Part shown: piece after piece, positions 1 through 64,000 of the stretch
Position numbering within the stretch: the first letter of the stretch is position 1
Layout: each line of letters starts with the position of its first letter
NCBI GenBank assembly: GCA_001800315.1
Contig: MGVE01000007.1
Location: 62,001-126,000, forward strand
DNA length: 64,000 nt
Direction of reading: 5' to 3'
Origin: Elusimicrobia bacterium RIFOXYA2_FULL_47_53
Lineage (GTDB): Bacteria > Elusimicrobiota > Endomicrobiia > Endomicrobiales > XYA2-FULL-47-53
The notes under the pieces: model-generated
What the model was told of the DNA's origin: nothing
Seen by the model: the letters and a program-made list of their open reading frames with translations, nothing else
Databases searched by the model: none
Made by a program: the position numbers and the translations under genes

Positions 1-48
1 GTAATTATCGTCGTCGTCAATAATAATAACCGCGAGCTTTTTGTTCAA
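1..48 (-). CDS. Response regulator, N-terminal fragment cut by window edge
   Basis: The last complementary bases read TTG then NKKLAVIIIDDDDNY, the beta1 strand and acidic cluster that open a receiver domain. A GGAGG box lies six bases before the TTG. The TTG overlaps the TGA stop of the upstream sensor kinase in the arrangement TTGA, a coupling typical of two-component pairs. Only 16 codons are inside the window, so the output domain is unknown. An NtrC-type regulator is a reasonable guess from the NtrB-like kinase, but it is not shown here. Confidence 0.6.
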   Translation of the reverse strand, partial: MNKKLAVIIIDDDDNY

Positions 49-1772
49 GCTGTCCCTCCGGGCGATAAATTCACGACAGGGAGCTCAATAGTAAAGGTGG
101 TGCCCCTGTCCTTCTCGCTGGTGACCCTGATTATGCCGTTATGCCTCTCTTCCACTATCCTTTTTACGACCGCGAGCCCAAGCCCGGTGCCTTTGGATTT
201 GGTTGAAAAGAAAGGCTCAAATATTTTGCTGAGAATGTCCTTTGGAATTCCGCTGCCGGTGTCCATAACCTCAAACTTTACCATAGCCGCGGTAGAACCC
301 CTGCCGGTTTTAAGCCTCAGCCTGCCACCGTTTGAGACCATGCTGTCCACGGCATTGTTAACTATGTTTCTTATAACCTGCTTCATCTCTTCCACATCCA
401 CATTTACATTGGGAATATTCCCAAACTCAAAATCAACCTTGATGTTTTCCGGACGCTTCGCCTCTTCAACCAGGCTTCTCACCAGCGCGTTCAAATCCTG
501 CGAGGAGAGCACCGGCGGCCTGCTTCTTGAATAATCAAGCATGTCATTTATAATTTTGTTCGTTGATTTTATCTCGTTCTCAATAATCTCTATGCGTTTA
601 AACATCTTAGGATTGGTTTCCGGGTTCTTCTTAAGCTCCATATTGATAAGGTAGGTGGCGTTGGTAATCGCCGCCAGAGGGTTCCTTATCTCGTGCCCGA
701 GAATATTTGACATCTGCCCTATGGTGGAAAGCCTTTCCGTGCGCTTCAAATCCTCCTGGAGCTTTTTTAACTTCTTGGTCATGTTATTGAAAATTACCGC
801 GACCTTGCCGAGCTCGTCTTTGGAAACCTCGGGTATCTGATAGTCCAGATTGCCGATAGAAACCGTTTCCATGCCGGCCATAAGAACTTTTACTGGCTTT
901 ACCAGGTTCTGGGCCAGCGCGAAGGCGCCGAGGAATGCCACTCCGCCGGTAATAAGGATTAAAAGCACCAGGGTGACCTTAAGTTTTGTGACAGGCGCGT
1001 AAGCTTCGCTGAGCGGCTCTTTGAAAATAACCAGCCAGCCCGGGCCGCCGCTCTGAACGGTTATGATTGTGTCCCAGCCCTGTTCATAGGCTTTGCCGGC
1101 TTCCAGACCCGCGTATTTTTTTACGGCCTCTTCGGGCAGATTAACTAATTTTTTATCCTTAAGCGAAACCGCGCTCAGAGAGGACGCGTCAATGAGAACA
1201 ATATCGGTTTTCTTTCCGGCAACACCGGAATTTAAGTACATCTCTATTCTTTTAAGCAGGTACTTTACATTAGCCCGCAGGTAAAGATATTCGTTTGACT
1301 TGGAATCAATCGGATAAACAGCGTCAAAGTAAGGATTATTTTCATGGTCGCGGGTGATCGCCCCGACTTCAACCTGCCTGGATTTTGAGCTTTTCGCGAA
1401 CAGGGCCTTGTCCACGGAAAAAGCGACACCTTCTCCGTGCATACCGCTGACAAGCTTACCGCTGTCATCCAAAAGATAGGCGGCCAGCAGGTGCTTGCTG
1501 GAAATAAAACCTTCCATCAGCATTCCGCCCTTTTTTGCCGAGGTCATTCCCGGGTTGCGTTCTATCTGGCGGGCCATGTCAAACTTTTTGTCTATCTCTA
1601 CAAAAAAACTATTGACCTCCAGCGTGACATTTTCCGCCTTATTGGCGTTATTCTGGTCAATGATATTTTTTAAAGTTCCTCCGGTGGTTTTAAGCAGAAT
1701 AAAACTGAATATCAGAAGAGGGATGATGGAAGCGATTATCAGGGCAAGCAGGAATTTATGAAAAAGCTTCAT
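45..1772 (-). CDS. Membrane sensor histidine kinase (NtrB-like core)
   Basis: This 575-residue transmembrane histidine kinase has an N-terminal membrane segment (about 8-28), an extracytoplasmic sensor of the Cache type (about 30-265) and a second membrane segment (about 268-290). A HAMP linker (about 291-345) and a HisKA domain follow, with phosphoacceptor His in LGHEIRNPLAAI near residue 357. The HATPase domain has the N box (NIVNNAVDSM), the G1 box (DTGSGIP) and the GTGLGLAVVKRIVEE motif. It should autophosphorylate and pass phosphate to the response regulator whose start codon overlaps its stop. The start is supported by AAGGA 11 bases upstream. It follows nadB by about 40 bases and may be co-transcribed with the lysine/pantothenate operon. 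The ligand is not evident. Confidence 0.92.
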   Translation of the reverse strand: MKLFHKFLLALIIASIIPLLIFSFILLKTTGGTLKNIIDQNNANKAENVTLEVNSFFVEIDKKFDMARQIERNPGMTSAKKGGMLMEGFISSKHLLAAYLLDDSGKLVSGMHGEGVAFSVDKALFAKSSKSRQVEVGAITRDHENNPYFDAVYPIDSKSNEYLYLRANVKYLLKRIEMYLNSGVAGKKTDIVLIDASSLSAVSLKDKKLVNLPEEAVKKYAGLEAGKAYEQGWDTIITVQSGGPGWLVIFKEPLSEAYAPVTKLKVTLVLLILITGGVAFLGAFALAQNLVKPVKVLMAGMETVSIGNLDYQIPEVSKDELGKVAVIFNNMTKKLKKLQEDLKRTERLSTIGQMSNILGHEIRNPLAAITNATYLINMELKKNPETNPKMFKRIEIIENEIKSTNKIINDMLDYSRSRPPVLSSQDLNALVRSLVEEAKRPENIKVDFEFGNIPNVNVDVEEMKQVIRNIVNNAVDSMVSNGGRLRLKTGRGSTAAMVKFEVMDTGSGIPKDILSKIFEPFFSTKSKGTGLGLAVVKRIVEERHNGIIRVTSEKDRGTTFTIELPVVNLSPGGTA

Positions 1773-1815
1773 GGAATATTTTCCTTTTTTATTATGATTG
1801 AAATTCTAACACATT

Positions 1816-3423
1816 TTAAGGTTTATTGTCAAAACGCCTGATATAGGTATCCTTCGCGCTTTTATCAAGACCCGGGAAATCAATATTATAATGAAGGCCG
1901 CGGCTTTCCTTGCGGCCCTGGGCGCTCCTTATAACCAGATCCGCCACGGCGGCTATATTACGCAGTTCAATCAAATCTGAAGTTACTATAAAGTCCCAAT
2001 AGTATTCGCTTATCTCGGCTAACAGCAGGTCTATCCTTCTTTTTGCCCTTTCAAGCCTTTTGTTGCTTCTTACTATGCCGACATAGTTCCACATGAAATG
2101 CCTGATCTCTTCCCAGTTCTGGCTGACTACCACGGACTCGCTGCTGTCGGTCGCGTGGCCTATATCCCACTGCGGAACGGAAGGAAATTCGTCATTTTCA
2201 GAAACGCATTCCGAAGCCTTTTCGCCGGCGCGGTGAGCGAAAACCAGGGCCTCCAGAAGCGAATTTGAGGCCAGACGGTTGGCCCCGTGCAGGCCCGTGA
2301 AAGCCGTCTCGCCAATGGCGAAAAGATTCCTGACGGAAGTCTGCCCGTGCAAATCGCTGACAACCCCTCCGCAGAAATAATGCGCCGCGGGCACAACCGG
2401 TATATAATTTTTGGTTATATCTATGCCAAATTCAAGGCATTTCTGATAAATATTCGGAAATCTCTTTTTCACAAAGTCAGCCGGCCTGTGAGTAATGTCA
2501 AGATAAACATGGTCGTCACCGCTTTCCTTGAGCTCGGCGTCTATGGCCCTGGCGACTATGTCTCTGGGCGCGAGTTCCTTCAGCTTGTGGTATTTTTCCA
2601 TAAAAGGGCTGCCGTCTTTTTTTAGCAGCCTCGCCCCCTCTCCCCGGAGCGCCTCGGAAATAAGAAAAGATTTTGCTCTGGGATGAAAAAGGCAGGTAGG
2701 GTGGAACTGGACAAACTCCATATTGGCAAGCGTCGCGCCGCAGCGGTAAGCCATGGCCATTCCGTCTCCGGTGGAGATGTCGGGATTGGTTGTATACAGG
2801 TAAACCTTTCCCGCGCCGCCCGCCGCGAGCACGACGGCCCTGGCGAGAAATGTTATAACCTTTTTACCCTTTGTATCCAGAACATAAGCGCCCCAGCACT
2901 TCTCGTCTTTTCCGGCGAACTTGCGCTTAAGCTTGCCCGTAGTGATAAGGTCAATGGCAATATGGTTCTCGTAAAAAATGATATTGCTGTTTTTTTTGGC
3001 GCTTTCAATAAGAGTTTTTTCTATGGCGGCTCCGGTGGCATCCCCTGAATGAAAAATCCGGCGCTTGGAATGTCCGCCTTCCAGTCCGAGTTCAAAATCG
3101 TTCTCGGTTTTGCCTTCCGTGACCGCGAAATTAACCCCGATCTCCACTAATTCTTTAATCCGCTGAGGGCCCTCTCTTACGACCACGCCCGCGACTTCCG
3201 GATTGCACAGCCCGGCCCCGGCCTCACAGGTGTCCTGTATATGCTCTTCAAAAGAATCTTCCCGGCTCCAGACCGCTGCAATGCCGCCCTGCGCGTAGTT
3301 GGTGGCGGCGTCGCTCAGCTGTTTTTTTGACACAACCGCGACGGTGCCTTTCCCGGCCGCCTTAAGCGCGAAAGAAAGGCCGGCTATTCCGCTGCCGATA
3401 ACAAGGTAATCTGTTTTTATCAT
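1816..3423 (-). CDS. nadB: L-aspartate oxidase
   Basis: This FAD enzyme oxidises L-aspartate to iminoaspartate, the first step of de novo NAD synthesis, in the cytoplasm. Visible landmarks are the N-terminal dinucleotide fold (VIGSGIAGLSFALKAA), the flavin-linked segment EGGHSKRRIFHSGDATG, HPTCLF, RGEGARLL and PRDIVARAID, and a helical C-terminal domain. The length of 535 residues is normal. I chose the ATG at 3423 because AGAGGG sits at good spacing before it; a GTG three codons upstream lies too close to that box. The fumarate reductase/succinate dehydrogenase flavoprotein is the main paralogue, but no iron-sulfur or membrane subunit is adjacent and the overall pattern is NadB. Neither nadA nor nadC is in the window. 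It is the last metabolic gene of the operon, 18 bases after panC. Confidence 0.93.
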   Translation of the reverse strand: MIKTDYLVIGSGIAGLSFALKAAGKGTVAVVSKKQLSDAATNYAQGGIAAVWSREDSFEEHIQDTCEAGAGLCNPEVAGVVVREGPQRIKELVEIGVNFAVTEGKTENDFELGLEGGHSKRRIFHSGDATGAAIEKTLIESAKKNSNIIFYENHIAIDLITTGKLKRKFAGKDEKCWGAYVLDTKGKKVITFLARAVVLAAGGAGKVYLYTTNPDISTGDGMAMAYRCGATLANMEFVQFHPTCLFHPRAKSFLISEALRGEGARLLKKDGSPFMEKYHKLKELAPRDIVARAIDAELKESGDDHVYLDITHRPADFVKKRFPNIYQKCLEFGIDITKNYIPVVPAAHYFCGGVVSDLHGQTSVRNLFAIGETAFTGLHGANRLASNSLLEALVFAHRAGEKASECVSENDEFPSVPQWDIGHATDSSESVVVSQNWEEIRHFMWNYVGIVRSNKRLERAKRRIDLLLAEISEYYWDFIVTSDLIELRNIAAVADLVIRSAQGRKESRGLHYNIDFPGLDKSAKDTYIRRFDNKP

Positions 3424-3441
3424 TAAATTCACGCCCTCTTA

Positions 3442-4284
3442 TCAGATCTCAATATTGTCTATGAGCCTGGTTGCGCCGACTCTTACCGCCACGGCAATTA
3501 CCGCCGGAGCCTTCACGCGCTTAATCTCTTCAAGGTCCCGCGAGCCGCGCACTTCAACATATTCAATTTTAGCGCCCGGAATGGAGTTAAGCACCTTTAC
3601 AACCACGGCGCGGACGGCGGAAGCGCTGCGTATTTTTTTATCCTGAACGGATTTTCTGGCTTTTAAAAGCGCGGCCGATATTTTAACCGCTTCAAGCCGC
3701 TCCGCGTTACTGAGGAAAATATTTCTGCTTGAAAGCGCCAGCCCGCCTTTTTCCCTTACGGTTTCGCAGGGGGCTATTCTTACCGGGAAATTAAGGTCTG
3801 AGGCCATTTTCTTAAGTATGGCCAGCTGTTGAAAATCTTTCCTGCCGAAGTAAGCCGAGTCCGGCAAGGCAATATTAAAAAGCTTTGCCACTATGGTGGC
3901 AACTCCTTTGAAATGGCCCGGCCTGAAAGCCCCGCACAGGACATCCGAAAGTTTTTCTACCGAGATATAAGTGCGGTATCCGGAAGGATACATATCCCCG
4001 GGTTTGGGCGAAAACAGGTAATCCACGCCCGCGGCGGCGCAGAGAGATTTGTCTTTGAAAAAAGGCCTGGGATACTTAAGATAGTCCTCGTTGGGGCCGA
4101 ACTGTGCCGGGTTTACGAAAATTGACACTATTACTATGTCGTTTTCCGCGCGCGCTTTCCTGATGAGCGATAAATGCCCCTCATGCAGAGCGCCCATGGT
4201 CGGGACCAGGCCTATTTTAGCCCGCCTGCTTCTGTGAAGCTGAGAGGCCTTCTGCATTAGTTTTGGGGAGCTGATTATTTTCAT
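3442..4284 (-). CDS. panC: Pantothenate synthetase
   Basis: PanC joins pantoate and beta-alanine using ATP through a pantoyl-adenylate intermediate, the last step of vitamin B5 synthesis. At 280 residues it has the usual length. The nucleotidyltransferase signature is clear: GLVPTMGALHEGHLSLI near residue 26 (HxGH), FVNPAQF, the GRKDFQQ segment and the KMSKS-like LSSRN loop near residue 185. It lies 26 bases downstream of panB, so the two consecutive pathway enzymes are co-expressed. No panD or panE was found in the window, so beta-alanine and pantoate supply must be encoded elsewhere. Confidence 0.96.
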   Translation of the reverse strand: MKIISSPKLMQKASQLHRSRRAKIGLVPTMGALHEGHLSLIRKARAENDIVIVSIFVNPAQFGPNEDYLKYPRPFFKDKSLCAAAGVDYLFSPKPGDMYPSGYRTYISVEKLSDVLCGAFRPGHFKGVATIVAKLFNIALPDSAYFGRKDFQQLAILKKMASDLNFPVRIAPCETVREKGGLALSSRNIFLSNAERLEAVKISAALLKARKSVQDKKIRSASAVRAVVVKVLNSIPGAKIEYVEVRGSRDLEEIKRVKAPAVIAVAVRVGATRLIDNIEI

Positions 4285-4310
4285 AAAATCAGTTAGAAAA
4301 GCGAACAGGC

Positions 4311-5108
4311 TCAGTACGAGTATTCTTTGGAAGGAAACTTGCCGTCTTTAACTTCGTCTTTATATTTAGCAAAGGCCTCCAGCATCCTGGGCCTGAGGTT
4401 AGAATAACTTTTTACGAATTTGGGCTTTATTTCGGAATAAAGGCCGAGCATATCATCGGTCACCAGCACCTGCCCGCCGCAGAAAACTCCGGCGCCTATG
4501 CCGATAGTGGGTACCGAAACCGCTCTTGTTATCCTGGCCGCGAGTTTTGAAGGGATACATTCAAGCACTATCGCGAAAACCCCGGCTTTCTCCAGGGATT
4601 TAGCGTCCGCTATAAGCTTTGAGGCGTCGCGGCTGTTTTTGCCCTGCACCCTGTAACCGCCGAACTTGTTGACGGCCTGGGGAGTCAGCCCAATGTGGCC
4701 CATGACAGGGATTTTGGCGTCCGTCAGGGCTTTAATAACGGATGACATCTCTTTTCCGCCTTCAACTTTTACAGCCTCCGCCCCGCCTTCTTTAAGCAGT
4801 CGCCCCGCGTTAGAAATAGCTTCCCTTACGGAGAGCTCGTAGGACATAAACGGCATATCGGCGATAAGAAGAGCGGTTGAGTTGCCTCTTTTCACCGACT
4901 TTGTGTGATAAACCATATCGTCAATTGTAACAGGGAGCGTGTTTTCATAACCGAGTTTTACCATGCCGAGCGAATCGCCCACCAGAACGGCATCTATGCC
5001 GGCCTCGTTGAGAAGCCTGGCTGTTGAATAGTCGTAACAGGTCAGAAGCGTAATTTTCTCACCCCGTTTTTTCATTTCCTTAAAACTCAGCACGGTTATC
5101 TTTTTCAT
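4311..5108 (-). CDS. panB: 3-methyl-2-oxobutanoate hydroxymethyltransferase
   Basis: This is ketopantoate hydroxymethyltransferase, which transfers a hydroxymethyl group from methylene-tetrahydrofolate to alpha-ketoisovalerate. The 265-residue TIM barrel carries the family motifs [38 protein letters not shown] (metal-binding Asp), [25 protein letters not shown] and IGIGAG. An AAGGCG box precedes the ATG. It follows folK by nine bases and precedes panC. Placing a folate-cofactor-consuming enzyme next to the folate gene folK is a common bacterial arrangement. Confidence 0.97.
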
Positions 5109-5117
5109 ATATTCGCC

Positions 5118-5657
5118 TTATGATTTCTTCGCGCGGGCGCCGCGGTTCATCTTTGTGGCTTTCTGGTCCAGAGAGGTCTTTAAAAGCCCTGAAGCTATTT
5201 TTTTAACCGTCTCGCCGGTTACCGGATGAACAAAGCCCGGGGAGAGTTCGCTCACCGGCAGCATTACAAAAAGCCGTTTATGAGCCTCTTTGTGCGGCAC
5301 CGTGAGAATTTTGCTTTTTACTTTTCTGCCCCCGTAAAATATTATGTCCAGGTCTATCAGGCGCGGGCCCCACTTCGTGGTTTTTTTTCTGCCCATGGCG
5401 GCCTCAATGACCTTAAGCTCGGCAAGCAGTTCAACGGGTTTAAGCGTTGTCTTGATTTTTACCGCGCTGTTTATAAAATCCCTCTGGAAAGGCCCGACCG
5501 GCGAGGTAATATAGAAATGCGATTTCTCCAGAACCGTGATACGCGGATGCGAGCTCAGCAGGCTGATGGCTTCATCCATATTCTTAGACCTTTTGCCCAC
5601 ATTGGAGCCAAGGCCTATCAAAACCGTTTCGTTTGTATCAGGAAGTTTTTTTACCAT
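5118..5657 (-). CDS. folK: 6-hydroxymethyl-7,8-dihydropterin pyrophosphokinase
   Basis: FolK transfers pyrophosphate from ATP to the pterin in folate synthesis. The sequence shows the N-terminal IGLGSNVGKR motif, SPVGPFQRDFINSAV, and the catalytic block KWGPRLIDLDIIFYG near residues 98-111, followed by VPHKEAHKRLFVMLP. At 179 residues it is slightly longer than the family average because of a basic C-terminal tail (KMNRGARAKKS). The ATG overlaps the end of dapL by seven bases and has no obvious separate ribosome-binding site, so translation is probably coupled. No other folate gene is in the window. Confidence 0.93.
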   Translation of the reverse strand: MVKKLPDTNETVLIGLGSNVGKRSKNMDEAISLLSSHPRITVLEKSHFYITSPVGPFQRDFINSAVKIKTTLKPVELLAELKVIEAAMGRKKTTKWGPRLIDLDIIFYGGRKVKSKILTVPHKEAHKRLFVMLPVSELSPGFVHPVTGETVKKIASGLLKTSLDQKATKMNRGARAKKS

Positions 5658-6814
5658 TTAATTTTACTTACGCGGGCAAGCGCCTCTTTAATGCGCGGCA
5701 CATCAACGGTCAGAGCGAACCTGACATAACCTTCACCGGAGGCTCCGAGCCCGTTGCCCGGCGTGCAGACTATACCGGCTTCGTCTAAAAGTTTTCCCAC
5801 GGTCTGCGAAGATGTGTAGCCTGAGGGGACTCTCGCCCAGACATAAAATGTAGCTTCGGGTTTTCTGACCTTCCAGCCCAGGCTGTTTAATCCGTCGCAA
5901 AGCGCGTCGCGCCTTTCGCGGTAAAGCCCGCGCATTTTTTCCACGCAGTCCTGCGGCCCGTTAAGGGCAGCTACCCCGGCTTCCTGTACCGCCTGAAAAA
6001 CTCCGGAGTCATAATTGTCTTTTACGGTAGCAAGGCCCTTAATAACATCCGCGTTTCCGCAGGCCCAGCCCAGCCGCCAGCCGGTCATATTATATGTCTT
6101 TGAAAGCGAATGGAACTCAACCCCTACATCCCTGGCGCCGGGAAGCTCTAAGAAACTCACCGGCTTCTTCTCATAGTATATCTCGGAATAAGCCGCGTCG
6201 TGAGCGACAATTATGTTGTATTTTTTCGCGAATTCAATGACCTGCGCGTAAAAATTCCTGTCGGCTATCGCTGCGGTCGGATTGTTGGGGTAATTGACAA
6301 ACATAATCCTGGCGCGTTTTGCCACGGCCTCCGGGATAAGGTCAAGCCTCGGGAGAAAATTATTTTCCTCTTTAAGCGGCATAAAATACGGCTCGCCGTC
6401 CGTAAATATTGTGCCTGTGTTGTAGACCGGGTAACCCGGCTCGGGGATAAGAACCACATCTCCCGGATTGACAAATCCGAGATGGAAATGGCCTATACCC
6501 TCTTTTGATCCGATAAGAGAGCATATCTCGGTGTCGGGGTTAAGATCAACTGAGAAACGGGATTTATACCATTTCGCGACAGCTTCCCTGAAAACCTTCA
6601 TTCCTGTGCCGAAGGGGTATTGATGATTGGAACCTTTTTTGAGGGCTTCCTGTCCGGCCTTAACAATGTGTTCGGGCGTGGGCTGGTCCGGGTCTCCGAC
6701 TCCAAGCGCTATAATATCCACCCCTCTCTCCATGGCGGCTTTCTTCTTTCTGTCAATTTCAACAAAAAGATAAGGAGGAAGCTTTTTTAATTTTTCACTG
6801 TAGTTTACCTTCAT
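5651..6814 (-). CDS. dapL: LL-diaminopimelate aminotransferase
   Basis: This fold-type I PLP aminotransferase of 387 residues converts tetrahydrodipicolinate directly to LL-diaminopimelate, bypassing the succinylated or acetylated intermediates. Typical class I/II features are GVGDPDQPTPEHIV, SKEGIGH, PEPGYPVY, NYPNNPTAA and the Schiff-base lysine in SLSKTYNMTGWRLGW near residue 236. The MRGLYRERRDALCDGL segment resembles DapL and its near relatives. Sharing an operon with dapA, dapB, dapF and lysA, with no dapC, dapD or dapE present, strongly supports the DapL assignment over a generic aspartate aminotransferase. GAGAGGG precedes the ATG. Confidence 0.9.
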   Translation of the reverse strand: MKVNYSEKLKKLPPYLFVEIDRKKKAAMERGVDIIALGVGDPDQPTPEHIVKAGQEALKKGSNHQYPFGTGMKVFREAVAKWYKSRFSVDLNPDTEICSLIGSKEGIGHFHLGFVNPGDVVLIPEPGYPVYNTGTIFTDGEPYFMPLKEENNFLPRLDLIPEAVAKRARIMFVNYPNNPTAAIADRNFYAQVIEFAKKYNIIVAHDAAYSEIYYEKKPVSFLELPGARDVGVEFHSLSKTYNMTGWRLGWACGNADVIKGLATVKDNYDSGVFQAVQEAGVAALNGPQDCVEKMRGLYRERRDALCDGLNSLGWKVRKPEATFYVWARVPSGYTSSQTVGKLLDEAGIVCTPGNGLGASGEGYVRFALTVDVPRIKEALARVSKIKW

Positions 6815-6862
6815 TTTGATTCCCTCTCAAAAATTGCTCGAAAAAATTCCCGGGTATTAACT

Positions 6863-7240
6863 CTAATTATCTTTTCGCGGCGGCAGGGTTTTATTGTACG
6901 CGTACCATGCCAGCGCTGAAAACGCCGCAAAAAACAGCAAGGCGACCAGATTGGCTATCCAGCCCTCAAAGACGCCCATCTCGTAAGGATAACCGATATA
7001 TCCGAAATCCGAAAATGTTCTGGAAGTAAAGACAACCGACAGGAATGGAACAACCTTGGCCTGTATGCCGCCGCCGAACACAAGCAGAGTCCACAGAAGC
7101 CAGAAAAGAACGCTTATGCCCGCGATAGTCAGCACGATCATGGCGCCGAAATGCGACGGGTCGTAGAAGGGCTCCTCGGGGTTGTCGCTGTCCGAAAAGA
7201 AATCCATAAATTTCAAAAAATACCGCTTTAGCTCGGCCAT
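6863..7240 (-). CDS. Small membrane protein of unknown function
   Basis: I do not recognise this 125-residue protein. It has a charged N-terminal stretch (about 1-30, rich in Asp, Glu and Phe), a hydrophobic segment at about 33-57 and a second at about 92-112, ending in a short basic tail (KTLPPRKDN). That predicts two transmembrane helices with a loop of about 35 residues rich in Phe, Tyr and Gly. There is no signal peptide or cysteine motif. It begins six bases after the FAH-family gene and precedes dapL, so it is transcribed with lysine synthesis genes. Nothing in the sequence links it mechanistically to them. Confidence 0.75.
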   Translation of the reverse strand: MAELKRYFLKFMDFFSDSDNPEEPFYDPSHFGAMIVLTIAGISVLFWLLWTLLVFGGGIQAKVVPFLSVVFTSRTFSDFGYIGYPYEMGVFEGWIANLVALLFFAAFSALAWYAYNKTLPPRKDN

Positions 7241-7245
7241 ATTTT

Positions 7246-7998
7246 TTATGCCACGCTGTTTGTAAGCGTACCTATTTTTTCAATTTTCACGCTCACCGTG
7301 TCGCCGCGCTTCAGAGGGCCTACTCCCGGAGGAGTGCCGGTGGCGATAACATCGCCGGGCGCAAGCGTCATTACTTCGGAAACAAAGGCGACTATTTCCT
7401 GAATTTTAAATATCAGATCATTGGTATTTGCTTTCTGGCGCACCGCTCCGTTCACCCGCGTCTCAAGTTTGAGATTGTCCGGATTCACGGCGTCCACTAT
7501 CCAGGGCCCGAGCGGAGCGAAGGTGTCAAAGGATTTGGCTCTGGTCCACTGGCCGTCGGTTTTCTGCAGGTCCCTGGCGGTGACATCGTTTAAGCAGGTA
7601 TAACCGAGTATATAATCGCCGGCTCTGCGAAAGGGCACATTTTTCGCCTTCTTTTTTATAACGATAGCCAGCTCGCCCTCAAAATCCACCCGGCCCGAAG
7701 ACTTGGGATAAACTATATCATCTCCCGGGCCAATAACCGCTGACGGCGGCTTGATAAATATCACGGGTTCAAGAGGTATGGACATCTTCATCTCTTTGAC
7801 ATGCTCAAGGTAATTTAATCCCATGGCAACCACTTTGGAAGGCTGGCAGGGAGGCAGAAGCCTGACTTTAGAAAGCTGATACTTTTTGCCTGTTTTCCTG
7901 AAATCGGAAAAATAATCCGGCGTTATTTCCGATATAACTTTCCCGCCAAGCAAACCATAGCGAGCTTTACCGTCGGCGAAAAATCTTAGATATACCAC
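7246..7998 (-). CDS. Fumarylacetoacetate hydrolase-family protein
   Basis: This FAH-fold enzyme of about 250 residues has a short N-terminal domain and the catalytic core. Core motifs are [32 protein letters not shown], the metal ligands in [25 protein letters not shown], and [15 protein letters not shown] near the C terminus. Family members hydrolyse or tautomerise acylpyruvates and oxaloacetate (FAHD1/YcgM type) or act in aromatic catabolism. No aromatic pathway gene is nearby. I chose a GTG start because GGGAG lies six bases before it; an in-frame TTG five codons upstream lies ahead of that box. It sits between dapB and a small membrane gene, so a role in pyruvate or oxaloacetate chemistry is possible but inferred. 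Confidence 0.85.
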
Positions 7999-8023
7999 TC
8001 TGTTCTCCCGCAAGTCGCATGAG

Positions 8024-8815
8024 TCATTTAATCTTTAAACCCAGAACATCCTGCATATCGTAGAACCCAGCGGGTTTTGACGACAGCCATTTCGCGGCCT
8101 GAAGAGCTCCCGAAGCAAAATTATCCCTTGAGTGAGCCTTATGGGTCAGCTCAAGGCGCTCTCCCGGGCCCGCGAGATACAGCGTATGCTCTCCGACAAT
8201 ATCGCCGGCCCTGACAGACATTACGCCTATTTCGTTTTTCTTGCGGGCGCCGATGTTGCCGAATCTGCCGTAAATACCGTTCTTGCTTAAATCTATGCCG
8301 AGCGCCGAGGCGACAACCTGGGCAAGCCTTGCCGCGGTGCCTGATGGCGAGTCTTTTTTCTGGTTGTGATGAAGCTCCACAATCTCGGCGTCATAGCCCG
8401 GCAGGGCTTTCGCCGCGTCGTAAGCCAGCTTAAAAAGCAGGTTCACGCCCACGGACATATTCGGCGAGAGAACCACAGGGATATCGCGCGCCGCGGATTT
8501 AATTTTTTCCGTCTGGCTGTCCGAAAAACCCGTAGTGCCGATCACGATAGCTTTTTTGTTTTTAAGCGCGAAGTCCAGGCTGCGCAACGCGCCGTCAATG
8601 GATGAAAAATCAATTATTACGCTAAAATCATTCCCGGCGCCGGCTAAATCCGCGCTGGCCTTTCCCTTAAAAACCGTCCCGCCGAAAAACATCGCTTCGG
8701 GCCTGGCGTCAACGGCCGCGGATACCTCAAGCTCGGCGTCGGCCTGGGCAAGCCTGATAATGCTGGAACCCATCCTGCCGGCGGCGCCGCAAACTGCTAT
8801 TTTAATTCTGTTCAT
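8024..8815 (-). CDS. dapB: 4-hydroxy-tetrahydrodipicolinate reductase
   Basis: DapB reduces hydroxy-tetrahydrodipicolinate with NAD(P)H in the second dedicated step of diaminopimelate synthesis. The 263-residue protein has the Rossmann motif [41 protein letters not shown] and the catalytic/substrate block [18 protein letters not shown] near residues 150-168, followed by [17 protein letters not shown] lies six bases before the ATG. It follows dapA by 16 bases, so the two consecutive reactions are co-translated from one message. Confidence 0.97.
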
Positions 8816-8831
8816 AATTTCTCCGGATGCT

Positions 8832-9707
8832 TTACGAAATAAGGCCGTAATTCCTCATGGCCTTTTCCAGCTTGAGTTTGTTGGCGTCTTCTATCTGTGT
8901 CAGCGGAAGCCGCAGCTCCGCTCCGCAAAGCCCCATAAGCGACATCGCCGTCTTAACCGGTATCGGATTGGTTTCAACAAACATGGCTTTGACAAGCGGC
9001 AGCAGTTTGTAATGCAGTTTCAGGGCTTTCTTGTGGTCGCCCGACAGCCAGGCCGCTACCATATCCGAGGTGTCTTTCGGCACGATGTTGGCCACCACCG
9101 AAATCACGCCGCTGCCACCGATGGAAAGCACCGGCAGGGTAAGCGCGTCGTCTCCGGAGAGCAGGTCAATTTCCGGAGCCAGAGCCTTAACCTGCGACAT
9201 CTGGTCAAGCGACCCCGAGGCCTCTTTTACCGCCACGACATTTTTGTGGTCTTTAGCGATTTTGGCTATCGTTTCCGGCTCCATATTGACCGCGGTGCGG
9301 CTCTGTATATTATATAGAATTATCGGGATCTTCACCGATTTCGCCACCTCGGAGAAATGCATGTAGAGACCCTTTTGCGTCGGCTTGTTGTAGTAGGGAG
9401 CGATAAGCAGTGCTCCGTCGCAGCCGGCTTTTTCAGCGAACTGCGTCAGCATTATAGCTTCCGCGGTATTGTTTGAGCCGGTGCCGGCGATGACCTTTAC
9501 TCTTTTAGCGGCGAATTTAACCGTCAGAGATATGACTTCCTCGTGCTCTTCGTACGAAAGAGTCGCCGACTCTCCCGTGGTACCGCAGGGCACTATACCC
9601 GAGGTGCCGTTCTCAACATGAAACTCCACGAGTTCCCTGAGCTTATCGGCATCTATTTTATTGTTCTTAAACGGTGTAACAAGGGCTACTATTGAACCGG
9701 AAAACAT
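8832..9707 (-). CDS. dapA: 4-hydroxy-tetrahydrodipicolinate synthase
   Basis: This class I aldolase of 291 residues condenses pyruvate with aspartate semialdehyde. Signatures are GSIVALVTPF, VPCGTTGESATLSYEEH near residue 40, LIAPYYNKPTQKGLYMHF (catalytic Tyr), the Schiff-base lysine in VVAVKEASG near residue 161, and SGDDALTLP followed by GGSGVISVVANI. The length and motifs are standard. GGGAGG precedes the ATG. It follows dapF by 36 bases. No lysine-binding leader precedes the operon, so feedback regulation, if any, would be at the enzyme level. Confidence 0.97.
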   Translation of the reverse strand: MFSGSIVALVTPFKNNKIDADKLRELVEFHVENGTSGIVPCGTTGESATLSYEEHEEVISLTVKFAAKRVKVIAGTGSNNTAEAIMLTQFAEKAGCDGALLIAPYYNKPTQKGLYMHFSEVAKSVKIPIILYNIQSRTAVNMEPETIAKIAKDHKNVVAVKEASGSLDQMSQVKALAPEIDLLSGDDALTLPVLSIGGSGVISVVANIVPKDTSDMVAAWLSGDHKKALKLHYKLLPLVKAMFVETNPIPVKTAMSLMGLCGAELRLPLTQIEDANKLKLEKAMRNYGLIS

Positions 9708-9743
9708 GATTCCTCCCTGCCTCTCGGGCAGTTTTATTTATTG

Positions 9744-10571
9744 CTAAACCTGCGCTTCACCCCAGAAACTGACCTCTGCCGGGCCTTCAAGATAAACGCT
9801 TGAGACAGGCGAGAGCAGGTCTCCTTCGTGATTTAAAGTAAAAGAAACCTTAAGGACATCTCCGCCTCTTGTAAGGCAGTTTACCGGCGGCTTTATGATG
9901 CCTCTTAAAGCGGATATAATGGCGCTGGCCGTAACGCCAGTGCCGCAGGCGAGGGTCTCTCCCTCAACACCCCTCTCGTAGGTCCGCACATAGATAGAAT
10001 GAGCGTCTTTTTTCTCAACAAAGTTCACATTCGTTCCCTGCGGAGCGAATTCCCTGTGGTAACGCACCATGCGCCCCAGTGTATCCACATCTGCTTTCTC
10101 AATATCGTTCACAAATATGACCGTGTGAGGCACGCCCGTGTTTATAAACGAGGCGGCAAACTCCTTCTTCTCCACCTTTAAAGTAAAATCAAGCCTCGCG
10201 TCTTTCGGTTCGCTTAAGCGCAGCCTGACATTTTTGCCCACCATGCTGGCCGATATAAGGCCGGCGTCGGATTCAAAAACCATGTGCTTGCCCGCTACGC
10301 CCAGGATATGGGCGAAACGCGCTATGGAACGCCCGCCGTTGCCGCACATGGCCGCCACGGAGCCGTCGGAATTATAGAACCTCATGCGGAAATCCACCTT
10401 AGGGCTTTCTTCCAGAAGCATCAGCCCGTCGGCGCCGATGGAAAACTTCCGGTGGCACCACTTCCTTGCCAGAGAAGAAACATCCCTGGGAACAACCTTT
10501 TTGCGGTTGTCAACGAGAATAAAATCGTTTCCGGCGGCTGAGATTTTAGCGAATTTAATAGTTTTCTTCAT
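9744..10571 (-). CDS. dapF: Diaminopimelate epimerase
   Basis: DapF converts LL- to meso-diaminopimelate, the form used by LysA and in peptidoglycan. The two catalytic cysteines are visible in AAMCGNGGRSIARFA near residue 75 and GETLACGTGVTASA near residue 213, along with FAKISAAGNDFILVDNR at the N terminus. I chose the ATG at 10571, one base after the lysA stop (TAATATG). An in-frame start seven codons upstream lies inside lysA and adds residues not seen in the family. At 275 residues it is a normal length. DapL, DapF and LysA in order give the complete route from tetrahydrodipicolinate to lysine. Confidence 0.95.
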   Translation of the reverse strand: MKKTIKFAKISAAGNDFILVDNRKKVVPRDVSSLARKWCHRKFSIGADGLMLLEESPKVDFRMRFYNSDGSVAAMCGNGGRSIARFAHILGVAGKHMVFESDAGLISASMVGKNVRLRLSEPKDARLDFTLKVEKKEFAASFINTGVPHTVIFVNDIEKADVDTLGRMVRYHREFAPQGTNVNFVEKKDAHSIYVRTYERGVEGETLACGTGVTASAIISALRGIIKPPVNCLTRGGDVLKVSFTLNHEGDLLSPVSSVYLEGPAEVSFWGEAQV

Positions 10572-10572
10572 A

Positions 10573-11805
10573 TTATTTTTCCAAAGCCACAAGATCTTTG
10601 TAAGTCTCGCGGCGCCTTATCAGGCTGTATTTGTTTCCGTCAACCATTACCTCGGCGGCCCTTGCGCGCGAATTGTACTGAGACGACATGGCGTAGCCGT
10701 AGGCTCCGGCGCACTTTACGGCCAAGCACTCGCCCTGATTAAGCCAGGGGATCATTCTGTTTTTTCCGAGAAAATCGCCCGTCTCGCAGATAGGCCCGAC
10801 GACATCAAGCTTAACCCTGGGCCTTGAAGCTCCGGCGGCAGGCACGATATCGTGAAATGCCTCGTAAAGCGTGGGCCTCAGCAGGTCGTTCATGCCCGTG
10901 TCAACCACCAGGAAATTTTTTCCTCCGGCCTTTTTGCGGTATATCACTCCGGCCAGCAGCACCCCGGCATTGCCTATAATGCTTCTTCCGGGCTCAAAAA
11001 TAAACGAGACATCCAAACCCTTAAAAATCGGGACAACTGACTTCTTAAGCTCGTAAGGCGTGGGCGGCTTCTCGTTTGAATAGGTTATTCCAAGGCCTCC
11101 GCCCAGATCAACATATTTAAGGTGAATGCCGGCTCCGGCCAGTTTTTTGACAATGCCGGAAATTCTCTGAGCCGCCATCTTAAACGGCTTTGTGCTCGTT
11201 ATCTGCGAGCCTATGTGCGAATGAATGCCGACTATTTCAATATTTTTGAGTTTGGAAGCGGTTTTATAGGCGTCCAGGGCCTCGGCGAAAGGAATGCCGA
11301 ACTTGACTCCAGCCGTGCCCGTGGTGATGTAATGATGAGTATGCGGGTCAATATGCGGGTTAACCCTGAAAGCCACGGGAGCTTTCCTGCCGAGCCTTCC
11401 GGCGGCCTTATTGACAGCTTCAATCTCCTCAAGCGATTCAACATTAAACATCAGTATATTGTTTTTAAGGGCGTATTCTATCTCTTCGTAGGTTTTACCG
11501 ATACCGGCGTAAACCGTTTTTGACGGCTTAAATCCGGCCCGCATAGCCCTGTAAAGCTCGCCCCCCGAGGTGATATCAACTCCGGCGCCGGCGCCGGAAA
11601 GCGTCTTTAATATTGAATAGTTGGAATTTGCTTTCAAAGCGTAGCAGATAAGCTCTTTTCCCGGAGCGAAGGGCTTCAAAAAAGAATTGAAATTTCCTAA
11701 TATTGTGTTCTTTGAGTACACAAAAAGCGGCGTTCCGTACTCCCCCGCGAGTTTTTCAAGAGAAACATTTTCAAGGTAAAGCCTGTTGTTTTTTTGCGAT
11801 AGCAT
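10573..11805 (-). CDS. lysA: Diaminopimelate decarboxylase
   Basis: This fold-type III PLP enzyme removes CO2 from meso-diaminopimelate to give lysine. At 410 residues it has the PLP-lysine motif ICYALKANSNYSIL near residue 57, GVDITSGGELYRA, the glycine loop VDLGGGLGITY, the FEPGRSIIGNAG block, and CETGDFLGKNR (active-site Cys) near residue 335, followed by GAYGYAMSSQYNSR. It is the first gene of the operon, with AAAGGA nine bases before the ATG and a strong promoter immediately upstream. The short leader leaves no room for a lysine riboswitch. Confidence 0.96.
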   Translation of the reverse strand: MLSQKNNRLYLENVSLEKLAGEYGTPLFVYSKNTILGNFNSFLKPFAPGKELICYALKANSNYSILKTLSGAGAGVDITSGGELYRAMRAGFKPSKTVYAGIGKTYEEIEYALKNNILMFNVESLEEIEAVNKAAGRLGRKAPVAFRVNPHIDPHTHHYITTGTAGVKFGIPFAEALDAYKTASKLKNIEIVGIHSHIGSQITSTKPFKMAAQRISGIVKKLAGAGIHLKYVDLGGGLGITYSNEKPPTPYELKKSVVPIFKGLDVSFIFEPGRSIIGNAGVLLAGVIYRKKAGGKNFLVVDTGMNDLLRPTLYEAFHDIVPAAGASRPRVKLDVVGPICETGDFLGKNRMIPWLNQGECLAVKCAGAYGYAMSSQYNSRARAAEVMVDGNKYSLIRRRETYKDLVALEK

Positions 11806-11838
11806 TATATTATTCCTTTCGTATGAAAATTTCCGTTT

Positions 11839-11867
11839 ATGATACTATTTTTACAGGTTTTTGTCAA
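11839..11867 (-). promoter_or_regulatory. Sigma70-type promoter of the lysA operon
   Basis: On the minus strand, TTGACA (11862-11867) and TATCAT (11839-11844) are separated by exactly 17 bases. The predicted start lies about 27 bases before the lysA ATG. It faces away from the plus-strand kinase promoter about 60 bases off, so the intergenic space is a divergent promoter region. Confidence 0.8.
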
Positions 11868-11925
11868 ATATAAACGGGCTGTTTTCACCGCGGGGCGAAA
11901 TCAAAAATAATATTGATAATTCCAC

Positions 11926-11955
11926 TTGACTTGCATTTATTTTTTATTGTATAAT
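11926..11955 (+). promoter_or_regulatory. Sigma70-type promoter of the kinase/phosphatase/FHA operon
   Basis: TTGACT (11926-11931) and a perfect TATAAT (11950-11955) are separated by 18 bases on the plus strand. Transcription would start near 11962, leaving about 30 bases of leader before the kinase ATG at 11991. No operator-like palindrome is obvious. Confidence 0.75.
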
Positions 11956-11990
11956 CAATCAAACTAATTCGCAAGGGACTAATAAAAACA

Positions 11991-14510
11991 ATGAAAAAAT
12001 TCTTCTCTTCCGACCTTCTTACTGCCACAGCCCTTACGCTTCTGACACTCGCCGCTTTTCTTCTTCAGCTTGGATTTTTTGAATCGCTTGAACTTAAAAC
12101 CTACGATCTGCGCTCCCTTTTGAGGCAGGGCACAAAACCCGCCGAACAGGTGGCCATAGTAGCCATAGATGACGACTCCATTTCAAAGATCGGCAGATGG
12201 CCCTGGCCGAGAACGCTGATTGCCCAGGGCATAACAGCTATTAAGAACGCCGAGGCAAAAGTGGTCGGGCTTAATATTCTTTTCACGGAACCCGAGCGCA
12301 ACCAGGGACTGATTGAAATAAGACAGTTAAAAGAAACTATCCCCCCGCTGATACCGAAGAAAAACCCTAAAAGCGTCACGGAAACCATTCTTACCCGGCT
12401 TTCAGAAGCAGAGGTGCGTTTAGACAACGACACCAAGCTTCAGGAAGCGTTAACCGCGGCGGGCAATGTTATTCTTCCCATGTACTTCAGCCTCGGCCAG
12501 TCTCTCGGCGAAGAGGACCCCGTGCTGGAGCAGTTCACTATCGTTCAGCTGGAAAATCCCGATGATGTAATGAAATATCCCGTAACTGAGGGCAGCACGC
12601 CGGCTGTTCCGCTGGAAATTTTCTCCGAGGCTTCCCCGGGAGTGGGCCATGTAAACCTGGTGCCGGACCGCGACGGCGTTGTCCGCTCCGAGCTTCCCAT
12701 AATGCAGTTCCAGGGAGACTACTACCTTTCTTTCCCGATTCAGGTTTTAAGGCAGTTTCTCAATGTCCCTGTTGAAGAAGTTAAACTCACCCTCGGAAAG
12801 GCGCTTGCCATAGGAAAAGCCACCGTGCCGATGGACGAAGAGGGCCGTTTCCTGATAAGCTATAACGGCCCGGCAGGAACCTTCCCCTACTACTCTTTCT
12901 ATGATGTAATTAACGGAAAGATAGACCCGGCGGCTTTAAAAAACAAGATAGTGTTGCTGGGCCATATGGCGACCGGCATAGCTGATTTAAATGTGACTCC
13001 GGCAGGCCACAATTTTCCCGGAGTGGAGATTACCGCCAATATTATTCAGAACATTCTTAACCAGAACTTTATATCAAGGCCCATATGGGCCTACAAAACC
13101 GAGCTCGGCGCGATAGTATTTATCGGCCTTTTCATTATGCTCGTCCTGCCCAGGCTTAAAGCGCTTCTCGGAGCCCTGATTTCATTTGTTCTGCTCGCGG
13201 CCATGGTTGCCGGCGGCACCTACCTGTTCGTTTCCTTCGGCTACTGGCTCAAGTTGTTTTACCCGTCTTTTCTTCTTGCCGCCGGCTACATTATTATCAC
13301 CTCAAAGCGGTTCCTCGTTACCGAAAAAAAGAAAGAGCTGGTTGAAGCCAGCGCTATTGAGACCAACAAAATGCTCGGCCTGTCATTTCAGGGCCAGGGC
13401 ATGCTTGATATGGCCTTTGACAAGTTCCGCAAGTGCCCGGTTGACGACCAGATGAAAGAGCTGCTTTACAACCTGGCGCTGGATTTTGAGAGAAAAAGGC
13501 AGTTCAACAAAGCGGCCGCTGTTTATGAACATATAATCAAGGTGGACCCGAAATATAAAGGCATTGACGAAAGAATAAAACAGCTTAAAGCCGCCTCGGA
13601 AGGGGCTGTATTCGGCGGCTCCATAGGCGGCAAAAAAGGCTCCGCTGAAGGCACGGTTATCATGGAAGGCTCAGGAGCCACCGCGCCGACCCTGGGCCGT
13701 TACGAGATAGTTAAAGAGCTCGGGCGCGGAGCCATGGGCACGGTGTATCTCGGCAAAGACCCGAAAATTAACCGTCAGGTGGCCATTAAGACCGTTCGTT
13801 TTGACGACGACATAGATGAAACCTCCATGAAAGCCGCGAAAGAAAGGTTTTTCCGCGAAGCAGAATCTGCCGGAGGCCTTAACCACCCCAACATAATAAA
13901 GATTTATGACGCGGGAGAGGATAACGAGGTTTCCTACATCGCCATGGAGCTTTTGGACGGAGAAGACCTCAAAAAATACGCCGACAAGGCCAACCTGCTC
14001 CCGATCCCCACCGTAATAGATTATGTGATAAAAATGGCTGACGCCCTTGATTACGCTCACCAGCAGGGCGTGGTGCACAGGGATATAAAACCCGCCAACA
14101 TCATGCTTTTAAAAGACGGCTCGCTGAGGCTCACCGACTTCGGCATTGCCAGGATAACCGCTTCTTCAAAAACACAGACCGGAACGGTTCTTGGAACCCC
14201 GAGCTATATGTCTCCCGAACAGCTCTCAGGCAAGAAAGTGGACGGCAAGAGCGACCTTTTCTCCCTCGGCGTTGTGCTCTACGAGCTTTTGACCGGCTCA
14301 AAACCTTTTGAGGGCGAAAGCATCGCGGAACTGATGTTTAAGATCGCCAATGAAAAACAGCCTGACCCTAAAACAAAAAATCCGAATATCCCCGATTGCG
14401 CGGTTAAAGTTATAGATAAGGCACTTGATAAAAATCCGGAGGCCAGGTATCAAAGAGGATCGGAAATCGTAAAAGATCTCCAGGAATGCCTGAAGTCCCT
14501 ACAAGGATAA
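11991..14510 (+). CDS. CHASE2-domain transmembrane Ser/Thr protein kinase
   Basis: This 839-residue receptor kinase starts with a membrane helix at about 9-28, followed by an extracytoplasmic CHASE2 sensor (about 30-350, with VAIDDDSISKIGRWPWPR near its start). Three close membrane helices lie at about 373-437, then a helical TPR-like stretch (about 443-530). The C-terminal Hanks-type kinase spans about 567-835. Kinase residues are intact: glycine loop GRGAMGTVYLG, catalytic Lys in VAIKTV, HRDIKPANIML, DFG and GTPSYMSPEQ. It should phosphorylate Ser/Thr in response to an external cue. The PP2C gene starts three bases later, followed by an FHA gene, giving writer, eraser and reader in one operon. 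This operon is the only plus-strand block here. Confidence 0.95.
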   Translation: MKKFFSSDLLTATALTLLTLAAFLLQLGFFESLELKTYDLRSLLRQGTKPAEQVAIVAIDDDSISKIGRWPWPRTLIAQGITAIKNAEAKVVGLNILFTEPERNQGLIEIRQLKETIPPLIPKKNPKSVTETILTRLSEAEVRLDNDTKLQEALTAAGNVILPMYFSLGQSLGEEDPVLEQFTIVQLENPDDVMKYPVTEGSTPAVPLEIFSEASPGVGHVNLVPDRDGVVRSELPIMQFQGDYYLSFPIQVLRQFLNVPVEEVKLTLGKALAIGKATVPMDEEGRFLISYNGPAGTFPYYSFYDVINGKIDPAALKNKIVLLGHMATGIADLNVTPAGHNFPGVEITANIIQNILNQNFISRPIWAYKTELGAIVFIGLFIMLVLPRLKALLGALISFVLLAAMVAGGTYLFVSFGYWLKLFYPSFLLAAGYIIITSKRFLVTEKKKELVEASAIETNKMLGLSFQGQGMLDMAFDKFRKCPVDDQMKELLYNLALDFERKRQFNKAAAVYEHIIKVDPKYKGIDERIKQLKAASEGAVFGGSIGGKKGSAEGTVIMEGSGATAPTLGRYEIVKELGRGAMGTVYLGKDPKINRQVAIKTVRFDDDIDETSMKAAKERFFREAESAGGLNHPNIIKIYDAGEDNEVSYIAMELLDGEDLKKYADKANLLPIPTVIDYVIKMADALDYAHQQGVVHRDIKPANIMLLKDGSLRLTDFGIARITASSKTQTGTVLGTPSYMSPEQLSGKKVDGKSDLFSLGVVLYELLTGSKPFEGESIAELMFKIANEKQPDPKTKNPNIPDCAVKVIDKALDKNPEARYQRGSEIVKDLQECLKSLQG

Positions 14511-14513
14511 CCG

Positions 14514-15332
14514 ATGCCGGTAACATTTTGCGCCAAATCAGACCCGGGAAAAGTCAGAACCAACAACGAAGATAATTTTTTTACCGACCCCGAGCTTGGG
14601 CTTTTTATCGTCGCCGACGGTATGGGAGGCCACAGCTCCGGAGAGGTCGCCAGCAAGATGGCTAAGGATGTAATCAGCGCTAATTACAAATCCGCTCTTT
14701 TAAAACAGAGAGACACGGAGCATACCCAGGTGATGTTCGGCCAGAACAATCCCGCTCTTTCGGAAAGCGCCAATCATCTGGTCTCAAGCATACGCATCGC
14801 CAATCAGGTAATTTACGAATCCAGCCAGGCCTACCCGCAGAATCAGGGCATGGGAACGACTGTTGTATCGGTTCTGGTAAAAGATAAATCTTATGTTGTG
14901 GCCTGGGTGGGAGACAGCAGGGTTTACCTTATCAGGCATAACCAGATCCAGCAGTTGAGCACGGATCACTCGCTGGTACAGGAACAGGTTACAAAGGGCC
15001 TTATAAGCGCCGATCAGGCGGAAAAATCGGAGTTTAAAAATATATTAACCCGCGCGCTCGGCGCCGCGGAAACCGTTGAGATAGACGCAGTTGAGACGCC
15101 CGCTTTTGACGGAGATTACATCCTGCTTTGTTCCGACGGGCTTACGAGGATGCTGAGCGACCAGAAAATTCTTGAAATAATTCAGAAGGCCCAGCGGCCG
15201 GACGCGATATGCGAAGAGCTTATTTCGGCGGCTAATGAAGCCGGCGGCCGCGATAATGTTACAGCCGTAATCATTGAGAACAAATCCGAAAATGTCTGGT
15301 CTAAACTGATAAAAGCAATTTCAGCTTCCTAA
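14514..15332 (+). CDS. PP2C-family Ser/Thr protein phosphatase
   Basis: This metal-dependent phosphatase of 272 residues most likely reverses the action of the upstream kinase. Motifs are KVRTNNEDNFF (metal Asp), FIVADGMGGHSSGEVAS, GMGTTVVSVLV, VAWVGDSRVYLIR, LSTDHSLVQEQV, LTRALG, ILLCSDGLTRML, and the terminal GGRDNVTAVII. All the metal-binding aspartates of the family appear present. It starts three bases after the kinase stop with AAGGA overlapping that stop, so translation is probably coupled. It is cytoplasmic, with no membrane segment. Confidence 0.95.
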   Translation: MPVTFCAKSDPGKVRTNNEDNFFTDPELGLFIVADGMGGHSSGEVASKMAKDVISANYKSALLKQRDTEHTQVMFGQNNPALSESANHLVSSIRIANQVIYESSQAYPQNQGMGTTVVSVLVKDKSYVVAWVGDSRVYLIRHNQIQQLSTDHSLVQEQVTKGLISADQAEKSEFKNILTRALGAAETVEIDAVETPAFDGDYILLCSDGLTRMLSDQKILEIIQKAQRPDAICEELISAANEAGGRDNVTAVIIENKSENVWSKLIKAISAS

Positions 15333-15354
15333 TATATTACATCTGAGGGAGATT

Positions 15355-16074
15355 ATGCCTAAACTATTGCTCAAATTCCACGCGGCCGTTATCAAAGAGA
15401 TACCCATTGAAAAAACTCCTCTGACAATCGGCCGCAAGCCCGACAACGACATCGTAATTGACAACATGTCGGTTTCCAGCCATCACGCCAAGATTACGCT
15501 CCAGGGAACTTCGTATGTTATAGAAGACCTGCAGAGCACCAACGGAACTTTCATCAACGAGAAACGCATTGTCTCCTCCGCGTTAAGGCATGAGGACGGG
15601 GTTTTAATCGGCCAGCATACGATTGTATTTATTGATCCTGGGGCAAAGGCGCCCGCCGAACAGAAGGCCCAGAACGCGCCTGCCATGGATTCGGAAGCAA
15701 CTATAGTTATGACTCCCTCCAAGCCGCAGGCAGCCGCGGCCGTTCCTACCGGGCCGGTTGGCGGCCCGAAGCAGGAGGTCACAGGAGTGTTAAGAGTTAT
15801 AGAAGGCAAATTGGACCAGTCAGAATACAGCCTTTCCGCTCTCTTGACCTACATAGGAAAATCTGATACAGCCGCCATTAAAATAAAGGGGCTGTTTGCT
15901 CCCGACATAGCGGCGCTTGTAAGCAAGAGGCCCAGCGGATACCTTGTTACCGCGGTAAAAGACGGCTACCCCAAGCTTAACGGCAAATCGCTTTCAGGCC
16001 AGCTGGATTTAAATGACGGAGACATCATAGAATTAGCGGGCATAAAGCTTCTGTTCCAGCTTAAAATTAAATAA
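15355..16074 (+). CDS. FHA-domain protein with a second, degenerate FHA-like half
   Basis: The first 95 residues form a forkhead-associated phosphothreonine-binding domain: IGRKPDNDIVIDNMSVSSHHAKI followed by IEDLQSTNGTFIN, with the Arg, Ser and Asn expected for phosphopeptide binding. A low-complexity Ala/Pro linker (about 97-145) follows. The C-terminal part (about 148-239) has the same strand pattern (YIGKSDTAAIKI, then DGYPKLNGKSL, then LNDGDIIELAGIKLLF) but lacks the GR and SSxH signatures, so I read it as a degenerate second FHA fold. It probably reads phosphorylation made by the upstream kinase. GAGGGAG precedes the ATG. A terminator follows directly. Confidence 0.92.
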   Translation: MPKLLLKFHAAVIKEIPIEKTPLTIGRKPDNDIVIDNMSVSSHHAKITLQGTSYVIEDLQSTNGTFINEKRIVSSALRHEDGVLIGQHTIVFIDPGAKAPAEQKAQNAPAMDSEATIVMTPSKPQAAAAVPTGPVGGPKQEVTGVLRVIEGKLDQSEYSLSALLTYIGKSDTAAIKIKGLFAPDIAALVSKRPSGYLVTAVKDGYPKLNGKSLSGQLDLNDGDIIELAGIKLLFQLKIK

Positions 16075-16098
16075 CCGGCAAACTATACCTAAAAACAA

Positions 16099-16130
16099 AA
16101 AAACCGCCGATCAAAATCGCGGTTTTTTTT
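16099..16130. terminator. Bidirectional intrinsic terminator between convergent operons
   Basis: The stem AAACCGC/GCGGTTT, with an inner GAT/ATC pairing, is flanked by an A-run on the left and eight Ts on the right. It therefore works for the plus-strand FHA operon and for the minus-strand surface-protein operon ending at 16158. Confidence 0.85.
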
Positions 16131-16157
16131 ATTTCCCCCTGCAAAAAACAGGCGAGC

Positions 16158-17111
16158 TTAGAACTTTACATTAAGCGAATACCTGAAAGTATCCCCGAGC
16201 AATCCGTAGGGAACCCAGGCAAAATCCACATTAAACTGTCTCCAGGAAATTCCGGCGCCCGCTGTCAAACCCGAATTGCCGCCGAGCTTCTCCTGAGTGA
16301 CGGTTTTATACCCGGCCCTGACGCTTCCGGCAATCTCGGCAGGAAAAACCTGCCGGTATTCAGCTCCGATATTATACATGATATCGTTGTCGCGCGGATA
16401 ATTGATATCAAAAGCCCCGGTAAGCTCGGACTTTTTCGTAACCTGCCATATGTAGCCGAACCCTCCCTTAATATTCAGGGGCAGAGGATCCTCTTCCGAA
16501 ACAAACTTTATTGCGGTTCCCGCGTTTTGAACCGAAAGCCCCGCCGACAGGTTTTTCAAAGGAGTGTCCCACAACACACCGGCGTCGGCGGCGTAGGCCG
16601 TGGCGCTTTGCGTGTCAATCTTCTGGCTTATAAGCTTAAAATTAACTCCGGCCGAGAGGTTGCTTAATACGCTTCTGGCATAACATAAAATGTAAGCGAA
16701 ATCGGAGGCTCCGAACTTGCCGTCAGGATCCTCGGTATCGGAAGTGCGTTTTTCAATGTCCGCCATGGAAAGGCTGATAATACCAAGGCCGAAAGAACCG
16801 GCTGTTTCAGTTGGATAAACAAACCCGAGCACATTGTAGTTTATACTCTGAAACCAGACGCCGTACTGAGCCATAAATTCCGGCTGCCGGACGCGGGAGG
16901 CTCCCGCGGGATTGTAGAATATTGAGTTAACATCGTTGGCTACTCCGCCGAAAGCCTCGCCAAGTCCCGAAGGGCGGGCTCCAGGGGCAATTTTTAAGAA
17001 CACGGCTCCCGAAGTTCCGACATCAGCCCTGCCGGCGAAAAGCGGGGCCGCGCAAAACAGCGAGGCCAGAAACAGAACCGGCATACAGCAATTTTTTAAT
17101 TTCATTTTCAT
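16158..17111 (-). CDS. PorV/PorQ-family outer-membrane protein
   Basis: This 317-residue protein has a signal peptide (about 1-26), then the PorV/UPF0164 start GTSGAVFLKIAPGARPSGLGEAFGGVA and NSIFYNPAGASRV. A beta-barrel with many amphipathic strands follows, ending in a terminal Phe (RYSLNVKF) as expected for BAM-assembled proteins. In Bacteroidota, PorV is the outer-membrane carrier that hands type IX secretion substrates to the attachment complex; similar proteins occur in several candidate phyla. It lies 30 bases downstream of a giant protein bearing a FlgD-like C-terminal tail, which would fit a cargo/carrier pair. No T9SS core gene (PorK/L/M/N, SprA) is in the window. GGAGGG precedes the ATG. 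Confidence 0.85.
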   Translation of the reverse strand: MKMKLKNCCMPVLFLASLFCAAPLFAGRADVGTSGAVFLKIAPGARPSGLGEAFGGVANDVNSIFYNPAGASRVRQPEFMAQYGVWFQSINYNVLGFVYPTETAGSFGLGIISLSMADIEKRTSDTEDPDGKFGASDFAYILCYARSVLSNLSAGVNFKLISQKIDTQSATAYAADAGVLWDTPLKNLSAGLSVQNAGTAIKFVSEEDPLPLNIKGGFGYIWQVTKKSELTGAFDINYPRDNDIMYNIGAEYRQVFPAEIAGSVRAGYKTVTQEKLGGNSGLTAGAGISWRQFNVDFAWVPYGLLGDTFRYSLNVKF

Positions 17112-17141
17112 GATCCCTCCACGCCCAAAGGGCGGTAATTA

Positions 17142-20100
17142 TTATTTTATAACGGCCATCTTAATAAATTTTTCGTTTTTCTTGTCAACCGTAAAGCGCG
17201 CGATATATACTCCCGATGCCACTTTGGCGCCGGCATCGTTTTTCCCGTCCCACTCGGTATAGAAGTGCGTTCCACCGTTTTTATAGCCGTCATAGATGGT
17301 TCTGACAAGCTCGCCGGCCACATTGTATATCGCTATCTCAACTTCGCCGTTGATCTCGGTGTTAAATCCGTAATGTATCATAGTGCCGTTTATGGATTTT
17401 GTCTCAAAGGTGGAGGTTTTCTCAAGCGTCACATCCTTGGGCTTTAGGTTAAACGGGTTCGGGAAATTATACACAAACAAAGGCCCGGAATAAGAAGTTC
17501 CCTGTATAACGGGCGCGTTGGACGCTATCAGAACAAAAACCGAAGTATGGTTAATACTTATTTCAATTGTCTGCTCGGTGGTATCCACCTGCCTGTTCGT
17601 TTTCTCAAGCAGATAAACATTGTTTGTGGCATCATAGTAATAAACATTCAGCAGTGTCGGATCAGAACCGGCCGCGTACTGAATATTTAAAGTGGCGTTT
17701 TTCTTAAGGGTCCTGGAAATGCCCGACGGAAGCATTATGTCGTAGAACGAACTAAACGGCGTAATTCCCGCCGCCTGGGCGAGTTTCATGGCGTCAAAGA
17801 GCCCGCTCGGATAACTCTGGGACGGCCTTGGTATCACAAGCCTCGGAGCCCTCCCCCTCGCGGGAGCCGTAAGCAGTTCCTCTAAAGAATCGGCCCTGCT
17901 GAAATCCACATTTACGGAAACCGTTGACGAATTCACGGCAAACGATCCCGGGCTGAATATTACATTGGACGAATCGCCGTCAAGGGTAACCTTCCCGCCT
18001 CTCATATTGGAAATCCTGACTCTGTTCTTGGCGCCAATTCCCGCGTAATACTGGAAACTTTCATCTATTTCAAATTCGCTCTGCGTAAGAGGATTGACTG
18101 CTTTGCTGTAACCGTGCAGGCGCAGAGTAAACTTGTTTTCTCCGGCCGGGGGTTTGTAGGTGCAACTGAGCGCTTTTTTAGTGGGCGACATGTAAGCGTC
18201 GGCCAGGGTTCCGGCTCCCTCGGTTCTGGAAATAATAGAAGCAAGGTCGGAATCCGTTGGAACTGAATTTCTCATAGCGCCCGTCAGTTCAAAATTAACA
18301 GTAAACACTCCCGCGTCTTTTCTCACTCTTGAAAACACCGCCGGAGCCGAAATCTGGAATGTTATGGGATAATCGGTCTTGACATAGCTGGAGTACGCAA
18401 CGCTGTAACCGAGCACCGCCGGAATAAGCTCGTCATCGGGAGTTAAAAACATTATATTGTAGCTGCTTCCCGGCTGGAAACCGTTTATTTCGTAGGCTGA
18501 AATAGCCTTGTCGCCCGATTTCGTGAGCGAGCCGAAAAGTATCTCGCTTAAGTCGTCGGTAGCCGCTACTATGGAGCGCAGTTCCGAAGTTGACGGATTT
18601 TTGCCGTCAAGTTTTGTAACGGATCCTCCGAGTTTGGCTCCTTTTTTAAGAGTAATCGTTCCGAGGTTCAACGCGCCATCGGTTAATACAACGGTTTTGA
18701 AGTATGAGGCGTAACCTCCGGAAACAACTATCATATTATAGGCCCCCGCGGGAAGGGCTTCAATGGCGAAGGTGCCGTCAACTTCGGTATCGCCTACTAT
18801 GTCGCCAAGCGGATTGGTCCTCGGGAATGTATTTTCAGGCTGCATGAATATTCTGGCTTCAGGGATATTAAAATCGTCCGGATGCTGAAGGTATCCGCCG
18901 TCCTCGGTAACAACCTTGCCGGAGACGGAACCGTTGGCTTCCAGGAGGACAAAATCCACCACAGGAGTAGTTTCAATTTTTACCATGCTCTTAACTTTCT
19001 CTCCGTAGGAAAGGCCGCCGGAGCCGAAGAAGTAATATCCTCCGAAACTGGCCAGATCAATTCTCGGGCAGGCAATGAAATCATAATACTGCGTATCCGG
19101 ATCAAGGCCCACGATGCTGTAATTTCCGTTGATGTCCGTAAAGCCCCTTAACTCCGAGGACCATTCATTGGTAAGGGCTGGCACGGCCACAACGGGTATA
19201 TTGGGTATCCCGCTGCCGGCCTTATCTTTCACGGTGCCGGTGACGGTGATGCCCTGCTTGATATCCACCACGCCGAGATCAACGGTTTGCCCGCTTTTTA
19301 CTTTTACACCCGAAACAGTCTTCGCCGCGTAGCTGGTCTGGTTGCCAGAGCCAAAAGCTGTTCCCGCGACTGCGCTCATGGGCATGAAACCGTATGAGGA
19401 CTGTCCGAGCATTACATCGTACTGCGCCTCCGGAAGGAAAGATAGTTCAAAGAATTCTTCGCTTGCGGCAGTTCCGGATAAGGTGGCGAGGCTCATCAGT
19501 GAACCCCAGCCGCCTTCAATCCACGGGTTAGCTATGGCGTTGATGGTGTAAGACTGGGGAAGCGACCTATCCTTATTCTTGGGAGTTATTACGGTCCCCG
19601 AGTCGGCATCCCTGAGCTTAAGCGTGATTTTTCCGCCTTTGGAAAGCTGAATATTCTGGCCTGTCAAATCTGAACCGTCAACTTTAACAGTTATTGAAGA
19701 GTTAGCGTACTGCCTGGGAACAAAACCTAAATCCGCATCAGTATAACCATTATCTTTCACCGTTAAAACATAATCGCCGGGCGAGATCCCCTTAAGCGTA
19801 AAAGAACCCGAGCTTTCAGCGATGCCGCTGGTCAACCCAAGGCTTACCTCCTGATAAATTACCGGCGACCAATCCGCATACATATAATTGTCAACTTTAA
19901 ATTTACTCGCATTGAATAATCCAATATAAAAATTACGCATGGCGCTTTCACCGGCAGGGAGCTTCACAAGGCCGCTTATAGAATATCCCTTGGAAACTGA
20001 TATGTCATTTACTTCAACATCGGAACCATTGACTATTACTCTTTTCTCAATCTGCGTGGTTTCTTTACCGTTACTGGTATTACCGTCCAGTTCTACGGCA

Positions 20101-23100
20101 GGGATAACCAGATTATATATACCCGGCATAAGACCGGTTATTGAGAACGAACCGTCTTTATTGATGCATGACTGCTTCGGAGTTGCCACCGGATTGGCAG
20201 TGCCGGTCAAAGTGGCAAGCTGATCCATATTGCTGTAATTTACCGCGTAGACGCGAAAAGTCGTAGTAGAAAGCATCATGTTAATATTAGGATGACTGCC
20301 GTAGGAGTCGGTAATTAGAGGAACAGTATCAACCAGAACGGAAATATCGGAATATCCCACGGGTGGATTATTCTGGCTTATACCGATTTTGCCGTAAACT
20401 CTGTGCGTCTGCCCAGTGAGATCAATCGTACCTTCTCTTGTCTGGCCGTTAACCGCCATGATTGCCCTGGTTTTTTCCATTGTAGTGACTGTATAAAGCC
20501 CCTTTATCTGATAGAACCCTGTGCCGAGGCCAGAAATAGTAAGTACACCGGTTGCCTGATCAAAGCTTAACCCGCTTGTTGGATCAATCACCCCCTGATC
20601 GCTTATCCACATATTGGGGCCGTTGACACTGACCCGCAAATTCGCATAGTCATTGCCGGGAACTTTGAAGGTGCATTTGATAACTCCTGAATATTTCTTA
20701 AAAACAAGATTTAAACTGCCCACTCCGTTTGAAACGGTCGTTTTAACGCCATTCCAACCGATAGCGCCCTGGAGCTCAAAACCCTGGAGCCAGGAATTTA
20801 CCCAGTAAGTGCCGTCATCAAGCCCGCGGATTGCAAATGTGGATGATGCCGAAACGGAGTTTGGCGTAAAAGGCACACTGGCCCAGCCGTAGCTGTAGCT
20901 GTCCGGAGACCAGGCGTTTAAATAAATATAATTTGAATTTTGCTGAGTGGAATCCCCGTCAATGGTAACCGTTCCGGTCAAACCGCCTCCGGGAGAGAGA
21001 GTTACATCCGAAAGCTGTTTATACACATCGCCTGCCAGAATGGAAACCTGCGCGGCCGATCGCCTGTAACCTGACGCGGAAACTTTTATCGTATACACGC
21101 CCGCATCCAGCCCGCCTATGGTGTAAGTCGCGGAAGATGAACCGTAAGGTATCCAGGCCCAGCCCCAGGCGGTGCCCCATGTATAACCCTGCGGAATCGC
21201 TTCCACCGAAACATAACTGCCCCATGAGTCCTGGGGAGGTTCGGAAAGCTGCACCGTACCGTATGCGGTTTTCATTACGGCAAAGTGAATGTTTATTGCC
21301 TTGGAAGCCTCGCCTTCAAGAATAGTAATTGTCTGGGAAACCGGAACATAGCCGTTAAGCTCGGCCTTCAGATAATATGTCCCGGGAGATAATTCCAATT
21401 TTGTCCATTTTCCACCGTCATAAAAATATCCGCTTGAGTTATCTATTTCATAGTTCGGGGTTTCAAGCGCGTTCCACATGCCGTTATCCGAAGTGGAGAC
21501 ATTCGTCTCAAAATGCAGGGTTCCCCAGTAATCTCCGGAATAATCGGATTTATATATATTCACACCGCCCCACTGTTCGTTATTCTGGATCTGGCCGCTG
21601 ACATCTCTTGTCGCGTTTATCATGAGCACGGAAGGCTGCTGCAGTGTCACATTTAAGCTGCCGCCGGCAACAACCGCATTATTCATGGATTGCGCGTATC
21701 CGAATTTATTAAAAGACACCTGATAAGTCCCGGGGATAAGCCCGGTGAGTTTATAATAACCGTTGAGATCCGTCGTGGCATAAGAGTAAGACGGGCCGTA
21801 AGCCATAACATCTACATAAGGAATGCCGTTTGCCGATCCGTCGGTCACCCTGCCTGATATCTCAAGGCTTTGCACCGTCACCGTGAGTGTTTTGTCTGAA
21901 ATACCTCCGTCTCCTCCGAGCCTGATAGTGACATAATAAGTGCCGCTGGGCACCTTCCCCGAACAGGAAACCGCCGCTCCCGGTTCGCAATAATTCAGGT
22001 AACTTGCGTTCCACGAGATCATACCCGCGGAGGGATAACCATAACCGGAATAAGACCAGATGTAATTTGAGCTATCAGGCGCCGTGGCAATTAACACCTG
22101 CCAGTTGCTCACACTATCACTTAGATTAAAATCAATATAGGCAAGCTCATCGGAACCCATGATTATATTTTTATTGCTTGAATAATCTCCCTTATGAACT
22201 CCTGAATTTAATATGCCTCCGCCGCTTGCCATTACATTGACATAAAGCCGGTTCCATTCCTGCTTAAAACTATAATCCATGGTAACAGAAGCATAGGGAG
22301 AAGTGGATGTCATGTAATAAAAACTTGAATAAGACTGTCCGGCCGGAATAATTATTGTTGAAACAGGCACGGCAAAATCCGGAGTAAGCGAAAACTTGCC
22401 GGTCGCATCAGGTGGATAAATACCGGTTCCTGAAGTATAGTCATAATAATAATCGCCAAAACTTGAAAGCCCTACGACAACGGCATAAGTGGATTTAGTG
22501 ACCATTCCCTGATAATCCTTTAAAACGACACCTATGGGCCCCGAGGCTTTGTCTTTTTCAATAGTTAAATTCGGATTCAAAAATTCTATCCTGTAAGGCG
22601 AACCGGCGGGGATTTCGGTATAGAACTGAGCCTGCGCCGGAACAGACCAGTTACCGGACTCATCAGCATACCACAGCCTGAAATAGAACATCTGATTTTC
22701 CTGCAGCCAGAAACTGGCCGACATGGGGCTTCCGCGAACCGCCGAGGTTGACCCGCACTGAACATATTGGCTGAGTACGGCATTTATATTGTTCCAGGGC
22801 CCGAGATTTGACGAAGAACATTGCAGGACATAGGACGAACCTTCCGACAAATCGCCTGTAAAAGCGTTGTTGCCCGGAGCTGTCCAATTAAGTTTCACCC
22901 ATGTCCAACCCGTGCTTGCCGTGAAGTTTGAATCAACGCTTACTCTTAAATCCGTAACGGCCGAGGGCGCGGTCAGGTCAACCAGGCTGGGATCAAACCC
23001 ATAAGTCGCTATATCGCAATTCGCAGGCCCGGAACCTTTTGAACCCGAAGCATAGAGCAGCGTAGAAGTTCCAAGAGCAAGAGCATACGGATAGTCAGAA

Positions 23101-24176
23101 TTATAAAGCGCCACAGTGCGCTTGAAGTAGGAGGCCGAAGTCAAAAGGGTATCCAGTTTGGCAAAAAGCAGGCTGAAAGTAATATCCAGATTTGCCCTGA
23201 CAAGGCCGACGGCATAAACCTCGGAACCTCTTACCGCGATTGACTTTCCCGCATCATTAGTATTGCTTTGTGACTGCATCCAAAAAGTCGTTTTTTGCGT
23301 TAAGCCGGGTAAATATTTAGCGACATAGAAACTTTTGCCAACCAAAACGCCATACTGACCCACGGCATAGACATTATCAGATGAATCAACAGCCACCCCT
23401 GAAAGCAGAACATCCCCATTTGCGCTGGTATCGTTGAACTGCGATGGAACTCCGGATAAGTTTGAGTTAAATTTTACCAGCACCCCTGTATCAGGAGCCG
23501 CGCTTACGGTATTACCGACTATAATGACATCGCCAGAGCTATTTATAGCGATACCCCTGGCGGTTTTGCCGTACAAACCGCCGGGAACTGTCGCGGAAGA
23601 AATCAACTGTAAATTTTGAGTGAACTTAACCGCCAAAATATCATCGTAGCCGGAATTGTCAATCCTGCCGGCTGCATAAATATTCCCGTCCTTCCCGACC
23701 GTGATGGCATTGGCAGAGCTGTTTTCGCTGAATGTAACACTGGATACTATCGTGAAACTTGTATCATATTTTCTTATGTGCAGATTCTGAGAAGCGCCGG
23801 AAACAAAACCGGCGAAATAGACACCGCCGTTTCCATCAACCGCGACAGCCATGACCTTATCAGAGCCGGCACCATAATCAAAGACCCGGGAAGACACTAT
23901 TACGCTTGAAGCGTTATATTTAACCAAAAGCCAGTCGTTGGATGTACCAGCACCCTGCACATTAGCAGCCACATAAATATAGGGCCCGCCTGCAGTAAAG
24001 GTGTCAACCGCGACTCCGTAAGCGCTGTCCATAGGAGAGGTGATACCTTCATAGTCAATATAAGTTCCGCCGGAGGTCCAGAAATTGCCGCCGGTTTCAG
24101 CCCCTGCCCCGCCTGTCATTAACATCAGAACCGGCAGAAACAAGGCGAACAGAAATAGTTTTAGTTTGTTATTCAT
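17142..24176 (-). CDS. Giant secreted multidomain surface protein with FlgD-like C-terminal tail
   Basis: This 2344-residue exported protein starts with a signal peptide ending near AGAETGG. Residues about 35-395 look like a beta-propeller of delta-60/SBBP repeats (AVDGNGGVYFAGFVSG, AVDSSDNVYAVGQYG). A fibronectin III-like domain follows (about 398-520), then a long array of carboxypeptidase-regulatory-like beta-sandwiches. Examples are ISGRVTDGSANGIPYVDV, TVTGTVKDKAGSGIPNIPVV and GSVSGKVVTEDGG, each ending near GLxPGxY. The last 90 residues carry YNFPNPFNLKPKDV, IAIYNVAGELVRTI, WDGKNDAGAKVASGVYIARF and a short basic end, the FlgD-Ig/type IX-sorting-like tail. It probably acts as a surface adhesin or scaffold; no enzyme motif is evident. 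Its neighbours are an outer-membrane barrel upstream and a PorV homologue downstream. Confidence 0.88.
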   Translation of the reverse strand: MNNKLKLFLFALFLPVLMLMTGGAGAETGGNFWTSGGTYIDYEGITSPMDSAYGVAVDTFTAGGPYIYVAANVQGAGTSNDWLLVKYNASSVIVSSRVFDYGAGSDKVMAVAVDGNGGVYFAGFVSGASQNLHIRKYDTSFTIVSSVTFSENSSANAITVGKDGNIYAAGRIDNSGYDDILAVKFTQNLQLISSATVPGGLYGKTARGIAINSSGDVIIVGNTVSAAPDTGVLVKFNSNLSGVPSQFNDTSANGDVLLSGVAVDSSDNVYAVGQYGVLVGKSFYVAKYLPGLTQKTTFWMQSQSNTNDAGKSIAVRGSEVYAVGLVRANLDITFSLLFAKLDTLLTSASYFKRTVALYNSDYPYALALGTSTLLYASGSKGSGPANCDIATYGFDPSLVDLTAPSAVTDLRVSVDSNFTASTGWTWVKLNWTAPGNNAFTGDLSEGSSYVLQCSSSNLGPWNNINAVLSQYVQCGSTSAVRGSPMSASFWLQENQMFYFRLWYADESGNWSVPAQAQFYTEIPAGSPYRIEFLNPNLTIEKDKASGPIGVVLKDYQGMVTKSTYAVVVGLSSFGDYYYDYTSGTGIYPPDATGKFSLTPDFAVPVSTIIIPAGQSYSSFYYMTSTSPYASVTMDYSFKQEWNRLYVNVMASGGGILNSGVHKGDYSSNKNIIMGSDELAYIDFNLSDSVSNWQVLIATAPDSSNYIWSYSGYGYPSAGMISWNASYLNYCEPGAAVSCSGKVPSGTYYVTIRLGGDGGISDKTLTVTVQSLEISGRVTDGSANGIPYVDVMAYGPSYSYATTDLNGYYKLTGLIPGTYQVSFNKFGYAQSMNNAVVAGGSLNVTLQQPSVLMINATRDVSGQIQNNEQWGGVNIYKSDYSGDYWGTLHFETNVSTSDNGMWNALETPNYEIDNSSGYFYDGGKWTKLELSPGTYYLKAELNGYVPVSQTITILEGEASKAINIHFAVMKTAYGTVQLSEPPQDSWGSYVSVEAIPQGYTWGTAWGWAWIPYGSSSATYTIGGLDAGVYTIKVSASGYRRSAAQVSILAGDVYKQLSDVTLSPGGGLTGTVTIDGDSTQQNSNYIYLNAWSPDSYSYGWASVPFTPNSVSASSTFAIRGLDDGTYWVNSWLQGFELQGAIGWNGVKTTVSNGVGSLNLVFKKYSGVIKCTFKVPGNDYANLRVSVNGPNMWISDQGVIDPTSGLSFDQATGVLTISGLGTGFYQIKGLYTVTTMEKTRAIMAVNGQTREGTIDLTGQTHRVYGKIGISQNNPPVGYSDISVLVDTVPLITDSYGSHPNINMMLSTTTFRVYAVNYSNMDQLATLTGTANPVATPKQSCINKDGSFSITGLMPGIYNLVIPAVELDGNTSNGKETTQIEKRVIVNGSDVEVNDISVSKGYSISGLVKLPAGESAMRNFYIGLFNASKFKVDNYMYADWSPVIYQEVSLGLTSGIAESSGSFTLKGISPGDYVLTVKDNGYTDADLGFVPRQYANSSITVKVDGSDLTGQNIQLSKGGKITLKLRDADSGTVITPKNKDRSLPQSYTINAIANPWIEGGWGSLMSLATLSGTAASEEFFELSFLPEAQYDVMLGQSSYGFMPMSAVAGTAFGSGNQTSYAAKTVSGVKVKSGQTVDLGVVDIKQGITVTGTVKDKAGSGIPNIPVVAVPALTNEWSSELRGFTDINGNYSIVGLDPDTQYYDFIACPRIDLASFGGYYFFGSGGLSYGEKVKSMVKIETTPVVDFVLLEANGSVSGKVVTEDGGYLQHPDDFNIPEARIFMQPENTFPRTNPLGDIVGDTEVDGTFAIEALPAGAYNMIVVSGGYASYFKTVVLTDGALNLGTITLKKGAKLGGSVTKLDGKNPSTSELRSIVAATDDLSEILFGSLTKSGDKAISAYEINGFQPGSSYNIMFLTPDDELIPAVLGYSVAYSSYVKTDYPITFQISAPAVFSRVRKDAGVFTVNFELTGAMRNSVPTDSDLASIISRTEGAGTLADAYMSPTKKALSCTYKPPAGENKFTLRLHGYSKAVNPLTQSEFEIDESFQYYAGIGAKNRVRISNMRGGKVTLDGDSSNVIFSPGSFAVNSSTVSVNVDFSRADSLEELLTAPARGRAPRLVIPRPSQSYPSGLFDAMKLAQAAGITPFSSFYDIMLPSGISRTLKKNATLNIQYAAGSDPTLLNVYYYDATNNVYLLEKTNRQVDTTEQTIEISINHTSVFVLIASNAPVIQGTSYSGPLFVYNFPNPFNLKPKDVTLEKTSTFETKSINGTMIHYGFNTEINGEVEIAIYNVAGELVRTIYDGYKNGGTHFYTEWDGKNDAGAKVASGVYIARFTVDKKNEKFIKMAVIK

Positions 24177-24199
24177 AGTTTTCCTCCCGCAAGGGGTAA

Positions 24200-25411
24200 T
24201 TAAAACTCATAGCTGAAACCCATAAGGTAATTGCTGGTTGTGTAATTATAGGAATATGTTTTCTCGTATTTCATATTTGATTTAGACTGAATATAAGTGG
24301 ATACCAGCCTGAGCTTAAATTCCCTTGTCAGAGGATAAATTATGTTGAGGCCGTAAACCGTCTCGTCCACATAAATTTTCCCCGCCTCATAATTTCCGTC
24401 CACATCCTGAACCAGCCGCTCTTTATACTCCTGCCGGTTCATGCCGTAGTTCACGCCAAGAACCCACGGAAGGCTTCCCAGAGCGAAATTTAAAGCCGGA
24501 TTAAGAGAGCGGTAGGAATAGTCGTAGTAATCAGGCGTAAATTTAAGTTTTGACGCGTCGTAATGCCCCTGGTTTGAATCGTTTGAAACCAAAGCGCCGT
24601 CAAATGAAACAAGAATCTTCATAAAATCCGCGGCTTTAATCGGATAAGATAACCCCACAAAAATATTTGAGTAAGAATCCTCTCTTTTAACGGTAGACAG
24701 GCTGCTGTCCGCAAGCACCAGCGGCTGATCCGCGTAGCTTTTGCCGGTCTGGGTATATCCCACCTCGGTCCGCAAATCCGCTATTTTATTAGAAAACCTC
24801 GCCGACATCATGCGGTTGGACGAATCCAGAACGGTTTTACCGGCCAGTTCCCTGCCGAGGCCGGAAGCTGAGACGGAGGATTCCAGCGACTCATAGTTCG
24901 GGAAAGTTATAGTGTATATATCATAACCCACCCTGACGGACTGATTCTTCAGGTAAGCGTACTCGGCCTCAACTCCGTTATTTAGTTTTTTGTAATCAAA
25001 CAGGCCCTTGCCCCATGTCTCGTCGGTAGTTTCCCTCAAAAGCTCCAGCCTGTAACTTGAACCGATTTTAAGCTTAAGCTGAGAAATGGGAGAATACATA
25101 AGTTTAAGCGACCCCAAATGGTTCTGCCCGTCCTGAAACAGCGTTCCTCCGCCTATCAGATCAGTTACCTCTTTTGTCCCCCTGTAACTGCCCATAAAAG
25201 TCGGGATAATCATAAAACTATCGTTTATTTTTACGGCCGGGACAATGGTAAAGGAAATGTTTCCCGACAGCGAGCTGGGGGTTTCATTGTAGAAGTACTG
25301 CCCGCCCAAAAGCCTGAAATCTCCCACGGGTTTAACCTCAACCGCGGATAAAACCGAACCTGCCGGAATTAATGCCGCCAGCACCAATAGACAGTTAATA
25401 AATTTTCTCAT
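24200..25411 (-). CDS. Outer-membrane beta-barrel protein, unknown function
   Basis: This 403-residue protein has a signal peptide (about 1-22, ending VLSA) followed by alternating hydrophobic/polar strands rich in Tyr, Ser and Asn. It ends in YLMGFSYEF, a C-terminal aromatic signal for outer-membrane insertion. Strand density suggests a barrel of perhaps 16-18 strands. There is no plug domain or TonB box. I do not recognise a named family. It lies between the FecR-domain protein and the giant secreted protein in the same operon, so a role in transport or anchoring of the surface protein is possible. AGGAG precedes the ATG. Confidence 0.8.
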   Translation of the reverse strand: MRKFINCLLVLAALIPAGSVLSAVEVKPVGDFRLLGGQYFYNETPSSLSGNISFTIVPAVKINDSFMIIPTFMGSYRGTKEVTDLIGGGTLFQDGQNHLGSLKLMYSPISQLKLKIGSSYRLELLRETTDETWGKGLFDYKKLNNGVEAEYAYLKNQSVRVGYDIYTITFPNYESLESSVSASGLGRELAGKTVLDSSNRMMSARFSNKIADLRTEVGYTQTGKSYADQPLVLADSSLSTVKREDSYSNIFVGLSYPIKAADFMKILVSFDGALVSNDSNQGHYDASKLKFTPDYYDYSYRSLNPALNFALGSLPWVLGVNYGMNRQEYKERLVQDVDGNYEAGKIYVDETVYGLNIIYPLTREFKLRLVSTYIQSKSNMKYEKTYSYNYTTSNYLMGFSYEF

Positions 25412-25471
25412 TAATAAAACTCCTGATTATTTTCTTTTCTCCCGGCGGCTTCAAACGGGAACTGTCGCGCG

Positions 25472-27100
25472 CTATTTTATAAGCCCTGACTTAATAAGTA
25501 TCTTAGGCTCAACGACAAGGCTTATTTTTCTTGAGCCAAATTCAGTGGCCGTTATCACCTGCTGGTAGTTCCAGAGCAAAAGCTTCTCCTTGTAGGCCGA
25601 GCCTGTGGTAATACCGTTAAATTCCGAAGCAGAGGCTATTTTACCCTCGTCGGAAATAATATAATTATCGTACTGTTCGTAGGAGTTGTCCAAGTAGGTA
25701 ATCTTCAGCCTGTTATGCAGGACATCGGCATCCGGATAAGTGGAAGCCGAAGCAGCCACGCCCCAATCGCCGTAAATGGTATCGCCGGCGGAATTGCTCG
25801 CTGGATAAACCATGTGGCCGTCAAGATCGGATACAAGCGTATTTCTCGCAGCGCTCGTTGTAAAATACCACTGTTTCCTGTTTCCGTTTATGTTGTGTTC
25901 GTAGTTATTAAACCTTGTATTGTAGAAGGTCTGACCGGCCGAAAAGGCATCGTATTTATCGGTCGCCGCGTTGTAAACCGTAAGATCCAGCGCCGAGGTT
26001 TTGGTTGTATCAAAGGTGTCGGCTATCGGGTCATAGGCGCCGTTTGTTGAGTCATAGGCGTTAACGGTTCTTGTGTTGGCAGGGTCAGTGGGATCGGTAA
26101 GGGTAAATGTGCCGTCGGCGTTATAGGCTATCTTAACAAGGTGGCCTCCGCTGGCGGTATCCTTTGAATAGTCGCTCGTGTTTGAATAGGCCTTCTCATA
26201 GGAAAGAAGGAAATAGTCCGGCGCCGTTGTCCCAAGAGTGCCGTTTATGGCATTTAAAGCGACACTGAGGTCTGCCGGAAGGGTGGTATTGAATGTGCCT
26301 TTGTAATAAAAATAGTCAAATCTGTCTTCCCTTTCGTTTAGCACCACGAGCTTGAACTGGTCGGCGGCGGGCCTCATAATGTACTCTTCAATCCTGACCC
26401 TCGCGCCCGAGACATCTATCATGGTTTTGCCTTCCTGATACTCGGCAAGCCTCATCTCGGCGGCCGCGGAGGCCTGTACCTCTTCTTTCGTCATTTCCAG
26501 GCCGAGCTCTCTTCTGACCATCTTCTGGTCGCTCATTGCCTCGGATTTCTGGTCCGGGCTTAAAATGCGCTCAAACCCGCTTACATCCATTTTTTCGCCG
26601 ACGCCCACGGGGATTTCCTCTCCCGTAAGGTCGCTTTTACGGACGCCTACCAGTCCTTCAAAAACCTCTATTTCAGTCCTGCCCTTATCGTCCACATCAA
26701 CAGTAAACTCGGTGCCTCGCACAGAACAAACAGCCACGGGCGTATGCACCTCAAATTTTTCTCTCGCGATATTCCTTGTAACCCAGGCCCTTATTTTGCC
26801 CGCCAAAACCTTAAGTACCGGTTTTTGGGCCTGAATATTTTTAAGATCCACATTTGAATTAGGCAATATTTCTATTTTTGATCCGTCAGGAAGCTGCAGC
26901 CTTACCCGCGAGCGGGCCTTGGTCCTGATTTTCTGCCCGGTTTCCAGCTTTTTGCCGGACTGCGCGGCATACCAGACCTCGGTTTTAGCCGATTTAATGT
27001 CCACCATGCCCCTTACGGAAGAGATTTTTGCTTCATCTGAAAATGAGATTTGAGGAAGAAGAAGAAACGGGAGGAACAGAGAAAGGATGATTTTTTTCAT
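25472..27100 (-). CDS. Secreted FecR-domain protein
   Basis: This 542-residue protein has a signal peptide (about 1-22) and a FecR domain at about 28-165. FecR features are VRGMVDIKSAKTEVWYAAQ, the KLETGQKIRTKARSRVRLQL block, EILPNSNVDLKNI and VCSVRGTEFTVDV. A coiled segment rich in Glu and Met follows (about 180-225). The remaining 310 residues are Tyr-, Asn- and Thr-rich, with no family I can name. It has no sigma-factor partner, so this is probably not a classical FecR regulator; FecR folds also occur in periplasmic and surface scaffold proteins. It is the first gene of the surface operon, behind a strong promoter and GAGAGG. Confidence 0.82.
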   Translation of the reverse strand: MKKIILSLFLPFLLLPQISFSDEAKISSVRGMVDIKSAKTEVWYAAQSGKKLETGQKIRTKARSRVRLQLPDGSKIEILPNSNVDLKNIQAQKPVLKVLAGKIRAWVTRNIAREKFEVHTPVAVCSVRGTEFTVDVDDKGRTEIEVFEGLVGVRKSDLTGEEIPVGVGEKMDVSGFERILSPDQKSEAMSDQKMVRRELGLEMTKEEVQASAAAEMRLAEYQEGKTMIDVSGARVRIEEYIMRPAADQFKLVVLNEREDRFDYFYYKGTFNTTLPADLSVALNAINGTLGTTAPDYFLLSYEKAYSNTSDYSKDTASGGHLVKIAYNADGTFTLTDPTDPANTRTVNAYDSTNGAYDPIADTFDTTKTSALDLTVYNAATDKYDAFSAGQTFYNTRFNNYEHNINGNRKQWYFTTSAARNTLVSDLDGHMVYPASNSAGDTIYGDWGVAASASTYPDADVLHNRLKITYLDNSYEQYDNYIISDEGKIASASEFNGITTGSAYKEKLLLWNYQQVITATEFGSRKISLVVEPKILIKSGLIK

Positions 27101-27185
27101 TTTATTACCTCTCAGATATACACATTAAGCTTATAATAACTTCTTCATTTTTATAATAATAGTGCCTCTGCGAGTTCCCAGAAAA

Positions 27186-27214
27186 AGTATAAATCATTAA
27201 CTCCCCAATGTCAA
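27186..27214 (-). promoter_or_regulatory. Sigma70-type promoter of the surface-protein operon
   Basis: On the minus strand, TTGACA (27209-27214) and TATACT (27186-27191) are 17 bases apart. The leader to the FecR-domain ATG is about 80 bases. It contains a five-codon reading frame (MKKLL) that I do not claim is translated. Confidence 0.8.
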
Positions 27215-27303
27215 CACATCAACCCGCTAAAGCACGGAACAGGCTGTATTTTACGACGATAAATGCTCCTATGTGTTTTTTGTCACAGCGAGCGGAATAC
27301 ACT

Positions 27304-28326
27304 CTATTTTTTATCCTTCAGAGAATCGGCAAAATCCCGCAGTTTAACGCTGTATTCGCTGACAACCGCGGATTTTGAAAGAGCCCCGGCTTTAGCGGCG
27401 TTCTCCGCGGCGCTCTCAGGCCGGCCGGACTTTAATAAGCACAGGGCCGACAAAAAATACGCCACGGGCTCTTCGGAAGAATGCTCCCGCGCTATTTGAG
27501 CTATTTTCTCGGCCTTAAGCAGGTCTCCCGACTCAAGGTATACCAAAGACAGATACAGGTAGGCATCCACGGAGTCTTTTGACTTCTCTATAGCGGACGA
27601 AAGCACCGCCTCAGCTTCCTTGAACCTGCCGAGCATAAAATAATTTCTCGCGAGGTCTATCATGCTTTGATAGTCATAGCCCAGAGCGAGCGCGTATTTA
27701 AGCATAGCTGCCGAAAGTTCATAATCACCCATATTCAGCGCGCATTTTGAAATGGCCGAGTAGGCTTCTCTTTGAGGTTTAATGGTCAGCGCCTTTCTAT
27801 AATAATCCATGGCCGCGTCGCTCAAACCTACGGAGACGCACAGGTTTCCCATGCCGATAACGGCCTCTATGGACCTGGGATTGTTCTTTAAAACATCCAG
27901 ATACACCTCTTTCGCTTTTTCATAGAGCTCGCTCTGCATGTAAGCCGAAGCCAGCTTAAGCTTTACTGAGGTTTTTTTCGGGTAAATCCTGGATGCATTC
28001 AGGTAGGACTTTATTGAATCCGCGTAATCCCGCTTCTCCAGGCTGATATCACCGGCTCGCTCCCACGCTGTAAACGAATTTTTTTTGGGAAGCTGTCCGC
28101 CTGCCGCGGCCCTGTAGTTTTTCAGGGCATCGTCAAATCTTTCGGAGGCAAAATAATAATCCGCTAACTTCAGATAAAGCGAAGATCTTGTTTTTTCGCT
28201 TGAGGCAAGGCTGATTTTGCCAAGAAGCGCCTGCTCGTCCTCTGCCGTAATTTCAGCGCGCGGCATAGCCGGAGCCAGCGTAATAAAACAAATAAGAAGC
28301 ATGAGATATTTTGACAATTTAGCCAT
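27304..28326 (-). CDS. Exported tetratricopeptide-repeat protein
   Basis: The protein is about 340 residues, with a signal peptide (AKLSKYLMLLICFITLAPA) and then roughly eight TPR units. Examples are KLADYYFASERFDDALKNYR, AWERAGDISLEKRDYADSI, ASAYMQSELYEKAKEVYLDV and GNLCVSVGLSDAAMDYYRKA. It is predicted periplasmic and probably a protein-interaction scaffold. I chose the ATG at 28326, which begins the signal peptide; an in-frame TTG ten codons earlier overlaps the patatin gene. It is the last gene of the rsmD-arg-TolC-patatin operon. Co-occurrence with the patatin suggests a shared envelope function, which is inference. Confidence 0.85.
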   Translation of the reverse strand: MAKLSKYLMLLICFITLAPAMPRAEITAEDEQALLGKISLASSEKTRSSLYLKLADYYFASERFDDALKNYRAAAGGQLPKKNSFTAWERAGDISLEKRDYADSIKSYLNASRIYPKKTSVKLKLASAYMQSELYEKAKEVYLDVLKNNPRSIEAVIGMGNLCVSVGLSDAAMDYYRKALTIKPQREAYSAISKCALNMGDYELSAAMLKYALALGYDYQSMIDLARNYFMLGRFKEAEAVLSSAIEKSKDSVDAYLYLSLVYLESGDLLKAEKIAQIAREHSSEEPVAYFLSALCLLKSGRPESAAENAAKAGALSKSAVVSEYSVKLRDFADSLKDKK

Positions 28327-28348
28327 AATATTTTGCCGGATCAGCCCG

Positions 28349-29305
28349 CTATTCAAAAAGATACTGAGCCGAGGTCCTGTTTATCAGCAGCTGCTTTAGC
28401 TTAGGCATAGCCAGATGAGCCGCGGTAATGCCGGCATCAATGCATTCGGCTGATTTACCCAGGTCAACGGTTGAAATTTGGCTCACCGACGGCGCTATAA
28501 TAAAATCCGCCGATTTAAGTTTTTCAGAATCAAACAGCCTGCCCTGTATGTAAATGGCCTGAGTTAAAACCATATACACATTGGATATATTGTTTTTTGA
28601 GAAATCAGCCGAGACCGGCACCGCTATAATAATATCGGCGCCCAAAAGTTTGGCTACATCGGTCGGGATATTGTCAAACAATCCCCCGTCAACCAGGTAA
28701 CGATGCCTGTATTCCACCGGCACAAAAATGCCCGGCATTGTGGCGCTTGCCCTGGCCGCGAGAGCGACATCCCCCTCTCTGAAAATAATCCTCTCTCCGG
28801 TCACAAGGTCAGTCGCGAGGCAGGCAAACTGTATATCCAGCTCGTCAAAACGCTTACTGCCGATATTTTCCCTCAGATACTTCTCCATCTTCTCGGTGGA
28901 AAGCAGGCTTTCGGCCACCATAAGCTTTATCACGCCGGTAGCCGTAAGGTCGGCGACATCGTTCCAGCCGATATTCTGACCCATTTTCTCAATTTTTTCT
29001 ATCGGTACTCCGGCCGAGTAGAGGCTGCCGACTATCGCGCCTACGCTTGTGCCCACTATGATATCAATCGGAACATTGTTTTCCTTGAGGACCTTTAAAA
29101 CACCTATGTGGGCCAGCCCCCTGGCTCCGCCTCCGCCCAAAACAAGGGCTATCTTAGGCCTTTTGGAGAGCGGAAGCCTGGCGGTTTTCTGCCAGAGATA
29201 ATCCGTAAGGAATTTTTCTCCGTCCAGAGAAAAGGAATTCATGGGCAATATAAGGATAAGGAGGCATAACAGGAGGAAGCTGAGGAGTCCCGCGGGCTTT
29301 TTCAT
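28349..29305 (-). CDS. Patatin-like phospholipase (RssA type), exported
   Basis: The protein is about 318 residues, with an N-terminal signal or anchor (KKPAGLLSFLLLCLLILIL). The patatin core has the oxyanion loop LVLGGGGARGLAHIGVL, the nucleophile elbow GTSVG and the catalytic Asp in DGGLFDNIP. All elements of the Ser-Asp dyad are present, so it should be an active lipid acyl hydrolase at the envelope. I prefer the ATG at 29305, which has GGGA upstream and begins the signal sequence, over a GTG eight codons earlier that overlaps the tolC-like stop. Neighbours are a TolC-family channel and a TPR protein. Confidence 0.9.
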   Translation of the reverse strand: MKKPAGLLSFLLLCLLILILPMNSFSLDGEKFLTDYLWQKTARLPLSKRPKIALVLGGGGARGLAHIGVLKVLKENNVPIDIIVGTSVGAIVGSLYSAGVPIEKIEKMGQNIGWNDVADLTATGVIKLMVAESLLSTEKMEKYLRENIGSKRFDELDIQFACLATDLVTGERIIFREGDVALAARASATMPGIFVPVEYRHRYLVDGGLFDNIPTDVAKLLGADIIIAVPVSADFSKNNISNVYMVLTQAIYIQGRLFDSEKLKSADFIIAPSVSQISTVDLGKSAECIDAGITAAHLAMPKLKQLLINRTSAQYLFE

Positions 29306-29325
29306 TAATTTTTCCCGTAAAGCTG

Positions 29326-30555
29326 TCACTGCGTTTTGTTCTGCCCGGCGTCAATGAGGTGTTTTCCGACAGCCCATTCAAGCATGGCCTTGCTTGTTAC
29401 AGCCTGCTGCGCGGTTTCTATCCACTGAATTTTATTTTCAAGCTTTTTCACAGGATCGGAAACAGAAGGAAGTTTTTCAACCGCGGAAAGCCGTTCTTTC
29501 CAGAAAACAAAATCAAGATAAGCCTGCTTAACCTCAAGACTTATCTGGTTTTCTATTTTTGAACGCCTTACCTTGCCCTCGCGGACGGCAAACCTTCTCT
29601 GCTTAATTCTGGACCAGGAGGCCCAGCCGTCAAATATCGGAACATTCAAATTTACCGTGGCGCTCCAGTTTGTCTTGGGAAGCGGAAACTGGTTCCCGAT
29701 CCACTCATAATTGGCTCCCATTGTTATCGTGGGATAGCGTTCCGCCATTGAAAGGTTAACCCTCAGAGAGTCTATGGCCTCCTGAAACTGAGTCTGGCGC
29801 AGCTCCGGCCTGTATTCAAGCGCCCAGGCGAGACATTTATTATATTCGTATTCTTCCGAAGGCGCCAGAATTTCGCCCCTAAGGTCAAATTCGGTGTTTA
29901 ATTCGGCTCCTATGCTGTTTAAGAAAACGAGCTTGGCCTTTTCATAGTCGTGCTTTAAAACCTGGAGCTTCAAAACAAGTTCACCCTCAGCGTCAAGCCA
30001 GTACTGCCTGTTGGCTGATTTGTTTGACCGTTCGCGAACCTCTCTTAGAGCCGTCTCACAGGCGGCCTTTCTGTCCCTTAAGGCTATGAGCGAATAAAAA
30101 GAAACTGTAATATCCTTTATCGCCTTTATCCTGGCTATATCCGACTGGCTTTTTGCCTGCGAAAGATTCGTTTCGGCAAGGCGCAGGTTATTGGTATAAC
30201 GGCCCGCCGCGTAAAGGTACTGCCACAGCGTGAACCTGGTGGAATAATACTGCCCGTTTCCTCCCGGTATGTATATGTTGTCAAACGACTGCGACAGCAC
30301 CATGGGAGAATCGCTCTGAGACTCGGAGGCGCTGAGGTTAAAATCAATCTTAGGATAGCGCAGTGAAAGCGCCTCGTTAACCCTCTGCTGAGCTATCGCC
30401 ATCTGCTCCTTTATAACAAGAAGTTCCTGGCTGTTGCTTATGCCGGAATCAATGCTTTCGGGGAGCGTCAGTTCCCTGACAGCTTCCTGAGCTCCGGCAA
30501 ATGAAACGGCTGATACGGCCAGAAGCAGGGCCGCGCTGATTATTTTTGAAAGCAT
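29326..30555 (-). CDS. TolC-family outer-membrane efflux protein
   Basis: This 409-residue protein has a signal peptide (about 1-22, ending FAGA) and the coiled helical barrel typical of outer-membrane efflux proteins. Visible family features are LTLPESIDSGISNSQELLVI near the mature N terminus, a central internal repeat (LAWALEYRPELRQTQFQEAI) and SATVNLNVPIFDGWASWSRI. It should form a trimeric export duct. No membrane-fusion protein or inner-membrane pump lies nearby, so its partner is encoded elsewhere or differs from the usual. Its start overlaps argH by 16 bases, with AAGGA upstream, tying it to the arginine operon. Confidence 0.9.
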   Translation of the reverse strand: MLSKIISAALLLAVSAVSFAGAQEAVRELTLPESIDSGISNSQELLVIKEQMAIAQQRVNEALSLRYPKIDFNLSASESQSDSPMVLSQSFDNIYIPGGNGQYYSTRFTLWQYLYAAGRYTNNLRLAETNLSQAKSQSDIARIKAIKDITVSFYSLIALRDRKAACETALREVRERSNKSANRQYWLDAEGELVLKLQVLKHDYEKAKLVFLNSIGAELNTEFDLRGEILAPSEEYEYNKCLAWALEYRPELRQTQFQEAIDSLRVNLSMAERYPTITMGANYEWIGNQFPLPKTNWSATVNLNVPIFDGWASWSRIKQRRFAVREGKVRRSKIENQISLEVKQAYLDFVFWKERLSAVEKLPSVSDPVKKLENKIQWIETAQQAVTSKAMLEWAVGKHLIDAGQNKTQ

Positions 30556-31874
30556 AGTTTTTTTAGTTTCCTTATCTGCAGTTTTACCGAAGGCAGCGCC
30601 GTTCCGCCGTAGGAAGTCTTTGTTCTTACGATGCTCTCGGGCAGCACCAGCTTCAAGACTTCCGAAGAAAAAACAGGCGAGAACCGCTTAAGCTCGGCAG
30701 CGTTTAAATCCTCAAACACCTTGCCGCTGCTGACACAATAGCTTACCAGATTCTTCACTACCCCGTGAGCCTCCCTGAACGGAATGCCCTTCCTGGCCAG
30801 GTAATCCGCGAGCTCCGTGGCGCCCATGTAGCCGTTTTGCGCCGCGGAGAGCATTCTGCCGGGGTTAATTTTCAGCGAAGCCAGCATGGCCGCGGTTACC
30901 TCAAGGCAGGATGATAGCGTGTCAACCGTGTCAAATACCGGCGGCTTGTCTTCCTGTAAATCCCTGTTGTAGGTGAGCGGAAGGCCTTTTAAAATGCTTA
31001 AAAGCGCTGTCTGATTGCCGTAGACCCTTCCCGACTTGCCTCTTATAATCTCGGCTACATCCGGGTTTCTTTTCTGAGGCATAATAGAAGACCCCGAAGT
31101 GAACTCGTCGGCGAGCCTGACAAACCCGAACTCGGCGCTTGACCATACGATAAGTTCCTCGGAAAGCCTGGAAAGGTGCATCATCGCAATTGAAGCGCAG
31201 GAGAGAAACTCTGCCGCGAAATCCCTGTCGCTTACCGAGTCCATGGAGTTTTCACTGACCGAAGCAAAGCCGAGCAGTTTGGCCGTGAAATTTCTGTCTA
31301 TTTTAAAAGAGGTGCCGGCAAGAGCCGCGCTGCCGAGGGGCAGAACATTAACCCTGTCGTAGCAGTCGGAAAATCTTTCTTTATCTCTCTGGAACATCCA
31401 GGCGTAGGCAAGCAGGTGGTGCGAAAAAAGCACGGGTTGGGCCGGCTGAAGGTGCGTGTAGCCGGGCATAACCGCTCCGATATTTTTCTCGGCCGCGGAA
31501 ACCAGCTCCTGCTGAAGGGCGTTTAAAAGATCGGCGAGCCTGATTATCTCGTCTCTAAGATAAAGCCTTAAATCAAGAGCCACCTGGTCGTTCCTGCTTC
31601 TGGCGGTGTGCATCTTTCCGCCGACGGGGCCTATTCTTCTTATAAGCTCTTTTTCAACCGCGTAATGAATGTCTTCCTGAGCGGGCGGCAGTTTGCCCTT
31701 TTCGGCGTCCTTAATTATGGACTCAAGGCCTTTTATTATTTTTTTCTCATCCGAAGAGGATATAATCCCGCATTTTTTAAGCATTCTCACATGGGCGATA
31801 GAGCCAACGGCGTCGTACCAGGCAAGCCTTTTGTCAAAAGCATACGACGCGATAAAATCCTGAAATTTTGGCAT
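30540..31874 (-). CDS. argH: Argininosuccinate lyase, short N terminus
   Basis: ArgH cleaves argininosuccinate to arginine and fumarate. The 444-residue fumarase-superfamily protein carries HTARSRNDQVALDLRLYLRD near residue 85, MPGYTHLQPAQPVLFSHHLL with the catalytic His, and the mobile signature loop GSSIMPQKRNPDVAEIIRGK near residue 263. The usual N-terminal LWGGRF segment is absent: the protein begins [21 protein letters not shown], and a stop lies in frame seven codons upstream. AGGAG before the ATG supports this start. The start codon shares a base with the argG stop (TAATG), so the two are translationally coupled. Confidence 0.94.
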   Translation of the reverse strand: MPKFQDFIASYAFDKRLAWYDAVGSIAHVRMLKKCGIISSSDEKKIIKGLESIIKDAEKGKLPPAQEDIHYAVEKELIRRIGPVGGKMHTARSRNDQVALDLRLYLRDEIIRLADLLNALQQELVSAAEKNIGAVMPGYTHLQPAQPVLFSHHLLAYAWMFQRDKERFSDCYDRVNVLPLGSAALAGTSFKIDRNFTAKLLGFASVSENSMDSVSDRDFAAEFLSCASIAMMHLSRLSEELIVWSSAEFGFVRLADEFTSGSSIMPQKRNPDVAEIIRGKSGRVYGNQTALLSILKGLPLTYNRDLQEDKPPVFDTVDTLSSCLEVTAAMLASLKINPGRMLSAAQNGYMGATELADYLARKGIPFREAHGVVKNLVSYCVSSGKVFEDLNAAELKRFSPVFSSEVLKLVLPESIVRTKTSYGGTALPSVKLQIRKLKKLCFQK

Positions 31875-33088
31875 TATTTGCTCCTGTTTTTACCGTTAAT
31901 TATAGCTTTAACCTTCAGCGGAAGGCCGAAAAGGTTGATAAAGCCTTCGGCATCCTTCTGATTGTATATGTCTTCCTCGCCGAAGGTGGCGAGTTTTTCC
32001 CAGTACAGGGAGTGTTTTGATTTTCTGGAAGAAACAATGATGTTTCCTTTGTACAGTTTAAGTTTTACGGCGCCGCTACAGGTTTTCATGGATTCGTTGA
32101 CAAAAGCGTCCAGAGACTCTCTAAGCGGAGTAAACCAAAGCCCGTAGTAAGCCAGCTCGGCGTACTTGACCGAGACAAGTTCTTTATAGTGTTTGGTGTC
32201 TCTATCAAGGGTCAGCATCTCAAGCTCCCTGAGCGCGAAATCCAAAACCGTGCCGGCGGGCGTTTCATAAACTCCCCTGGACTTCATGCCTACAAGCCTG
32301 TTTTCAACGAGGTCAACCCTGCCCACGCCGTTTCTTCCCGCGATTTTATTTAATTTCTCAAAAAGCTCCAGTGGGCCGGTTTTTTTGCCGTTCAGCGCGA
32401 CCGGTATTCCTTTGACAAATTCAATTTCCACATACTCGGGCCTGTTGGGAGCCTTCTGAGGAGAGACTGTCATCTGAAACATGCTTTCATCGTATTCGTT
32501 TTCCAGGTCTTCCAGCACTCCTCCCTCGTAGGAAATATGCAGAAGGTTGGCGTCGGAGGAGTACGGCTTCTCTTTGGATACGGGTATGGGAATATTATGT
32601 TTCAGGGCGTAGTCTATCTCGTCCTCGCGGGACTTAAACTCCCACTCTCTCCACGGCGCGATAATTTTAACATCCGGCATAAGGGCCTTAAATGTCAGCT
32701 CAAACCTGACCTGGTCATTGCCCTTTCCCGTGGCTCCGTGGCACACGGCATCGGCCTTTTCCTTTTTGGCTATTTCAATAATTTTTTCGGCGATAAGCGG
32801 CCTCGCCAGGGAAGTCCCGAGCAGATACTTCTCTTCGTAAACCGCTCCGGCTTTAAGAGCCGGGAATATATAATCCGTGACAAATTCTTTTTTTGCGTCA
32901 ATTATATAAACCTTGTCAGCTCCGGTGGAAAGCGCTTTTTTTCTAAGGGGCTTTAGCTCTCTGCCCTGGCCTACATCAATGGCGCAGGCAATAACCCTGC
33001 ACCTGTATTTCTCTTTAAGCCACCTCAAGATGATTGAAGTGTCAAGGCCTCCCGAATAGGCTACTACAACTGTTTTGATATTTTCCAT
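31874..33088 (-). CDS. argG: Argininosuccinate synthase
   Basis: ArgG joins citrulline and aspartate using ATP. The 404-residue protein begins [20 protein letters not shown], the PP-loop nucleotide site, followed by [33 protein letters not shown], and the citrulline/aspartate-binding [22 protein letters not shown]. The length is normal. It overlaps argD by 25 bases, with GGAGG upstream of the ATG, and runs directly into argH. Together with argB and argD this covers four arginine steps; argA/argJ, argC and argF are not in the window. Confidence 0.97.
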
Positions 33089-34254
33089 TTTATGGCATCC
33101 TCCAGTATTTTTACCGCTGTTTTAATATCCTGTTTGTTTATTATCAAAGGCGGAAGGAACCGCAAAACCGTGTCCTGGGTGCAGTTGATTATAAGTCCTT
33201 TGTCCTGGCAGTACTGGACTATATCTCTTCCCGGCTGATTTATCTGCATTCCGATCATAAGCCCAAGTCCCCGGACCTGGGTGATAAGCTCAGGATACTC
33301 GCCTTTAAGCCTGACAAGCTTCTCAACTAAATATTTGCCGTTAGCAGTCACGCTTTTAAGGAGCGCCGGAGTCAGCTGCGAAAGGACCTCTTTGGCGGCA
33401 GCGCAGCCTACCGGGTTTCCGCCGAATGTTGAGCCGTGGTCGCCATAGGAAAAGGCCGACGCGACATGAGGAACGGCCACGGTAGCGCCCAGCGGAAGGC
33501 CGCCGGCGATACTTTTACCGAGACTCATAATATCGGGGGTTACGCCGTAATGCTCAAAGGCGTAAAGCCTGCCCGTCCTGCCGAGGCCCGTCTGCACCTC
33601 GTCAAAAATAAGCAGCAGATTATTCTTTTTGCATAATTTTCTAAGGCCTGTTATGAATTTTTTATCCGAGGGCACCACGCCACCTTCTCCAAGCACCGGC
33701 TCAAGCATAATAGCGGCTGTTTTTTTGTTTACTAACTTTAAAACAGACTCTATATTGTTGTAATCAGCGTATTTAAACCCGGGCAGCAGCGGTTCAAAAC
33801 CCGCGTGCATCTTAGGCTGGCCCGTGGCGGTAAGCGTCGCCATAGTCCTGCCGTGGAATGAATTATTAAAGACTATTATCTCGTATTTCCCGCCGTGCAG
33901 GCTGCCCCATTTTCTTGCGAGTTTTATCGCGCACTCGTTGGCCTCGGCGCCTGAGTTTGAAATAAAGACTTTGCCGTCAAAGGACGACTCAATAAGCGCG
34001 GCGGCAAATTCGGCCATGGGCTTCGTGTAATAATGGTTTGAAGCGTGAATTATCTTTGAGGCCTGCGCCGTTATAGCTTTTACCACCCTCGGGTTGCAGT
34101 GGCCCAGGTTGCAGACGCTTATGCCAGAGAAAAAATCCAGGTATCTTTTCCCTGAAGTATCCCAGAGGTATTTGCCTGCGCCTCTTGTAACCTGCAGGTC
34201 AAACCTTTTATATGTCTGAAGCATGTATTTATTTTCCAAAGCCTTTATAGTCAT
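33064..34254 (-). CDS. argD: Acetylornithine aminotransferase
   Basis: This class III PLP aminotransferase of 396 residues transfers an amino group to N-acetylglutamate semialdehyde. It shows [40 protein letters not shown], the [17 protein letters not shown] block, [20 protein letters not shown] and the Schiff-base lysine in [14 protein letters not shown] near residue 241. Context between argB and argG supports ArgD over ornithine or succinylornithine aminotransferases. It starts one base after the argB stop without a separate strong ribosome-binding site, so it is probably translationally coupled. Confidence 0.94.
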
Positions 34255-34255
34255 A

Positions 34256-35008
34256 TTATTTTTTTATAACGCTCCCTTCCATTTTCGCCAATCCTTTAGA
34301 ACCGTCAATAATCCAGACTTCCCTGATTCCCGAAAGAACCGCCCGTTTGCAGGCGTTTATTTTCGGGATCATGCCGCCGGTAACAACCTCCGACTTTATC
34401 AGCTCATCAATATCGCCTATTTTTATTTCCCGTATTGTCCTGCCTTGGGCGTCAAGCACTCCAGGAACATCAGTCAAAAGTATCAGCCGGCGCGCTTTAA
34501 GTTTTATGGCGAGCGCCATCGCCATTGAATCGGCGTTAACATTCAAACTCCTGCCAAGCCTGTCAAAACCAATTGAGGAGACAACCGGCAGAAACTTTGA
34601 GCGCAGCAGCGCGCCTATCAGCCCGGTGTCTATTTTTACCGGCTCGCCCACGAAACCGAGCACTGGTATTCTTTTGCAGAGGCATGTTTCGCCGTCCTTG
34701 CCCGATATTCCCACGGCTTTAACGCCTCTTTTATTCATCTCGGAAACCATGGACTTGTTTACCTTGCCGCTAAGCACCATCTCAACAAGCTCAAGCACGG
34801 GCGCGTCGGTATACCTCAGGCCGCCGACGAATTTTGAAATCAGGCCCAGCTTTTCTATCCAGGTATTGATCTCCGGACCGCCGCCGTGCACGAGCACGGC
34901 CTTTTCCCTGCGGCACAGCGCCGCGAACCCGGTAAAGAATTTTTTTCTCGCGCTCTCGTTTTTACTTATGCTTCCGCCGAATTTAATTACTGTCGGAGCC
35001 GCTGACAT
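34256..35008 (-). CDS. argB: Acetylglutamate kinase
   Basis: This amino-acid-kinase-fold enzyme of 250 residues phosphorylates N-acetylglutamate. It has VIKFGGSISKNE at the N terminus, VLVHGGGPEINTWIEKLG near residue 40, NVNADSMAMALAIKLKA and LILLTDVPGVLD, then EVVTGGMIPKINACKRAV. It is slightly shorter than the typical 260-300 residues. The N-terminal extension that forms arginine-sensitive hexamers in some homologues is absent, so feedback inhibition by that mechanism is unlikely. AGGAAAGGAAAA precedes the ATG. It is the first arginine gene in this operon. Confidence 0.95.
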   Translation of the reverse strand: MSAAPTVIKFGGSISKNESARKKFFTGFAALCRREKAVLVHGGGPEINTWIEKLGLISKFVGGLRYTDAPVLELVEMVLSGKVNKSMVSEMNKRGVKAVGISGKDGETCLCKRIPVLGFVGEPVKIDTGLIGALLRSKFLPVVSSIGFDRLGRSLNVNADSMAMALAIKLKARRLILLTDVPGVLDAQGRTIREIKIGDIDELIKSEVVTGGMIPKINACKRAVLSGIREVWIIDGSKGLAKMEGSVIKK

Positions 35009-35029
35009 GATATTTTCCTTTCCTTATTC

Positions 35030-35797
35030 TCACCCCTGCCTCTTGCGCGGGTTACCGTACTCGCACATCTGTTTAAAATCACACTTTGGGCAGTTGGCGG
35101 TATTTGGCGTAAATTCAGATTTTAGTATTTTCTGCGCGGTTTCATTTACCAGGACAACCGCCTTATTAATATCCGCGTCGGTTCTTTTCGTGCTTACCTT
35201 CTTGTCATGCGCCATAAAATAAAAACTTAAGGTGCCCGGCTCAATTTTTAGCGCTTTTTTGCACGCCAGGGCGTAAAGGCTTATCTGCAGATCGGCATCA
35301 ACCCTCGCATTGCTCCACAATTCCGCGTGAGTTTTATAATCAATAACCTCATAGCTGCCGTCTTTTAGCCGGTCTATTCTGTCAATAATTCCCCGGAGCC
35401 TTATGGCGCCAATGGGAAAATTAAATTCCTTCTCAAGAAAAAGCACTTCCGAATCGTTATCCTTGTTCGCGGCCCAGTAGTTTTCCAGCATCCGCTGGCC
35501 TTTTTCAAAATAGTCCTGCACCTGCTGGGGCGAGACGAAGCCTTCGTTTACCCAGCACTTGTCATAACTTTCCATAAGGTCGTCAAAACTTCTGCCGGCG
35601 TTAAGGTAATAGTTTTCAAGCGCCTTATGAATGCTCAAGCCCAGGGAGGTCGCGGGGTTTGGAGGAACATGCATGTGATCAAGGTAAATAAACTTGTACT
35701 TCCAGGGGCAGAAACGGTAAGCGTTTAACCTGGAATAACTCATCTCCATCGCCGGCTTAAAAAAACTCGGAAAAAGCCTTCTCAGGATATTAAGCAT
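35030..35797 (-). CDS. PD-(D/E)XK nuclease, RecB/Cas4-like with Fe-S cysteines
   Basis: This 255-residue protein shows SYSRLNAYRFCPWKYKFIYL (first cysteine), GLSIHKALENYY, the nuclease core LRGIIDRIDRL then YEVIDYKT with the catalytic Asp and Lys, a QISLYALACKK helix, and the terminal cysteine cluster CPKCDFKQMC. The four cysteines match the 4Fe-4S staple of Cas4/AddB-type nucleases. There is no helicase domain. No CRISPR array or cas gene is present, so a general repair or recombination role (PDDEXK_1 family) is more likely. It overlaps rsmD by eight bases and precedes argB. Confidence 0.88.
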   Translation of the reverse strand: MLNILRRLFPSFFKPAMEMSYSRLNAYRFCPWKYKFIYLDHMHVPPNPATSLGLSIHKALENYYLNAGRSFDDLMESYDKCWVNEGFVSPQQVQDYFEKGQRMLENYWAANKDNDSEVLFLEKEFNFPIGAIRLRGIIDRIDRLKDGSYEVIDYKTHAELWSNARVDADLQISLYALACKKALKIEPGTLSFYFMAHDKKVSTKRTDADINKAVVLVNETAQKILKSEFTPNTANCPKCDFKQMCEYGNPRKRQG

Positions 35798-36356
35798 TTT
35801 TATAAAAGTCCAAAATAGTATCTCCGTATTTTTCCTGCCTGAATCTTATTAATCCGGGCGGGATGTTAACCGGCTCTTTGTCATGATGCTGGCTGACTAT
35901 CCAGCCGTCCTTGGCCAGCAGTTTGGCGCGGACGATAAGGGCAAGCACCGGGGTTGTCAAAGACAGCGGTTTCTTTTCGCTGTCTTTGTACGGCGGGCCC
36001 ATAAAAATCAGGTCAAACGGCTCGCTCAGCCACTCCAGGCCTTTTGTGATATCGGCAAGATTGACTTTCGCCCTGTCAAGCCAGCCGAGATTTTTCAGAT
36101 TATCCGTTATAAGGGCCGTGTTTCTGCGGGAAGAATCCACAAAAACCGACTTGCCCGCTCCCCGTGAAAGAGCCTCTATGCCGACCGCGCCGGTACCCGC
36201 GAACAGGTCAAGAAAACGCGAATCCGCGAGCTTAATTTTAAGAATATCAAACAATGATTTTTTTATTCTCGCAAGAATAGGCCTGACGGAAGGATCATCG
36301 TAGGTTTTGAGATATCTCCCTCTGCCCTCTCCGGAAATAATCCGCAAATCGCTCAT
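35790..36356 (-). CDS. rsmD: 16S rRNA G966 N2-methyltransferase family protein
   Basis: This 188-residue Rossmann methyltransferase matches RsmD/YhhF in length and order: RIISGEGRGRYLKT, VRPILARIKKSLFDIL, the SAM motif FLDLFAGTGAVGIEALSRGA near residue 48, then FVDSS. The catalytic motif IV reads FMGPPY where the family normally has (D/N)PPY. The Gly is supported by the codon GGC, so either the family tolerates it here or activity is altered. It is the first gene of the arginine operon, behind a good promoter; AGGAAAT lies at longer than usual spacing from the ATG. Confidence 0.88.
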   Translation of the reverse strand: MSDLRIISGEGRGRYLKTYDDPSVRPILARIKKSLFDILKIKLADSRFLDLFAGTGAVGIEALSRGAGKSVFVDSSRRNTALITDNLKNLGWLDRAKVNLADITKGLEWLSEPFDLIFMGPPYKDSEKKPLSLTTPVLALIVRAKLLAKDGWIVSQHHDKEPVNIPPGLIRFRQEKYGDTILDFYKNA

Positions 36357-36392
36357 AAATAATTGTATTTCCTGTTGTAAAGCCGCTGGAAT

Positions 36393-36421
36393 ATTCTACT
36401 CTTTTTAAGCCATATAGTCAA
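36393..36421 (-). promoter_or_regulatory. Sigma70-type promoter of the rsmD-arg operon
   Basis: On the minus strand, TTGACT (36416-36421) and TAGAAT (36393-36398) are 17 bases apart. The leader before the rsmD ATG at 36356 is about 30 bases. Confidence 0.75.
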
Positions 36422-36439
36422 ACAAAATTCATTCATTTT

Positions 36440-36773
36440 TACGACAATATAACGACTCTCGCGGCCAGCGTAAGATACGGACTGAGCGAAAAATAAACCG
36501 GCAGGTTCGGAGATGGCGCTACAAAAGCTGATTTTATCATTCCGAAATGTACTATCCGGCAGCCGGAACGATGTATTTTAGAAATGTCTTTTGGGAATGG
36601 CAGGACGAAACTCACATTATGAGATTTAAAACTACAAAAACACTTTGTCATGCCGGAAATGTGTTATCCGGCATCGCTCGAAGAATACCGCACTCTATTG
36701 CAAAATCCGGGTTCAACAGAGAAACTCGGGCATAACATAAATTGAGTCTATTGAAAACCCTTAAAAAGGTCCT
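36440..36773. other. Gene-free stretch with degenerate palindromic repeat remnants
   Basis: I see no credible gene here. Two related palindromic patches stand out: one around 36647-36677 (GTCATGCCGG ... CCGGCAT) and a more diverged one around 36536-36573 (TCATTCCG ... CCGGCAGCCGGAACGATG). They look like decayed copies of an interspersed hairpin repeat. Open frames across this region run into tRNA and repeat DNA and do not look coding. Confidence 0.5.
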
Positions 36774-36863
36774 GTCATTGTGATCTCCCGAAGAGAGAGA
36801 AGCAATCTTGGCTTTCCGTCGGCAACGACGAGATTGCTTCGTCGCTACGCTCCTCGCAAAGAC
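36774..36863. repeat. MITE-like palindromic dispersed repeat
   Basis: The element runs from GTCATTGTGA to TCGCAAAGAC. Inner arms AGCAATCT and AGATTGCT flank a spacer of about 22 bases, and the outer ends are roughly complementary. It resembles the short GTCATTGCGA...GCAATCTC hairpin elements scattered through many bacterial genomes. Copy number cannot be judged from one window. Confidence 0.6.
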
Positions 36864-36913
36864 GGGCTGAAACACTTTTTCAGCTGACTCAATTTGGGCA
36901 GCCATTACTTTTG

Positions 36914-37237
36914 CCAAAACAAAAGGAGCGCTGACAGTTTCCTGTACGCTCCTGCTTTTATCAAAATTTGGTGGAGCTGAGCAGCGACAAGCGCGGCGAA
37001 TAGGCCGCGCTGCGCCATGGAGCGGGCGAGCGTCGGCGCGAGCCCTGAACCGCCGACCTCTTTGCGGCGGTATCCCCAAAACAAAAGGAGCGCTGACAGT
37101 TTCCTGTACGCTCCCGCTTTTATCAAAATTTGGTGGAGCTGAGCAGCGACAGGCGCGGCGAATAGGCCGCGCTGCGACCTGGAGCGGGCGAGCGTCGGCG
37201 CGAGCCCTGAACCGCCGACCTCTTTGCGGCGGTATCC
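36914..37237. repeat. 162-bp tandem repeat derived from tRNA-Ala 3' end and terminator (two full copies)
   Basis: Copies at 36914-37075 and 37076-37237 differ at only four positions. A third, partial copy (37238-37307) merges into the tRNA-Ala gene. Read on the minus strand, each unit contains a 17-base piece of the tRNA (AAGAGGTCGGCGGTTCA), a GC-rich palindromic insert of about 63 bases, the tRNA 3' end (CTCAGCTCCACCA), and the same downstream terminator hairpin. The insert holds a perfect GCGCGGC/GCCGCGC stem (36991-37010 and 37153-37172). The units are thus tRNA 3' fragments interrupted in the T arm. Confidence 0.9.
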
Positions 37238-37239
37238 CC

Positions 37240-37276
37240 AAAACAAAAGGAGCGCTGACAGTTTCCTGTACGCTCC
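37240..37276 (-). terminator. Intrinsic terminator of the tRNA-Ala gene
   Basis: On the minus strand, a GGAGCG/CGCTCC stem with inner ACAG/CTGT pairing is followed by TTTTGTTTT, about 17 bases after the tRNA CCA. The same hairpin recurs in both tandem repeat copies downstream. Confidence 0.85.
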
Positions 37277-37292
37277 TGCTTTTATCAAAATT

Positions 37293-37368
37293 TGGTGGAG
37301 CTGAGCGGGATTGAACCGCCGACCTCTTCCTTGCCGAGGAAGCGCTCTCCCAGCTGAGCTACAGCCCC
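37293..37368 (-). tRNA. tRNA-Ala (anticodon GGC, with C33)
   Basis: The 76-base cloverleaf has encoded CCA. The acceptor stem GGGGCTG pairs with CAGCTCC and contains the G3-U70 wobble that specifies alanine. The D arm is GCTC/GAGC with GG in the loop, and the T loop is TTCAATC. The anticodon stem CTTCC/GGAAG is perfect, enclosing loop TCGGCAA. The anticodon GGC reads Ala GCC/GCU codons. Position 33 is C instead of the nearly universal U, which is unusual. The gene has its own promoter and terminator, and its 3' end seeds the adjacent tandem array. Confidence 0.93.
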
Positions 37369-37404
37369 ATTGTTTACCGGTACTACTTAGGGAGAACAGC
37401 AGGG

Positions 37405-37433
37405 AGTTTAACAAAAAATACCGCGAAAGTCAA
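37405..37433 (-). promoter_or_regulatory. Promoter of the tRNA-Ala gene
   Basis: On the minus strand, TTGACT (37428-37433) and TAAACT (37405-37410) have a 17-base spacer. Transcription would begin about 30 bases before the mature tRNA 5' end. It lies between the treT stop and the tRNA. Confidence 0.75.
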
Positions 37434-37482
37434 ATTTCATTTGCGTGATTAACGAATTCCGCGTCCTGATGCAAAGTTTAAC

Positions 37483-38694
37483 TTACAGATACACCATGTC
37501 CTGGCTCTGGAAAACAGATAAAAACAAAAGCATATATTCTTTGAGATGCCGCGTCAGCAGATAATTGTTAAGTATATGATTTCTTCCGTTCTCCCCGAGC
37601 TTCTTGGCGTACTGAGGGTGATTGAGCAGCTGCTTAATATTGAATGCCGCGCCCTCAACCGTATTGCAGAGCATTCCTGAATACTTATGAGTTACCTGAA
37701 GCGGTATCCCTCCGACATTTGAGGCAACCACAGCCTTGCCCTTCCAGAGCGCTTCAGCGACAGTGAGGCCAAAACCTTCCTTGAGGGATTTCTGAAGCAC
37801 CACCGAAGACGCCCTCTGCAAGGCATTTACGGCTATGTCGTCCTGCGGAAGCATTAAAATATGAATATCCGGATCGCCTGCCGCCCGTTCCTGAACCTCA
37901 CTAAGCACCGCCAGCCCCTCGGGATCATCCGTCGCGGTCCCTCCCGCGAGCACCAGGCGGCAATCAATGTATTTTTTAACAAGTTTGTAAGCCTCAATAA
38001 CACCCACGGGGTCTTTAAGCCGGTCAAAACGCGAAATTTGAGTTATTATAGGCTTATCCCTGGGAACGGCATAATTATCAAGAACCGAGTTTATGGCCTC
38101 AGGGCTCAGTTCCTTATTCTTATCGCTTAAAGGATCAATGGAGGGAGCGATCAAAAACTGCCGTATTGGAAGTATCTGAGAGAATTTCTGCGACGAGAAT
38201 ACCGCCGCGTCATAATTTTTAATAAATCCGCTTAAAAACGACCACACCTCTTTGTCCGGATTTGAAACATCAATATGGCAGCGCCATATCCACTTGTTAG
38301 AACCCTTTTTTTCCACGAGAGCTATGGGCTGAGGATCATGAACAAACATAATATCGCTTGAAAGATTGGCCTCGGCCGCGTTTTTCCTGTTAGTTTCCAA
38401 AAACACCTCATAATCCGATTTCAGCAGCTGCTCCCGTTTGCCATGAAGGGCATTATGGAACTTCTTGGTTATTTCATAAAATTTTTTCCCGCCCTTAATG
38501 ACCTCCCAGCGCGTGTCAACTCCGAGCTCCTTTAAAAGCGGAACCATGCGGTTTAATATTTCAGCCACCCCGCCGCCGACCGCCGTTGAATTGTAATGGC
38601 AGACTTTCTTTCCGGCGAGCTTGCCCGCAAGCAGGCGCAGGTCATCAATCGTAGACTGGCCCACAATGGGAGTGTAATCGTCAATTTTGGCCAT
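37483..38694 (-). CDS. treT: Trehalose synthase TreT (GT4 family)
   Basis: This 403-residue GT-B glycosyltransferase closely matches the pattern of archaeal and bacterial TreT, which makes trehalose reversibly from an NDP-glucose and glucose. Landmarks are NSTAVGGGVAEILNRMVPLL near residue 35, KKFHNALHG, FVHDPQPIAL, WIWRCHIDVSNPD, APSIDPLSDKN, ITQISRFDRLKDPVGVIEAY and the donor-site EGFGLTVAEALWKGK. It is cytoplasmic. It lies six bases after the DUF5752 gene and is the last gene of the operon, so the cell appears to encode two routes to trehalose in one transcript. AAGGATG precedes the ATG. Confidence 0.9.
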   Translation of the reverse strand: MAKIDDYTPIVGQSTIDDLRLLAGKLAGKKVCHYNSTAVGGGVAEILNRMVPLLKELGVDTRWEVIKGGKKFYEITKKFHNALHGKREQLLKSDYEVFLETNRKNAAEANLSSDIMFVHDPQPIALVEKKGSNKWIWRCHIDVSNPDKEVWSFLSGFIKNYDAAVFSSQKFSQILPIRQFLIAPSIDPLSDKNKELSPEAINSVLDNYAVPRDKPIITQISRFDRLKDPVGVIEAYKLVKKYIDCRLVLAGGTATDDPEGLAVLSEVQERAAGDPDIHILMLPQDDIAVNALQRASSVVLQKSLKEGFGLTVAEALWKGKAVVASNVGGIPLQVTHKYSGMLCNTVEGAAFNIKQLLNHPQYAKKLGENGRNHILNNYLLTRHLKEYMLLFLSVFQSQDMVYL

Positions 38695-38699
38695 AATAA

Positions 38700-39365
38700 C
38701 TACATCCTTTTCTTTATCAGTTTAATTACCGTTCTTCTGAGATCCTCTAAGGCGTAAGTGTAAGGATCAAGCCTTGTTATCATGTCCGCGAGCTCTTTGT
38801 CTCCAATAGAATCCGCTATCCAGTTGGAAAAATCGTTAGACTCTTTTTCAAGCCTCAGGCGCGCCTCAAAAATATGGAAATATATGGAATTTATCGTTAT
38901 TTTTTCAAGAATCCGGGCGAACTCCGCAAGATTATTAGCCACATAGCTGGTCGGAATAATAAAACTGACCGACTTTAATAGCCAAAATTCCTTGCCGGGG
39001 TTCGCGCACCTGTCCGCCGCGTAAGAATTGGCGCTCATGTGTTCCTTCATGACTGAAACTATTTTTTCTCTTAAAGCGCGTATAGTTTTAAACTGAATAA
39101 TATCTATACTGGACAGCTTTTCGCTTAAAACATCGTCGCCGAGAGCTTCTTTCGCCCAAAACGCGAAATCATTAGGAGGTTCGGGCGACAGGTATTCATG
39201 CTGCTGAAGGAATTTGTGCGTGTGATGATATATGCAGGAACCCGGAACCTCCTGCAGGGCGGCAACCATCTCGTTTAAATTACAGATCCGGATGCCGGTT
39301 GATTCGGTCAAGTGCAGCCGCGTATAAAAGTGAAACGGCGCGTTAGCCACTACGGTAGCCTCCAT
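38700..39365 (-). CDS. DUF5752-family protein in trehalose operon
   Basis: This 221-residue soluble protein begins FHFYTRLHLTESTGIRICNL and contains VPGSCIYHHTHKFLQQHEYL and PPNDFAFWAKEALGDDVLSEKL. It then has a second, similar block (IYFHIFEARLRLEKESNDFSNWIADSIG) suggesting an internal duplication. I recognise it as DUF5752, a family of unknown function. The repeated His-rich/WI-IGD pattern could bind a ligand or a partner, but no catalytic motif is evident. It is translated between otsB (five bases upstream) and treT (five bases downstream), so a role in trehalose control or in a complex is plausible inference. AGAGGCGGG precedes the ATG. Confidence 0.8.
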   Translation of the reverse strand: MEATVVANAPFHFYTRLHLTESTGIRICNLNEMVAALQEVPGSCIYHHTHKFLQQHEYLSPEPPNDFAFWAKEALGDDVLSEKLSSIDIIQFKTIRALREKIVSVMKEHMSANSYAADRCANPGKEFWLLKSVSFIIPTSYVANNLAEFARILEKITINSIYFHIFEARLRLEKESNDFSNWIADSIGDKELADMITRLDPYTYALEDLRRTVIKLIKKRM

Positions 39366-39370
39366 GATTG

Positions 39371-40108
39371 TTACCCGCCTCTTTGAGCCGCAAGATTCGC
39401 GATTAACCTGTAAACTCCGCGCGTGTCTTTCACGCCAAACTCAGCGGCCGTGTCATGTTTTTCTCCCACATGAATAGTCAGCGCCGCGCCCCTCAAAGCC
39501 TTAAAAGCTTTTTCATCGGTAACATCATCGCCTACATATATCGGCAGAATCGTTTCCCCATGAAACAACTTTAAGATTATATAGAGCGCCGCCCTGCCTT
39601 TATCCCAGTTTACCGGAAGGCACACCTCAAACACTTTCTTGCCGGGCAGAATCTTAATCTTTGAAGCTCTCCTGAAGGGCTCAACCAGGTTTTTAAATAC
39701 GCTTACGGCCCTTTTTTTATCGGCGCCGCTTACAAGCCTGTAATGAAACGCCACCGACAACCCCTTATTCTCAATCAAAACGCCTTTGATTCCGAAGAGA
39801 GCCTTCCTCAGGCCCGCCAGAATACCGCGCAAAACGCGGGTTGAAGCGGAACTTTTGGCTATATTTAAATTTATTCCCGGGCCTTTTATCTCAAGGCCGT
39901 GGCTGCCGGCGTAAATTATATTTTTCAACCCGACTTTTTCGCGGAGATCCTTTATATCCCTGCCGCTTATTATAACTATTTTAAAATTCCTGTCGCGGGA
40001 CAGTTTCCTTAGAAGATCCCTGACGCGCGCGGGCATGAACGCCTTATGAGGAGCGTCCGCCAAAGGAGCCAGGGTCCCGTCAAAATCAAGAAATAGAACT
40101 GTTTTCAT
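39371..40108 (-). CDS. otsB: Trehalose-6-phosphate phosphatase
   Basis: This HAD-superfamily enzyme of 245 residues dephosphorylates trehalose-6-phosphate. Motif I is VLFLDFDGTLAPL at the N terminus, with KIVIISGR, YAGSHGLEIKGPG and the metal-binding motif IYVGDDVTDEKAFKAL near residue 200. I chose the ATG at 40108, which shares a base with the otsA stop (TGATG), has GGGAAG upstream and places motif I at the expected position. A longer in-frame start adds 17 residues from inside otsA. Coupling to otsA is therefore tight, as expected for consecutive enzymes. Confidence 0.95.
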   Translation of the reverse strand: MKTVLFLDFDGTLAPLADAPHKAFMPARVRDLLRKLSRDRNFKIVIISGRDIKDLREKVGLKNIIYAGSHGLEIKGPGINLNIAKSSASTRVLRGILAGLRKALFGIKGVLIENKGLSVAFHYRLVSGADKKRAVSVFKNLVEPFRRASKIKILPGKKVFEVCLPVNWDKGRAALYIILKLFHGETILPIYVGDDVTDEKAFKALRGAALTIHVGEKHDTAAEFGVKDTRGVYRLIANLAAQRGG

Positions 40109-42342
40109 CAGCTTCCCTTTTTCAACGAAGCTATTTCCGAGATAATATTTCCCGCCCAATGAAAAACATTGTTGTCGGAAACAATTTTATTCATATTGCT
40201 CATGCGGGCCTTTTTTTCCTCTTCGGGAATTTCAATAGCCAGTTTGATGGCGTCAGCGAACTTTTCGGTTGAATACGGGTTTATCTGCACGGCATCGGCC
40301 AATTCTCTCGCGGCCCCGGTAAAACAACTCAGCACCAGCATTCCGCTTGCCCCGTTTTTGGTGGCGACATATTCCTTGGCCACAAGGTTCATGCCGTCAT
40401 GAAGCGAACTTACGACACAGACATCGGCTATCGCGTAAAAAGGCTTGATCTCATCGCTTGAAAAGTGCTTTTTCATGTATATAATAGGTTTCCATGAGTT
40501 ATCCGAATGCTTCCAGTTCACTTTGTCAATCAATTCGTCAATCTCTCCCATCAAATCATGGTAGCGCTTTATATGGGTGCGGCTCGGGGCGGCTATCTGG
40601 ATAAACACGAACTTTCCAATGTACTGCGGATATTTCTCAAGAAAACGGTCAATCGCCTGAATTCTTTCCACTATGCCTTTTGTGTAGTCAATTCTTTCCA
40701 CTCCCAAACCGACTATTTTACCCTCCAGCTCATACTCTTTTCGTATCGCCTCCATGGATTCAAAATCAGAGGAAGCGGCCTCGTAAGAGTAGTTGTCCAC
40801 GCTTATCGGGAAAGCCCTGATGAAGGTCTCTTTATTGGCGCGCACAACGCTGAACTTCTCCGTGTCCACTCTGGACTCAAGAAGACGATTTGCCGTATCA
40901 AGGAAATTATTGCAGTGATACTGGACATGAAACCCTATAAGATCGCATCCCAGCATGCCGTCAAGAATTTCCTCCTGATAAGGACATATTGAGAAGACCT
41001 CGGGATTAGGCCAGGGTATATGCCAAAACAGCGCCACAATCGCGTCGGGCCGCTTCTCTTTTATCATTTTACCCAGCAGCGTGAAATGATAATCCTGAAT
41101 AAACACGAGGGGATTTTTTGCCGGAAGCTCTTCTAAAATGCTGTCCGCGTATTTCTGGTTCACTTTTTTATACATCTGCCAGTCAGTTTCCCTGAAAACA
41201 GGGCGCGTGTAAGTTATATGACACAGGGGCCAGAGGCCTTCATTGGAAAAACCATAATAAAAGCCTCTTTCCTCGTCCTTTGACAGCCAGGTGCGCTTGA
41301 GTATATAATGAATGTCGTCCGGGGGCACGCCGAGCTTGCCTTTTGAGTTTGCGAATTTTCTGTCGGCATTGCCGCTGCCCTGAGCCACCCACACGCCGCC
41401 GCAGGCCCGCATAACCGGATCAAGGGCGGTAACCACGCCGCTTGCCGGACGAACGCACCTGGGCTTGCCGGTTTTTTCATCAAGTACATGCATATACGGC
41501 TCTCTGTTAGACACAAGAAACAGAGAACTTTCTCCGAGCTTGGCGCGCACAAGGTCCTGGAGCCTTTTTTCAGTCCAGAGATCCCCGCTCTCAACGCGGT
41601 CTTGAGCCTCCCTGGACACGGTTCGCCGCGCGACGCGCAGTCCGAGAGCCACCTGTTCAACCTCTTTAGCGAGTTTTCCAAGATCTCCTATTTCTTCAAA
41701 GGAAAGCTGCTCGTCGGTTTCGCCCTTTTGAAAACGGGTAAACCACTCCGTGAGGCGCTGCACCGGCAGGACAAATATCTGGCGCTGCAGCGGCAGGGTA
41801 ACTATAATCATCAAAAAGACCAGAACAATCAAAGCTACGCTTATGCCTCTCCACTGTCTGGTAAGAATATTAAAAATATACGATGTATCGTAAACAACCT
41901 CAATAAGCCCTACTGTGTTTTCAGCACTGTCCAAAACCGGCAGCACATAACTGTACATGGAGTATTCTTTGTATTTCTCCATCCTTCCGCGAGCTTTTTG
42001 TGACCGGGCCACCGAGTCAATGTATGAATTGTCCTTCTGGCCCCAGTCGGCGATTCGTTCCGTCACCGCGAGGATCTTCCCCTCTTTTGAATATATTATA
42101 CAACCCTGCAGGCGCTCCCTTTTCTGAAACTTGTCCACCAGCAGCTGCGCGCTTCTAAGGTCGCTCTTTTCAAAAACATTTAGCGCGGAAAGCTCCATGC
42201 TTTCTGCTACATTTTTAGCCTTGCGCTCCAGATCATCCATGAGCCTTTCCTGCTGAAACCTCACCTGCAGCATTCCAAAACCGGCAAAAACGATTCCTAT
42301 TATTATTAGAATCGGAAGCATGAACAGCAGCACTCGTCTCAT
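40108..42342 (-). CDS. otsA: Trehalose-6-phosphate synthase fused to a membrane sensor/HAMP module
   Basis: The C-terminal portion (about 270-740) is a GT20 synthase joining UDP-glucose and glucose-6-phosphate: LVSNREPY, GGVWVAQGSGNAD, VFIQDYHFTLLGKMI, FWHIPWPNPEVF, GFHVQYHCNNFLD, GVERIDYTKGI and SLHDGMNLVAKEYVA. Ahead of it sit a membrane helix (about 4-26), an extracytoplasmic domain (about 27-160, with GCIIYSKEGKILAVTERI and a Cache/PAS-like pattern), a second membrane helix (about 165-187) and a HAMP linker (about 188-240). This is the layout of a chemoreceptor or histidine kinase with a biosynthetic enzyme in place of the kinase. It is the first gene of the trehalose operon, with GAGAGG before the ATG and a structured leader upstream. 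Confidence 0.93.
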   Translation of the reverse strand: MRRVLLFMLPILIIIGIVFAGFGMLQVRFQQERLMDDLERKAKNVAESMELSALNVFEKSDLRSAQLLVDKFQKRERLQGCIIYSKEGKILAVTERIADWGQKDNSYIDSVARSQKARGRMEKYKEYSMYSYVLPVLDSAENTVGLIEVVYDTSYIFNILTRQWRGISVALIVLVFLMIIVTLPLQRQIFVLPVQRLTEWFTRFQKGETDEQLSFEEIGDLGKLAKEVEQVALGLRVARRTVSREAQDRVESGDLWTEKRLQDLVRAKLGESSLFLVSNREPYMHVLDEKTGKPRCVRPASGVVTALDPVMRACGGVWVAQGSGNADRKFANSKGKLGVPPDDIHYILKRTWLSKDEERGFYYGFSNEGLWPLCHITYTRPVFRETDWQMYKKVNQKYADSILEELPAKNPLVFIQDYHFTLLGKMIKEKRPDAIVALFWHIPWPNPEVFSICPYQEEILDGMLGCDLIGFHVQYHCNNFLDTANRLLESRVDTEKFSVVRANKETFIRAFPISVDNYSYEAASSDFESMEAIRKEYELEGKIVGLGVERIDYTKGIVERIQAIDRFLEKYPQYIGKFVFIQIAAPSRTHIKRYHDLMGEIDELIDKVNWKHSDNSWKPIIYMKKHFSSDEIKPFYAIADVCVVSSLHDGMNLVAKEYVATKNGASGMLVLSCFTGAARELADAVQINPYSTEKFADAIKLAIEIPEEEKKARMSNMNKIVSDNNVFHWAGNIISEIASLKKGS

Positions 42343-42490
42343 TTATTACCTCTCAAAATAAAAAGCTGAAAACCAGGCTGTCCGGTTATCAGCTATAATA
42401 CTCATTGCTCTTCCCGGAAAATATATCCGGATGGCGGCCCGACCATCCAACCCTCCGGGGCAACTATACCCCGGACCCTTTTACAAAAGA
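42343..42490 (-). promoter_or_regulatory. Structured otsA leader, candidate attenuator or riboswitch
   Basis: Between the predicted promoter and the otsA ATG lie about 140 transcribed bases with nested hairpins. On the plus strand these are stem TCCGGGG/CCCCGGA (42454-42475), stem GGATGG/CCATCC (42429-42448), an alternative CCGGA/TCCGG (42414-42430) that shares bases with the second, and finally a terminator hairpin abutting the ribosome-binding site. The mutually exclusive stems plus a terminator suggest conditional control. It matches no riboswitch class I know; the ligand is unknown. Confidence 0.5.
42356..42393 (-). terminator. Terminator-like hairpin directly before otsA
   Basis: On the minus strand, a stem of GCTGA plus AACC pairs with GGTT plus TCAGC (one mismatch, nine-base loop). 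TTTTTATTTT follows, and the otsA Shine-Dalgarno box begins two bases later. There is no room for a promoter after it, so otsA transcripts must read through. Confidence 0.7.
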
Positions 42491-42519
42491 ATTATAGCAC
42501 GATAATATCATTTAAGCAA
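42491..42519 (-). promoter_or_regulatory. Predicted otsA promoter (extended -10)
   Basis: On the minus strand, TTGCTT (42514-42519) and a perfect TATAAT (42491-42496) are 17 bases apart. TGC immediately before the -10 makes an extended -10. It lies just downstream of the beta-helix gene stop. Confidence 0.65.
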
Positions 42520-42544
42520 CCCTCTCTTCCGCGGCGGGCAACCC

Positions 42545-45500
42545 TTACCTCTCCAAAGCGAACTTAATTCTCGTGGTTCCTATAGGGCTTTTGACAAGCA
42601 TGACATATATGCCGCTGGCAACCTCAAGGCCGGACTCGTTCTTTCCATCCCAGGAAGAACGGCCGTTAGCCGCCGCGTAGTTCACACTCCTTACCAGGTC
42701 CCCTCCGATAGTAAATATTTTTATTTCCGCTTGAGCCGGCAGGTTTGATATAGTCATGCCTTCCGAGTGCTTCCTCGGATTATAGGGATTGGGGAATGTC
42801 CTGACCTTCTCCACATTTGTGCCGGGCGCCAACTGCAGTATCGCGAATAAACTCAGATGCCTGGGCCTTGCCACCACGCGCTTGCCCGTTGTATTGGCTA
42901 TTGACGGCAATACCACCCACCTGCGATTGGACTCATCATAGTATCCTATCACAAATTTAGACGCCTCAAAACCCAGAGCGTCCACATCATGATAATACAT
43001 CGTCAGGGAAAAATCCTTCCTCGGCTGCAGGGACTTGTCATTGGTGATATTTACCCCGACTTTGGTAGGAACTATCGTCTCGTCGTTTGAACCCGGCACC
43101 ACCGCCGTGGATACGGACAGCGTCACATCCGACTCAAAAGTGCCGGCCGGTATATCAACCAGCGCGTCGCAATGTTCGCCGTTAAACAGCAAGGCGCATT
43201 CCTTTGCGCTGTCTATCACGGCCGACGCAGTCACATTGTATTTCACTTCAAACCCGCCTGGCAGAACCGCGCTGAACACACCGCTTGTCACCGCCACATC
43301 CCAAACACCCTTCGCTTTGCCGGAAAGATCTATCCGGCAGGTAATTTTGTCGCTGGTTACCGCCACATTGTCCGCGGCTATGTCGCTTTCGCCGGATTTA
43401 CGCAATAAAATACTGCTGCCCTCAAGAAAACCCTGTCCGGAAACTGTGACATTCAAAACCGCACCGCTGTAGCTTGATGACGGCGCTATTGAATGAACCT
43501 CCATTCCCTTTACCTCAAAACCACCGCTAAGCCTTGATGAAAACGCGCCGCTCGCGACAACTACATCCCAATATCCCGTGGCCTTTAGCGTTAAATCAAA
43601 CCTGCAGGTTATTTTGTTGCCGCTCACCACAGATACATTCGTCCCAGCTATATCGCTTTCCCCGAACTTTGACAACTTTACCGTTGAACCAGCAAAAAAA
43701 CCTGTGCCGCCCAAATCCGTTACAGCAACTTCACCGTAATTATATGCCGCCGAAGGCGACACAGAACCTACCGACCAGCCCCCGGACTTTATCTCAAATA
43801 CACCAGTAGCCGAATTTGTCAGTGCGCCGCTCGTTATCACAATATCCCAAAAACCCACCGCCTTACCGGATAGATCCAGCTCGCAGGTTATCTTACTGGA
43901 ATTGACAACATTTACATTCGTCGCAAAAGTATCCGGCTGACCGGATTTTGACAACTTTACCGCTGAACCTGCAAGAAAATTTTCTCCGGTCAAATCACTA
44001 ATTATTACTCCGCCGTTTTCAAAGCCGTAGCCAGGCGTTACCGACAACACTCTCCACAGCCTTCTTACATTTACCGAGCCCTTAAGCTCGCTTCGGTATG
44101 ATCCGCTGGTCACCGCAACCGTCCAGTACCCGGGCGCCGCGCCGGAAGATAAGTTTATATTAAATGTTATCCGGCTTGAACTTGCAACGCTGACATTTGT
44201 CGCCGCCGTCGTACTCCCGTCTACAGAAGCATTGAACATGCTTGCCTGTGCTCCGGCAGGAAAACCCGCACCGCTTAGCGTTATACCCACAGTACCGGTG
44301 CTGAATACCGCGCCTGGCGACACGCCGGATATCATATAATTTAACGACGGCGCGCTTGAAGTGGAAGAAACATACTCAACCGCGCCCACATCAGATACCG
44401 CGGCGCGCTCAACATTATTAACATCAATCGGAACCCTGGAGGGAAAACGATTTATCAGCACGGAACCATCCAGCGGATAACCGAATTTTGACGAGAGATA
44501 ATCCGTATCCAACACGCCATAATCCTTGGAATATGTGGCAGGAGAACCGGAATCGGGCCTTTTTGAACCCCACAGAGGGCAAGGCCAGCCACTTTCCACA
44601 TAAACAGCATTCCTGTAGTGATCGGCTGTCTCTTTATAAATCTGATTAAAATGGTTATGCAAAAATTCATTATTGCTCGTGTTGCCCGGCTCGGCCGAGG
44701 GGATAGTTGGGACTCCAACAGCGCTTTCCTGACTCACATAAGCATCAAAAATATTGCCGACAAAAGAAGAATTCGTATAAGTTCCATACATTCCTCCGCA
44801 ATGACCTATAAATGTGCAGTTCCACATTATCAGATGGTCCCATGAATGATAAAAACTGTGAGGCCCAAAGGAATAAAGATTTGACTCATTTCTCATCGGC
44901 GGCTCTCTCATTTCTATAAAAACATTCACAAAAGCGTTGTCGGTCGCCTGTCCGTAGTCAGATCTCGCGAATATTCCCTGATAATGTATATCGGTTGCCT
45001 TAAAGTTATATATAATCCGGTTATTGGCTGGTGGCGAGTTTGCGTCAAGTGAAAATACCTGATAGGCGTCGGCATGAAGGCCGGTGGAATTAACCTGTCC
45101 CATAGAAGTCGCGTTTATTACCATGGCGGTATTCTGGAATGAATCAACGCCAACCTGCACAAGCTCGGCTCCGCGCACAAGCGCGGCCCTGCGGTATCCA
45201 TAGTCCGCATCAAATATGTAATCACCCGTGCTATAATGATTATCGGAACTGTGGTTAACGGGGTTGGAATTAACAATATCGTAGCCGGAACCTATTCTCC
45301 TGCAGTTATTCGTCCACAGGCGCGTCGCGCTGTCATTGGCGACATAAAGCCCGCTTCCACGGCTCTGCAGAGTAACGCTGTCGTACTTAAGATAACCGGT
45401 TGAGAACAAGCCTGTATTTATTATAACATTGTTCCTGTTTGCCGACTGATCCTTAGCTATAGTAAGCCACTCGTTAGTGGTTGACGCGGAAATTCCGGAA

Positions 45501-46066
45501 ACGGAATATGTCCCCTCTTTGAGATAAATAACCGCCCCGTTTGAATTGCCGCCGTTAGCCGCCTGAATCTTAGTTTTGGCAGTGGAAATGGTCTTAAATG
45601 GCAGGGAAGAGTTATTAACCGCTCCGGTCGTGTCGTCTCCGGACGGACTGACCCATGCGGACACGGGAGTAAACGCGCTCGCCCCCTCGGCTATCATTGA
45701 AAGCGAAAGATTCCGCTTATTGCCGTTATTGTCCTTTGCCTGAGCGTAAATGGTCACCGCGCCGTTAGAAGTAAATTCGGAAGCGGGAAATGATGCCCAA
45801 TACTCCCATACGCCGGTCTGATCGTTGAGCGACATTGCCGTCACTGTCTTTGTCCCGCTCGCGTATCCCTGGCCTGAGGCCCAGAAATCCACTCTCTCAA
45901 TACCCGGTTTTGAGAAAGCCACTACGCCAACCTTAAAGGACTGCCCGAATTTTATTCTCTGGTAGGGCACGACATCAAACCTCGCCACGGGCTGAAAGGC
46001 CAGCAGAATACCGGAAGAAAAAAACACAGAAAACAATAAAACCCAAACAAACCGCTTTTTAATCAT
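42545..46066 (-). CDS. Secreted beta-helix/IPT-repeat protein with FlgD-like C-terminal tail
   Basis: This 1173-residue exported protein has a signal peptide (about 1-24) and an Ig-like segment. A right-handed parallel beta-helix follows (about 140-560), opening WVSPSGDDTTGAVNNSSLPF and TISTAKTKIQAANGGNSNGA, as in surface pectate-lyase-like proteins. Residues about 575-950 hold four similar IPT/TIG units of about 90 residues (e.g. GTGFFAGSTVKLSKFGESDI, GQGFLEGSSILLRKSGESDI). Next is a beta-rich domain (about 960-1085) and a FlgD-Ig tail (TFPNPYNPRKHSEG, WDGKNESGLEVASGIYVML). No catalytic residues of a polysaccharide lyase are clear. It shares its tail type with the 2344-residue protein at 17142-24176 and is co-transcribed with a GH9-family glycosidase. 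Confidence 0.85.
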   Translation of the reverse strand: MIKKRFVWVLLFSVFFSSGILLAFQPVARFDVVPYQRIKFGQSFKVGVVAFSKPGIERVDFWASGQGYASGTKTVTAMSLNDQTGVWEYWASFPASEFTSNGAVTIYAQAKDNNGNKRNLSLSMIAEGASAFTPVSAWVSPSGDDTTGAVNNSSLPFKTISTAKTKIQAANGGNSNGAVIYLKEGTYSVSGISASTTNEWLTIAKDQSANRNNVIINTGLFSTGYLKYDSVTLQSRGSGLYVANDSATRLWTNNCRRIGSGYDIVNSNPVNHSSDNHYSTGDYIFDADYGYRRAALVRGAELVQVGVDSFQNTAMVINATSMGQVNSTGLHADAYQVFSLDANSPPANNRIIYNFKATDIHYQGIFARSDYGQATDNAFVNVFIEMREPPMRNESNLYSFGPHSFYHSWDHLIMWNCTFIGHCGGMYGTYTNSSFVGNIFDAYVSQESAVGVPTIPSAEPGNTSNNEFLHNHFNQIYKETADHYRNAVYVESGWPCPLWGSKRPDSGSPATYSKDYGVLDTDYLSSKFGYPLDGSVLINRFPSRVPIDVNNVERAAVSDVGAVEYVSSTSSAPSLNYMISGVSPGAVFSTGTVGITLSGAGFPAGAQASMFNASVDGSTTAATNVSVASSSRITFNINLSSGAAPGYWTVAVTSGSYRSELKGSVNVRRLWRVLSVTPGYGFENGGVIISDLTGENFLAGSAVKLSKSGQPDTFATNVNVVNSSKITCELDLSGKAVGFWDIVITSGALTNSATGVFEIKSGGWSVGSVSPSAAYNYGEVAVTDLGGTGFFAGSTVKLSKFGESDIAGTNVSVVSGNKITCRFDLTLKATGYWDVVVASGAFSSRLSGGFEVKGMEVHSIAPSSSYSGAVLNVTVSGQGFLEGSSILLRKSGESDIAADNVAVTSDKITCRIDLSGKAKGVWDVAVTSGVFSAVLPGGFEVKYNVTASAVIDSAKECALLFNGEHCDALVDIPAGTFESDVTLSVSTAVVPGSNDETIVPTKVGVNITNDKSLQPRKDFSLTMYYHDVDALGFEASKFVIGYYDESNRRWVVLPSIANTTGKRVVARPRHLSLFAILQLAPGTNVEKVRTFPNPYNPRKHSEGMTISNLPAQAEIKIFTIGGDLVRSVNYAAANGRSSWDGKNESGLEVASGIYVMLVKSPIGTTRIKFALER

Positions 46067-46087
46067 TTGATTTATTATAAAACTAAA

Positions 46088-48565
46088 TTAATAGCTTCCG
46101 AAGTAAATATCCTTTGAGTAAGAGCCGTTTTCGCCGAATTCAACTCTTACAAGGAGCGGCATTCCCCCTTTTGGAACCGCTGTCAGGCTCAGCCTGCCCT
46201 TTGAAACGATCTCCGAACTTTTATCCGCGAGCTCTCCGCCTTTGATAAAAACCTTAAAAGGCAAAGACTCAAGGCTTTTATCAAGCTTTAAGTCAATTTT
46301 AAAGGGCCGGCCGGCAGCTATTTTTTTGGGAACCGATACTGAAATCATACTTTTTTCTCCGCCTGCCAAGCGCTCACCCTCAATTTCAGAGAGTAAAAGC
46401 AGGTAAGCGGCGTTATGAGGCAGCCAGTCCTCGCCGCTTGAAGTGCCCTCGCCCCACCATTGAGGCTCGTCATTTGGCCCGCTTCCGACAATGCCGTTAG
46501 GTATTATGCCGTTAAGTTTCGGTTTATCAAAATATTCCGCCATTATTTCAGGATTATTGCTCCCGGCGCCCAGCAGCATGCAGTAGTCAAGCGGATTTAC
46601 ACCCAGCACCCAGTTGATCTGGTTATCCGCAAAATCATAAAGCTCGCGGTCTTTTAAAAGCGCCGCGGACTTAAGCGCGACATACGCAAGCCCGAGATGG
46701 TCGCAGTTTAGCCCATGATTTGCCGCGGCAGCCTGCTCGGCCTCGGGGCCGGCGAAATAATTCTGTTTGAAAAACAGTTTATCGCCTTGGGCCATTTCAA
46801 GCCCGCAGGAGACCTGTCTGTAAGGCGTTTTGGAAGCCATATTTTTGAGATAGTTCTTCGCAAAAACCGAACACGCGTAATAGCAGTCCAGCCACTGCGG
46901 GTCATCTTTTGGAAGTATATCGCAGAGGTTAAGCAGGGCGAGGTTTATCGCAATGTTAAATGAAACATATTTGTACCTGAACAGGAAATCGCGGTTTTCG
47001 TCCGATCTGAAGAAATCGCCGCAGGCTCCGTTCTCAAAGCTGTCAAAATCTTTTGCCTGCAGGGCGAGCAGTTTAGGCAGCAGCTCGCCGACCCTGGAAA
47101 TATATTTTTTGTCATTAGTGTATTTGTACAGCTCGCTTGAGGCCCAAAGATAAGCACCGTAATCCCTTGACTCCCGCAAAGCAACGGTATTAAGCCAATC
47201 CCAGGCCTTGAAAGCCGTTTTCTCCGCCGCAGACGCAAGCTCCGGCCTGGCCGCTCTGACCTGTTTTGCGCCGCTTAAAAGAGCCGGTATGTTAAACGCC
47301 GTGGAAAAAAGGTTCTTGTCTTTATATTTTATCCGAGACAAATCATCGTCCTCGGGACGAAGCGGGTTTATCCTTGCGATGAACTGCTCGTGAGTCATAT
47401 ATTTTGTAAAATCCGCTTCTATTCCGCCCCAGCTTACCGTGCCGTCAGGCTCAGCGACGGCATTGACAAACTCAAGGCCCCATATCAGCTCTTCCAAATC
47501 ATCCGCGACGCCGTTACCTTCGGAATCCGCGTGATTCAGTCCGCCGCGGTTGTACTCGGCCATGGCAAAAACAAGTGACGGGAGTGACCACATCCTTTTG
47601 CTTATGTCAAAAAGGGTATCGTGATACCCGCCCATAACAGGGTCTTTCTTGTGGCAGCGTATGCCGCAGCGCTGATATTTAAGGTAGTTGAGTTCAAGCG
47701 GGATTGTATTTGAATAGACCCTGCTGCCTATCTCAAAAGCGTACGAATCCTTTTCATACTCGCGGCCGCCGGCTTTGAGTACAATATGCAGTTTGTACCG
47801 GCCCGGAGCGGTCAGGGCCGAAAAATCGCCGGAGAGATAACTGCCGCGCCAGTCGCTGAATTTTTCGTTTATCAACCCTGATTTGAATATCGGAGTACCG
47901 TCCGCGGAAAAGACAATAAACTCTCCCCTTAAAGGCGATTCAGGGGATACTCCGTCTAATCTTACGACAAAGCGCTTGGAAGCCTGCGGAAGATAGCCCG
48001 CCTGATTGATATTTACGGTTATGCCGGGTTCCTCCGGCAGTTTCTCGCTGTATCCGAACTCGTCAATTTCCAGAAAACCGCGGCGCGGAGCGCCTCTGCT
48101 GAGAGCCATATAGAATGATATTATCCTGTCAAGCTTCTGGTCTCCGCCCCAGAGGTAGTGGCAGTCGCCGGCCTTTAAAGAATATGATTTCCAGCTTTCC
48201 GCGGAAATATCCGAGATAGGAATTTTTTTGCCGTATACAGAACCGTCGGCGTCAACGAACTTAAGCTCCAGTATTGACCCCTTGGCGTCGCCTTTCATGT
48301 GCCACCTGAATTCGCCGGCTTTTCCGAAATCAATCTCAGCGGCGCGGCCCACCTCAACATAGTGATCGTTCCTCAAATCATAATCCAGGCGCAGGGCTAC
48401 TCCGCCCGCGAAACCCGCGGCGCTTGAGAGCTCTACCGACGCCCGGGGCGCGGAGTTGACCGAGAAAACCGACTTGTCCTGGAAGTTTTCAATGATTTTT
48501 TCTGAAGAGAATGCAACCGGCGGCAGGAACAACAAGGCAAGGAAAATTTTCAGAACCCTGATCAT
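46088..48565 (-). CDS. Secreted glycoside hydrolase family 9-like protein
   Basis: This exported enzyme of about 825 residues has a signal peptide (IRVLKIFLALLFLPPVAFS), an N-terminal jelly-roll/CBM-like domain (about 20-180), and a cellulase N-terminal Ig domain (about 185-280, with VNINQAGYLPQASKRFVV). A GH9 (alpha/alpha)6 domain spans about 290-735. C-terminal GH9 signatures are NWVLGVNPLDYCMLLGAG and GEDWLPHNAAYLLLLSEIEG, with the likely acid Glu. The canonical DAGD motif is altered: GGYHDTLFD keeps the first Asp but not the second in place. A short beta domain ends the protein. AAGGAGG six bases before the ATG at 48565 sets the start. It is a candidate beta-glucan or glycosaminoglycan-type hydrolase. 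Confidence 0.82.
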   Translation of the reverse strand: MIRVLKIFLALLFLPPVAFSSEKIIENFQDKSVFSVNSAPRASVELSSAAGFAGGVALRLDYDLRNDHYVEVGRAAEIDFGKAGEFRWHMKGDAKGSILELKFVDADGSVYGKKIPISDISAESWKSYSLKAGDCHYLWGGDQKLDRIISFYMALSRGAPRRGFLEIDEFGYSEKLPEEPGITVNINQAGYLPQASKRFVVRLDGVSPESPLRGEFIVFSADGTPIFKSGLINEKFSDWRGSYLSGDFSALTAPGRYKLHIVLKAGGREYEKDSYAFEIGSRVYSNTIPLELNYLKYQRCGIRCHKKDPVMGGYHDTLFDISKRMWSLPSLVFAMAEYNRGGLNHADSEGNGVADDLEELIWGLEFVNAVAEPDGTVSWGGIEADFTKYMTHEQFIARINPLRPEDDDLSRIKYKDKNLFSTAFNIPALLSGAKQVRAARPELASAAEKTAFKAWDWLNTVALRESRDYGAYLWASSELYKYTNDKKYISRVGELLPKLLALQAKDFDSFENGACGDFFRSDENRDFLFRYKYVSFNIAINLALLNLCDILPKDDPQWLDCYYACSVFAKNYLKNMASKTPYRQVSCGLEMAQGDKLFFKQNYFAGPEAEQAAAANHGLNCDHLGLAYVALKSAALLKDRELYDFADNQINWVLGVNPLDYCMLLGAGSNNPEIMAEYFDKPKLNGIIPNGIVGSGPNDEPQWWGEGTSSGEDWLPHNAAYLLLLSEIEGERLAGGEKSMISVSVPKKIAAGRPFKIDLKLDKSLESLPFKVFIKGGELADKSSEIVSKGRLSLTAVPKGGMPLLVRVEFGENGSYSKDIYFGSY

Positions 48566-48582
48566 AAAGCCCTCCTTGGACA

Positions 48583-48960
48583 TCAGGCTTTTTGCTTATT
48601 TTCAAGAACTTCCTTGACCTTTTTTATAACTCTTTCGGACACAAAAGGCTTAACGACATATCCGCGCACGCCTAAATGATACGCAGCGTCCACATTACCC
48701 ATAAGATCATTTTCGGTGCACATAATGACCGGTATGTCTTCTGTTTTAGGAGAGGATTTAAGGCTTTGCAGAAGCTGAAACCCGTTCATGCGGGGCATAT
48801 TTACATCCATCATCACCAGGTCCGGATTAAACTTCCTGACTTTCTCCAGGCCCTCAAGGCCGTCAAAAGCGCACTTAACCTCGTAATTCTGGCCCTCCAG
48901 CAGATGTTTAAGAAGCTCACTGATGCTCCTGTCGTCTTCAACAATAAGTATTTTTTTCAT
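48583..48960 (-). CDS. Receiver-only response regulator
   Basis: This 125-residue CheY-like protein is a receiver domain alone: KKILIVEDDRSISELLKHLL, phosphoacceptor Asp in DLVMMDVNMPRMNG near residue 53, VIMCTEN, and the Lys in GYVVKPFVSERVI. I placed the start at the ATG preceded by AGAGG, three bases after the kinase TAG; a longer in-frame start lies inside the kinase gene. With no output domain it must act through protein contacts. It is the likely partner of the upstream histidine kinase and is followed at once by the GH9 gene. Confidence 0.94.
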   Translation of the reverse strand: MKKILIVEDDRSISELLKHLLEGQNYEVKCAFDGLEGLEKVRKFNPDLVMMDVNMPRMNGFQLLQSLKSSPKTEDIPVIMCTENDLMGNVDAAYHLGVRGYVVKPFVSERVIKKVKEVLENKQKA

Positions 48961-48970
48961 TAATCCGCCT

Positions 48971-50707
48971 CTACATCGGAATTTTAAAAATAAACGCGCT
49001 GCCTTTTCCCAGTTCGCTATCAACCCGTATGGAACCGCCGTGAGTCTCAACAACCATCTTGCAGAAAGTAAGGCCCAACCCCGTGCCGGTCCTTAAATGC
49101 GCCTGTTTTTTCTTGACCTGCACGAACTTCTCAAATATTTTTTCGCGGTATTCCTCGGGTATGCCTTCGCCGTTATCGGCTATGGTTACCTCGGCAAAGC
49201 CGTCCGAATTTTTAACCCCCAGCTTAATAACCCCGCCGGAAGAAGTGTGATGAAGAGCGTTCGTAAGAAGATTATTAATAACTCTTTCAATAAGCGACTT
49301 ATCCATATTCACCGGAGGAATGCTTTTATCAACACTGGCGGTAATTGTTTTTTTCTCGGTAACGGCGAGCGCCTCAAAATGCTGCAGGCGGTCTAAAATA
49401 AGCGCCGCGATATCAACGGGTTCTTTTCTGAGCTCAAGTTTTTCCTCTTCCATTTTCGCCACATCCAGAAGGTTCTGTATCATAACAAGCATAGTCTCGC
49501 TTGAATTTTTTGCCAAAGATATGATTTTTGCCTGTTCCGCGGTAAAAGCGCCGAGCATGCCTGAATCCAGGTAATCCAGGCTCCCCATAATGCCGCTCAG
49601 CGGGCTTTTTAAATCATGAATTATCATTCTAATGAGATCCTGCCGCAGCTGTTCCAGTGATTTTAGATCCCGGGCCATCTTTTCAAAATTATGAGCAAGC
49701 TCTTCAAGCTCATCGCCGGTTTTAATGTCAAGTTCTATATCCATTTTGCCGTGGCTTATCTGCGTGGCTCCGGTTTTAAGTATCTCTATCGGGTTAATAA
49801 TTTTCTGAACGAATTTAAGCCCGGCATAAAGGAATATACCCACAAACACAACTGTCCACAATATTACATTTTGACGCATTCTCCGCACAGGCTCGTATAC
49901 CTCGCGGGCGGGAATCTGGCTTATTACAGCCCAGCCAAGGCTTGGAAGCGCCTGGTAAAGCGCCACAACCTCCTCGCCTCTCTCGTCGGTGTATTCCCGC
50001 CATTCGTCGGAAGTCACTTTTCTGTTTTCTATATAGTCTTTGACTATCGGAAGTTCGGAAAAATTGCTGTGCGCCCAGACCCTCTCCGGCTCGCGGTGAG
50101 CGATAAGGTCGCCCTTGTGGCTGACGACAAAGGCCTGTCCCGTATCGCCTATCCTGACTTCGGAGATCCACTGCCACATCTGTTCAAGCTCAAGTTTTGA
50201 GACAAGCGCTCCGAAACCGTTAAGCTGGACCCCAAGAACAATATAGGGAGTTCTCTGTCCGGTGAAATATACCTGACTTTTAAAATTTCTTACCCTTAAA
50301 GCCGCCTGATACTCCCTGCTGATGCCCTTGGGCGAACCTTTCAGAAGGCCGCTTCTTTTATACTTCCAAAGCTCTCTGCCGGTTTTGTCAATAAGAGCCA
50401 CCTCGGAAAACGCCGGCCCCTGCTTAATCATTTCCCTCGCGGTTTCCAGCTGGCCCTTGCGAGGCATCCTTGAGATATCCCTGTTAAACGCGAGTAGTTC
50501 CTGATGGCGCTCTATCTGTGAGCTTATCCGGTCGGCGACCCTGTTGACGAGTTCCTGCTGCTGATCAAAAATAGATTTTCTTATGGCTTTTCTTGCCGTG
50601 GAAGAGATCACAACACTCAAAATGACGGCCGGCAGCACTATCGCGAGAGTGAAGATAATGAGTATTTTGTACCTTAAAGACAGTTTGAGTTCGGAAATAA
50701 CCGACAT
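48971..50707 (-). CDS. Membrane sensor histidine kinase with dCache domain
   Basis: This 578-residue kinase has a membrane helix (about 14-36), an extracytoplasmic double-Cache domain (about 40-280, with VALIDKTGRELWKYKRSG and GQAFVVSHKGDLIAHREP), and a second helix (about 283-303). A HAMP linker (about 304-355) is followed by HisKA with the phosphoacceptor in MIIHDLKSPLSGIMGSLDYL near residue 365. The HATPase has NNLLTNALHH, DNGEGIP and GTGLGLTFCKMVVE. It should sense a small external molecule and phosphorylate the receiver encoded next. The operon order kinase, receiver, GH9 protein, beta-helix protein suggests coordinated response to extracellular glycan, which is inference. AGAGGAAAGG precedes the ATG. 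Confidence 0.94.
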   Translation of the reverse strand: MSVISELKLSLRYKILIIFTLAIVLPAVILSVVISSTARKAIRKSIFDQQQELVNRVADRISSQIERHQELLAFNRDISRMPRKGQLETAREMIKQGPAFSEVALIDKTGRELWKYKRSGLLKGSPKGISREYQAALRVRNFKSQVYFTGQRTPYIVLGVQLNGFGALVSKLELEQMWQWISEVRIGDTGQAFVVSHKGDLIAHREPERVWAHSNFSELPIVKDYIENRKVTSDEWREYTDERGEEVVALYQALPSLGWAVISQIPAREVYEPVRRMRQNVILWTVVFVGIFLYAGLKFVQKIINPIEILKTGATQISHGKMDIELDIKTGDELEELAHNFEKMARDLKSLEQLRQDLIRMIIHDLKSPLSGIMGSLDYLDSGMLGAFTAEQAKIISLAKNSSETMLVMIQNLLDVAKMEEEKLELRKEPVDIAALILDRLQHFEALAVTEKKTITASVDKSIPPVNMDKSLIERVINNLLTNALHHTSSGGVIKLGVKNSDGFAEVTIADNGEGIPEEYREKIFEKFVQVKKKQAHLRTGTGLGLTFCKMVVETHGGSIRVDSELGKGSAFIFKIPM

Positions 50708-50732
50708 TGCGCCTTTCCTCTTATATAAATCT

Positions 50733-50772
50733 AAAAGAAGGCGTTTACCCTGTAGGGAAACGCCTTCTTTTA
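50733..50772 (-). terminator. Intrinsic terminator after the citrate-synthase-like gene
   Basis: A 14-bp near-perfect stem (AAAAGAAGGCGTTT with its complement AAACGCCTTCTTTT) and an eleven-base loop lie 40 bases after the gene ending at 50813. The A/T ends give a U-run on both strands. It also sits just before the sensor kinase gene. Confidence 0.85.
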
Positions 50773-50812
50773 TTAACTATTTGAGCGGTGCCTTTCAAAA
50801 GGCATTATCATG

Positions 50813-52192
50813 CTATTTATCCTTGGGATATATCTCGGGGATATATTTCTTCACAAGCACCAGCATCTCTTCATCGGATACAACATTGACTCTTCCGGCG
50901 GCAAACTCGGCGTCAATCCACTCTTTTATTTTAGCCACTCCCGGATTGGATTTATCCACTTTTTTATCAGCGGGTATGCCAAGCTGGGTATTTAGCCAGA
51001 AGGCGATGCCGGCAAGCCCGGAACGGTCGGTTATAGCCACATCAGGAGGCCGGTTCAATATTGTCTCCGTGTCAAAAACATTATAAATTTCCTGGTCTTT
51101 CAGAAGCCCGTCGGCGTGAATGCCGGCGCGGGTGACATTGAAATGCGCCCCGACAAACGGCTGCATCGCGGGAATCTTGTAGCCTATTTCTTTCTCAAAA
51201 TATCTGGCGATCTCGGTTATAACCGAGAGATCCATTCCGTTCTGTATACCGCGCAGCGCGACATATTCCATGCACAGCGCCTCAACCGGAGTATTTCCGG
51301 TACGCTCGCCTATACCAAGCAGTGTTCCGTTCACCGCCGAACAGCCGTACAGCCAGGCGAAGGTCGCGTTGGTAAGCCCTCTGTAAAAATCGTTGTGCCC
51401 GTGCCACTCAATCCATTCAGACGGAACACCGGCTAAACGGGTAAGGCCGTACATTATACCGTCAACATTTCTCGGAAGCGAAGCTCCCGGGTAAGCCACG
51501 CCGAATCCCAGCGTGTCACAGGCCCTTATTTTTATGGGAACCTTTGCCTCGTTTGAAAGCTTCATCAGTTCAAGCGCGAAGGGAACCACAAACCCGTAAA
51601 AATCGGCGCGGGTTATATCCTCAAAATGGCACCTTGGAACAATGCCCTCGTTGAGCGCCTCTTTGACAATATGCAGATACATATCCAGAGCCTGGCGGCG
51701 CGTCTTTTTCAGCTTTAGAAAAATATGGTAGTCCGAGCAGGAAGTCAGTATTCCTGTTTCTTTAAGCCCGAAGTCCTTAACAAGGCGGAAATCCTCCTTG
51801 GTAGCCCGGATCCATGAAGTTATCTGCGGAAATTTGTAACCTTTTTCTTTGCACTTGTTGAGCGCCTTCTTATCCTTATCGGAATACAGAAAGAACTCCG
51901 TCTGGCGTATGACGCCGTTGGGCCCGCCCAATCTGTGCATATAGTCAAATAACTGAGAAATCTGTTCAACAGTAAACGGGGGCAGAGCCTGCTGTCCGTC
52001 CCTGAAAGTCGTATCCGTAATCCATATTTCCTCAGGTGGATTCATGGGCACAACGCGGTTATTAAAGGGAATCTTAGGTATATCGTTATAGGGAAAGATA
52101 TCCCTGTAGAGGTTGGGTTCCTTGACATCCTGGAGCTCGTACATATATTCATCGGGCTCAAGAGTTCTTCTGTGTTTGTTAAATCTAAGCAT
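50813..52192 (-). CDS. Aldol-condensing acyl-CoA enzyme (DRE-TIM family), candidate Re-citrate synthase
   Basis: This 459-residue HMGL-like TIM barrel begins with a distinctive N-terminal extension (QDVKEPNLYRDIFPYNDIPK). It then has EIWITDTTFRDGQQ (the DRE-type motif), IRQTEFFLYS, LTSCSDYHIFLKLKKTRRQA, PRCHFEDITRADFYGFV, EWHGHNDFYRGLTNATFAWL (metal-binding HxH) and GTLLGIGERTGNTP. It lacks the C-terminal LeuA regulatory domain. The extension and the THFRDGQQ-like motif resemble the proteins I know as Re-citrate synthases of strict anaerobes, which make citrate from acetyl-CoA and oxaloacetate. 2-Isopropylmalate or homocitrate synthase are alternatives. No leu or lys-AAA genes flank it. AGGAG precedes the ATG. 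Confidence 0.7.
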   Translation of the reverse strand: MLRFNKHRRTLEPDEYMYELQDVKEPNLYRDIFPYNDIPKIPFNNRVVPMNPPEEIWITDTTFRDGQQALPPFTVEQISQLFDYMHRLGGPNGVIRQTEFFLYSDKDKKALNKCKEKGYKFPQITSWIRATKEDFRLVKDFGLKETGILTSCSDYHIFLKLKKTRRQALDMYLHIVKEALNEGIVPRCHFEDITRADFYGFVVPFALELMKLSNEAKVPIKIRACDTLGFGVAYPGASLPRNVDGIMYGLTRLAGVPSEWIEWHGHNDFYRGLTNATFAWLYGCSAVNGTLLGIGERTGNTPVEALCMEYVALRGIQNGMDLSVITEIARYFEKEIGYKIPAMQPFVGAHFNVTRAGIHADGLLKDQEIYNVFDTETILNRPPDVAITDRSGLAGIAFWLNTQLGIPADKKVDKSNPGVAKIKEWIDAEFAAGRVNVVSDEEMLVLVKKYIPEIYPKDK

Positions 52193-52235
52193 ATTATCTC
52201 CTAACTAACTATAGCTGCGTCTTTTAGCCTCACCA

Positions 52236-52333
52236 ATGACTTACAACTTATGACTTACAACTTATGACTTACAACTTACCACTTACAACTTATGACTTAC
52301 AACTTATGACTTACAACTTACCACTTACAACTG
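52236..52333. repeat. Heptamer-based minisatellite (7 x 14 bp)
   Basis: Seven tandem 14-base units lie here: ATGACTTACAACTT (five copies) and ACCACTTACAACTT (two), in the order A A A B A A B. On the minus strand each unit is two heptamers of the form AAGTNNT, so the array is about 14 heptamers with a 42-base higher-order period. It lies between the citrate-synthase-like gene and the tRNA-Met 3' end. Confidence 0.9.
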
Positions 52334-52341
52334 CATTTAAA

Positions 52342-52413
52342 TGGCAGGGGTGAGATTTGAACTCACGACCAACGGCTTATGAGTCCGCTGCTCTACCACT
52401 GAGCTACCCTGCC
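52342..52413 (-). tRNA. tRNA with CAT anticodon (elongator Met, or Ile2)
   Basis: The 72-base cloverleaf lacks an encoded CCA. The acceptor GGCAGGG pairs with CCCTGCC, the D stem is GCTC/GAGC, the anticodon loop is CTCATAA with anticodon CAT, and the T arm is GTGAG TTCAAAT CTCAC. The anticodon stem has a terminal A-G mismatch (31-39). The first acceptor pair is fully matched, so it is not an initiator. Met and lysidine-modified Ile2 cannot be separated with certainty by eye. It begins six bases after the CBS-protein stop codon. Confidence 0.92.
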
Positions 52414-52419
52414 AACCGT

Positions 52420-52803
52420 CTATTTTGAATTTTTTCCCAGAACCGAACGCAAAATACTGCGCCTGCTGATTATCCCGACCAGCCTGTCGTTCTCAATTAT
52501 TGGGACTCTTCTTAGTTTCTTTTCACCCATAACGAGGCTTATCTTGTCTATATCCGTATCTGGCGGGAAACCCACTACATTAGTGGACATCGCTTCCCTG
52601 ACCTTAGTGCCGTTGATGTTGCCGCTGAACACGAAGTTCAATATATCGCGCTCAGATATCATTCCGATAACTTTCTTGCCGCTGTCGCAGACGGGCATTC
52701 CGCTGATCTTGTTATCCAGCAGAATATCCACCGTCTCATCAAGAGTCGCTTCCGGGCTGGCGCAAAGAACTTCTTTTGTCATGACATCTTTAGCTTTCAG
52801 CAT
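52420..52803 (-). CDS. CBS-pair domain protein
   Basis: This 127-residue protein consists of two CBS motifs: LKAKDVMTKEVLCASPEATL with GMPVCDSGKKVIGMISERDI, and VREAMSTNVVGFPPDTDIDK with RRVPIIENDRLVGIISRRSI. Stand-alone CBS pairs bind adenine nucleotides and act as energy-state sensors on partner proteins. The partner is unknown. I chose the ATG at 52803 because AAGGAG sits at ideal spacing; a longer in-frame start adds 16 unrelated residues. A tRNA-Met gene starts six bases after its stop, so both may be on one transcript. Confidence 0.92.
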   Translation of the reverse strand: MLKAKDVMTKEVLCASPEATLDETVDILLDNKISGMPVCDSGKKVIGMISERDILNFVFSGNINGTKVREAMSTNVVGFPPDTDIDKISLVMGEKKLRRVPIIENDRLVGIISRRSILRSVLGKNSK

Positions 52804-52884
52804 GTTCTTTCTCCTTATAGCCGCGAAGAACGCGGCGGAGTTATGATCCATGTCGGGCCGGCTGCTCCCGAATGCCCTGCAAGT

Positions 52885-53373
52885 TTAAGAAAGCGTGACG
52901 AAATCCAGTTTCAAAGCGGGCGTTTCAAGCACAGCCACACCGGCCCTGCCTGTCAGCCAGCCGCCGCATTCACCGGGATTAACCAGGAGAGTCTGACCGA
53001 TTTTCCTGTGTTCCGGTCTATGCGTGTGGCCAAAAACAATTACATCGTACTTTCCGCTTTTTGCGAGCGCTTCAAGATTTCTCGGCTCATGCATTACCAG
53101 AAACCTGACCCCGCCTATGGTTTCCTCGGCCATGCCCTCCGAAATTTTGCCCCAGCCGTTAAGGTTCTCGTACCACATTTTCCTTTCGCCGTCATTATTC
53201 CCGAAAACGCCTATAAAACTGGAAGTGAGATTTTTAAACTCTTTGGCGCAAAACGGAGAAATGAAATCCCCGGCATGGAAAACCGCCTCAACATTTTTCT
53301 TATTGAAGTAATCCACCGCCTTTTTTATAAGCGGGACATTGTCATGACTGTCGGACATTAAGCCTATTAACAT
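52885..53373 (-). CDS. YfcE/MJ0936-family phosphodiesterase
   Basis: This small calcineurin-like metallophosphoesterase of 162 residues has LIGLMSDSHDN (metal ligands), VFHAGDF, GVFGNNDGE, LVMHE and FGHTHRPE, then VNPGECGGW. All five metallophosphoesterase motifs are present. Relatives hydrolyse phosphodiesters of unknown physiological substrates. It lies between the nifU-like gene and the CBS gene in the same direction, with only a weak ribosome-binding site. Confidence 0.93.
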   Translation of the reverse strand: MLIGLMSDSHDNVPLIKKAVDYFNKKNVEAVFHAGDFISPFCAKEFKNLTSSFIGVFGNNDGERKMWYENLNGWGKISEGMAEETIGGVRFLVMHEPRNLEALAKSGKYDVIVFGHTHRPEHRKIGQTLLVNPGECGGWLTGRAGVAVLETPALKLDFVTLS

Positions 53374-53391
53374 AAATTACTAATAAACCGT

Positions 53392-53616
53392 TTAATCAAC
53401 CGCTTCTACCGACTTTACTTCGGGCACTTCCTGCTTTAAAATACGCACCACGCCGTTCTGCAGAGTCATAGTGGCCATGGGGCAGCTGCCGCAGGCGCCA
53501 GTCAGCCTTACTTTAACAACGCCGTCGGGAGTTATATCAACCAGCTCAACATTTCCCCCGTCCGCCTGAAGGCTCGGCCTTATTTTATTCAGCGCTTTTT
53601 CAACTTTATCTCTCAT
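53392..53616 (-). CDS. NifU C-terminal-like Fe-S scaffold protein
   Basis: This 74-residue protein is a stand-alone NifU/Nfu domain: KVEKALNKIRPSLQADGGNV, LVDITPDG and VKVRLTGACGSCPMATMTLQ with the CxxC pair near residues 42-45, which can hold a transient iron-sulfur cluster for transfer to apoproteins. The length is normal for the short form. AAGGAG precedes the ATG. No isc or suf genes are in the window. Confidence 0.95.
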   Translation of the reverse strand: MRDKVEKALNKIRPSLQADGGNVELVDITPDGVVKVRLTGACGSCPMATMTLQNGVVRILKQEVPEVKSVEAVD

Positions 53617-53651
53617 ATATTTCTCCTTTTATCCATACAGCGCGCCCTGCC

Positions 53652-54023
53652 TCAATCTTTTACGCGAAACAGGGAGTCTATCTTTTCAACAAGCTCTTTC
53701 GGTTCAAAAGGTTTTGTGTAAAAAGCCTTAACCTGCGAAAACTTTTCAAATAAAGGCTTGGAAGCGGGCAAAGCTGTTAATACCACCACCGGTATTGAAG
53801 AAGTTTTTGAATCCTGGCTCAGCTGGAGTATAAGCGAGTATCCGTCAATACCAGGCAGCAGGACATCCAGTATAAGCAGGTCGGGCTTTTGGCTCTCTAA
53901 AATCGCGGGAAGCTTACCCCCGTGCATAGCGCTTGATATTTCGTATCCGGCTGCTTCCAGAGCGCATTTCAAAAGCTCAATTATCTCTTCTTCATCGTCA
54001 GCTATAAGTATTTTCTTTCCCAT
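53652..54023 (-). CDS. Receiver-only response regulator
   Basis: This 123-residue CheY-like receiver has the acidic pocket KILIADDEEEIIELL, phosphoacceptor Asp in LLILDVLLPGIDGYSLIL near residue 53, VVVLTAL and the Lys in FYTKPFEPKELV. There is no output domain and no adjacent kinase; its kinase must be elsewhere. It starts two bases before the end of the thioesterase gene's flank and sits among housekeeping genes, so its pathway cannot be inferred. Confidence 0.94.
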   Translation of the reverse strand: MGKKILIADDEEEIIELLKCALEAAGYEISSAMHGGKLPAILESQKPDLLILDVLLPGIDGYSLILQLSQDSKTSSIPVVVLTALPASKPLFEKFSQVKAFYTKPFEPKELVEKIDSLFRVKD

Positions 54024-54024
54024 A

Positions 54025-54417
54025 TCATTCCGTTAATACTTTTTTGACATCGGCCGGTATTCTCACGGGTTTAAGGGCCTTGTTCACGAACGGATGCTTC
54101 GTTTTTCCCGTTGCTATAAGCCTTGAACCTTCCGTTATCTCGTATTCAAACTCCACGCTCGCGGAACCGACTGACGAAAGCGCGGTGCTGATCTTTATAA
54201 GCTCGTCATACCTGGCCGGCGAGTGGTATTTACAGAAGCATTCAATAACGGGCAGATAATACCCGTCCTTTTCCAGCTCCCTGTACGAGAACCCTCTCTG
54301 CCTTAACCATTCCGTCCTGCCCCGCTCAAAATAAACAAGGTAGTTCGCGTAATAAACCATGCCCATCTGGTCGGTATCGGCATAAGGCACGCGGATAGTT
54401 ATTTCGTTTCCTGTCAT
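54025..54417 (-). CDS. YbgC-type acyl-CoA thioesterase
   Basis: This 130-residue hot-dog-fold protein shows the 4HBT/YbgC signature VPYADTDQMGMVYYANYLVY with the catalytic Asp near residue 16, then FERGRTEWLRQRGFSYRELE. It hydrolyses acyl-CoA thioesters; the chain specificity is unknown. In many Gram-negative bacteria ybgC goes with tol-pal, but not here. It is encoded 27 bases after the aldolase gene, in the operon with accA. Confidence 0.92.
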   Translation of the reverse strand: MTGNEITIRVPYADTDQMGMVYYANYLVYFERGRTEWLRQRGFSYRELEKDGYYLPVIECFCKYHSPARYDELIKISTALSSVGSASVEFEYEITEGSRLIATGKTKHPFVNKALKPVRIPADVKKVLTE

Positions 54418-54444
54418 AATTTAACCGCGGCGGGCTCAGCGGGT

Positions 54445-55434
54445 TTATTTGTAATATTTCTTCATGTCTTCCAGCGACATGGATTTATAGTCTCCGGCAT
54501 GTCCGGCCGTGCCGAAATCTTTCATCTTGCCGATAATAATCTGGGTCAGCGAATCTCTGGCGGGCCCGAGATAGTCGCGCGGATCAAACTTTTCCGGTTT
54601 GGTCGCGAATACTTCGCGTATGGCCGCGGTCACGGCGAGACGGCCGTCGGTGTCAACATTTATCTTTGAAACGCCCATCGTGATAGACTTCTGGAGATCG
54701 GCCATAGGAACGCCGGTCGCACCGGGCATCTTTCCGCCGTATTTATTGACCCGGTCAATGAGTTCCTTGGGAACCGAGGAGGCTCCGTGCAGCACAAGAG
54801 GAATATCAATCAGTTCACGCACTTTCTTCAAAACATCAAAGGCGAGGTTTGAGGCGCCTTTGAACTTATAGGCTCCGTGAGAGGTTCCGATGGCAATTGC
54901 CAAAGCGTCCAAGCCGGTGTCCTTTACGAACTGGCCGGCCTGTTCCGGGTCGGTAAGATGAATTGATCCCGAGCCCACACCGTCTTCAATTCCGCCCAAT
55001 CTTCCGATCTCGCCTTCAACGGTCACGCCGAATTTATGAGAATATTCAACAACCGAGCGGGTAACTTTCACATTATAATCGTAATCCGACGGCGTTTTAC
55101 CGTCTTCCATAAGGGAACCGTCTATCATAACTGAGGAGAAGCCGAGGTCTATGGCCTGCTTGACGCTGTCAAGCGAATTGCCGTGGTCTAAATGCATGGC
55201 AACCGGTATTTCCGGGTTTTCTTCCACAGCGGCCAGCATAAGGTGCTTGAGATATGTGAAGTTGCTGTATTTGAGCGCTCCGCGGCTTGCCTGAATTATG
55301 ACCGGCGACTGAGTGGCTTTCGCTGCCGCCATAATGGCCTGGATCTGCTCCATATTGTTTACATTGTAGGCTCCGACTCCATAGCCTTTCTTCCTTGCTT
55401 CGTCTAAGATCTGCTTCATCGGTGTGAGAGACAT
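54445..55434 (-). CDS. fba: Class II fructose-bisphosphate aldolase
   Basis: This zinc-dependent aldolase of 329 residues serves glycolysis and gluconeogenesis. Family residues are GYGVGAYNVNNMEQIQAIMA, VAMHLDHGNSLDSVKQAID (zinc His), FSSVMIDGSLMED, VEGEIGRLGG, IGTSHGAYKF and VLHGASSVPKELI, followed by SKINVDTDGRLA. It belongs to the class IIB/CbbA-like subgroup; a tagatose-bisphosphate aldolase is a less likely alternative. GGAGG precedes the ATG. It follows accA by 87 bases that contain no gene. Confidence 0.93.
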   Translation of the reverse strand: MSLTPMKQILDEARKKGYGVGAYNVNNMEQIQAIMAAAKATQSPVIIQASRGALKYSNFTYLKHLMLAAVEENPEIPVAMHLDHGNSLDSVKQAIDLGFSSVMIDGSLMEDGKTPSDYDYNVKVTRSVVEYSHKFGVTVEGEIGRLGGIEDGVGSGSIHLTDPEQAGQFVKDTGLDALAIAIGTSHGAYKFKGASNLAFDVLKKVRELIDIPLVLHGASSVPKELIDRVNKYGGKMPGATGVPMADLQKSITMGVSKINVDTDGRLAVTAAIREVFATKPEKFDPRDYLGPARDSLTQIIIGKMKDFGTAGHAGDYKSMSLEDMKKYYK

Positions 55435-55521
55435 TTGTTATTCCTCCGCTTGCATTGGCTCATCTTTTGCTTTTGCATCCACTGCACTGTGGCCGGCTAT
55501 TTCAAAAGGAAGGCTCAATAC

Positions 55522-56544
55522 TTATTTTGTTTTTCCTGACTTTGTTTTCGTTTTGCGCGCGCTCTTTTTCTGCGAGGATAGACTTTCTTCAAAAACGCCT
55601 ATCCCGCGGTACTTGGCGTAACGGTCGTCGCTGAGTTCCTGCGGCGAAAGCTTTTCCAGCTGGTCTATATGTTTTAATACCGCCTGTTTGATATTTTTGG
55701 CGGTTAATTCTCTGTCGGTATGGGCTCCTCCGAGAGGCTCTGAAATAATCTCATCAACTACTCCGGCGGCCTGAAGGTCCTTCGCGCTTACTTTAAGAGC
55801 TATCGCGGCCTCCTGGGCCCTGGCGGCGTCCCGGAAAAGTATTGCGGCGCAGCCCTCGGGAGATATCACGGAATAATAGGCGTTTTCCAGCATGAGAATC
55901 CTGTTGGCAACCCCAATGCCCAAAGCGCCACCTGATCCGCCTTCGCCGATAACAATGCTTATTACCGGAACCTTCAAATCAGACATGTCTCTTAAATTTC
56001 TGGCTATCGCCTCGGCCTGTCCCCTTTCTTCAGCCCCGATCCCGGGATAAGCCCCTGTGGTATCTATGAAAGTTATTACCGGCCTGTTAAATTTTTCGGC
56101 GAGCTTCATGACCCGCATGGCCTTTCTGTAGCCTTCCGGGTGAGCCATGCCGAAATTGCGTTCCATATTTTCGTCAATGCTTCTGCCCTTCTGGTGACCT
56201 ATCACGGCCACGGGGGCCCCGTCTAAAAATGCCAGCCCGCAGACAAGCGCTCTGTCGTCGGCAAACGCTCTGTCGCCGTGAAGCTCCACAAAATCGGTAA
56301 ATATGGCCCTGACATAATCCATCGTGTAGGGCCTGCTCGGATGACGGGCAACCTGGATTCTCTGCCATGTGGTGAGAGAACCGTATATTTCATTCTGCAG
56401 TTTAGAATATTTTTTCTCAAGGTCGGCTATCTCGGGAGCGAGATTCAGCTGGCCCTGCGAAAGCTGGTTCTTAAGCGCTGTTATCCGTTCCTGCATTTCA
56501 ACAATGGGTTTCTCAAATTCCAGAACCGCTATCTTGTCAGCCAT
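55522..56544 (-). CDS. accA: Acetyl-CoA carboxylase carboxyltransferase subunit alpha
   Basis: AccA pairs with AccD to transfer carboxyl from biotin to acetyl-CoA, giving malonyl-CoA for fatty-acid synthesis. The 340-residue protein has the N-terminal coiled coil ([17 protein letters not shown]), then [71 protein letters not shown] and [18 protein letters not shown] Lys-rich C-terminal tail ([15 protein letters not shown]) is extra. AGGAGA precedes the ATG. accD and accBC are not in the window. Confidence 0.97.
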
Positions 56545-56558
56545 ATTATTTTATTCTC

Positions 56559-57272
56559 CTAAAACCTTCCAACATAGTTAATCTGCAGCACCCTTTCCGC
56601 ATCCCTGCCGGCGGCGCCCAAATCCCTGCCGGCAAGATCAATGCTGAGATCTGGGGTAATAAAGAACCTCATGCCCATATTGAGCCTGTTCTCGTAAACA
56701 AGGTGAATGTTGTCGTATTCGCAGAGCAGTATAACCTTGTCTTCAATATTATACGAGGCATTGATAAACCCATAGACATTATTGGTTTTAAAATCGTTCA
56801 TGTTGCCGCCCACATTAAAAACCAGCCCGGGAGAAAACGCCTCCCTGCCGAAAACCACAAATATGCCCTTTTCTTTCTGGGCGAATTCGTTTTTGTCCCT
56901 GTTATAAAAATATCCCTGGCCGTCATAGCCGAAAGCAAATGCAGGAAGAACCATGTCTCCCTCAAAGGGCCTGATCTTCAGGTATAAGCCGGGCGCGCCG
57001 ACTATTATATCCTGGCTTGTCCCGATAACTCTGGAGACTTCCCATCCGAAACCAAGATTTACCTTATTAAAAACCCCGAAGTTAAGCCTGGTCAATACTC
57101 CGCCCTCGCTGAAGAGCCTGAAATTTAAGTTATATCCGCCGTAGTCCGACATGCCGGTGGCAGGAGTGTCAATGACAAAGGATGTTTCCGAGGCCGTCTC
57201 GCTTCTTAGAGGCGAAGCCGCTAAAACAGTTACGATTAAGAAAAAAAACAGCTTTAAATTTCTTTTAAGCAT
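56559..57272 (-). CDS. Outer-membrane beta-barrel protein (YjbH-like), unknown function
   Basis: This 237-residue protein has a signal peptide (about 1-26) followed by regular amphipathic strands, including GGVLTRLNFGVFNKVNLGFG and RPFEGDMVLPAFAFGYDGQG, and ends LQINYVGRF with a terminal Phe. It looks like a 10-12-strand barrel of the YjbH/DUF family type. No catalytic residues are seen. It sits between the HEAT-repeat gene and accA. GGAAGG precedes the ATG. Confidence 0.75.
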   Translation of the reverse strand: MLKRNLKLFFFLIVTVLAASPLRSETASETSFVIDTPATGMSDYGGYNLNFRLFSEGGVLTRLNFGVFNKVNLGFGWEVSRVIGTSQDIIVGAPGLYLKIRPFEGDMVLPAFAFGYDGQGYFYNRDKNEFAQKEKGIFVVFGREAFSPGLVFNVGGNMNDFKTNNVYGFINASYNIEDKVILLCEYDNIHLVYENRLNMGMRFFITPDLSIDLAGRDLGAAGRDAERVLQINYVGRF

Positions 57273-57293
57273 TCCCTGTTTCCTTCCGATTTT

Positions 57294-58298
57294 TTATTTT
57301 TTTCCCGAAGGTTTTGCTGCGGGCTTTGCTCCGGATTTTCCGGTCTTTGGCTGGCTTGCCTGAAGCCTGGAGTAGGCCATCTCTGCGGCTTGTTTGACCC
57401 CCTGATCAGGGTCGGACTTGGCCTTTTCAAGCGCGGCCATGGCGTCTTTCCCGCCGATAAGCCCGAGAATCTCAGCCGATCGCATCTTCAGTATGGGATC
57501 AACTTCTTTGATTGCTTTGAGCGCCACGGACAGCCCGTCTTTAACGCCCATTTTAGCCAGGGCTCCGGCAGCAGCTATATTTACGGACCTGTTTTCGTCT
57601 TTCAGCAAATTTTTAAACGATTCTATGCTTTGCTTATCCATAAAAACGCCGCCGAGCCTGATTGCCTCGGAGCGGACGGTAACATCGGTGTCATTCATGG
57701 CCTCGCGTATGGCGGGAAGGGAGGAAGCGTCTTCTATCCTTCCTATCGCGTTTAAGCAGGAACGGCGCATGCCGACATTGGCATCCTTAAGGCCTTCTAT
57801 AAGCGCGCTGAGAGCCGCGGAATCCCTTATGGAGCCCAGCGCGTTTGCCGCGGCAAAACGCGTGCCGTCATGTTTGTCTTTCAGAGCTTTTATCAAATCA
57901 GAGACCGAAGAGCGGTCTCCTATGTAGCCGAGCGCTACGGCGGCGCTCTGCCTCGCGCTGTCCTGCGCGTCACCCGCGAGAACCCCGGCAATCTCTCTGA
58001 CGGCGGAATTGGCCCTTAACAGGCCGAGAGAATCAAGCGCGGCTATTCTTACAAAAGTGTTTTCGTCTTTTAAAAGTTCTTTTAAGGGCTCAATGGCGGA
58101 GCTGTTCCTGATGCCGCCCAAAGCTTCCGCGGCCTGCCTGCGGACCGAGGCGTCTTTATTCTTTATTTTAGCGAGGTTGTCGCTCAAAGGGTCGGAGGCA
58201 ACAGCCTGCTTAGCGGCCGGCTCTTCCGCCGGTTTGGCAAAGGAAAAGCTGACAAATGCAACGCTGAGCAAACAAACAGCTAATGAAATTTTTGTCAT
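57294..58298 (-). CDS. Exported HEAT-repeat protein
   Basis: The protein is about 334 residues, with a signal peptide (TKISLAVCLLSVAFVSFSFA) and seven to eight HEAT/PBS-lyase-like repeats of about 31 residues, for example VRRQAAEALGGIRNSSAIEP, VRIAALDSLGLLRANSAVRE and TRFAAANALGSIRDSAALSA. It ends in a low-complexity basic tail (SGAKPAAKPSGKK). It is probably a periplasmic binding scaffold. I chose the ATG at 58298, nine bases after AAGGAGG, over an in-frame TTG two codons earlier. It is the first gene of the operon leading into accA and fba. Confidence 0.88.
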   Translation of the reverse strand: MTKISLAVCLLSVAFVSFSFAKPAEEPAAKQAVASDPLSDNLAKIKNKDASVRRQAAEALGGIRNSSAIEPLKELLKDENTFVRIAALDSLGLLRANSAVREIAGVLAGDAQDSARQSAAVALGYIGDRSSVSDLIKALKDKHDGTRFAAANALGSIRDSAALSALIEGLKDANVGMRRSCLNAIGRIEDASSLPAIREAMNDTDVTVRSEAIRLGGVFMDKQSIESFKNLLKDENRSVNIAAAGALAKMGVKDGLSVALKAIKEVDPILKMRSAEILGLIGGKDAMAALEKAKSDPDQGVKQAAEMAYSRLQASQPKTGKSGAKPAAKPSGKK

Positions 58299-58347
58299 GG
58301 CCAAAGGCCTCCTTAACGCACGCTTACATCCCGCTTTCGTTTGGGTT

Positions 58348-58376
58348 ATTTTACATTTTTTGGGAGTTCATGTCAA
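58348..58376 (-). promoter_or_regulatory. Sigma70-type promoter of the HEAT-accA-fba operon
   Basis: On the minus strand, TTGACA (58371-58376) and TAAAAT (58348-58353) are 17 bases apart, about 40 bases before the HEAT-gene ribosome-binding site. The -35 begins about 20 bases after the dnaE stop. Confidence 0.8.
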
Positions 58377-58393
58377 ACCATAAATGGAGGGTG

Positions 58394-61300
58394 TCAGAAA
58401 TGGAGTTCCACCGACTCGGAACCGAGCAGTTTTTCAATATCACGGAGGAATTTATCGCTTGATTTTACAAGCAGTTGTGTTTCAATGCAGTATTCTCCCT
58501 GCCCTACGGTGGATATTTCAAAAACTACGGGAGAAGATCCCGGATGGGTTGAAATAACCTTCTTTACATTGTCAAGCAGCTCGTCTTCCAGCGCCGTGGC
58601 GGTCATTTTTATATGGACATTGCCGGCAAAAGTCGGCAGCCACTGCTTTGCTTCGTCAAGCGACATGATTTCCTCGGCTAAAAGCTCGTTCTGCGAATCG
58701 CGTCCCGCGAGCCTGCCTTTAACCACCACTATATTATTGGGCACGATATATTTCGCCAGCCCGTTTTTATAAGATTTCGGAAAAACGACCACTTCAATTT
58801 CGCCGAAAAGGTCTTCCAGCTTAAACCTGGCGTACTGTTCCTTTTTTTCCTTGGTAACAAGCTTCTTGGCGCTTGAAATCATTCCGGCGACCCTTATCAG
58901 AGGCGAATGCCTCGGGTCATCGGCCGGCTTGGGAAGCTTGTCCAGCCTGTATTTTGAATACACCAGCAGATCATGTTTGTGCTGGGCAAGGGGATGCCCT
59001 GAAAGATAAAAGCCCAGCACCTCTTTTTCGTAAGAGAGCGTCATGTGCTCGGACCACGGCTCCACCTTTATTTCACCCTGGACAGAAGCTGAAATCTCAC
59101 TCGGCGCGAATAACAGGCCCTGCCCTTTGGAAAAGTCCTGTTTATGGCTGTCGGCCCTGCCTATGGAACTTTCCAGTCCCGCCATAAGCTCGGCTCTGAG
59201 CGCGCAGCGGTTCCCGCCGAAACAGTCGCAGGCGCCCGCTTTAATAAGCGATTCCAAAACTTTTTTGTTGGCTGCCCGAAGGTCTATTCTGCCTATAAAA
59301 TCTTCCCAGTTCTTAAAACCGGAACCGTTTTTCCTGGCCTCAACTATGGTTTCCGCCGATCCGGCACCGACATTTTTTATGGCCAGAAGGCCGAACCTTA
59401 TTTTGCCGTCCTCAATACAGAATTTACCTCCGGATTTCGCAATATCGGGAGGCAGAACCTCTATGCCGGACGACTCGGATTCCTGCAGGTATCCGACCAG
59501 CTTGCTTTCCTCGTTTTCCTTGCCGGTCACGGAGTGGCCTATTTCGGAGTTCATCAGGGCCGTCATGTACCGCAAAGGAAAATTAGCCTTAAGATATGCC
59601 GTCTGGTAGGCAAGCATGCCGTAGGCGGCCGCGTGGGATTTGTTAAAGCCGTAGCCTCCGAAATGAACTATCTGCTCAAACATTTTTTCGGCTGTTTTTT
59701 TCTCTACACCTTTACCCTTGGCTCCCTGAATAAAGTTTTCCCTCTGTTTCTCTATCTCCTCGGGGATCTTTTTACCCATGGCTCTTCGCAGAGAATCGGC
59801 CTGGCCCGCGGTAAAACCCGCGAGATCGGTGGCTATGCGCATAACCTGTTCCTGGTAAACTATTACGCCGTAAGTGTCTTTAAGTATCGGTTCAAGTATG
59901 GGGTGCTCGTAACGGACTTTCACCTTGCCGTGTTTTCTTGCCACAAAATCGTCTATCATGCCGGAACCCATGGGGCCGGGCCGGTAAAGAGAAATTAAAG
60001 CGATAATGTCTTCAATATTCGTAGGGACGAGTTTTCTCAGCAGGTCCCTCATGCCCCGCGATTCCAGCTGAAACACCCCAAGAGTCCTGGCTTCCTTAAA
60101 AAGGTCAAAGGTTTTTTTGTCGTCAATTTTTATGGCGGGAAGTGAAAAATCCGGCTGAATTTCAGCCTTTACCAGGTCCACCGTGTCTTCTATTACCGTC
60201 AGAGTTTTCAAACCGAGGAAGTCCACCTTCAGAAGGCCCAGTTTGGGAAGCATATTGCCGTCGTACTGGGTTGTTACCACATCGCGGCTGCCCACGGCAA
60301 GAGGAGAATACTTTGTAATCTCCTCGTTTGCTATAACCATGCCGGCCGCGTGTACCCCGGTGTGGCGTTTTAAACCCTCAAGTTTCTGGGAGGTCGCAAG
60401 AAGCCTGCCGACCCGGTCGTCTGATTTCGCGAGGTTTTTAAGCTCCGGCACGGACTGCAAAGCCCCGTAGATATTGCTGCCGAAAGGAACCATCTTTGCT
60501 ATCCTGTCGGATTCGCTGACAGGGAACCCCATGACTCTTGCGACATCTCTTATCACAAGCCTCGCCTGCATGGAGCCGAAAGTAATTATCTGGGCGCAGT
60601 TATTGTGGCCGTATTTGTTCCTTACATATTCAATGACGCGGTCTCTGCCGGAATCCGCGAAATCTATGTCAAGGTCCGGCATGGTGCGGCGGTCGGGGTT
60701 TAAAAATCGCTCAAAAAGAAGCCCGTAATGCAGGGGACAGATATCGGTTATGCCCAGGGTATAGGCCACGATAGAACCGGCACCCGAACCTCTCCCGGGG
60801 CCCACAGGAATTTTATTTGATTTGGCGTAGTGTATGAAATCCCAGACTATCAGGAAATAGGCCGCGAAACCCATCTTATTTATAATTGAAAGTTCATGAA
60901 CCAGCCTTTTCTCGTGGACCTCCGTAACGGTTCCGTATCTTTTCTTGAGGCCTTCGCGGCAGAGTTTCTCAAGGTACGATTCGGCACTCTCGCCTTTTGG
61001 AACCGGATAATTGGGCAGAAGGAGTTTATCAAAAGTCAGGTCCAGGTTCACTTTTTCGGCGATCTCAACGGTATTTCTGGTCGCCTGCGGGGCATAGTCA
61101 AAAAGCTTTATCATTTCGTGCGGCGGTTTGTAGTAGAACTGGTCGGAAGAAAAGCGCATCCTGTCTGGCTCGTCTAAAGTCTTACCCGTGCCGATGCAGA
61201 GCAGAACATCGTGGTCAAAGGCATCCTCTCTTTTCAGAAAATGGCAGTCATTTGTCGCGGCAAGGCCCAGCCCCATTTTTTTGGAGAGCTCCATCAGATG

Positions 61301-61915
61301 AGGTATTACCTTTTTCTGTTCTTCAAGCCCGTTGTCCATTATCTCAATGTAGTATGAATCCTTTCCGAAAATATCCCTGTATTCGCCGGCGACGCTTTCC
61401 GCCTCTTTTATTTTATCCTTGAGGTAATGGTTGGCCACCTCGCCCTGCAGACAGCCTGAAAGCGCTATAAGTCCCTTGGAATGTTTTTTTATGAGTTCCT
61501 TGTCCACCCTGGGCTTGTAATAAAAACCTTCCAGAAACCCGGCGCTCACCAGCGCAAGCAGGTTCTGGTATCCTTCAAAATCTTTCGCCAGAAGCGTGAG
61601 ATGGTAATAGACCTGGGAGTTTCTCTCAACTTTTTTGTCAAACCGCGAGCCGGGAGCGACATAAACCTCGCAGCCGATTATAGGCTTTATCCCGATTTCT
61701 TTACAGCCCATATAAAATTCCATGGCGCCGTACATGTTGCCATGGTCGGTAATAGCGAGGGCCGGCATATTATACTGGCGCGCGATAGTATTGAGCAGTT
61801 CGGCGGGTTTTCCCCGGTCGTCTAAAATGCGGCAGGCGCCGTCAAGGAGGGAATATTCCGTGTGATTATGCAAATGAATGAAATCAGAATGAGATAAATC
61901 TTTATGGGGTGTCAT
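58394..61915 (-). CDS. dnaE: DNA polymerase III subunit alpha
   Basis: This replicative polymerase of 1173 residues has an N-terminal PHP domain (FIHLHNHTEYSLLDGACRIL, LAITDHGNMYGAMEFY, IIGCEVY). The palm has the catalytic Asp pair in PDLDIDFADSGRDRVIEYV near residue 420 and the later IKVDFLGLKTLTVIED. Next come the finger region, the HhH block (ADSLRRAMGKKIPEEI, FGGYGFNKSHAAAYGM) and a C-terminal OB domain (IRVAGMISSAKKLVTKEKKE). The length matches DnaE1. No intein or frameshift is seen. It has its own promoter, whose -35 overlaps the stop of the upstream diguanylate cyclase gene. Confidence 0.98.
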   Translation of the reverse strand: MTPHKDLSHSDFIHLHNHTEYSLLDGACRILDDRGKPAELLNTIARQYNMPALAITDHGNMYGAMEFYMGCKEIGIKPIIGCEVYVAPGSRFDKKVERNSQVYYHLTLLAKDFEGYQNLLALVSAGFLEGFYYKPRVDKELIKKHSKGLIALSGCLQGEVANHYLKDKIKEAESVAGEYRDIFGKDSYYIEIMDNGLEEQKKVIPHLMELSKKMGLGLAATNDCHFLKREDAFDHDVLLCIGTGKTLDEPDRMRFSSDQFYYKPPHEMIKLFDYAPQATRNTVEIAEKVNLDLTFDKLLLPNYPVPKGESAESYLEKLCREGLKKRYGTVTEVHEKRLVHELSIINKMGFAAYFLIVWDFIHYAKSNKIPVGPGRGSGAGSIVAYTLGITDICPLHYGLLFERFLNPDRRTMPDLDIDFADSGRDRVIEYVRNKYGHNNCAQIITFGSMQARLVIRDVARVMGFPVSESDRIAKMVPFGSNIYGALQSVPELKNLAKSDDRVGRLLATSQKLEGLKRHTGVHAAGMVIANEEITKYSPLAVGSRDVVTTQYDGNMLPKLGLLKVDFLGLKTLTVIEDTVDLVKAEIQPDFSLPAIKIDDKKTFDLFKEARTLGVFQLESRGMRDLLRKLVPTNIEDIIALISLYRPGPMGSGMIDDFVARKHGKVKVRYEHPILEPILKDTYGVIVYQEQVMRIATDLAGFTAGQADSLRRAMGKKIPEEIEKQRENFIQGAKGKGVEKKTAEKMFEQIVHFGGYGFNKSHAAAYGMLAYQTAYLKANFPLRYMTALMNSEIGHSVTGKENEESKLVGYLQESESSGIEVLPPDIAKSGGKFCIEDGKIRFGLLAIKNVGAGSAETIVEARKNGSGFKNWEDFIGRIDLRAANKKVLESLIKAGACDCFGGNRCALRAELMAGLESSIGRADSHKQDFSKGQGLLFAPSEISASVQGEIKVEPWSEHMTLSYEKEVLGFYLSGHPLAQHKHDLLVYSKYRLDKLPKPADDPRHSPLIRVAGMISSAKKLVTKEKKEQYARFKLEDLFGEIEVVVFPKSYKNGLAKYIVPNNIVVVKGRLAGRDSQNELLAEEIMSLDEAKQWLPTFAGNVHIKMTATALEDELLDNVKKVISTHPGSSPVVFEISTVGQGEYCIETQLLVKSSDKFLRDIEKLLGSESVELHF

Positions 61916-61978
61916 ATTATTTTCTTGCTCTGGGCTAATGATTCAACAGGTTGTCTCGGATTGGCTTCCGGTAGGTTT

Positions 61979-62007
61979 ATTATATTTTGTTTTGCGCGCG
62001 AGGTCAA
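61979..62007 (-). promoter_or_regulatory. dnaE promoter
   Basis: On the minus strand, TTGACC (62002-62007) and a perfect TATAAT (61979-61984) are 17 bases apart, about 60 bases before the dnaE ATG. The -35 box covers the TGA stop (62004-62006) of the preceding gene. Confidence 0.8.
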
Positions 62008-64000
62008 GCGCTGCCTTTTTTAGCAACAACAACCCTGCCCCTGCCGGCGCGCTTCGCGCTATAGAGCGCCTTGTCCGCCGCTACAAGCAGTTCGTGGGCC
62101 GTATCGCCGTGCTTAGGGAAGACGGCAACACCCGCCGAGATTCCTATCAGCTTGCCCGGGCTTTCCCCAATTTTAAAATCCATGTTTTTTATGTCTGAGG
62201 CGACAAATTCCGCAAAACGAAGCGAAGCGTCCCGCGAAGCCTCGGGAAGTATTATTATAAACTCGTCGCCGCCGTACCGGCAGGCGACATCGCTGCCTCT
62301 TATCTTTTTTAGCACGAAATCGCCGACCTTGCGGAGAATATTGTCTCCCGCCTCATGGCCCAGCGTATCGTTGTACTCCTTGAAATGGTCCAGATCAAAC
62401 ATCAGTATCCCGAGAGACGCCTTATTTCTTTTAGCGCGCTGAATCTCAAGCTCAAGCGATTGCTCCATGAAACGCCTGTTGAAAAGCCCCGTAAGCGAGT
62501 CCTTTATGGAATATTCCTGAAGCTTTTCCATCAGTTTGAGCCTTGAAAGCGAAACGCCGAGCCTTTCAGAAAACCTCAGTATGGAGCTGCTTCTGGACTC
62601 TTCGCTTCCCCAGACATCAAAACTGTTCTCTTTAAGAGCGGAGAAATTTACGACCCCGATTATGTCGTTCTCGGAACCCAGCGGCACGCAGAGATACGCG
62701 CCTTTTTCATCCCCCATATGCTTACAGCGCAGGCCCTTCGCCTCGTCAGTCGCGAAATAATGCTTTGCGAATTTCAAAGCGCAGCAGTCGTCATTGATCA
62801 TGATATTGGAGCTCGGTTTTCTTCCTCCCCAGGAAACCACGGCCTCAAGGAAGGTTTTTGAAGGATTGTACAAATACAGAACTCCCGCCAATTGCGGATA
62901 GAGCCTGTGAGCGAACTGTGCTATGACGGGGTAGGCGTCATTGAAACTCATACAGGACTGCAGTATCTCCACCATCTGCCTTAAAACATCCAGCTCTTTG
63001 TTGTTTCTCTCCAGCTCTTTGGTCCAGTAAAGCAACAGCTCGTTGGACCTGCTCAGTTCGGAGGTACGAACCATAACTTTGGTTTCAAGGTCTTCCTTGG
63101 CCCTGCCGAGTTCTTCCTGCGCTCTTCTGTGCTCTTCAAGCTCCTTCTGCAGTTTTTTATTTACTTCACTCAGTTCCTGCGTCCTCTCAAATATTTTCCG
63201 GGAAAGATTCGAGCTGTAAGAATCTATATATTCCTTATAACTTTTCAAGTCGCCGGCCATTTTCGCGAAAGAATTTACAAGCTTTCCCACTTCATCGTTT
63301 GAAGCACTCCTTAAGTTTACATTGTATTCACCTTTTGACACCGCGTTCGCGGCTTTACTTAACTGCTCTATTGGAATTGAGACAGAGAGAGCGAACAGAT
63401 AAATCGCCAATAATCCCAATATCGCGGTAAAGGCAAAAATCATAACGGTTTTCTTTAGCATTTCGTTCACAGGTTTTATCACTGCGCTCATCGGCTGCCT
63501 TAGAATCATAACCCAGTCATTACCTTTGAAATCCTCATAACCGGGCTCGGCATAAAAGACATACAGATAATTATCATTTATTCCGCTGCCGTGTCTTTTG
63601 CCCTTTCTAATTTGAGCGTTAACCAGGTTCCAGGCGGGCGCTGTTTTGTCAAGCACCAGGCTTTCATCATAATTTGAAAATATCACAAGCCCGTCTTTAT
63701 TAGCCAGGTCAACTTTAGCTCCGAGAGCCTTGTCTCCTTCCAAAAACCTCGCGGAGATTAATTCGTGCAAAACACCCAGCATCATTCTGGCGATCAGGAA
63801 ACCCTGTTTTTCACCGTCAACATCCCTGACATATTTAACAAAATACAGCGCCTCTTTATCTCCGTAATCAAGAATATCGGCACCCATGATAAACCTGCTG
63901 TCGCCTTCAAGAGGCGAGAAGCGCTTACTGAAACGGAACCGTTCGCCGATATATTTACCCGTGGTGCTTGCCACCTTTATGTCGTCGGAATCAAAATAAT
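62004..64000 (-). CDS. Membrane diguanylate cyclase (Cache-HAMP-GAF-GGDEF), N terminus cut by window edge
   Basis: The reading frame stays open to the window edge (YFDSDDIKVASTTGKYIGER), so an apparent GTG at 63974 is not the true start. Visible parts in order are an extracytoplasmic Cache domain, a membrane helix (MIFAFTAILGLLAIYLFALS), a HAMP domain, a long coiled coil, and a GAF domain (CMSFNDAYPVIAQFAHRL onward). The C-terminal GGDEF domain has the active site RYGGDEF and an inhibitory RxxD site five residues before it. It should make cyclic-di-GMP from GTP in response to an external signal. No EAL or HD-GYP hydrolase is in the window. Confidence 0.94.
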   Translation of the reverse strand, partial: YFDSDDIKVASTTGKYIGERFRFSKRFSPLEGDSRFIMGADILDYGDKEALYFVKYVRDVDGEKQGFLIARMMLGVLHELISARFLEGDKALGAKVDLANKDGLVIFSNYDESLVLDKTAPAWNLVNAQIRKGKRHGSGINDNYLYVFYAEPGYEDFKGNDWVMILRQPMSAVIKPVNEMLKKTVMIFAFTAILGLLAIYLFALSVSIPIEQLSKAANAVSKGEYNVNLRSASNDEVGKLVNSFAKMAGDLKSYKEYIDSYSSNLSRKIFERTQELSEVNKKLQKELEEHRRAQEELGRAKEDLETKVMVRTSELSRSNELLLYWTKELERNNKELDVLRQMVEILQSCMSFNDAYPVIAQFAHRLYPQLAGVLYLYNPSKTFLEAVVSWGGRKPSSNIMINDDCCALKFAKHYFATDEAKGLRCKHMGDEKGAYLCVPLGSENDIIGVVNFSALKENSFDVWGSEESRSSSILRFSERLGVSLSRLKLMEKLQEYSIKDSLTGLFNRRFMEQSLELEIQRAKRNKASLGILMFDLDHFKEYNDTLGHEAGDNILRKVGDFVLKKIRGSDVACRYGGDEFIIILPEASRDASLRFAEFVASDIKNMDFKIGESPGKLIGISAGVAVFPKHGDTAHELLVAADKALYSAKRAGRGRVVVAKKGSA

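Follow-up and report, generated by a model that had tools for sequence, protein, structure and literature searches.

The array at the tRNA-Ala gene

The intact tRNA-Ala(GGC) gene in the window (the whole 64,000-nt stretch of Elusimicrobia bacterium RIFOXYA2_FULL_47_53 DNA analysed here) carries on its 3′ side an array in which pieces of the tRNA recur around a GC-rich insert. What is this insert, and how did it come to be repeated beside a tRNA? A preliminary description of the locus offered two origins, a minimal satellite element using the tRNA as its attachment site, or serial slippage after a single hairpin insertion.

The array was located by TRF at 36914-37306, with a period of 162, 97% matches and 2.4 copies, a unit number that is as assembled in a draft genome of 20 contigs. 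The two full units are 98% identical and differ at four positions (36953/37115, 36990/37152, 37015/37177 and 37017/37179), while the 69-bp partial unit has the same sequence as unit 1. On the tRNA strand, each unit reads from the variable region and 5′ half of the T-arm (AAGAGGTCGGCGGTTCA) into the reverse complement of the 63-bp insert, then into the 3′ part of the T-arm, acceptor and CCA (GCTCAGCTCCACCA), and finally the terminator hairpin. The features of the array are as follows, with the insert termed element E:

37293..37368, minus strand: intact tRNA-Ala(GGC) with encoded CCA (ARAGORN; Rfam RF00005, 61 bits)
37240..37276, minus strand: tRNA-Ala terminator hairpin GGAGCG...CGCTCC followed by a T-rich run, adjoining the intact tRNA (from the sequence; repeat family D2)
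37078-37114 and 36916-36952: further terminator hairpin copies, on the same basis
36914..37075, no strand: 162-bp unit 1, the outermost
37076..37237, no strand: 162-bp unit 2, with four differences from unit 1
37238..37306, no strand: partial third unit, terminator plus tRNA 3′ end, continuing into the intact tRNA
36983..37045, plus strand: element E copy 1, a double hairpin (covariance models R1, 90 bits, and R2, 86 bits; covariation)
37145..37207, plus strand: element E copy 2 (R1, 85 bits; R2, 83 bits)
36967..36982, minus strand: duplicate of the tRNA 3′ end, GCTCAGCTCCACCAAA, abutting E copy 1; second copy at 37129-37144
37046..37062, minus strand: duplicated 5′ half of the T-arm with the variable region, AAGAGGTCGGCGGTTCA, flanking E at its opposite end (repeat family D3); second copy at 37208-37224
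37050..37070, minus strand: fold-back hairpin CCGCCG-n9-CGGCGG in place of the rest of the tRNA copy (from the sequence)

TRF, ARAGORN, Rfam and the comparison of units thus bear out the described layout, two nearly identical units and a partial third running into the intact tRNA, and the make-up of the unit is also as described. The D-arm and most of the anticodon arm have been lost from the tRNA-Ala copy, and a short fold-back hairpin stands in place of its remaining 5′ part. The direct repeat at this locus lies within 0-1 nt of the start of E. An assembly artefact is unlikely, because the units differ from each other and the array is internal to one contig. Chance is excluded for the window copies, since a pattern based on the insert matched twice in the window and never in 100 shuffles.

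Two further repeats were seen in the window. Just outside the array, at 36799-36866, is a palindrome that looks dispersed, GAAGCAATC...GATTGCTTCGTCGCTACGCTCCTCGCAA, and about seven copies of a 14-bp tandem repeat, ATGACTTACAACTT, occupy 52236-52332, directly beside the tRNA-Met at 52341-52414.

Element E is a dispersed family

BLASTN against the home genome returned diverged relatives of E at three places on contig C8, with 75-79% identity over 62-70 bp and E-values down to 4e-10. These copies lie near tRNA-Arg(CCG) and are accompanied by duplicated pieces of it. The same search of 100 relatives gave no match outside the home genome, so that covariance models were needed. A first model, built from five copies, found more at home and in other genomes; a second was then built from ten copies. 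In the home genome the second model gave 8 strong matches (72-89 bits) and about 22 weaker ones (24-43 bits), the weaker set, like many of the matches across the phylum, depending on a model built from strong copies. Matches were obtained in 26 of 341 genomes of the phylum Elusimicrobiota at an E-value of ≤ 0.02, and a search of 394 relatives, 53 of them beyond those 341, listed matches only within this phylum. A scan of genome contigs yielded one true match, in Elusimicrobia bacterium UBA5214.

Several other candidates were discarded. The two remaining matches of the contig scan score as chance, two pattern matches in the home genome (C11:130319 and 132755) look like a protein-coding repeat, and 31 viral matches to a loose pattern, all below 20 bits, were taken as chance; stricter patterns matched nothing in viral sequences. 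BLASTN of E in phages and plasmids likewise returned nothing.

The insert therefore does occur elsewhere, as a dispersed family, and a proposal confined to local events is extremely improbable. In that proposal a single hairpin insertion was followed by slippage or unequal crossing-over, and any likeness to other loci is a convergence of GC-rich hairpins. The C8 matches, together with covariance-model scores that reach 88.7 bits for a home copy and 86.6 bits for a copy in a different genome of the phylum, refute it for the insert. For the 162-bp repetition alone it may hold. With units 98% identical and a similar array of 160 bp at a tRNA-Ser gene of another genus (G076), the repetition appears to have arisen when a tRNA piece containing E underwent ordinary tandem duplication. 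Serial slippage may thus stand for the repetition, while the idea of a one-off insertion does not.

A double hairpin with exchangeable G·A steps

In an alignment of 51 copies, E spans 57-66 nt and comprises two unlike hairpins; some copies of E have an additional one. E is a double hairpin, consisting of a stem P1, a stem P2 closed by the loop GAATAA or GAATAG, a 3′-side bulge of 6-7 nt, and a second hairpin with G·A steps. Copy 1 of the window has the loop GAATAG and the tandem-GA hairpin GGGC-GA-GCG-TCGG-CGC-GA-GCCC.

Among 44 distinct sequences, both sides change in 19 of 21 pairs, and 132 double-change cells were counted against 38 ± 5 after shuffling and at most 26 in slid controls; these counts are biased towards the structure by an alignment fitted to the covariance model, and covariation also holds on the first, unfitted alignment of five sequences. 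The P1 step is Watson-Crick or wobble in 32 sequences and tandem GA/GA in the other 12, so that all 44 have one or the other, and the P2 step is GA/GA in 22 sequences and otherwise mostly Watson-Crick. The GA/GA steps were never seen as TC/TC, indicating that the strand given for E is the folded strand. In silico, E folds both as RNA and as single-stranded DNA.

Rfam 15 contains no family for E: the window array gave only the tRNA and sub-threshold matches, and six other loci gave nothing at E. No earlier description of the family was found in the literature searched, which lay mostly outside subscription journals, and E is apparently a family without one.

Element E in copies of tRNA genes

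The preliminary description proposed looking for the insert beside other tRNA genes, and 16 of the 30 home copies do lie at tRNA loci. Thirteen have a tRNA gene no more than about 350 nt away, and the other three are in loci with tRNA fragments (C8 and C13). The probability of so many copies near tRNAs by chance is below 1e-14 in a simple binomial with 50 tRNAs assumed, and 1.5e-19 was computed for 15 copies.

Direct repeats of a tRNA end, perfect over 11-42 bp, stop exactly at the start of E in 11 loci, the second copy of each repeat continuing into the intact tRNA or its edge; about five further loci, that of the window included, have near-perfect repeats. The mature tRNA end lies no more than 1-2 nt from the start of several of these repeats. 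The tRNAs concerned include Ala, Ser, Glu, Gln, Thr, Gly, Leu and Asn, with Arg at C8 and two loci that have a 6-nt offset. The insertion points fall in the D-loop, the acceptor/D junction, the variable loop, the T-loop, the edge of the anticodon loop and the T/acceptor junction, and E occurs in both orientations relative to the tRNA. A few points lie inside tRNA stems (L121 and L123), which counts against landing at loops and junctions. A mirror layout, with the fragment on the opposite side of E, is seen in the second copy in L141, in C13 and in G098.

The inserts at tRNA loci are about 90-180 bp long. The tail that follows E keeps remainders of the same tRNA, namely the Glu anticodon arm in L138 and the Ala anticodon arm in L218, so that E seems to interrupt a duplicated copy of the tRNA. 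In the duplicated part the outer portion is perfect and the inner portion degenerate, an asymmetry that simple duplication and neutral decay do not explain and that counts against our preferred explanation, given below.

A retrotransposition-like insertion of an E-containing RNA, with long and variable target-site duplications, could also leave behind direct repeats that differ in length and stop right at E, several of them starting within 1-2 nt of a mature tRNA end. The same-tRNA remainders in the tails point instead to duplication of a tRNA copy, and the copies in REP loops described below lack such repeats, making this route very improbable.

Other features were noted around the E copies at tRNA loci. 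A gene for a Fic-like protein (L020 7189-8313) lies between two E copies at a tRNA-Arg locus. On C13 of the home genome, a structured block of about 300 nt (L100 ~8860-9190, minus strand) is bounded by CTCTGGTGGAGC, which resembles the 5′ start of tRNA-Asn, and by CCTACCACCAGAG, a tRNA-Asn 3′ end, and could be taken for another large insert in a tRNA-Asn copy. A long inverted-repeat element with GAATAATCCCCGAAACCAAAACTC arms around about 120-160 nt occurs twice beside E copies on the same contig (L100 3655-3930 and 8664-8861).

Element E in REP palindromes

The remaining 14 home copies are near-identical and sit inside palindromes of the form (C)GTCATTCCTGC-loop-GCAGGAATCCA. CGTC REPs have been described as having an 8-bp stem, a 4-5-nt loop and a CCA tail (PMC3733652), and the host palindromes fit this description. 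A pattern for the short-gap palindrome matched 57 times in the genome, against 0 for the reversed control. The filled palindromes have the arm variants CCTGC/GCAGG and CCTGT/ACAGG, both of which are also found empty, and the E core hardly changes between them; together these observations favour separate insertions. No direct repeats like those at the tRNA loci are present at the REP-loop copies. By eye, copies on C13 and C8 seem to be nested in the second hairpin of another E.

These locations bear on whether E is an attachment site, through which small circular elements, in the manner of islands and satellites, recombine site-specifically into tRNA genes and leave the tRNA whole. The order tRNA fragment, E, tail, intact tRNA, in which fragment and intact tRNA share a perfect segment as far as E, would suit such integration, and pairs of E copies bracket 1.6 kb with the Fic-like gene (C8) and 3.9 kb (C13). 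The shared segment varies in length, though, as does the insertion point, most loci have neither cargo nor integrase, and the REP-loop copies have no such repeat, so that this origin is improbable. The inserts leave no room for an integrase, and none was noticed by eye in the open reading frames near the window array and the C8 copies, in agreement with its stated absence from the array. Nor, by eye, do the aligned ends of E (AGCGAC.../...GAGCCC or GGCCGC.../...GAGCGC) carry the paired integron attC cores RYYYAAC and GTTRRRY. Of the proposed satellite, then, the mobile hairpin is supported by a dispersed family strongly tied to tRNA genes, while the classical attachment-site and integrase scheme is unsupported in view of the varying insertion point, the two orientations and the 14 of 30 copies in REP loops.

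Filled and empty sites in relatives

In four congeners of genus g13, E takes three arrangements at one orthologous tRNA-Ala(GGC) locus. It lies in the variable loop of the upstream tRNA copy in G052, in the D-loop of the upstream copy in G053, and downstream, between an arm of the terminator hairpin and the tRNA 3′ part, in G065 (twice) and G076 (once). Its presence is scattered among close relatives. The window locus, where an rsmD-like gene adjoins tRNA-Ala(GGC), was compared in the four other genomes with both genes adjacent (G002, G003, G004 and G007, from three other families of the order), and no E match was found in any of them; the orthologous locus of G004 has a clean short spacer. 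In G002 the orthologous tRNA-Ala locus (L231 ~920-1050) holds a GC-rich hairpin block other than E, again terminated by a duplicated tRNA 3′ end, and other hairpin families may use the same layout.

Could E instead be a structured RNA with a function, for instance in processing or regulation linked to tRNA transcription, so that selection keeps the copies near tRNAs? The very strong covariation is in keeping with this, as is a similar E and tail, GGAACCRACTCCTGGCA, beside tRNA-Ser genes in several genera. In two genomes, by eye, a TTGACA/TATAAT-type promoter-like sequence also precedes the E-bearing fragment and not the intact tRNA. Such a role is nevertheless rather unlikely for an element found with eight or more tRNA types, in both orientations and at several insertion points, with 14 of its 30 home copies in REP loops, a scattered presence in close relatives and differing arrangements at one orthologous locus.

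Relation to known repeats

The closest known systems to E are mitochondrial double-hairpin elements and bacterial REPs. Double-hairpin elements, described in a review (PMC2800124) and in PMC5910586, which cites Paquin et al. 2000, are short GC-rich double hairpins, dispersed, suggested to be mobile and without coding capacity. E is likewise a dispersed GC-rich double hairpin with many copies, but it is bacterial rather than organellar, and the likeness is drawn from the general description of those elements. REPs and REPINs of the GTAG and CGTC families are short non-coding palindromic repeats of bacterial chromosomes (PMC3733652, PMC3116915), some of which have been reported within other palindromes (PMC3733652). 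E is also a short, palindromic, non-coding chromosomal repeat, but it is longer, has two different hairpins head-to-tail, sits in tRNA copies and is itself a guest in CGTC-REP loops. A REP is defined by a GTAG or CGTC tag at the foot of a single 20-40-nt hairpin, and no tag stands at the start of the 51 aligned E copies. Rickettsia palindromic elements, known from Rickettsia, resemble E as palindromic invaders of genes; they differ, by description, in invading mainly protein genes (PMC3733652). The loci of E resemble those of tRNA-integrating islands and satellites in pairing an intact tRNA with a tRNA fragment and sharing a segment at the junction. E differs in having no integrase, mostly no cargo and no fixed insertion point.

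Short hairpin repeats are common in bacteria, and how they spread and choose their targets is poorly known. E combines a clear fold rule, the exchange of G·A steps for base pairs, with a recognisable landing rule, hairpin loops and tRNA arms. Its filled and empty sites can be compared, which opens the question of what moves such repeats to testing, and E may be one way in which tRNA genes come to be duplicated and to decay.

A model for the spread of E

The explanation we prefer, and consider probable if well short of certain, makes E a non-autonomous mobile hairpin, which lands in the loops and junctions of other hairpins and persists where the tRNA copy it enters is a spare one; the window array would be the product of tandem duplication afterwards. 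One defined strand of about 57-66 nt folds into the double hairpin with tandem G·A steps, and in this model the folded single strand would probably be handled by a putative trans-acting enzyme. E would spread by insertion into loops and helix junctions of REP palindromes, tRNA arms, a tRNA terminator and, apparently, other E copies. An intact tRNA lies beside the E-bearing copy, which would be a dead duplicate, and insertions in tRNAs would survive only where a spare copy exists. In the window, a spare tRNA-Ala copy would have received E, in antisense orientation, within its T-arm. Tandem duplication of the piece made up of E, the tRNA 3′ end and the terminator, by way of the recurring tRNA and terminator sequence, may then have built the 162-bp array. 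We put forward tentatively that E may belong to a new class of mobile element in bacteria. Such an element would enter hairpin loops or junctions as a folded single strand, through some putative machinery, and would remodel tRNA loci to the order fragment, element, intact tRNA.

In the genomes compared, no transposition event was seen and no helper enzyme was found. The Y1/RAYT family (PF01797) is weakly commoner with E, occurring in 18 of 26 E-bearing against 151 of 315 E-free genomes. On these data RAYT was rejected as an obligatory helper, as the single-contig genome G014 contains E and gives no Y1 match. In the home genome, a different repeat, TTAGTTGCACACCTATCTCAATGGGCGGGG..., rather than E, flanks a RAYT-like Y1 transposase gene (L226 2376-3038).

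Follow-up and report, generated by a model that had tools for sequence, protein, structure and literature searches.

Does the trehalose-6-phosphate synthase (TPS) gene of this Elusimicrobia genome truly encode an enzyme fused to a receptor-like membrane sensor and, if so, what may such a sensor do for an osmolyte synthase? The DNA analysed here is a stretch of 64,000 nucleotides from contig MGVE01000007.1 (hereafter the window). An earlier note, made from the sequence alone, had proposed that a GT20 enzyme stands there behind two membrane helices, an extracytoplasmic Cache/PAS-like domain and a HAMP linker. An open reading frame with a GT20 domain (E 7e-119) is indeed found at this place, and hydrophobic helices lie at residues 4-22 and about 159-187, as the note anticipated. 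The protein is organised as follows:

40108..42342, minus strand: sensor-fused TPS gene (ORF of 744 aa plus stop, ATG start)
42265..42333, minus strand: TM1, residues 4-26 (hydropathy; helix 2-59 in the AF2 model)
41863..42261, minus strand: extracytoplasmic single-Cache/PAS-like domain, residues 28-160 (WalK profile, Foldseek and VIA matches)
41782..41859, minus strand: TM2, residues 162-187 (hydropathy; N-terminal alignment)
41629..41781, minus strand: divergent HAMP domain, residues 188-238 (hhalign; Af1503 HAMP profile)
41527..41628, minus strand: signalling helix/linker, residues 239-272
40123..41526, minus strand: GT20 catalytic domain, residues 273-740 (PF00982)

The enzymatic part is unambiguous. 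PF00982 covers residues 274-738 (398 bits against a Pfam cut-off of 32.5), and GT20 is the sole output domain, the Pfam search having detected no MCP signalling or HisKA/HATPase domain in the TPS. Eleven donor/acceptor-site residues of OtsA (R9, G22, Y76, W85, D130, H154, R262, K267, R300, D361 and E369), read from a reference sequence verified against PDB entries, are invariant in 108 of 108 aligned family members and intact in the window TPS. With 419.6 bits against a curated equivalog cut-off of 564.85 (NCBIfam TIGR02400), the window protein is, as judged from its sequence, a GT20 TPS-like enzyme rather than an OtsA equivalog. Identity as a glucosylglycerol-phosphate synthase was considered and rejected, that model scoring 313 bits versus 420 for OtsA and a trehalose-phosphatase (TPP) gene adjoining; these same two points support trehalose-6-phosphate as the predicted product of the enzyme, and trehalose would be the product of the pathway.

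The sensor region is more divergent. Of the proposed domains, the Pfam search returned GT20 above cut-off; PF00672 (HAMP) gave no match in the window protein, the best value among the scanned family members being E 0.012 with none shown above cut-off, and the sCache model PF17203 remained sub-threshold (16.3 bits versus a cut-off of 28.4). Profile, profile-profile and AF2-based matches together show that the N-terminal fold equals the WalK input module, HAMP included: (i), NCBIfam histidine-kinase models match the N-terminus, with WalK covering residues 4-246 (E 1.2e-7). (ii), a profile of 38 N-terminal sequences, compared with PDB sequences, matches the WalK extracellular domain at residues 31-163 (E 4.5e-6) and also, weakly and at the correct position, the HAMPs of Af1503 (E 0.06), Aer and Tsr. 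(iii), an AF2 monomer model of residues 1-273 (pLDDT 78) runs from a long TM1 helix through a five-strand Cache/PAS-like core into a TM2 that is continuous with HAMP helix 1, followed by a connector and HAMP helix 2 (helices at 154-205 and 220-251); the structure that it resembles most is full-length WalK (Foldseek E 3e-11; VIA Z 17.6 over 268 residues, rmsd 7.8), the isolated WalK domain aligns with a VIA Z of 15.5 over 135 residues (rmsd 2.2), and KinD and CitA are also among the Foldseek/VIA matches of the Cache region. (iv), hhalign paired the predicted HAMP with 14 genuine HAMPs encoded by this genome at 94% probability (E 9e-8) and in the correct register, as against less than 3% for each of three control segments. 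The hallmarks of a HAMP are also present: the region directly follows TM2, starts with a proline, has a glycine after the first of its two helices, and contains four invariant residues (P193, W200, G207 and E227). In the Cache domain, no ligand-binding motif of a known type was recognised. The architecture described in the earlier note holds up; to call it exactly the input module of a chemoreceptor or histidine kinase is fair in structural terms, although both HAMP and Cache are divergent and score below Pfam cut-offs.

The full fusion turned up in whole-genome surveys of three phyla. Within the window's own phylum, about 64 of 340 genomes carry it; among Omnitrophota the count is at least 90 of 384, and among Margulisbacteria it is 6 of 74. 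The possibility that the N-terminal region was joined by assembly error or by chance, raised in the earlier note, is excluded because the fusion is conserved in more than 150 genomes. The other survey matches consist mainly of soluble proteins (about 490 aa, starting at about residue 252-257 of the window protein), of shortened forms, of longer proteins matching GT20 only and of fragments at contig ends. A GTDB contig scan also yielded 14 relatives from Omnitrophota and Margulisbacteria/WOR-1, nearly all full-length at 61-69% identity. No relatives were confirmed on viral contigs. Among plasmid records, none reaches 80% query coverage, and the best two are sensorless or single-TM relatives. 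One plasmid-borne TPS of the same subfamily, from Aminobacter (L076, 3782-5596; 47% identity), is anchored by one N-terminal TM and shows no match to the Cache/HAMP region.

In a GT20-domain tree built with FastTree from 109 proteins, all TM-bearing members fall into one clade (79 rows, support 96) and 28 soluble members stand apart. Inside the sensor clade are TM-HAMP forms devoid of Cache (L118, L119, L121, L129, L131 and L137), Cache-less forms with two TMs and a HAMP (L120, L122 and L133) and one soluble form (L102). The simplest reading is that the sensor fusion was gained once and that Cache was then lost repeatedly, nearly always leaving TM-HAMP behind. The nine examined homologues without Cache keep the TM and HAMP region, so that Cache input is dispensable in those proteins. 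The window protein groups with L003, from its own order, within a clade otherwise dominated by Omnitrophota, a placement that suggests horizontal transfer. Nine close pairs gave dN/dS values of 0.03-0.22 for TM1 plus Cache, 0-0.09 for TM2, HAMP and linker (one value was not computable) and 0.02-0.11 for GT20. These low ratios indicate that the sensor is maintained and that the constraint on the HAMP equals that on the enzyme.

Three genes follow the TPS on the same strand:

39371..40108, minus strand: trehalose-phosphatase, TPP (PF02358 E 6e-38; TIGR00685 above cut-off)
38700..39365, minus strand: DUF5752 protein (PF19027 E 5e-67), 5 nt after TPP
37483..38694, minus strand: TreT-like trehalose glycosyltransferring synthase, GT4 (PF21269 E 2e-55), 5 nt after DUF5752

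The TPP start codon and the TPS stop codon overlap by 1 nt (TGATG). The TreT-like protein matches the NCBIfam TreT model at E 8e-111, yet lies under the model cut-off. All clade-1 loci of sufficient length have the order TPS-TPP-DUF5752-TreT, as do most loci of the second clade and many loci with a soluble TPS; this operon type is common to the sensor-fusion clade and its soluble sister forms. TPS/TPP and TreT in one operon imply two trehalose routes, one OtsAB-like and one TreT-like. Neither this four-gene operon nor the soluble sister forms appeared in the earlier note, which also lacked the riboswitch described below. DUF5752 is a frequent member between TPP and TreT in the three phyla, and a literature search found no mention of it. 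In L087, overlapping ORFs that by eye resemble a HAMP-GGDEF protein (4018-5303, minus strand) are inserted between TPP and DUF5752. The surroundings of the window operon have features of their own: just downstream, a tandem direct repeat (36914-37306; 162-bp unit, copies 98-100% identical) runs into a tRNA gene (37296-37368, minus strand), and upstream, on the same strand as TPS, lie genes for a secreted-looking protein of 1173 aa with weak TIG/FlgD-type matches (42545-46066) and for a GH9 cellulase-like protein (46088-48583).

A clue to the regulation of the operon is found in its leader, where an aptamer ends 86 nt before the TPS start codon; the genome contains exactly two such RNAs above threshold:

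42429..42478, minus strand: nhaA-I (Li+-I/Na+-II class) riboswitch aptamer (RF03057, 48 bits, gathering 37, E 2e-7)
L154 (own genome, C12) 1501-1548, minus strand: second nhaA-I RNA, preceding an ORF for an MscS mechanosensitive channel (120-1172)

A sigma-70 scan upstream of TPS found no sense-strand promoter above threshold, and a TATAAT is present at 42496-42491, 12 nt before the aptamer. A terminator-like match at 42450-42427 was discarded, being the P2 stem of the riboswitch itself. Within GGUCGGGCC, 29 of 32 nhaA-I copies (the window copy among them) have U and two have C. An nhaA-I RNA lies upstream, in sense, at 28 of the 55 sensor-TPS loci scanned (window included) and at 4 further divergent sensor forms; it is found at 0 of 9 Cache-less TM-HAMP forms and 3 of 29 soluble forms. 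The difference between sensor and soluble forms (28/55 versus 3/29, Fisher p 3e-4) is descriptive only, since relatedness and the sampling of top-scoring loci are uncorrected. At some loci the RNA stands about 1.1-1.3 kb upstream of TPS with one gene in between: MscS (L015, L060 and L071), an Na+/H+ exchanger (L037, with a protein similar by sequence in L041), DUF1646 (L047) or an Na/Ca exchanger (L050). Two loci are peculiar: L072 carries two tandem nhaA-I riboswitches (730-789 and 873-924) upstream of its sensor-TPS gene, and L015 has a second nhaA-I RNA (12679-12731) directly after TreT and, behind it, a series of very short ORFs, possibly for one-helix membrane peptides.

In the work of White et al. 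2022 (PMC9646797), nhaA-I RNAs were shown to sense Li+ and variants to sense Na+; the authors also noted that a TPS gene occasionally accompanies them, perhaps for a response to Li+ or to Na+/osmotic conditions. The MscS, Na+/H+ exchanger, DUF1646 and Na/Ca exchanger neighbours favour the osmotic reading of this link, and the sequence context as a whole supports a probable ionic/osmotic control of the trehalose operon. The ion riboswitch, together with the neighbouring MscS and antiporter genes, reinforces the osmolyte context suggested by the earlier note.

How may the two layers of control work together? We propose, with slightly more confidence than doubt, a membrane-anchored and probably dimeric TPS in which GT20 replaces the kinase behind TM-Cache-TM-HAMP, the riboswitch setting expression and an outside cue setting activity. 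In this scheme the riboswitch would respond to higher cytoplasmic Na+ (or Li+) by turning expression on. GT20 activity would then be set by the extracytoplasmic Cache domain, its signal passing along TM2, the HAMP and the signalling helix, such that trehalose would be made only with an outside cue tied to osmotic or ionic stress. That an external cue switches a trehalose-6-phosphate synthase through Cache-TM-HAMP and dispenses with a phosphorelay, with an Na+/Li+ riboswitch setting the amount of enzyme, and does so in at least three phyla of uncultured bacteria, we consider an even call. That an external signal gates the enzyme, as the earlier note had predicted, is plausible; we infer an extracytoplasmic cue that activates rather than inhibits, and signalling to GT20 through a HAMP dimer. 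A receptor-like sensor combined with an ion riboswitch would probably place trehalose production under dual salt/osmotic control.

The repeated loss of Cache with retention of TM-HAMP leaves two rivals to this scheme. TM-HAMP could simply keep the synthase membrane-bound and dimeric, for example beside a channel or transporter, with Cache as a relic or spacer and no gating at all, an arrangement that finds support in the Aminobacter relative, which is anchored by one TM and lacks any match to Cache or HAMP. We hold this to be possible but doubtful: most members keep Cache under purifying selection, and the HAMP is retained under a stronger constraint than a simple anchor requires. TM-HAMP could instead read membrane tension or cytoplasmic ionic strength itself, with Cache as a modulator. 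Osmosensing at the TM-HAMP level has been argued for some histidine kinases (EnvZ), TM-HAMP is the part conserved upon Cache loss, and the riboswitch and MscS context points to ions and turgor; however, the usual ligands of Cache domains are small molecules, and we regard this second possibility as rather unlikely. Finally, a receptor-like build with an enzymatic output recalls the receptor cyclases, and trehalose-6-phosphate might, like their cAMP, be a second messenger made on stimulation. This appears highly improbable, the overlap of TPP with the TPS stop codon and the presence of TreT in the operon favouring bulk trehalose synthesis.

Receptor input modules are known ahead of kinases, cyclases, phosphatases and chemotaxis outputs. 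A receptor module in front of an osmolyte-making enzyme would provide an osmotic response in one protein, with no relay. Full-text literature searches, in which subscription journals are little covered, found no receptor module on a TPS; nothing relevant came up either for TPS joined to HAMP or sensor domains or for HAMP with glycosyltransferase outputs. Each of the parts is known; the literature searched contained no case of their combination, in which an osmolyte synthase directly carries a receptor input module. The proteins themselves must already be in public databases, probably under the name TPS.

Comparison with known systems makes clear what is shared and what is not. Adjacency of trehalose synthesis genes and an MscS channel is also a feature of the Thermoproteus tenax trehalose operon (TPSP, GT and MscS); to our knowledge, its synthase bears no receptor module. 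Like OtsA-type synthases (E. coli OtsA, 1GZ5/1UQT; OtsA, 5JIJ), the window protein has a full-length GT20 domain, the catalytic and substrate residues checked and a partner TPP gene; unlike them, it has a TM-Cache-TM-HAMP input module in front and stays below the equivalog cut-off (420 versus 565 bits). With WalK/YycG-type sensor histidine kinases it shares the order and fold of the N-terminus, whereas its output is a glycosyltransferase in place of the kinase domain and no partner response regulator is seen in the operon. The operon is also relevant to a puzzle in the riboswitch literature, namely why Li+-I/nhaA-I riboswitches precede TPS genes: the MscS, Na+/H+ exchanger and DUF1646 partners hint at Na+/osmotic stress. 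The RNA belongs to the same Rfam family as those placed upstream of TPS genes in PMC9646797, and the link with TPS was already known; the accessible text of that paper describes neither the sensor fusion nor the operon, whereas in the loci scanned here the RNA and TPS often occur together, across phyla and with MscS and antiporter partners.
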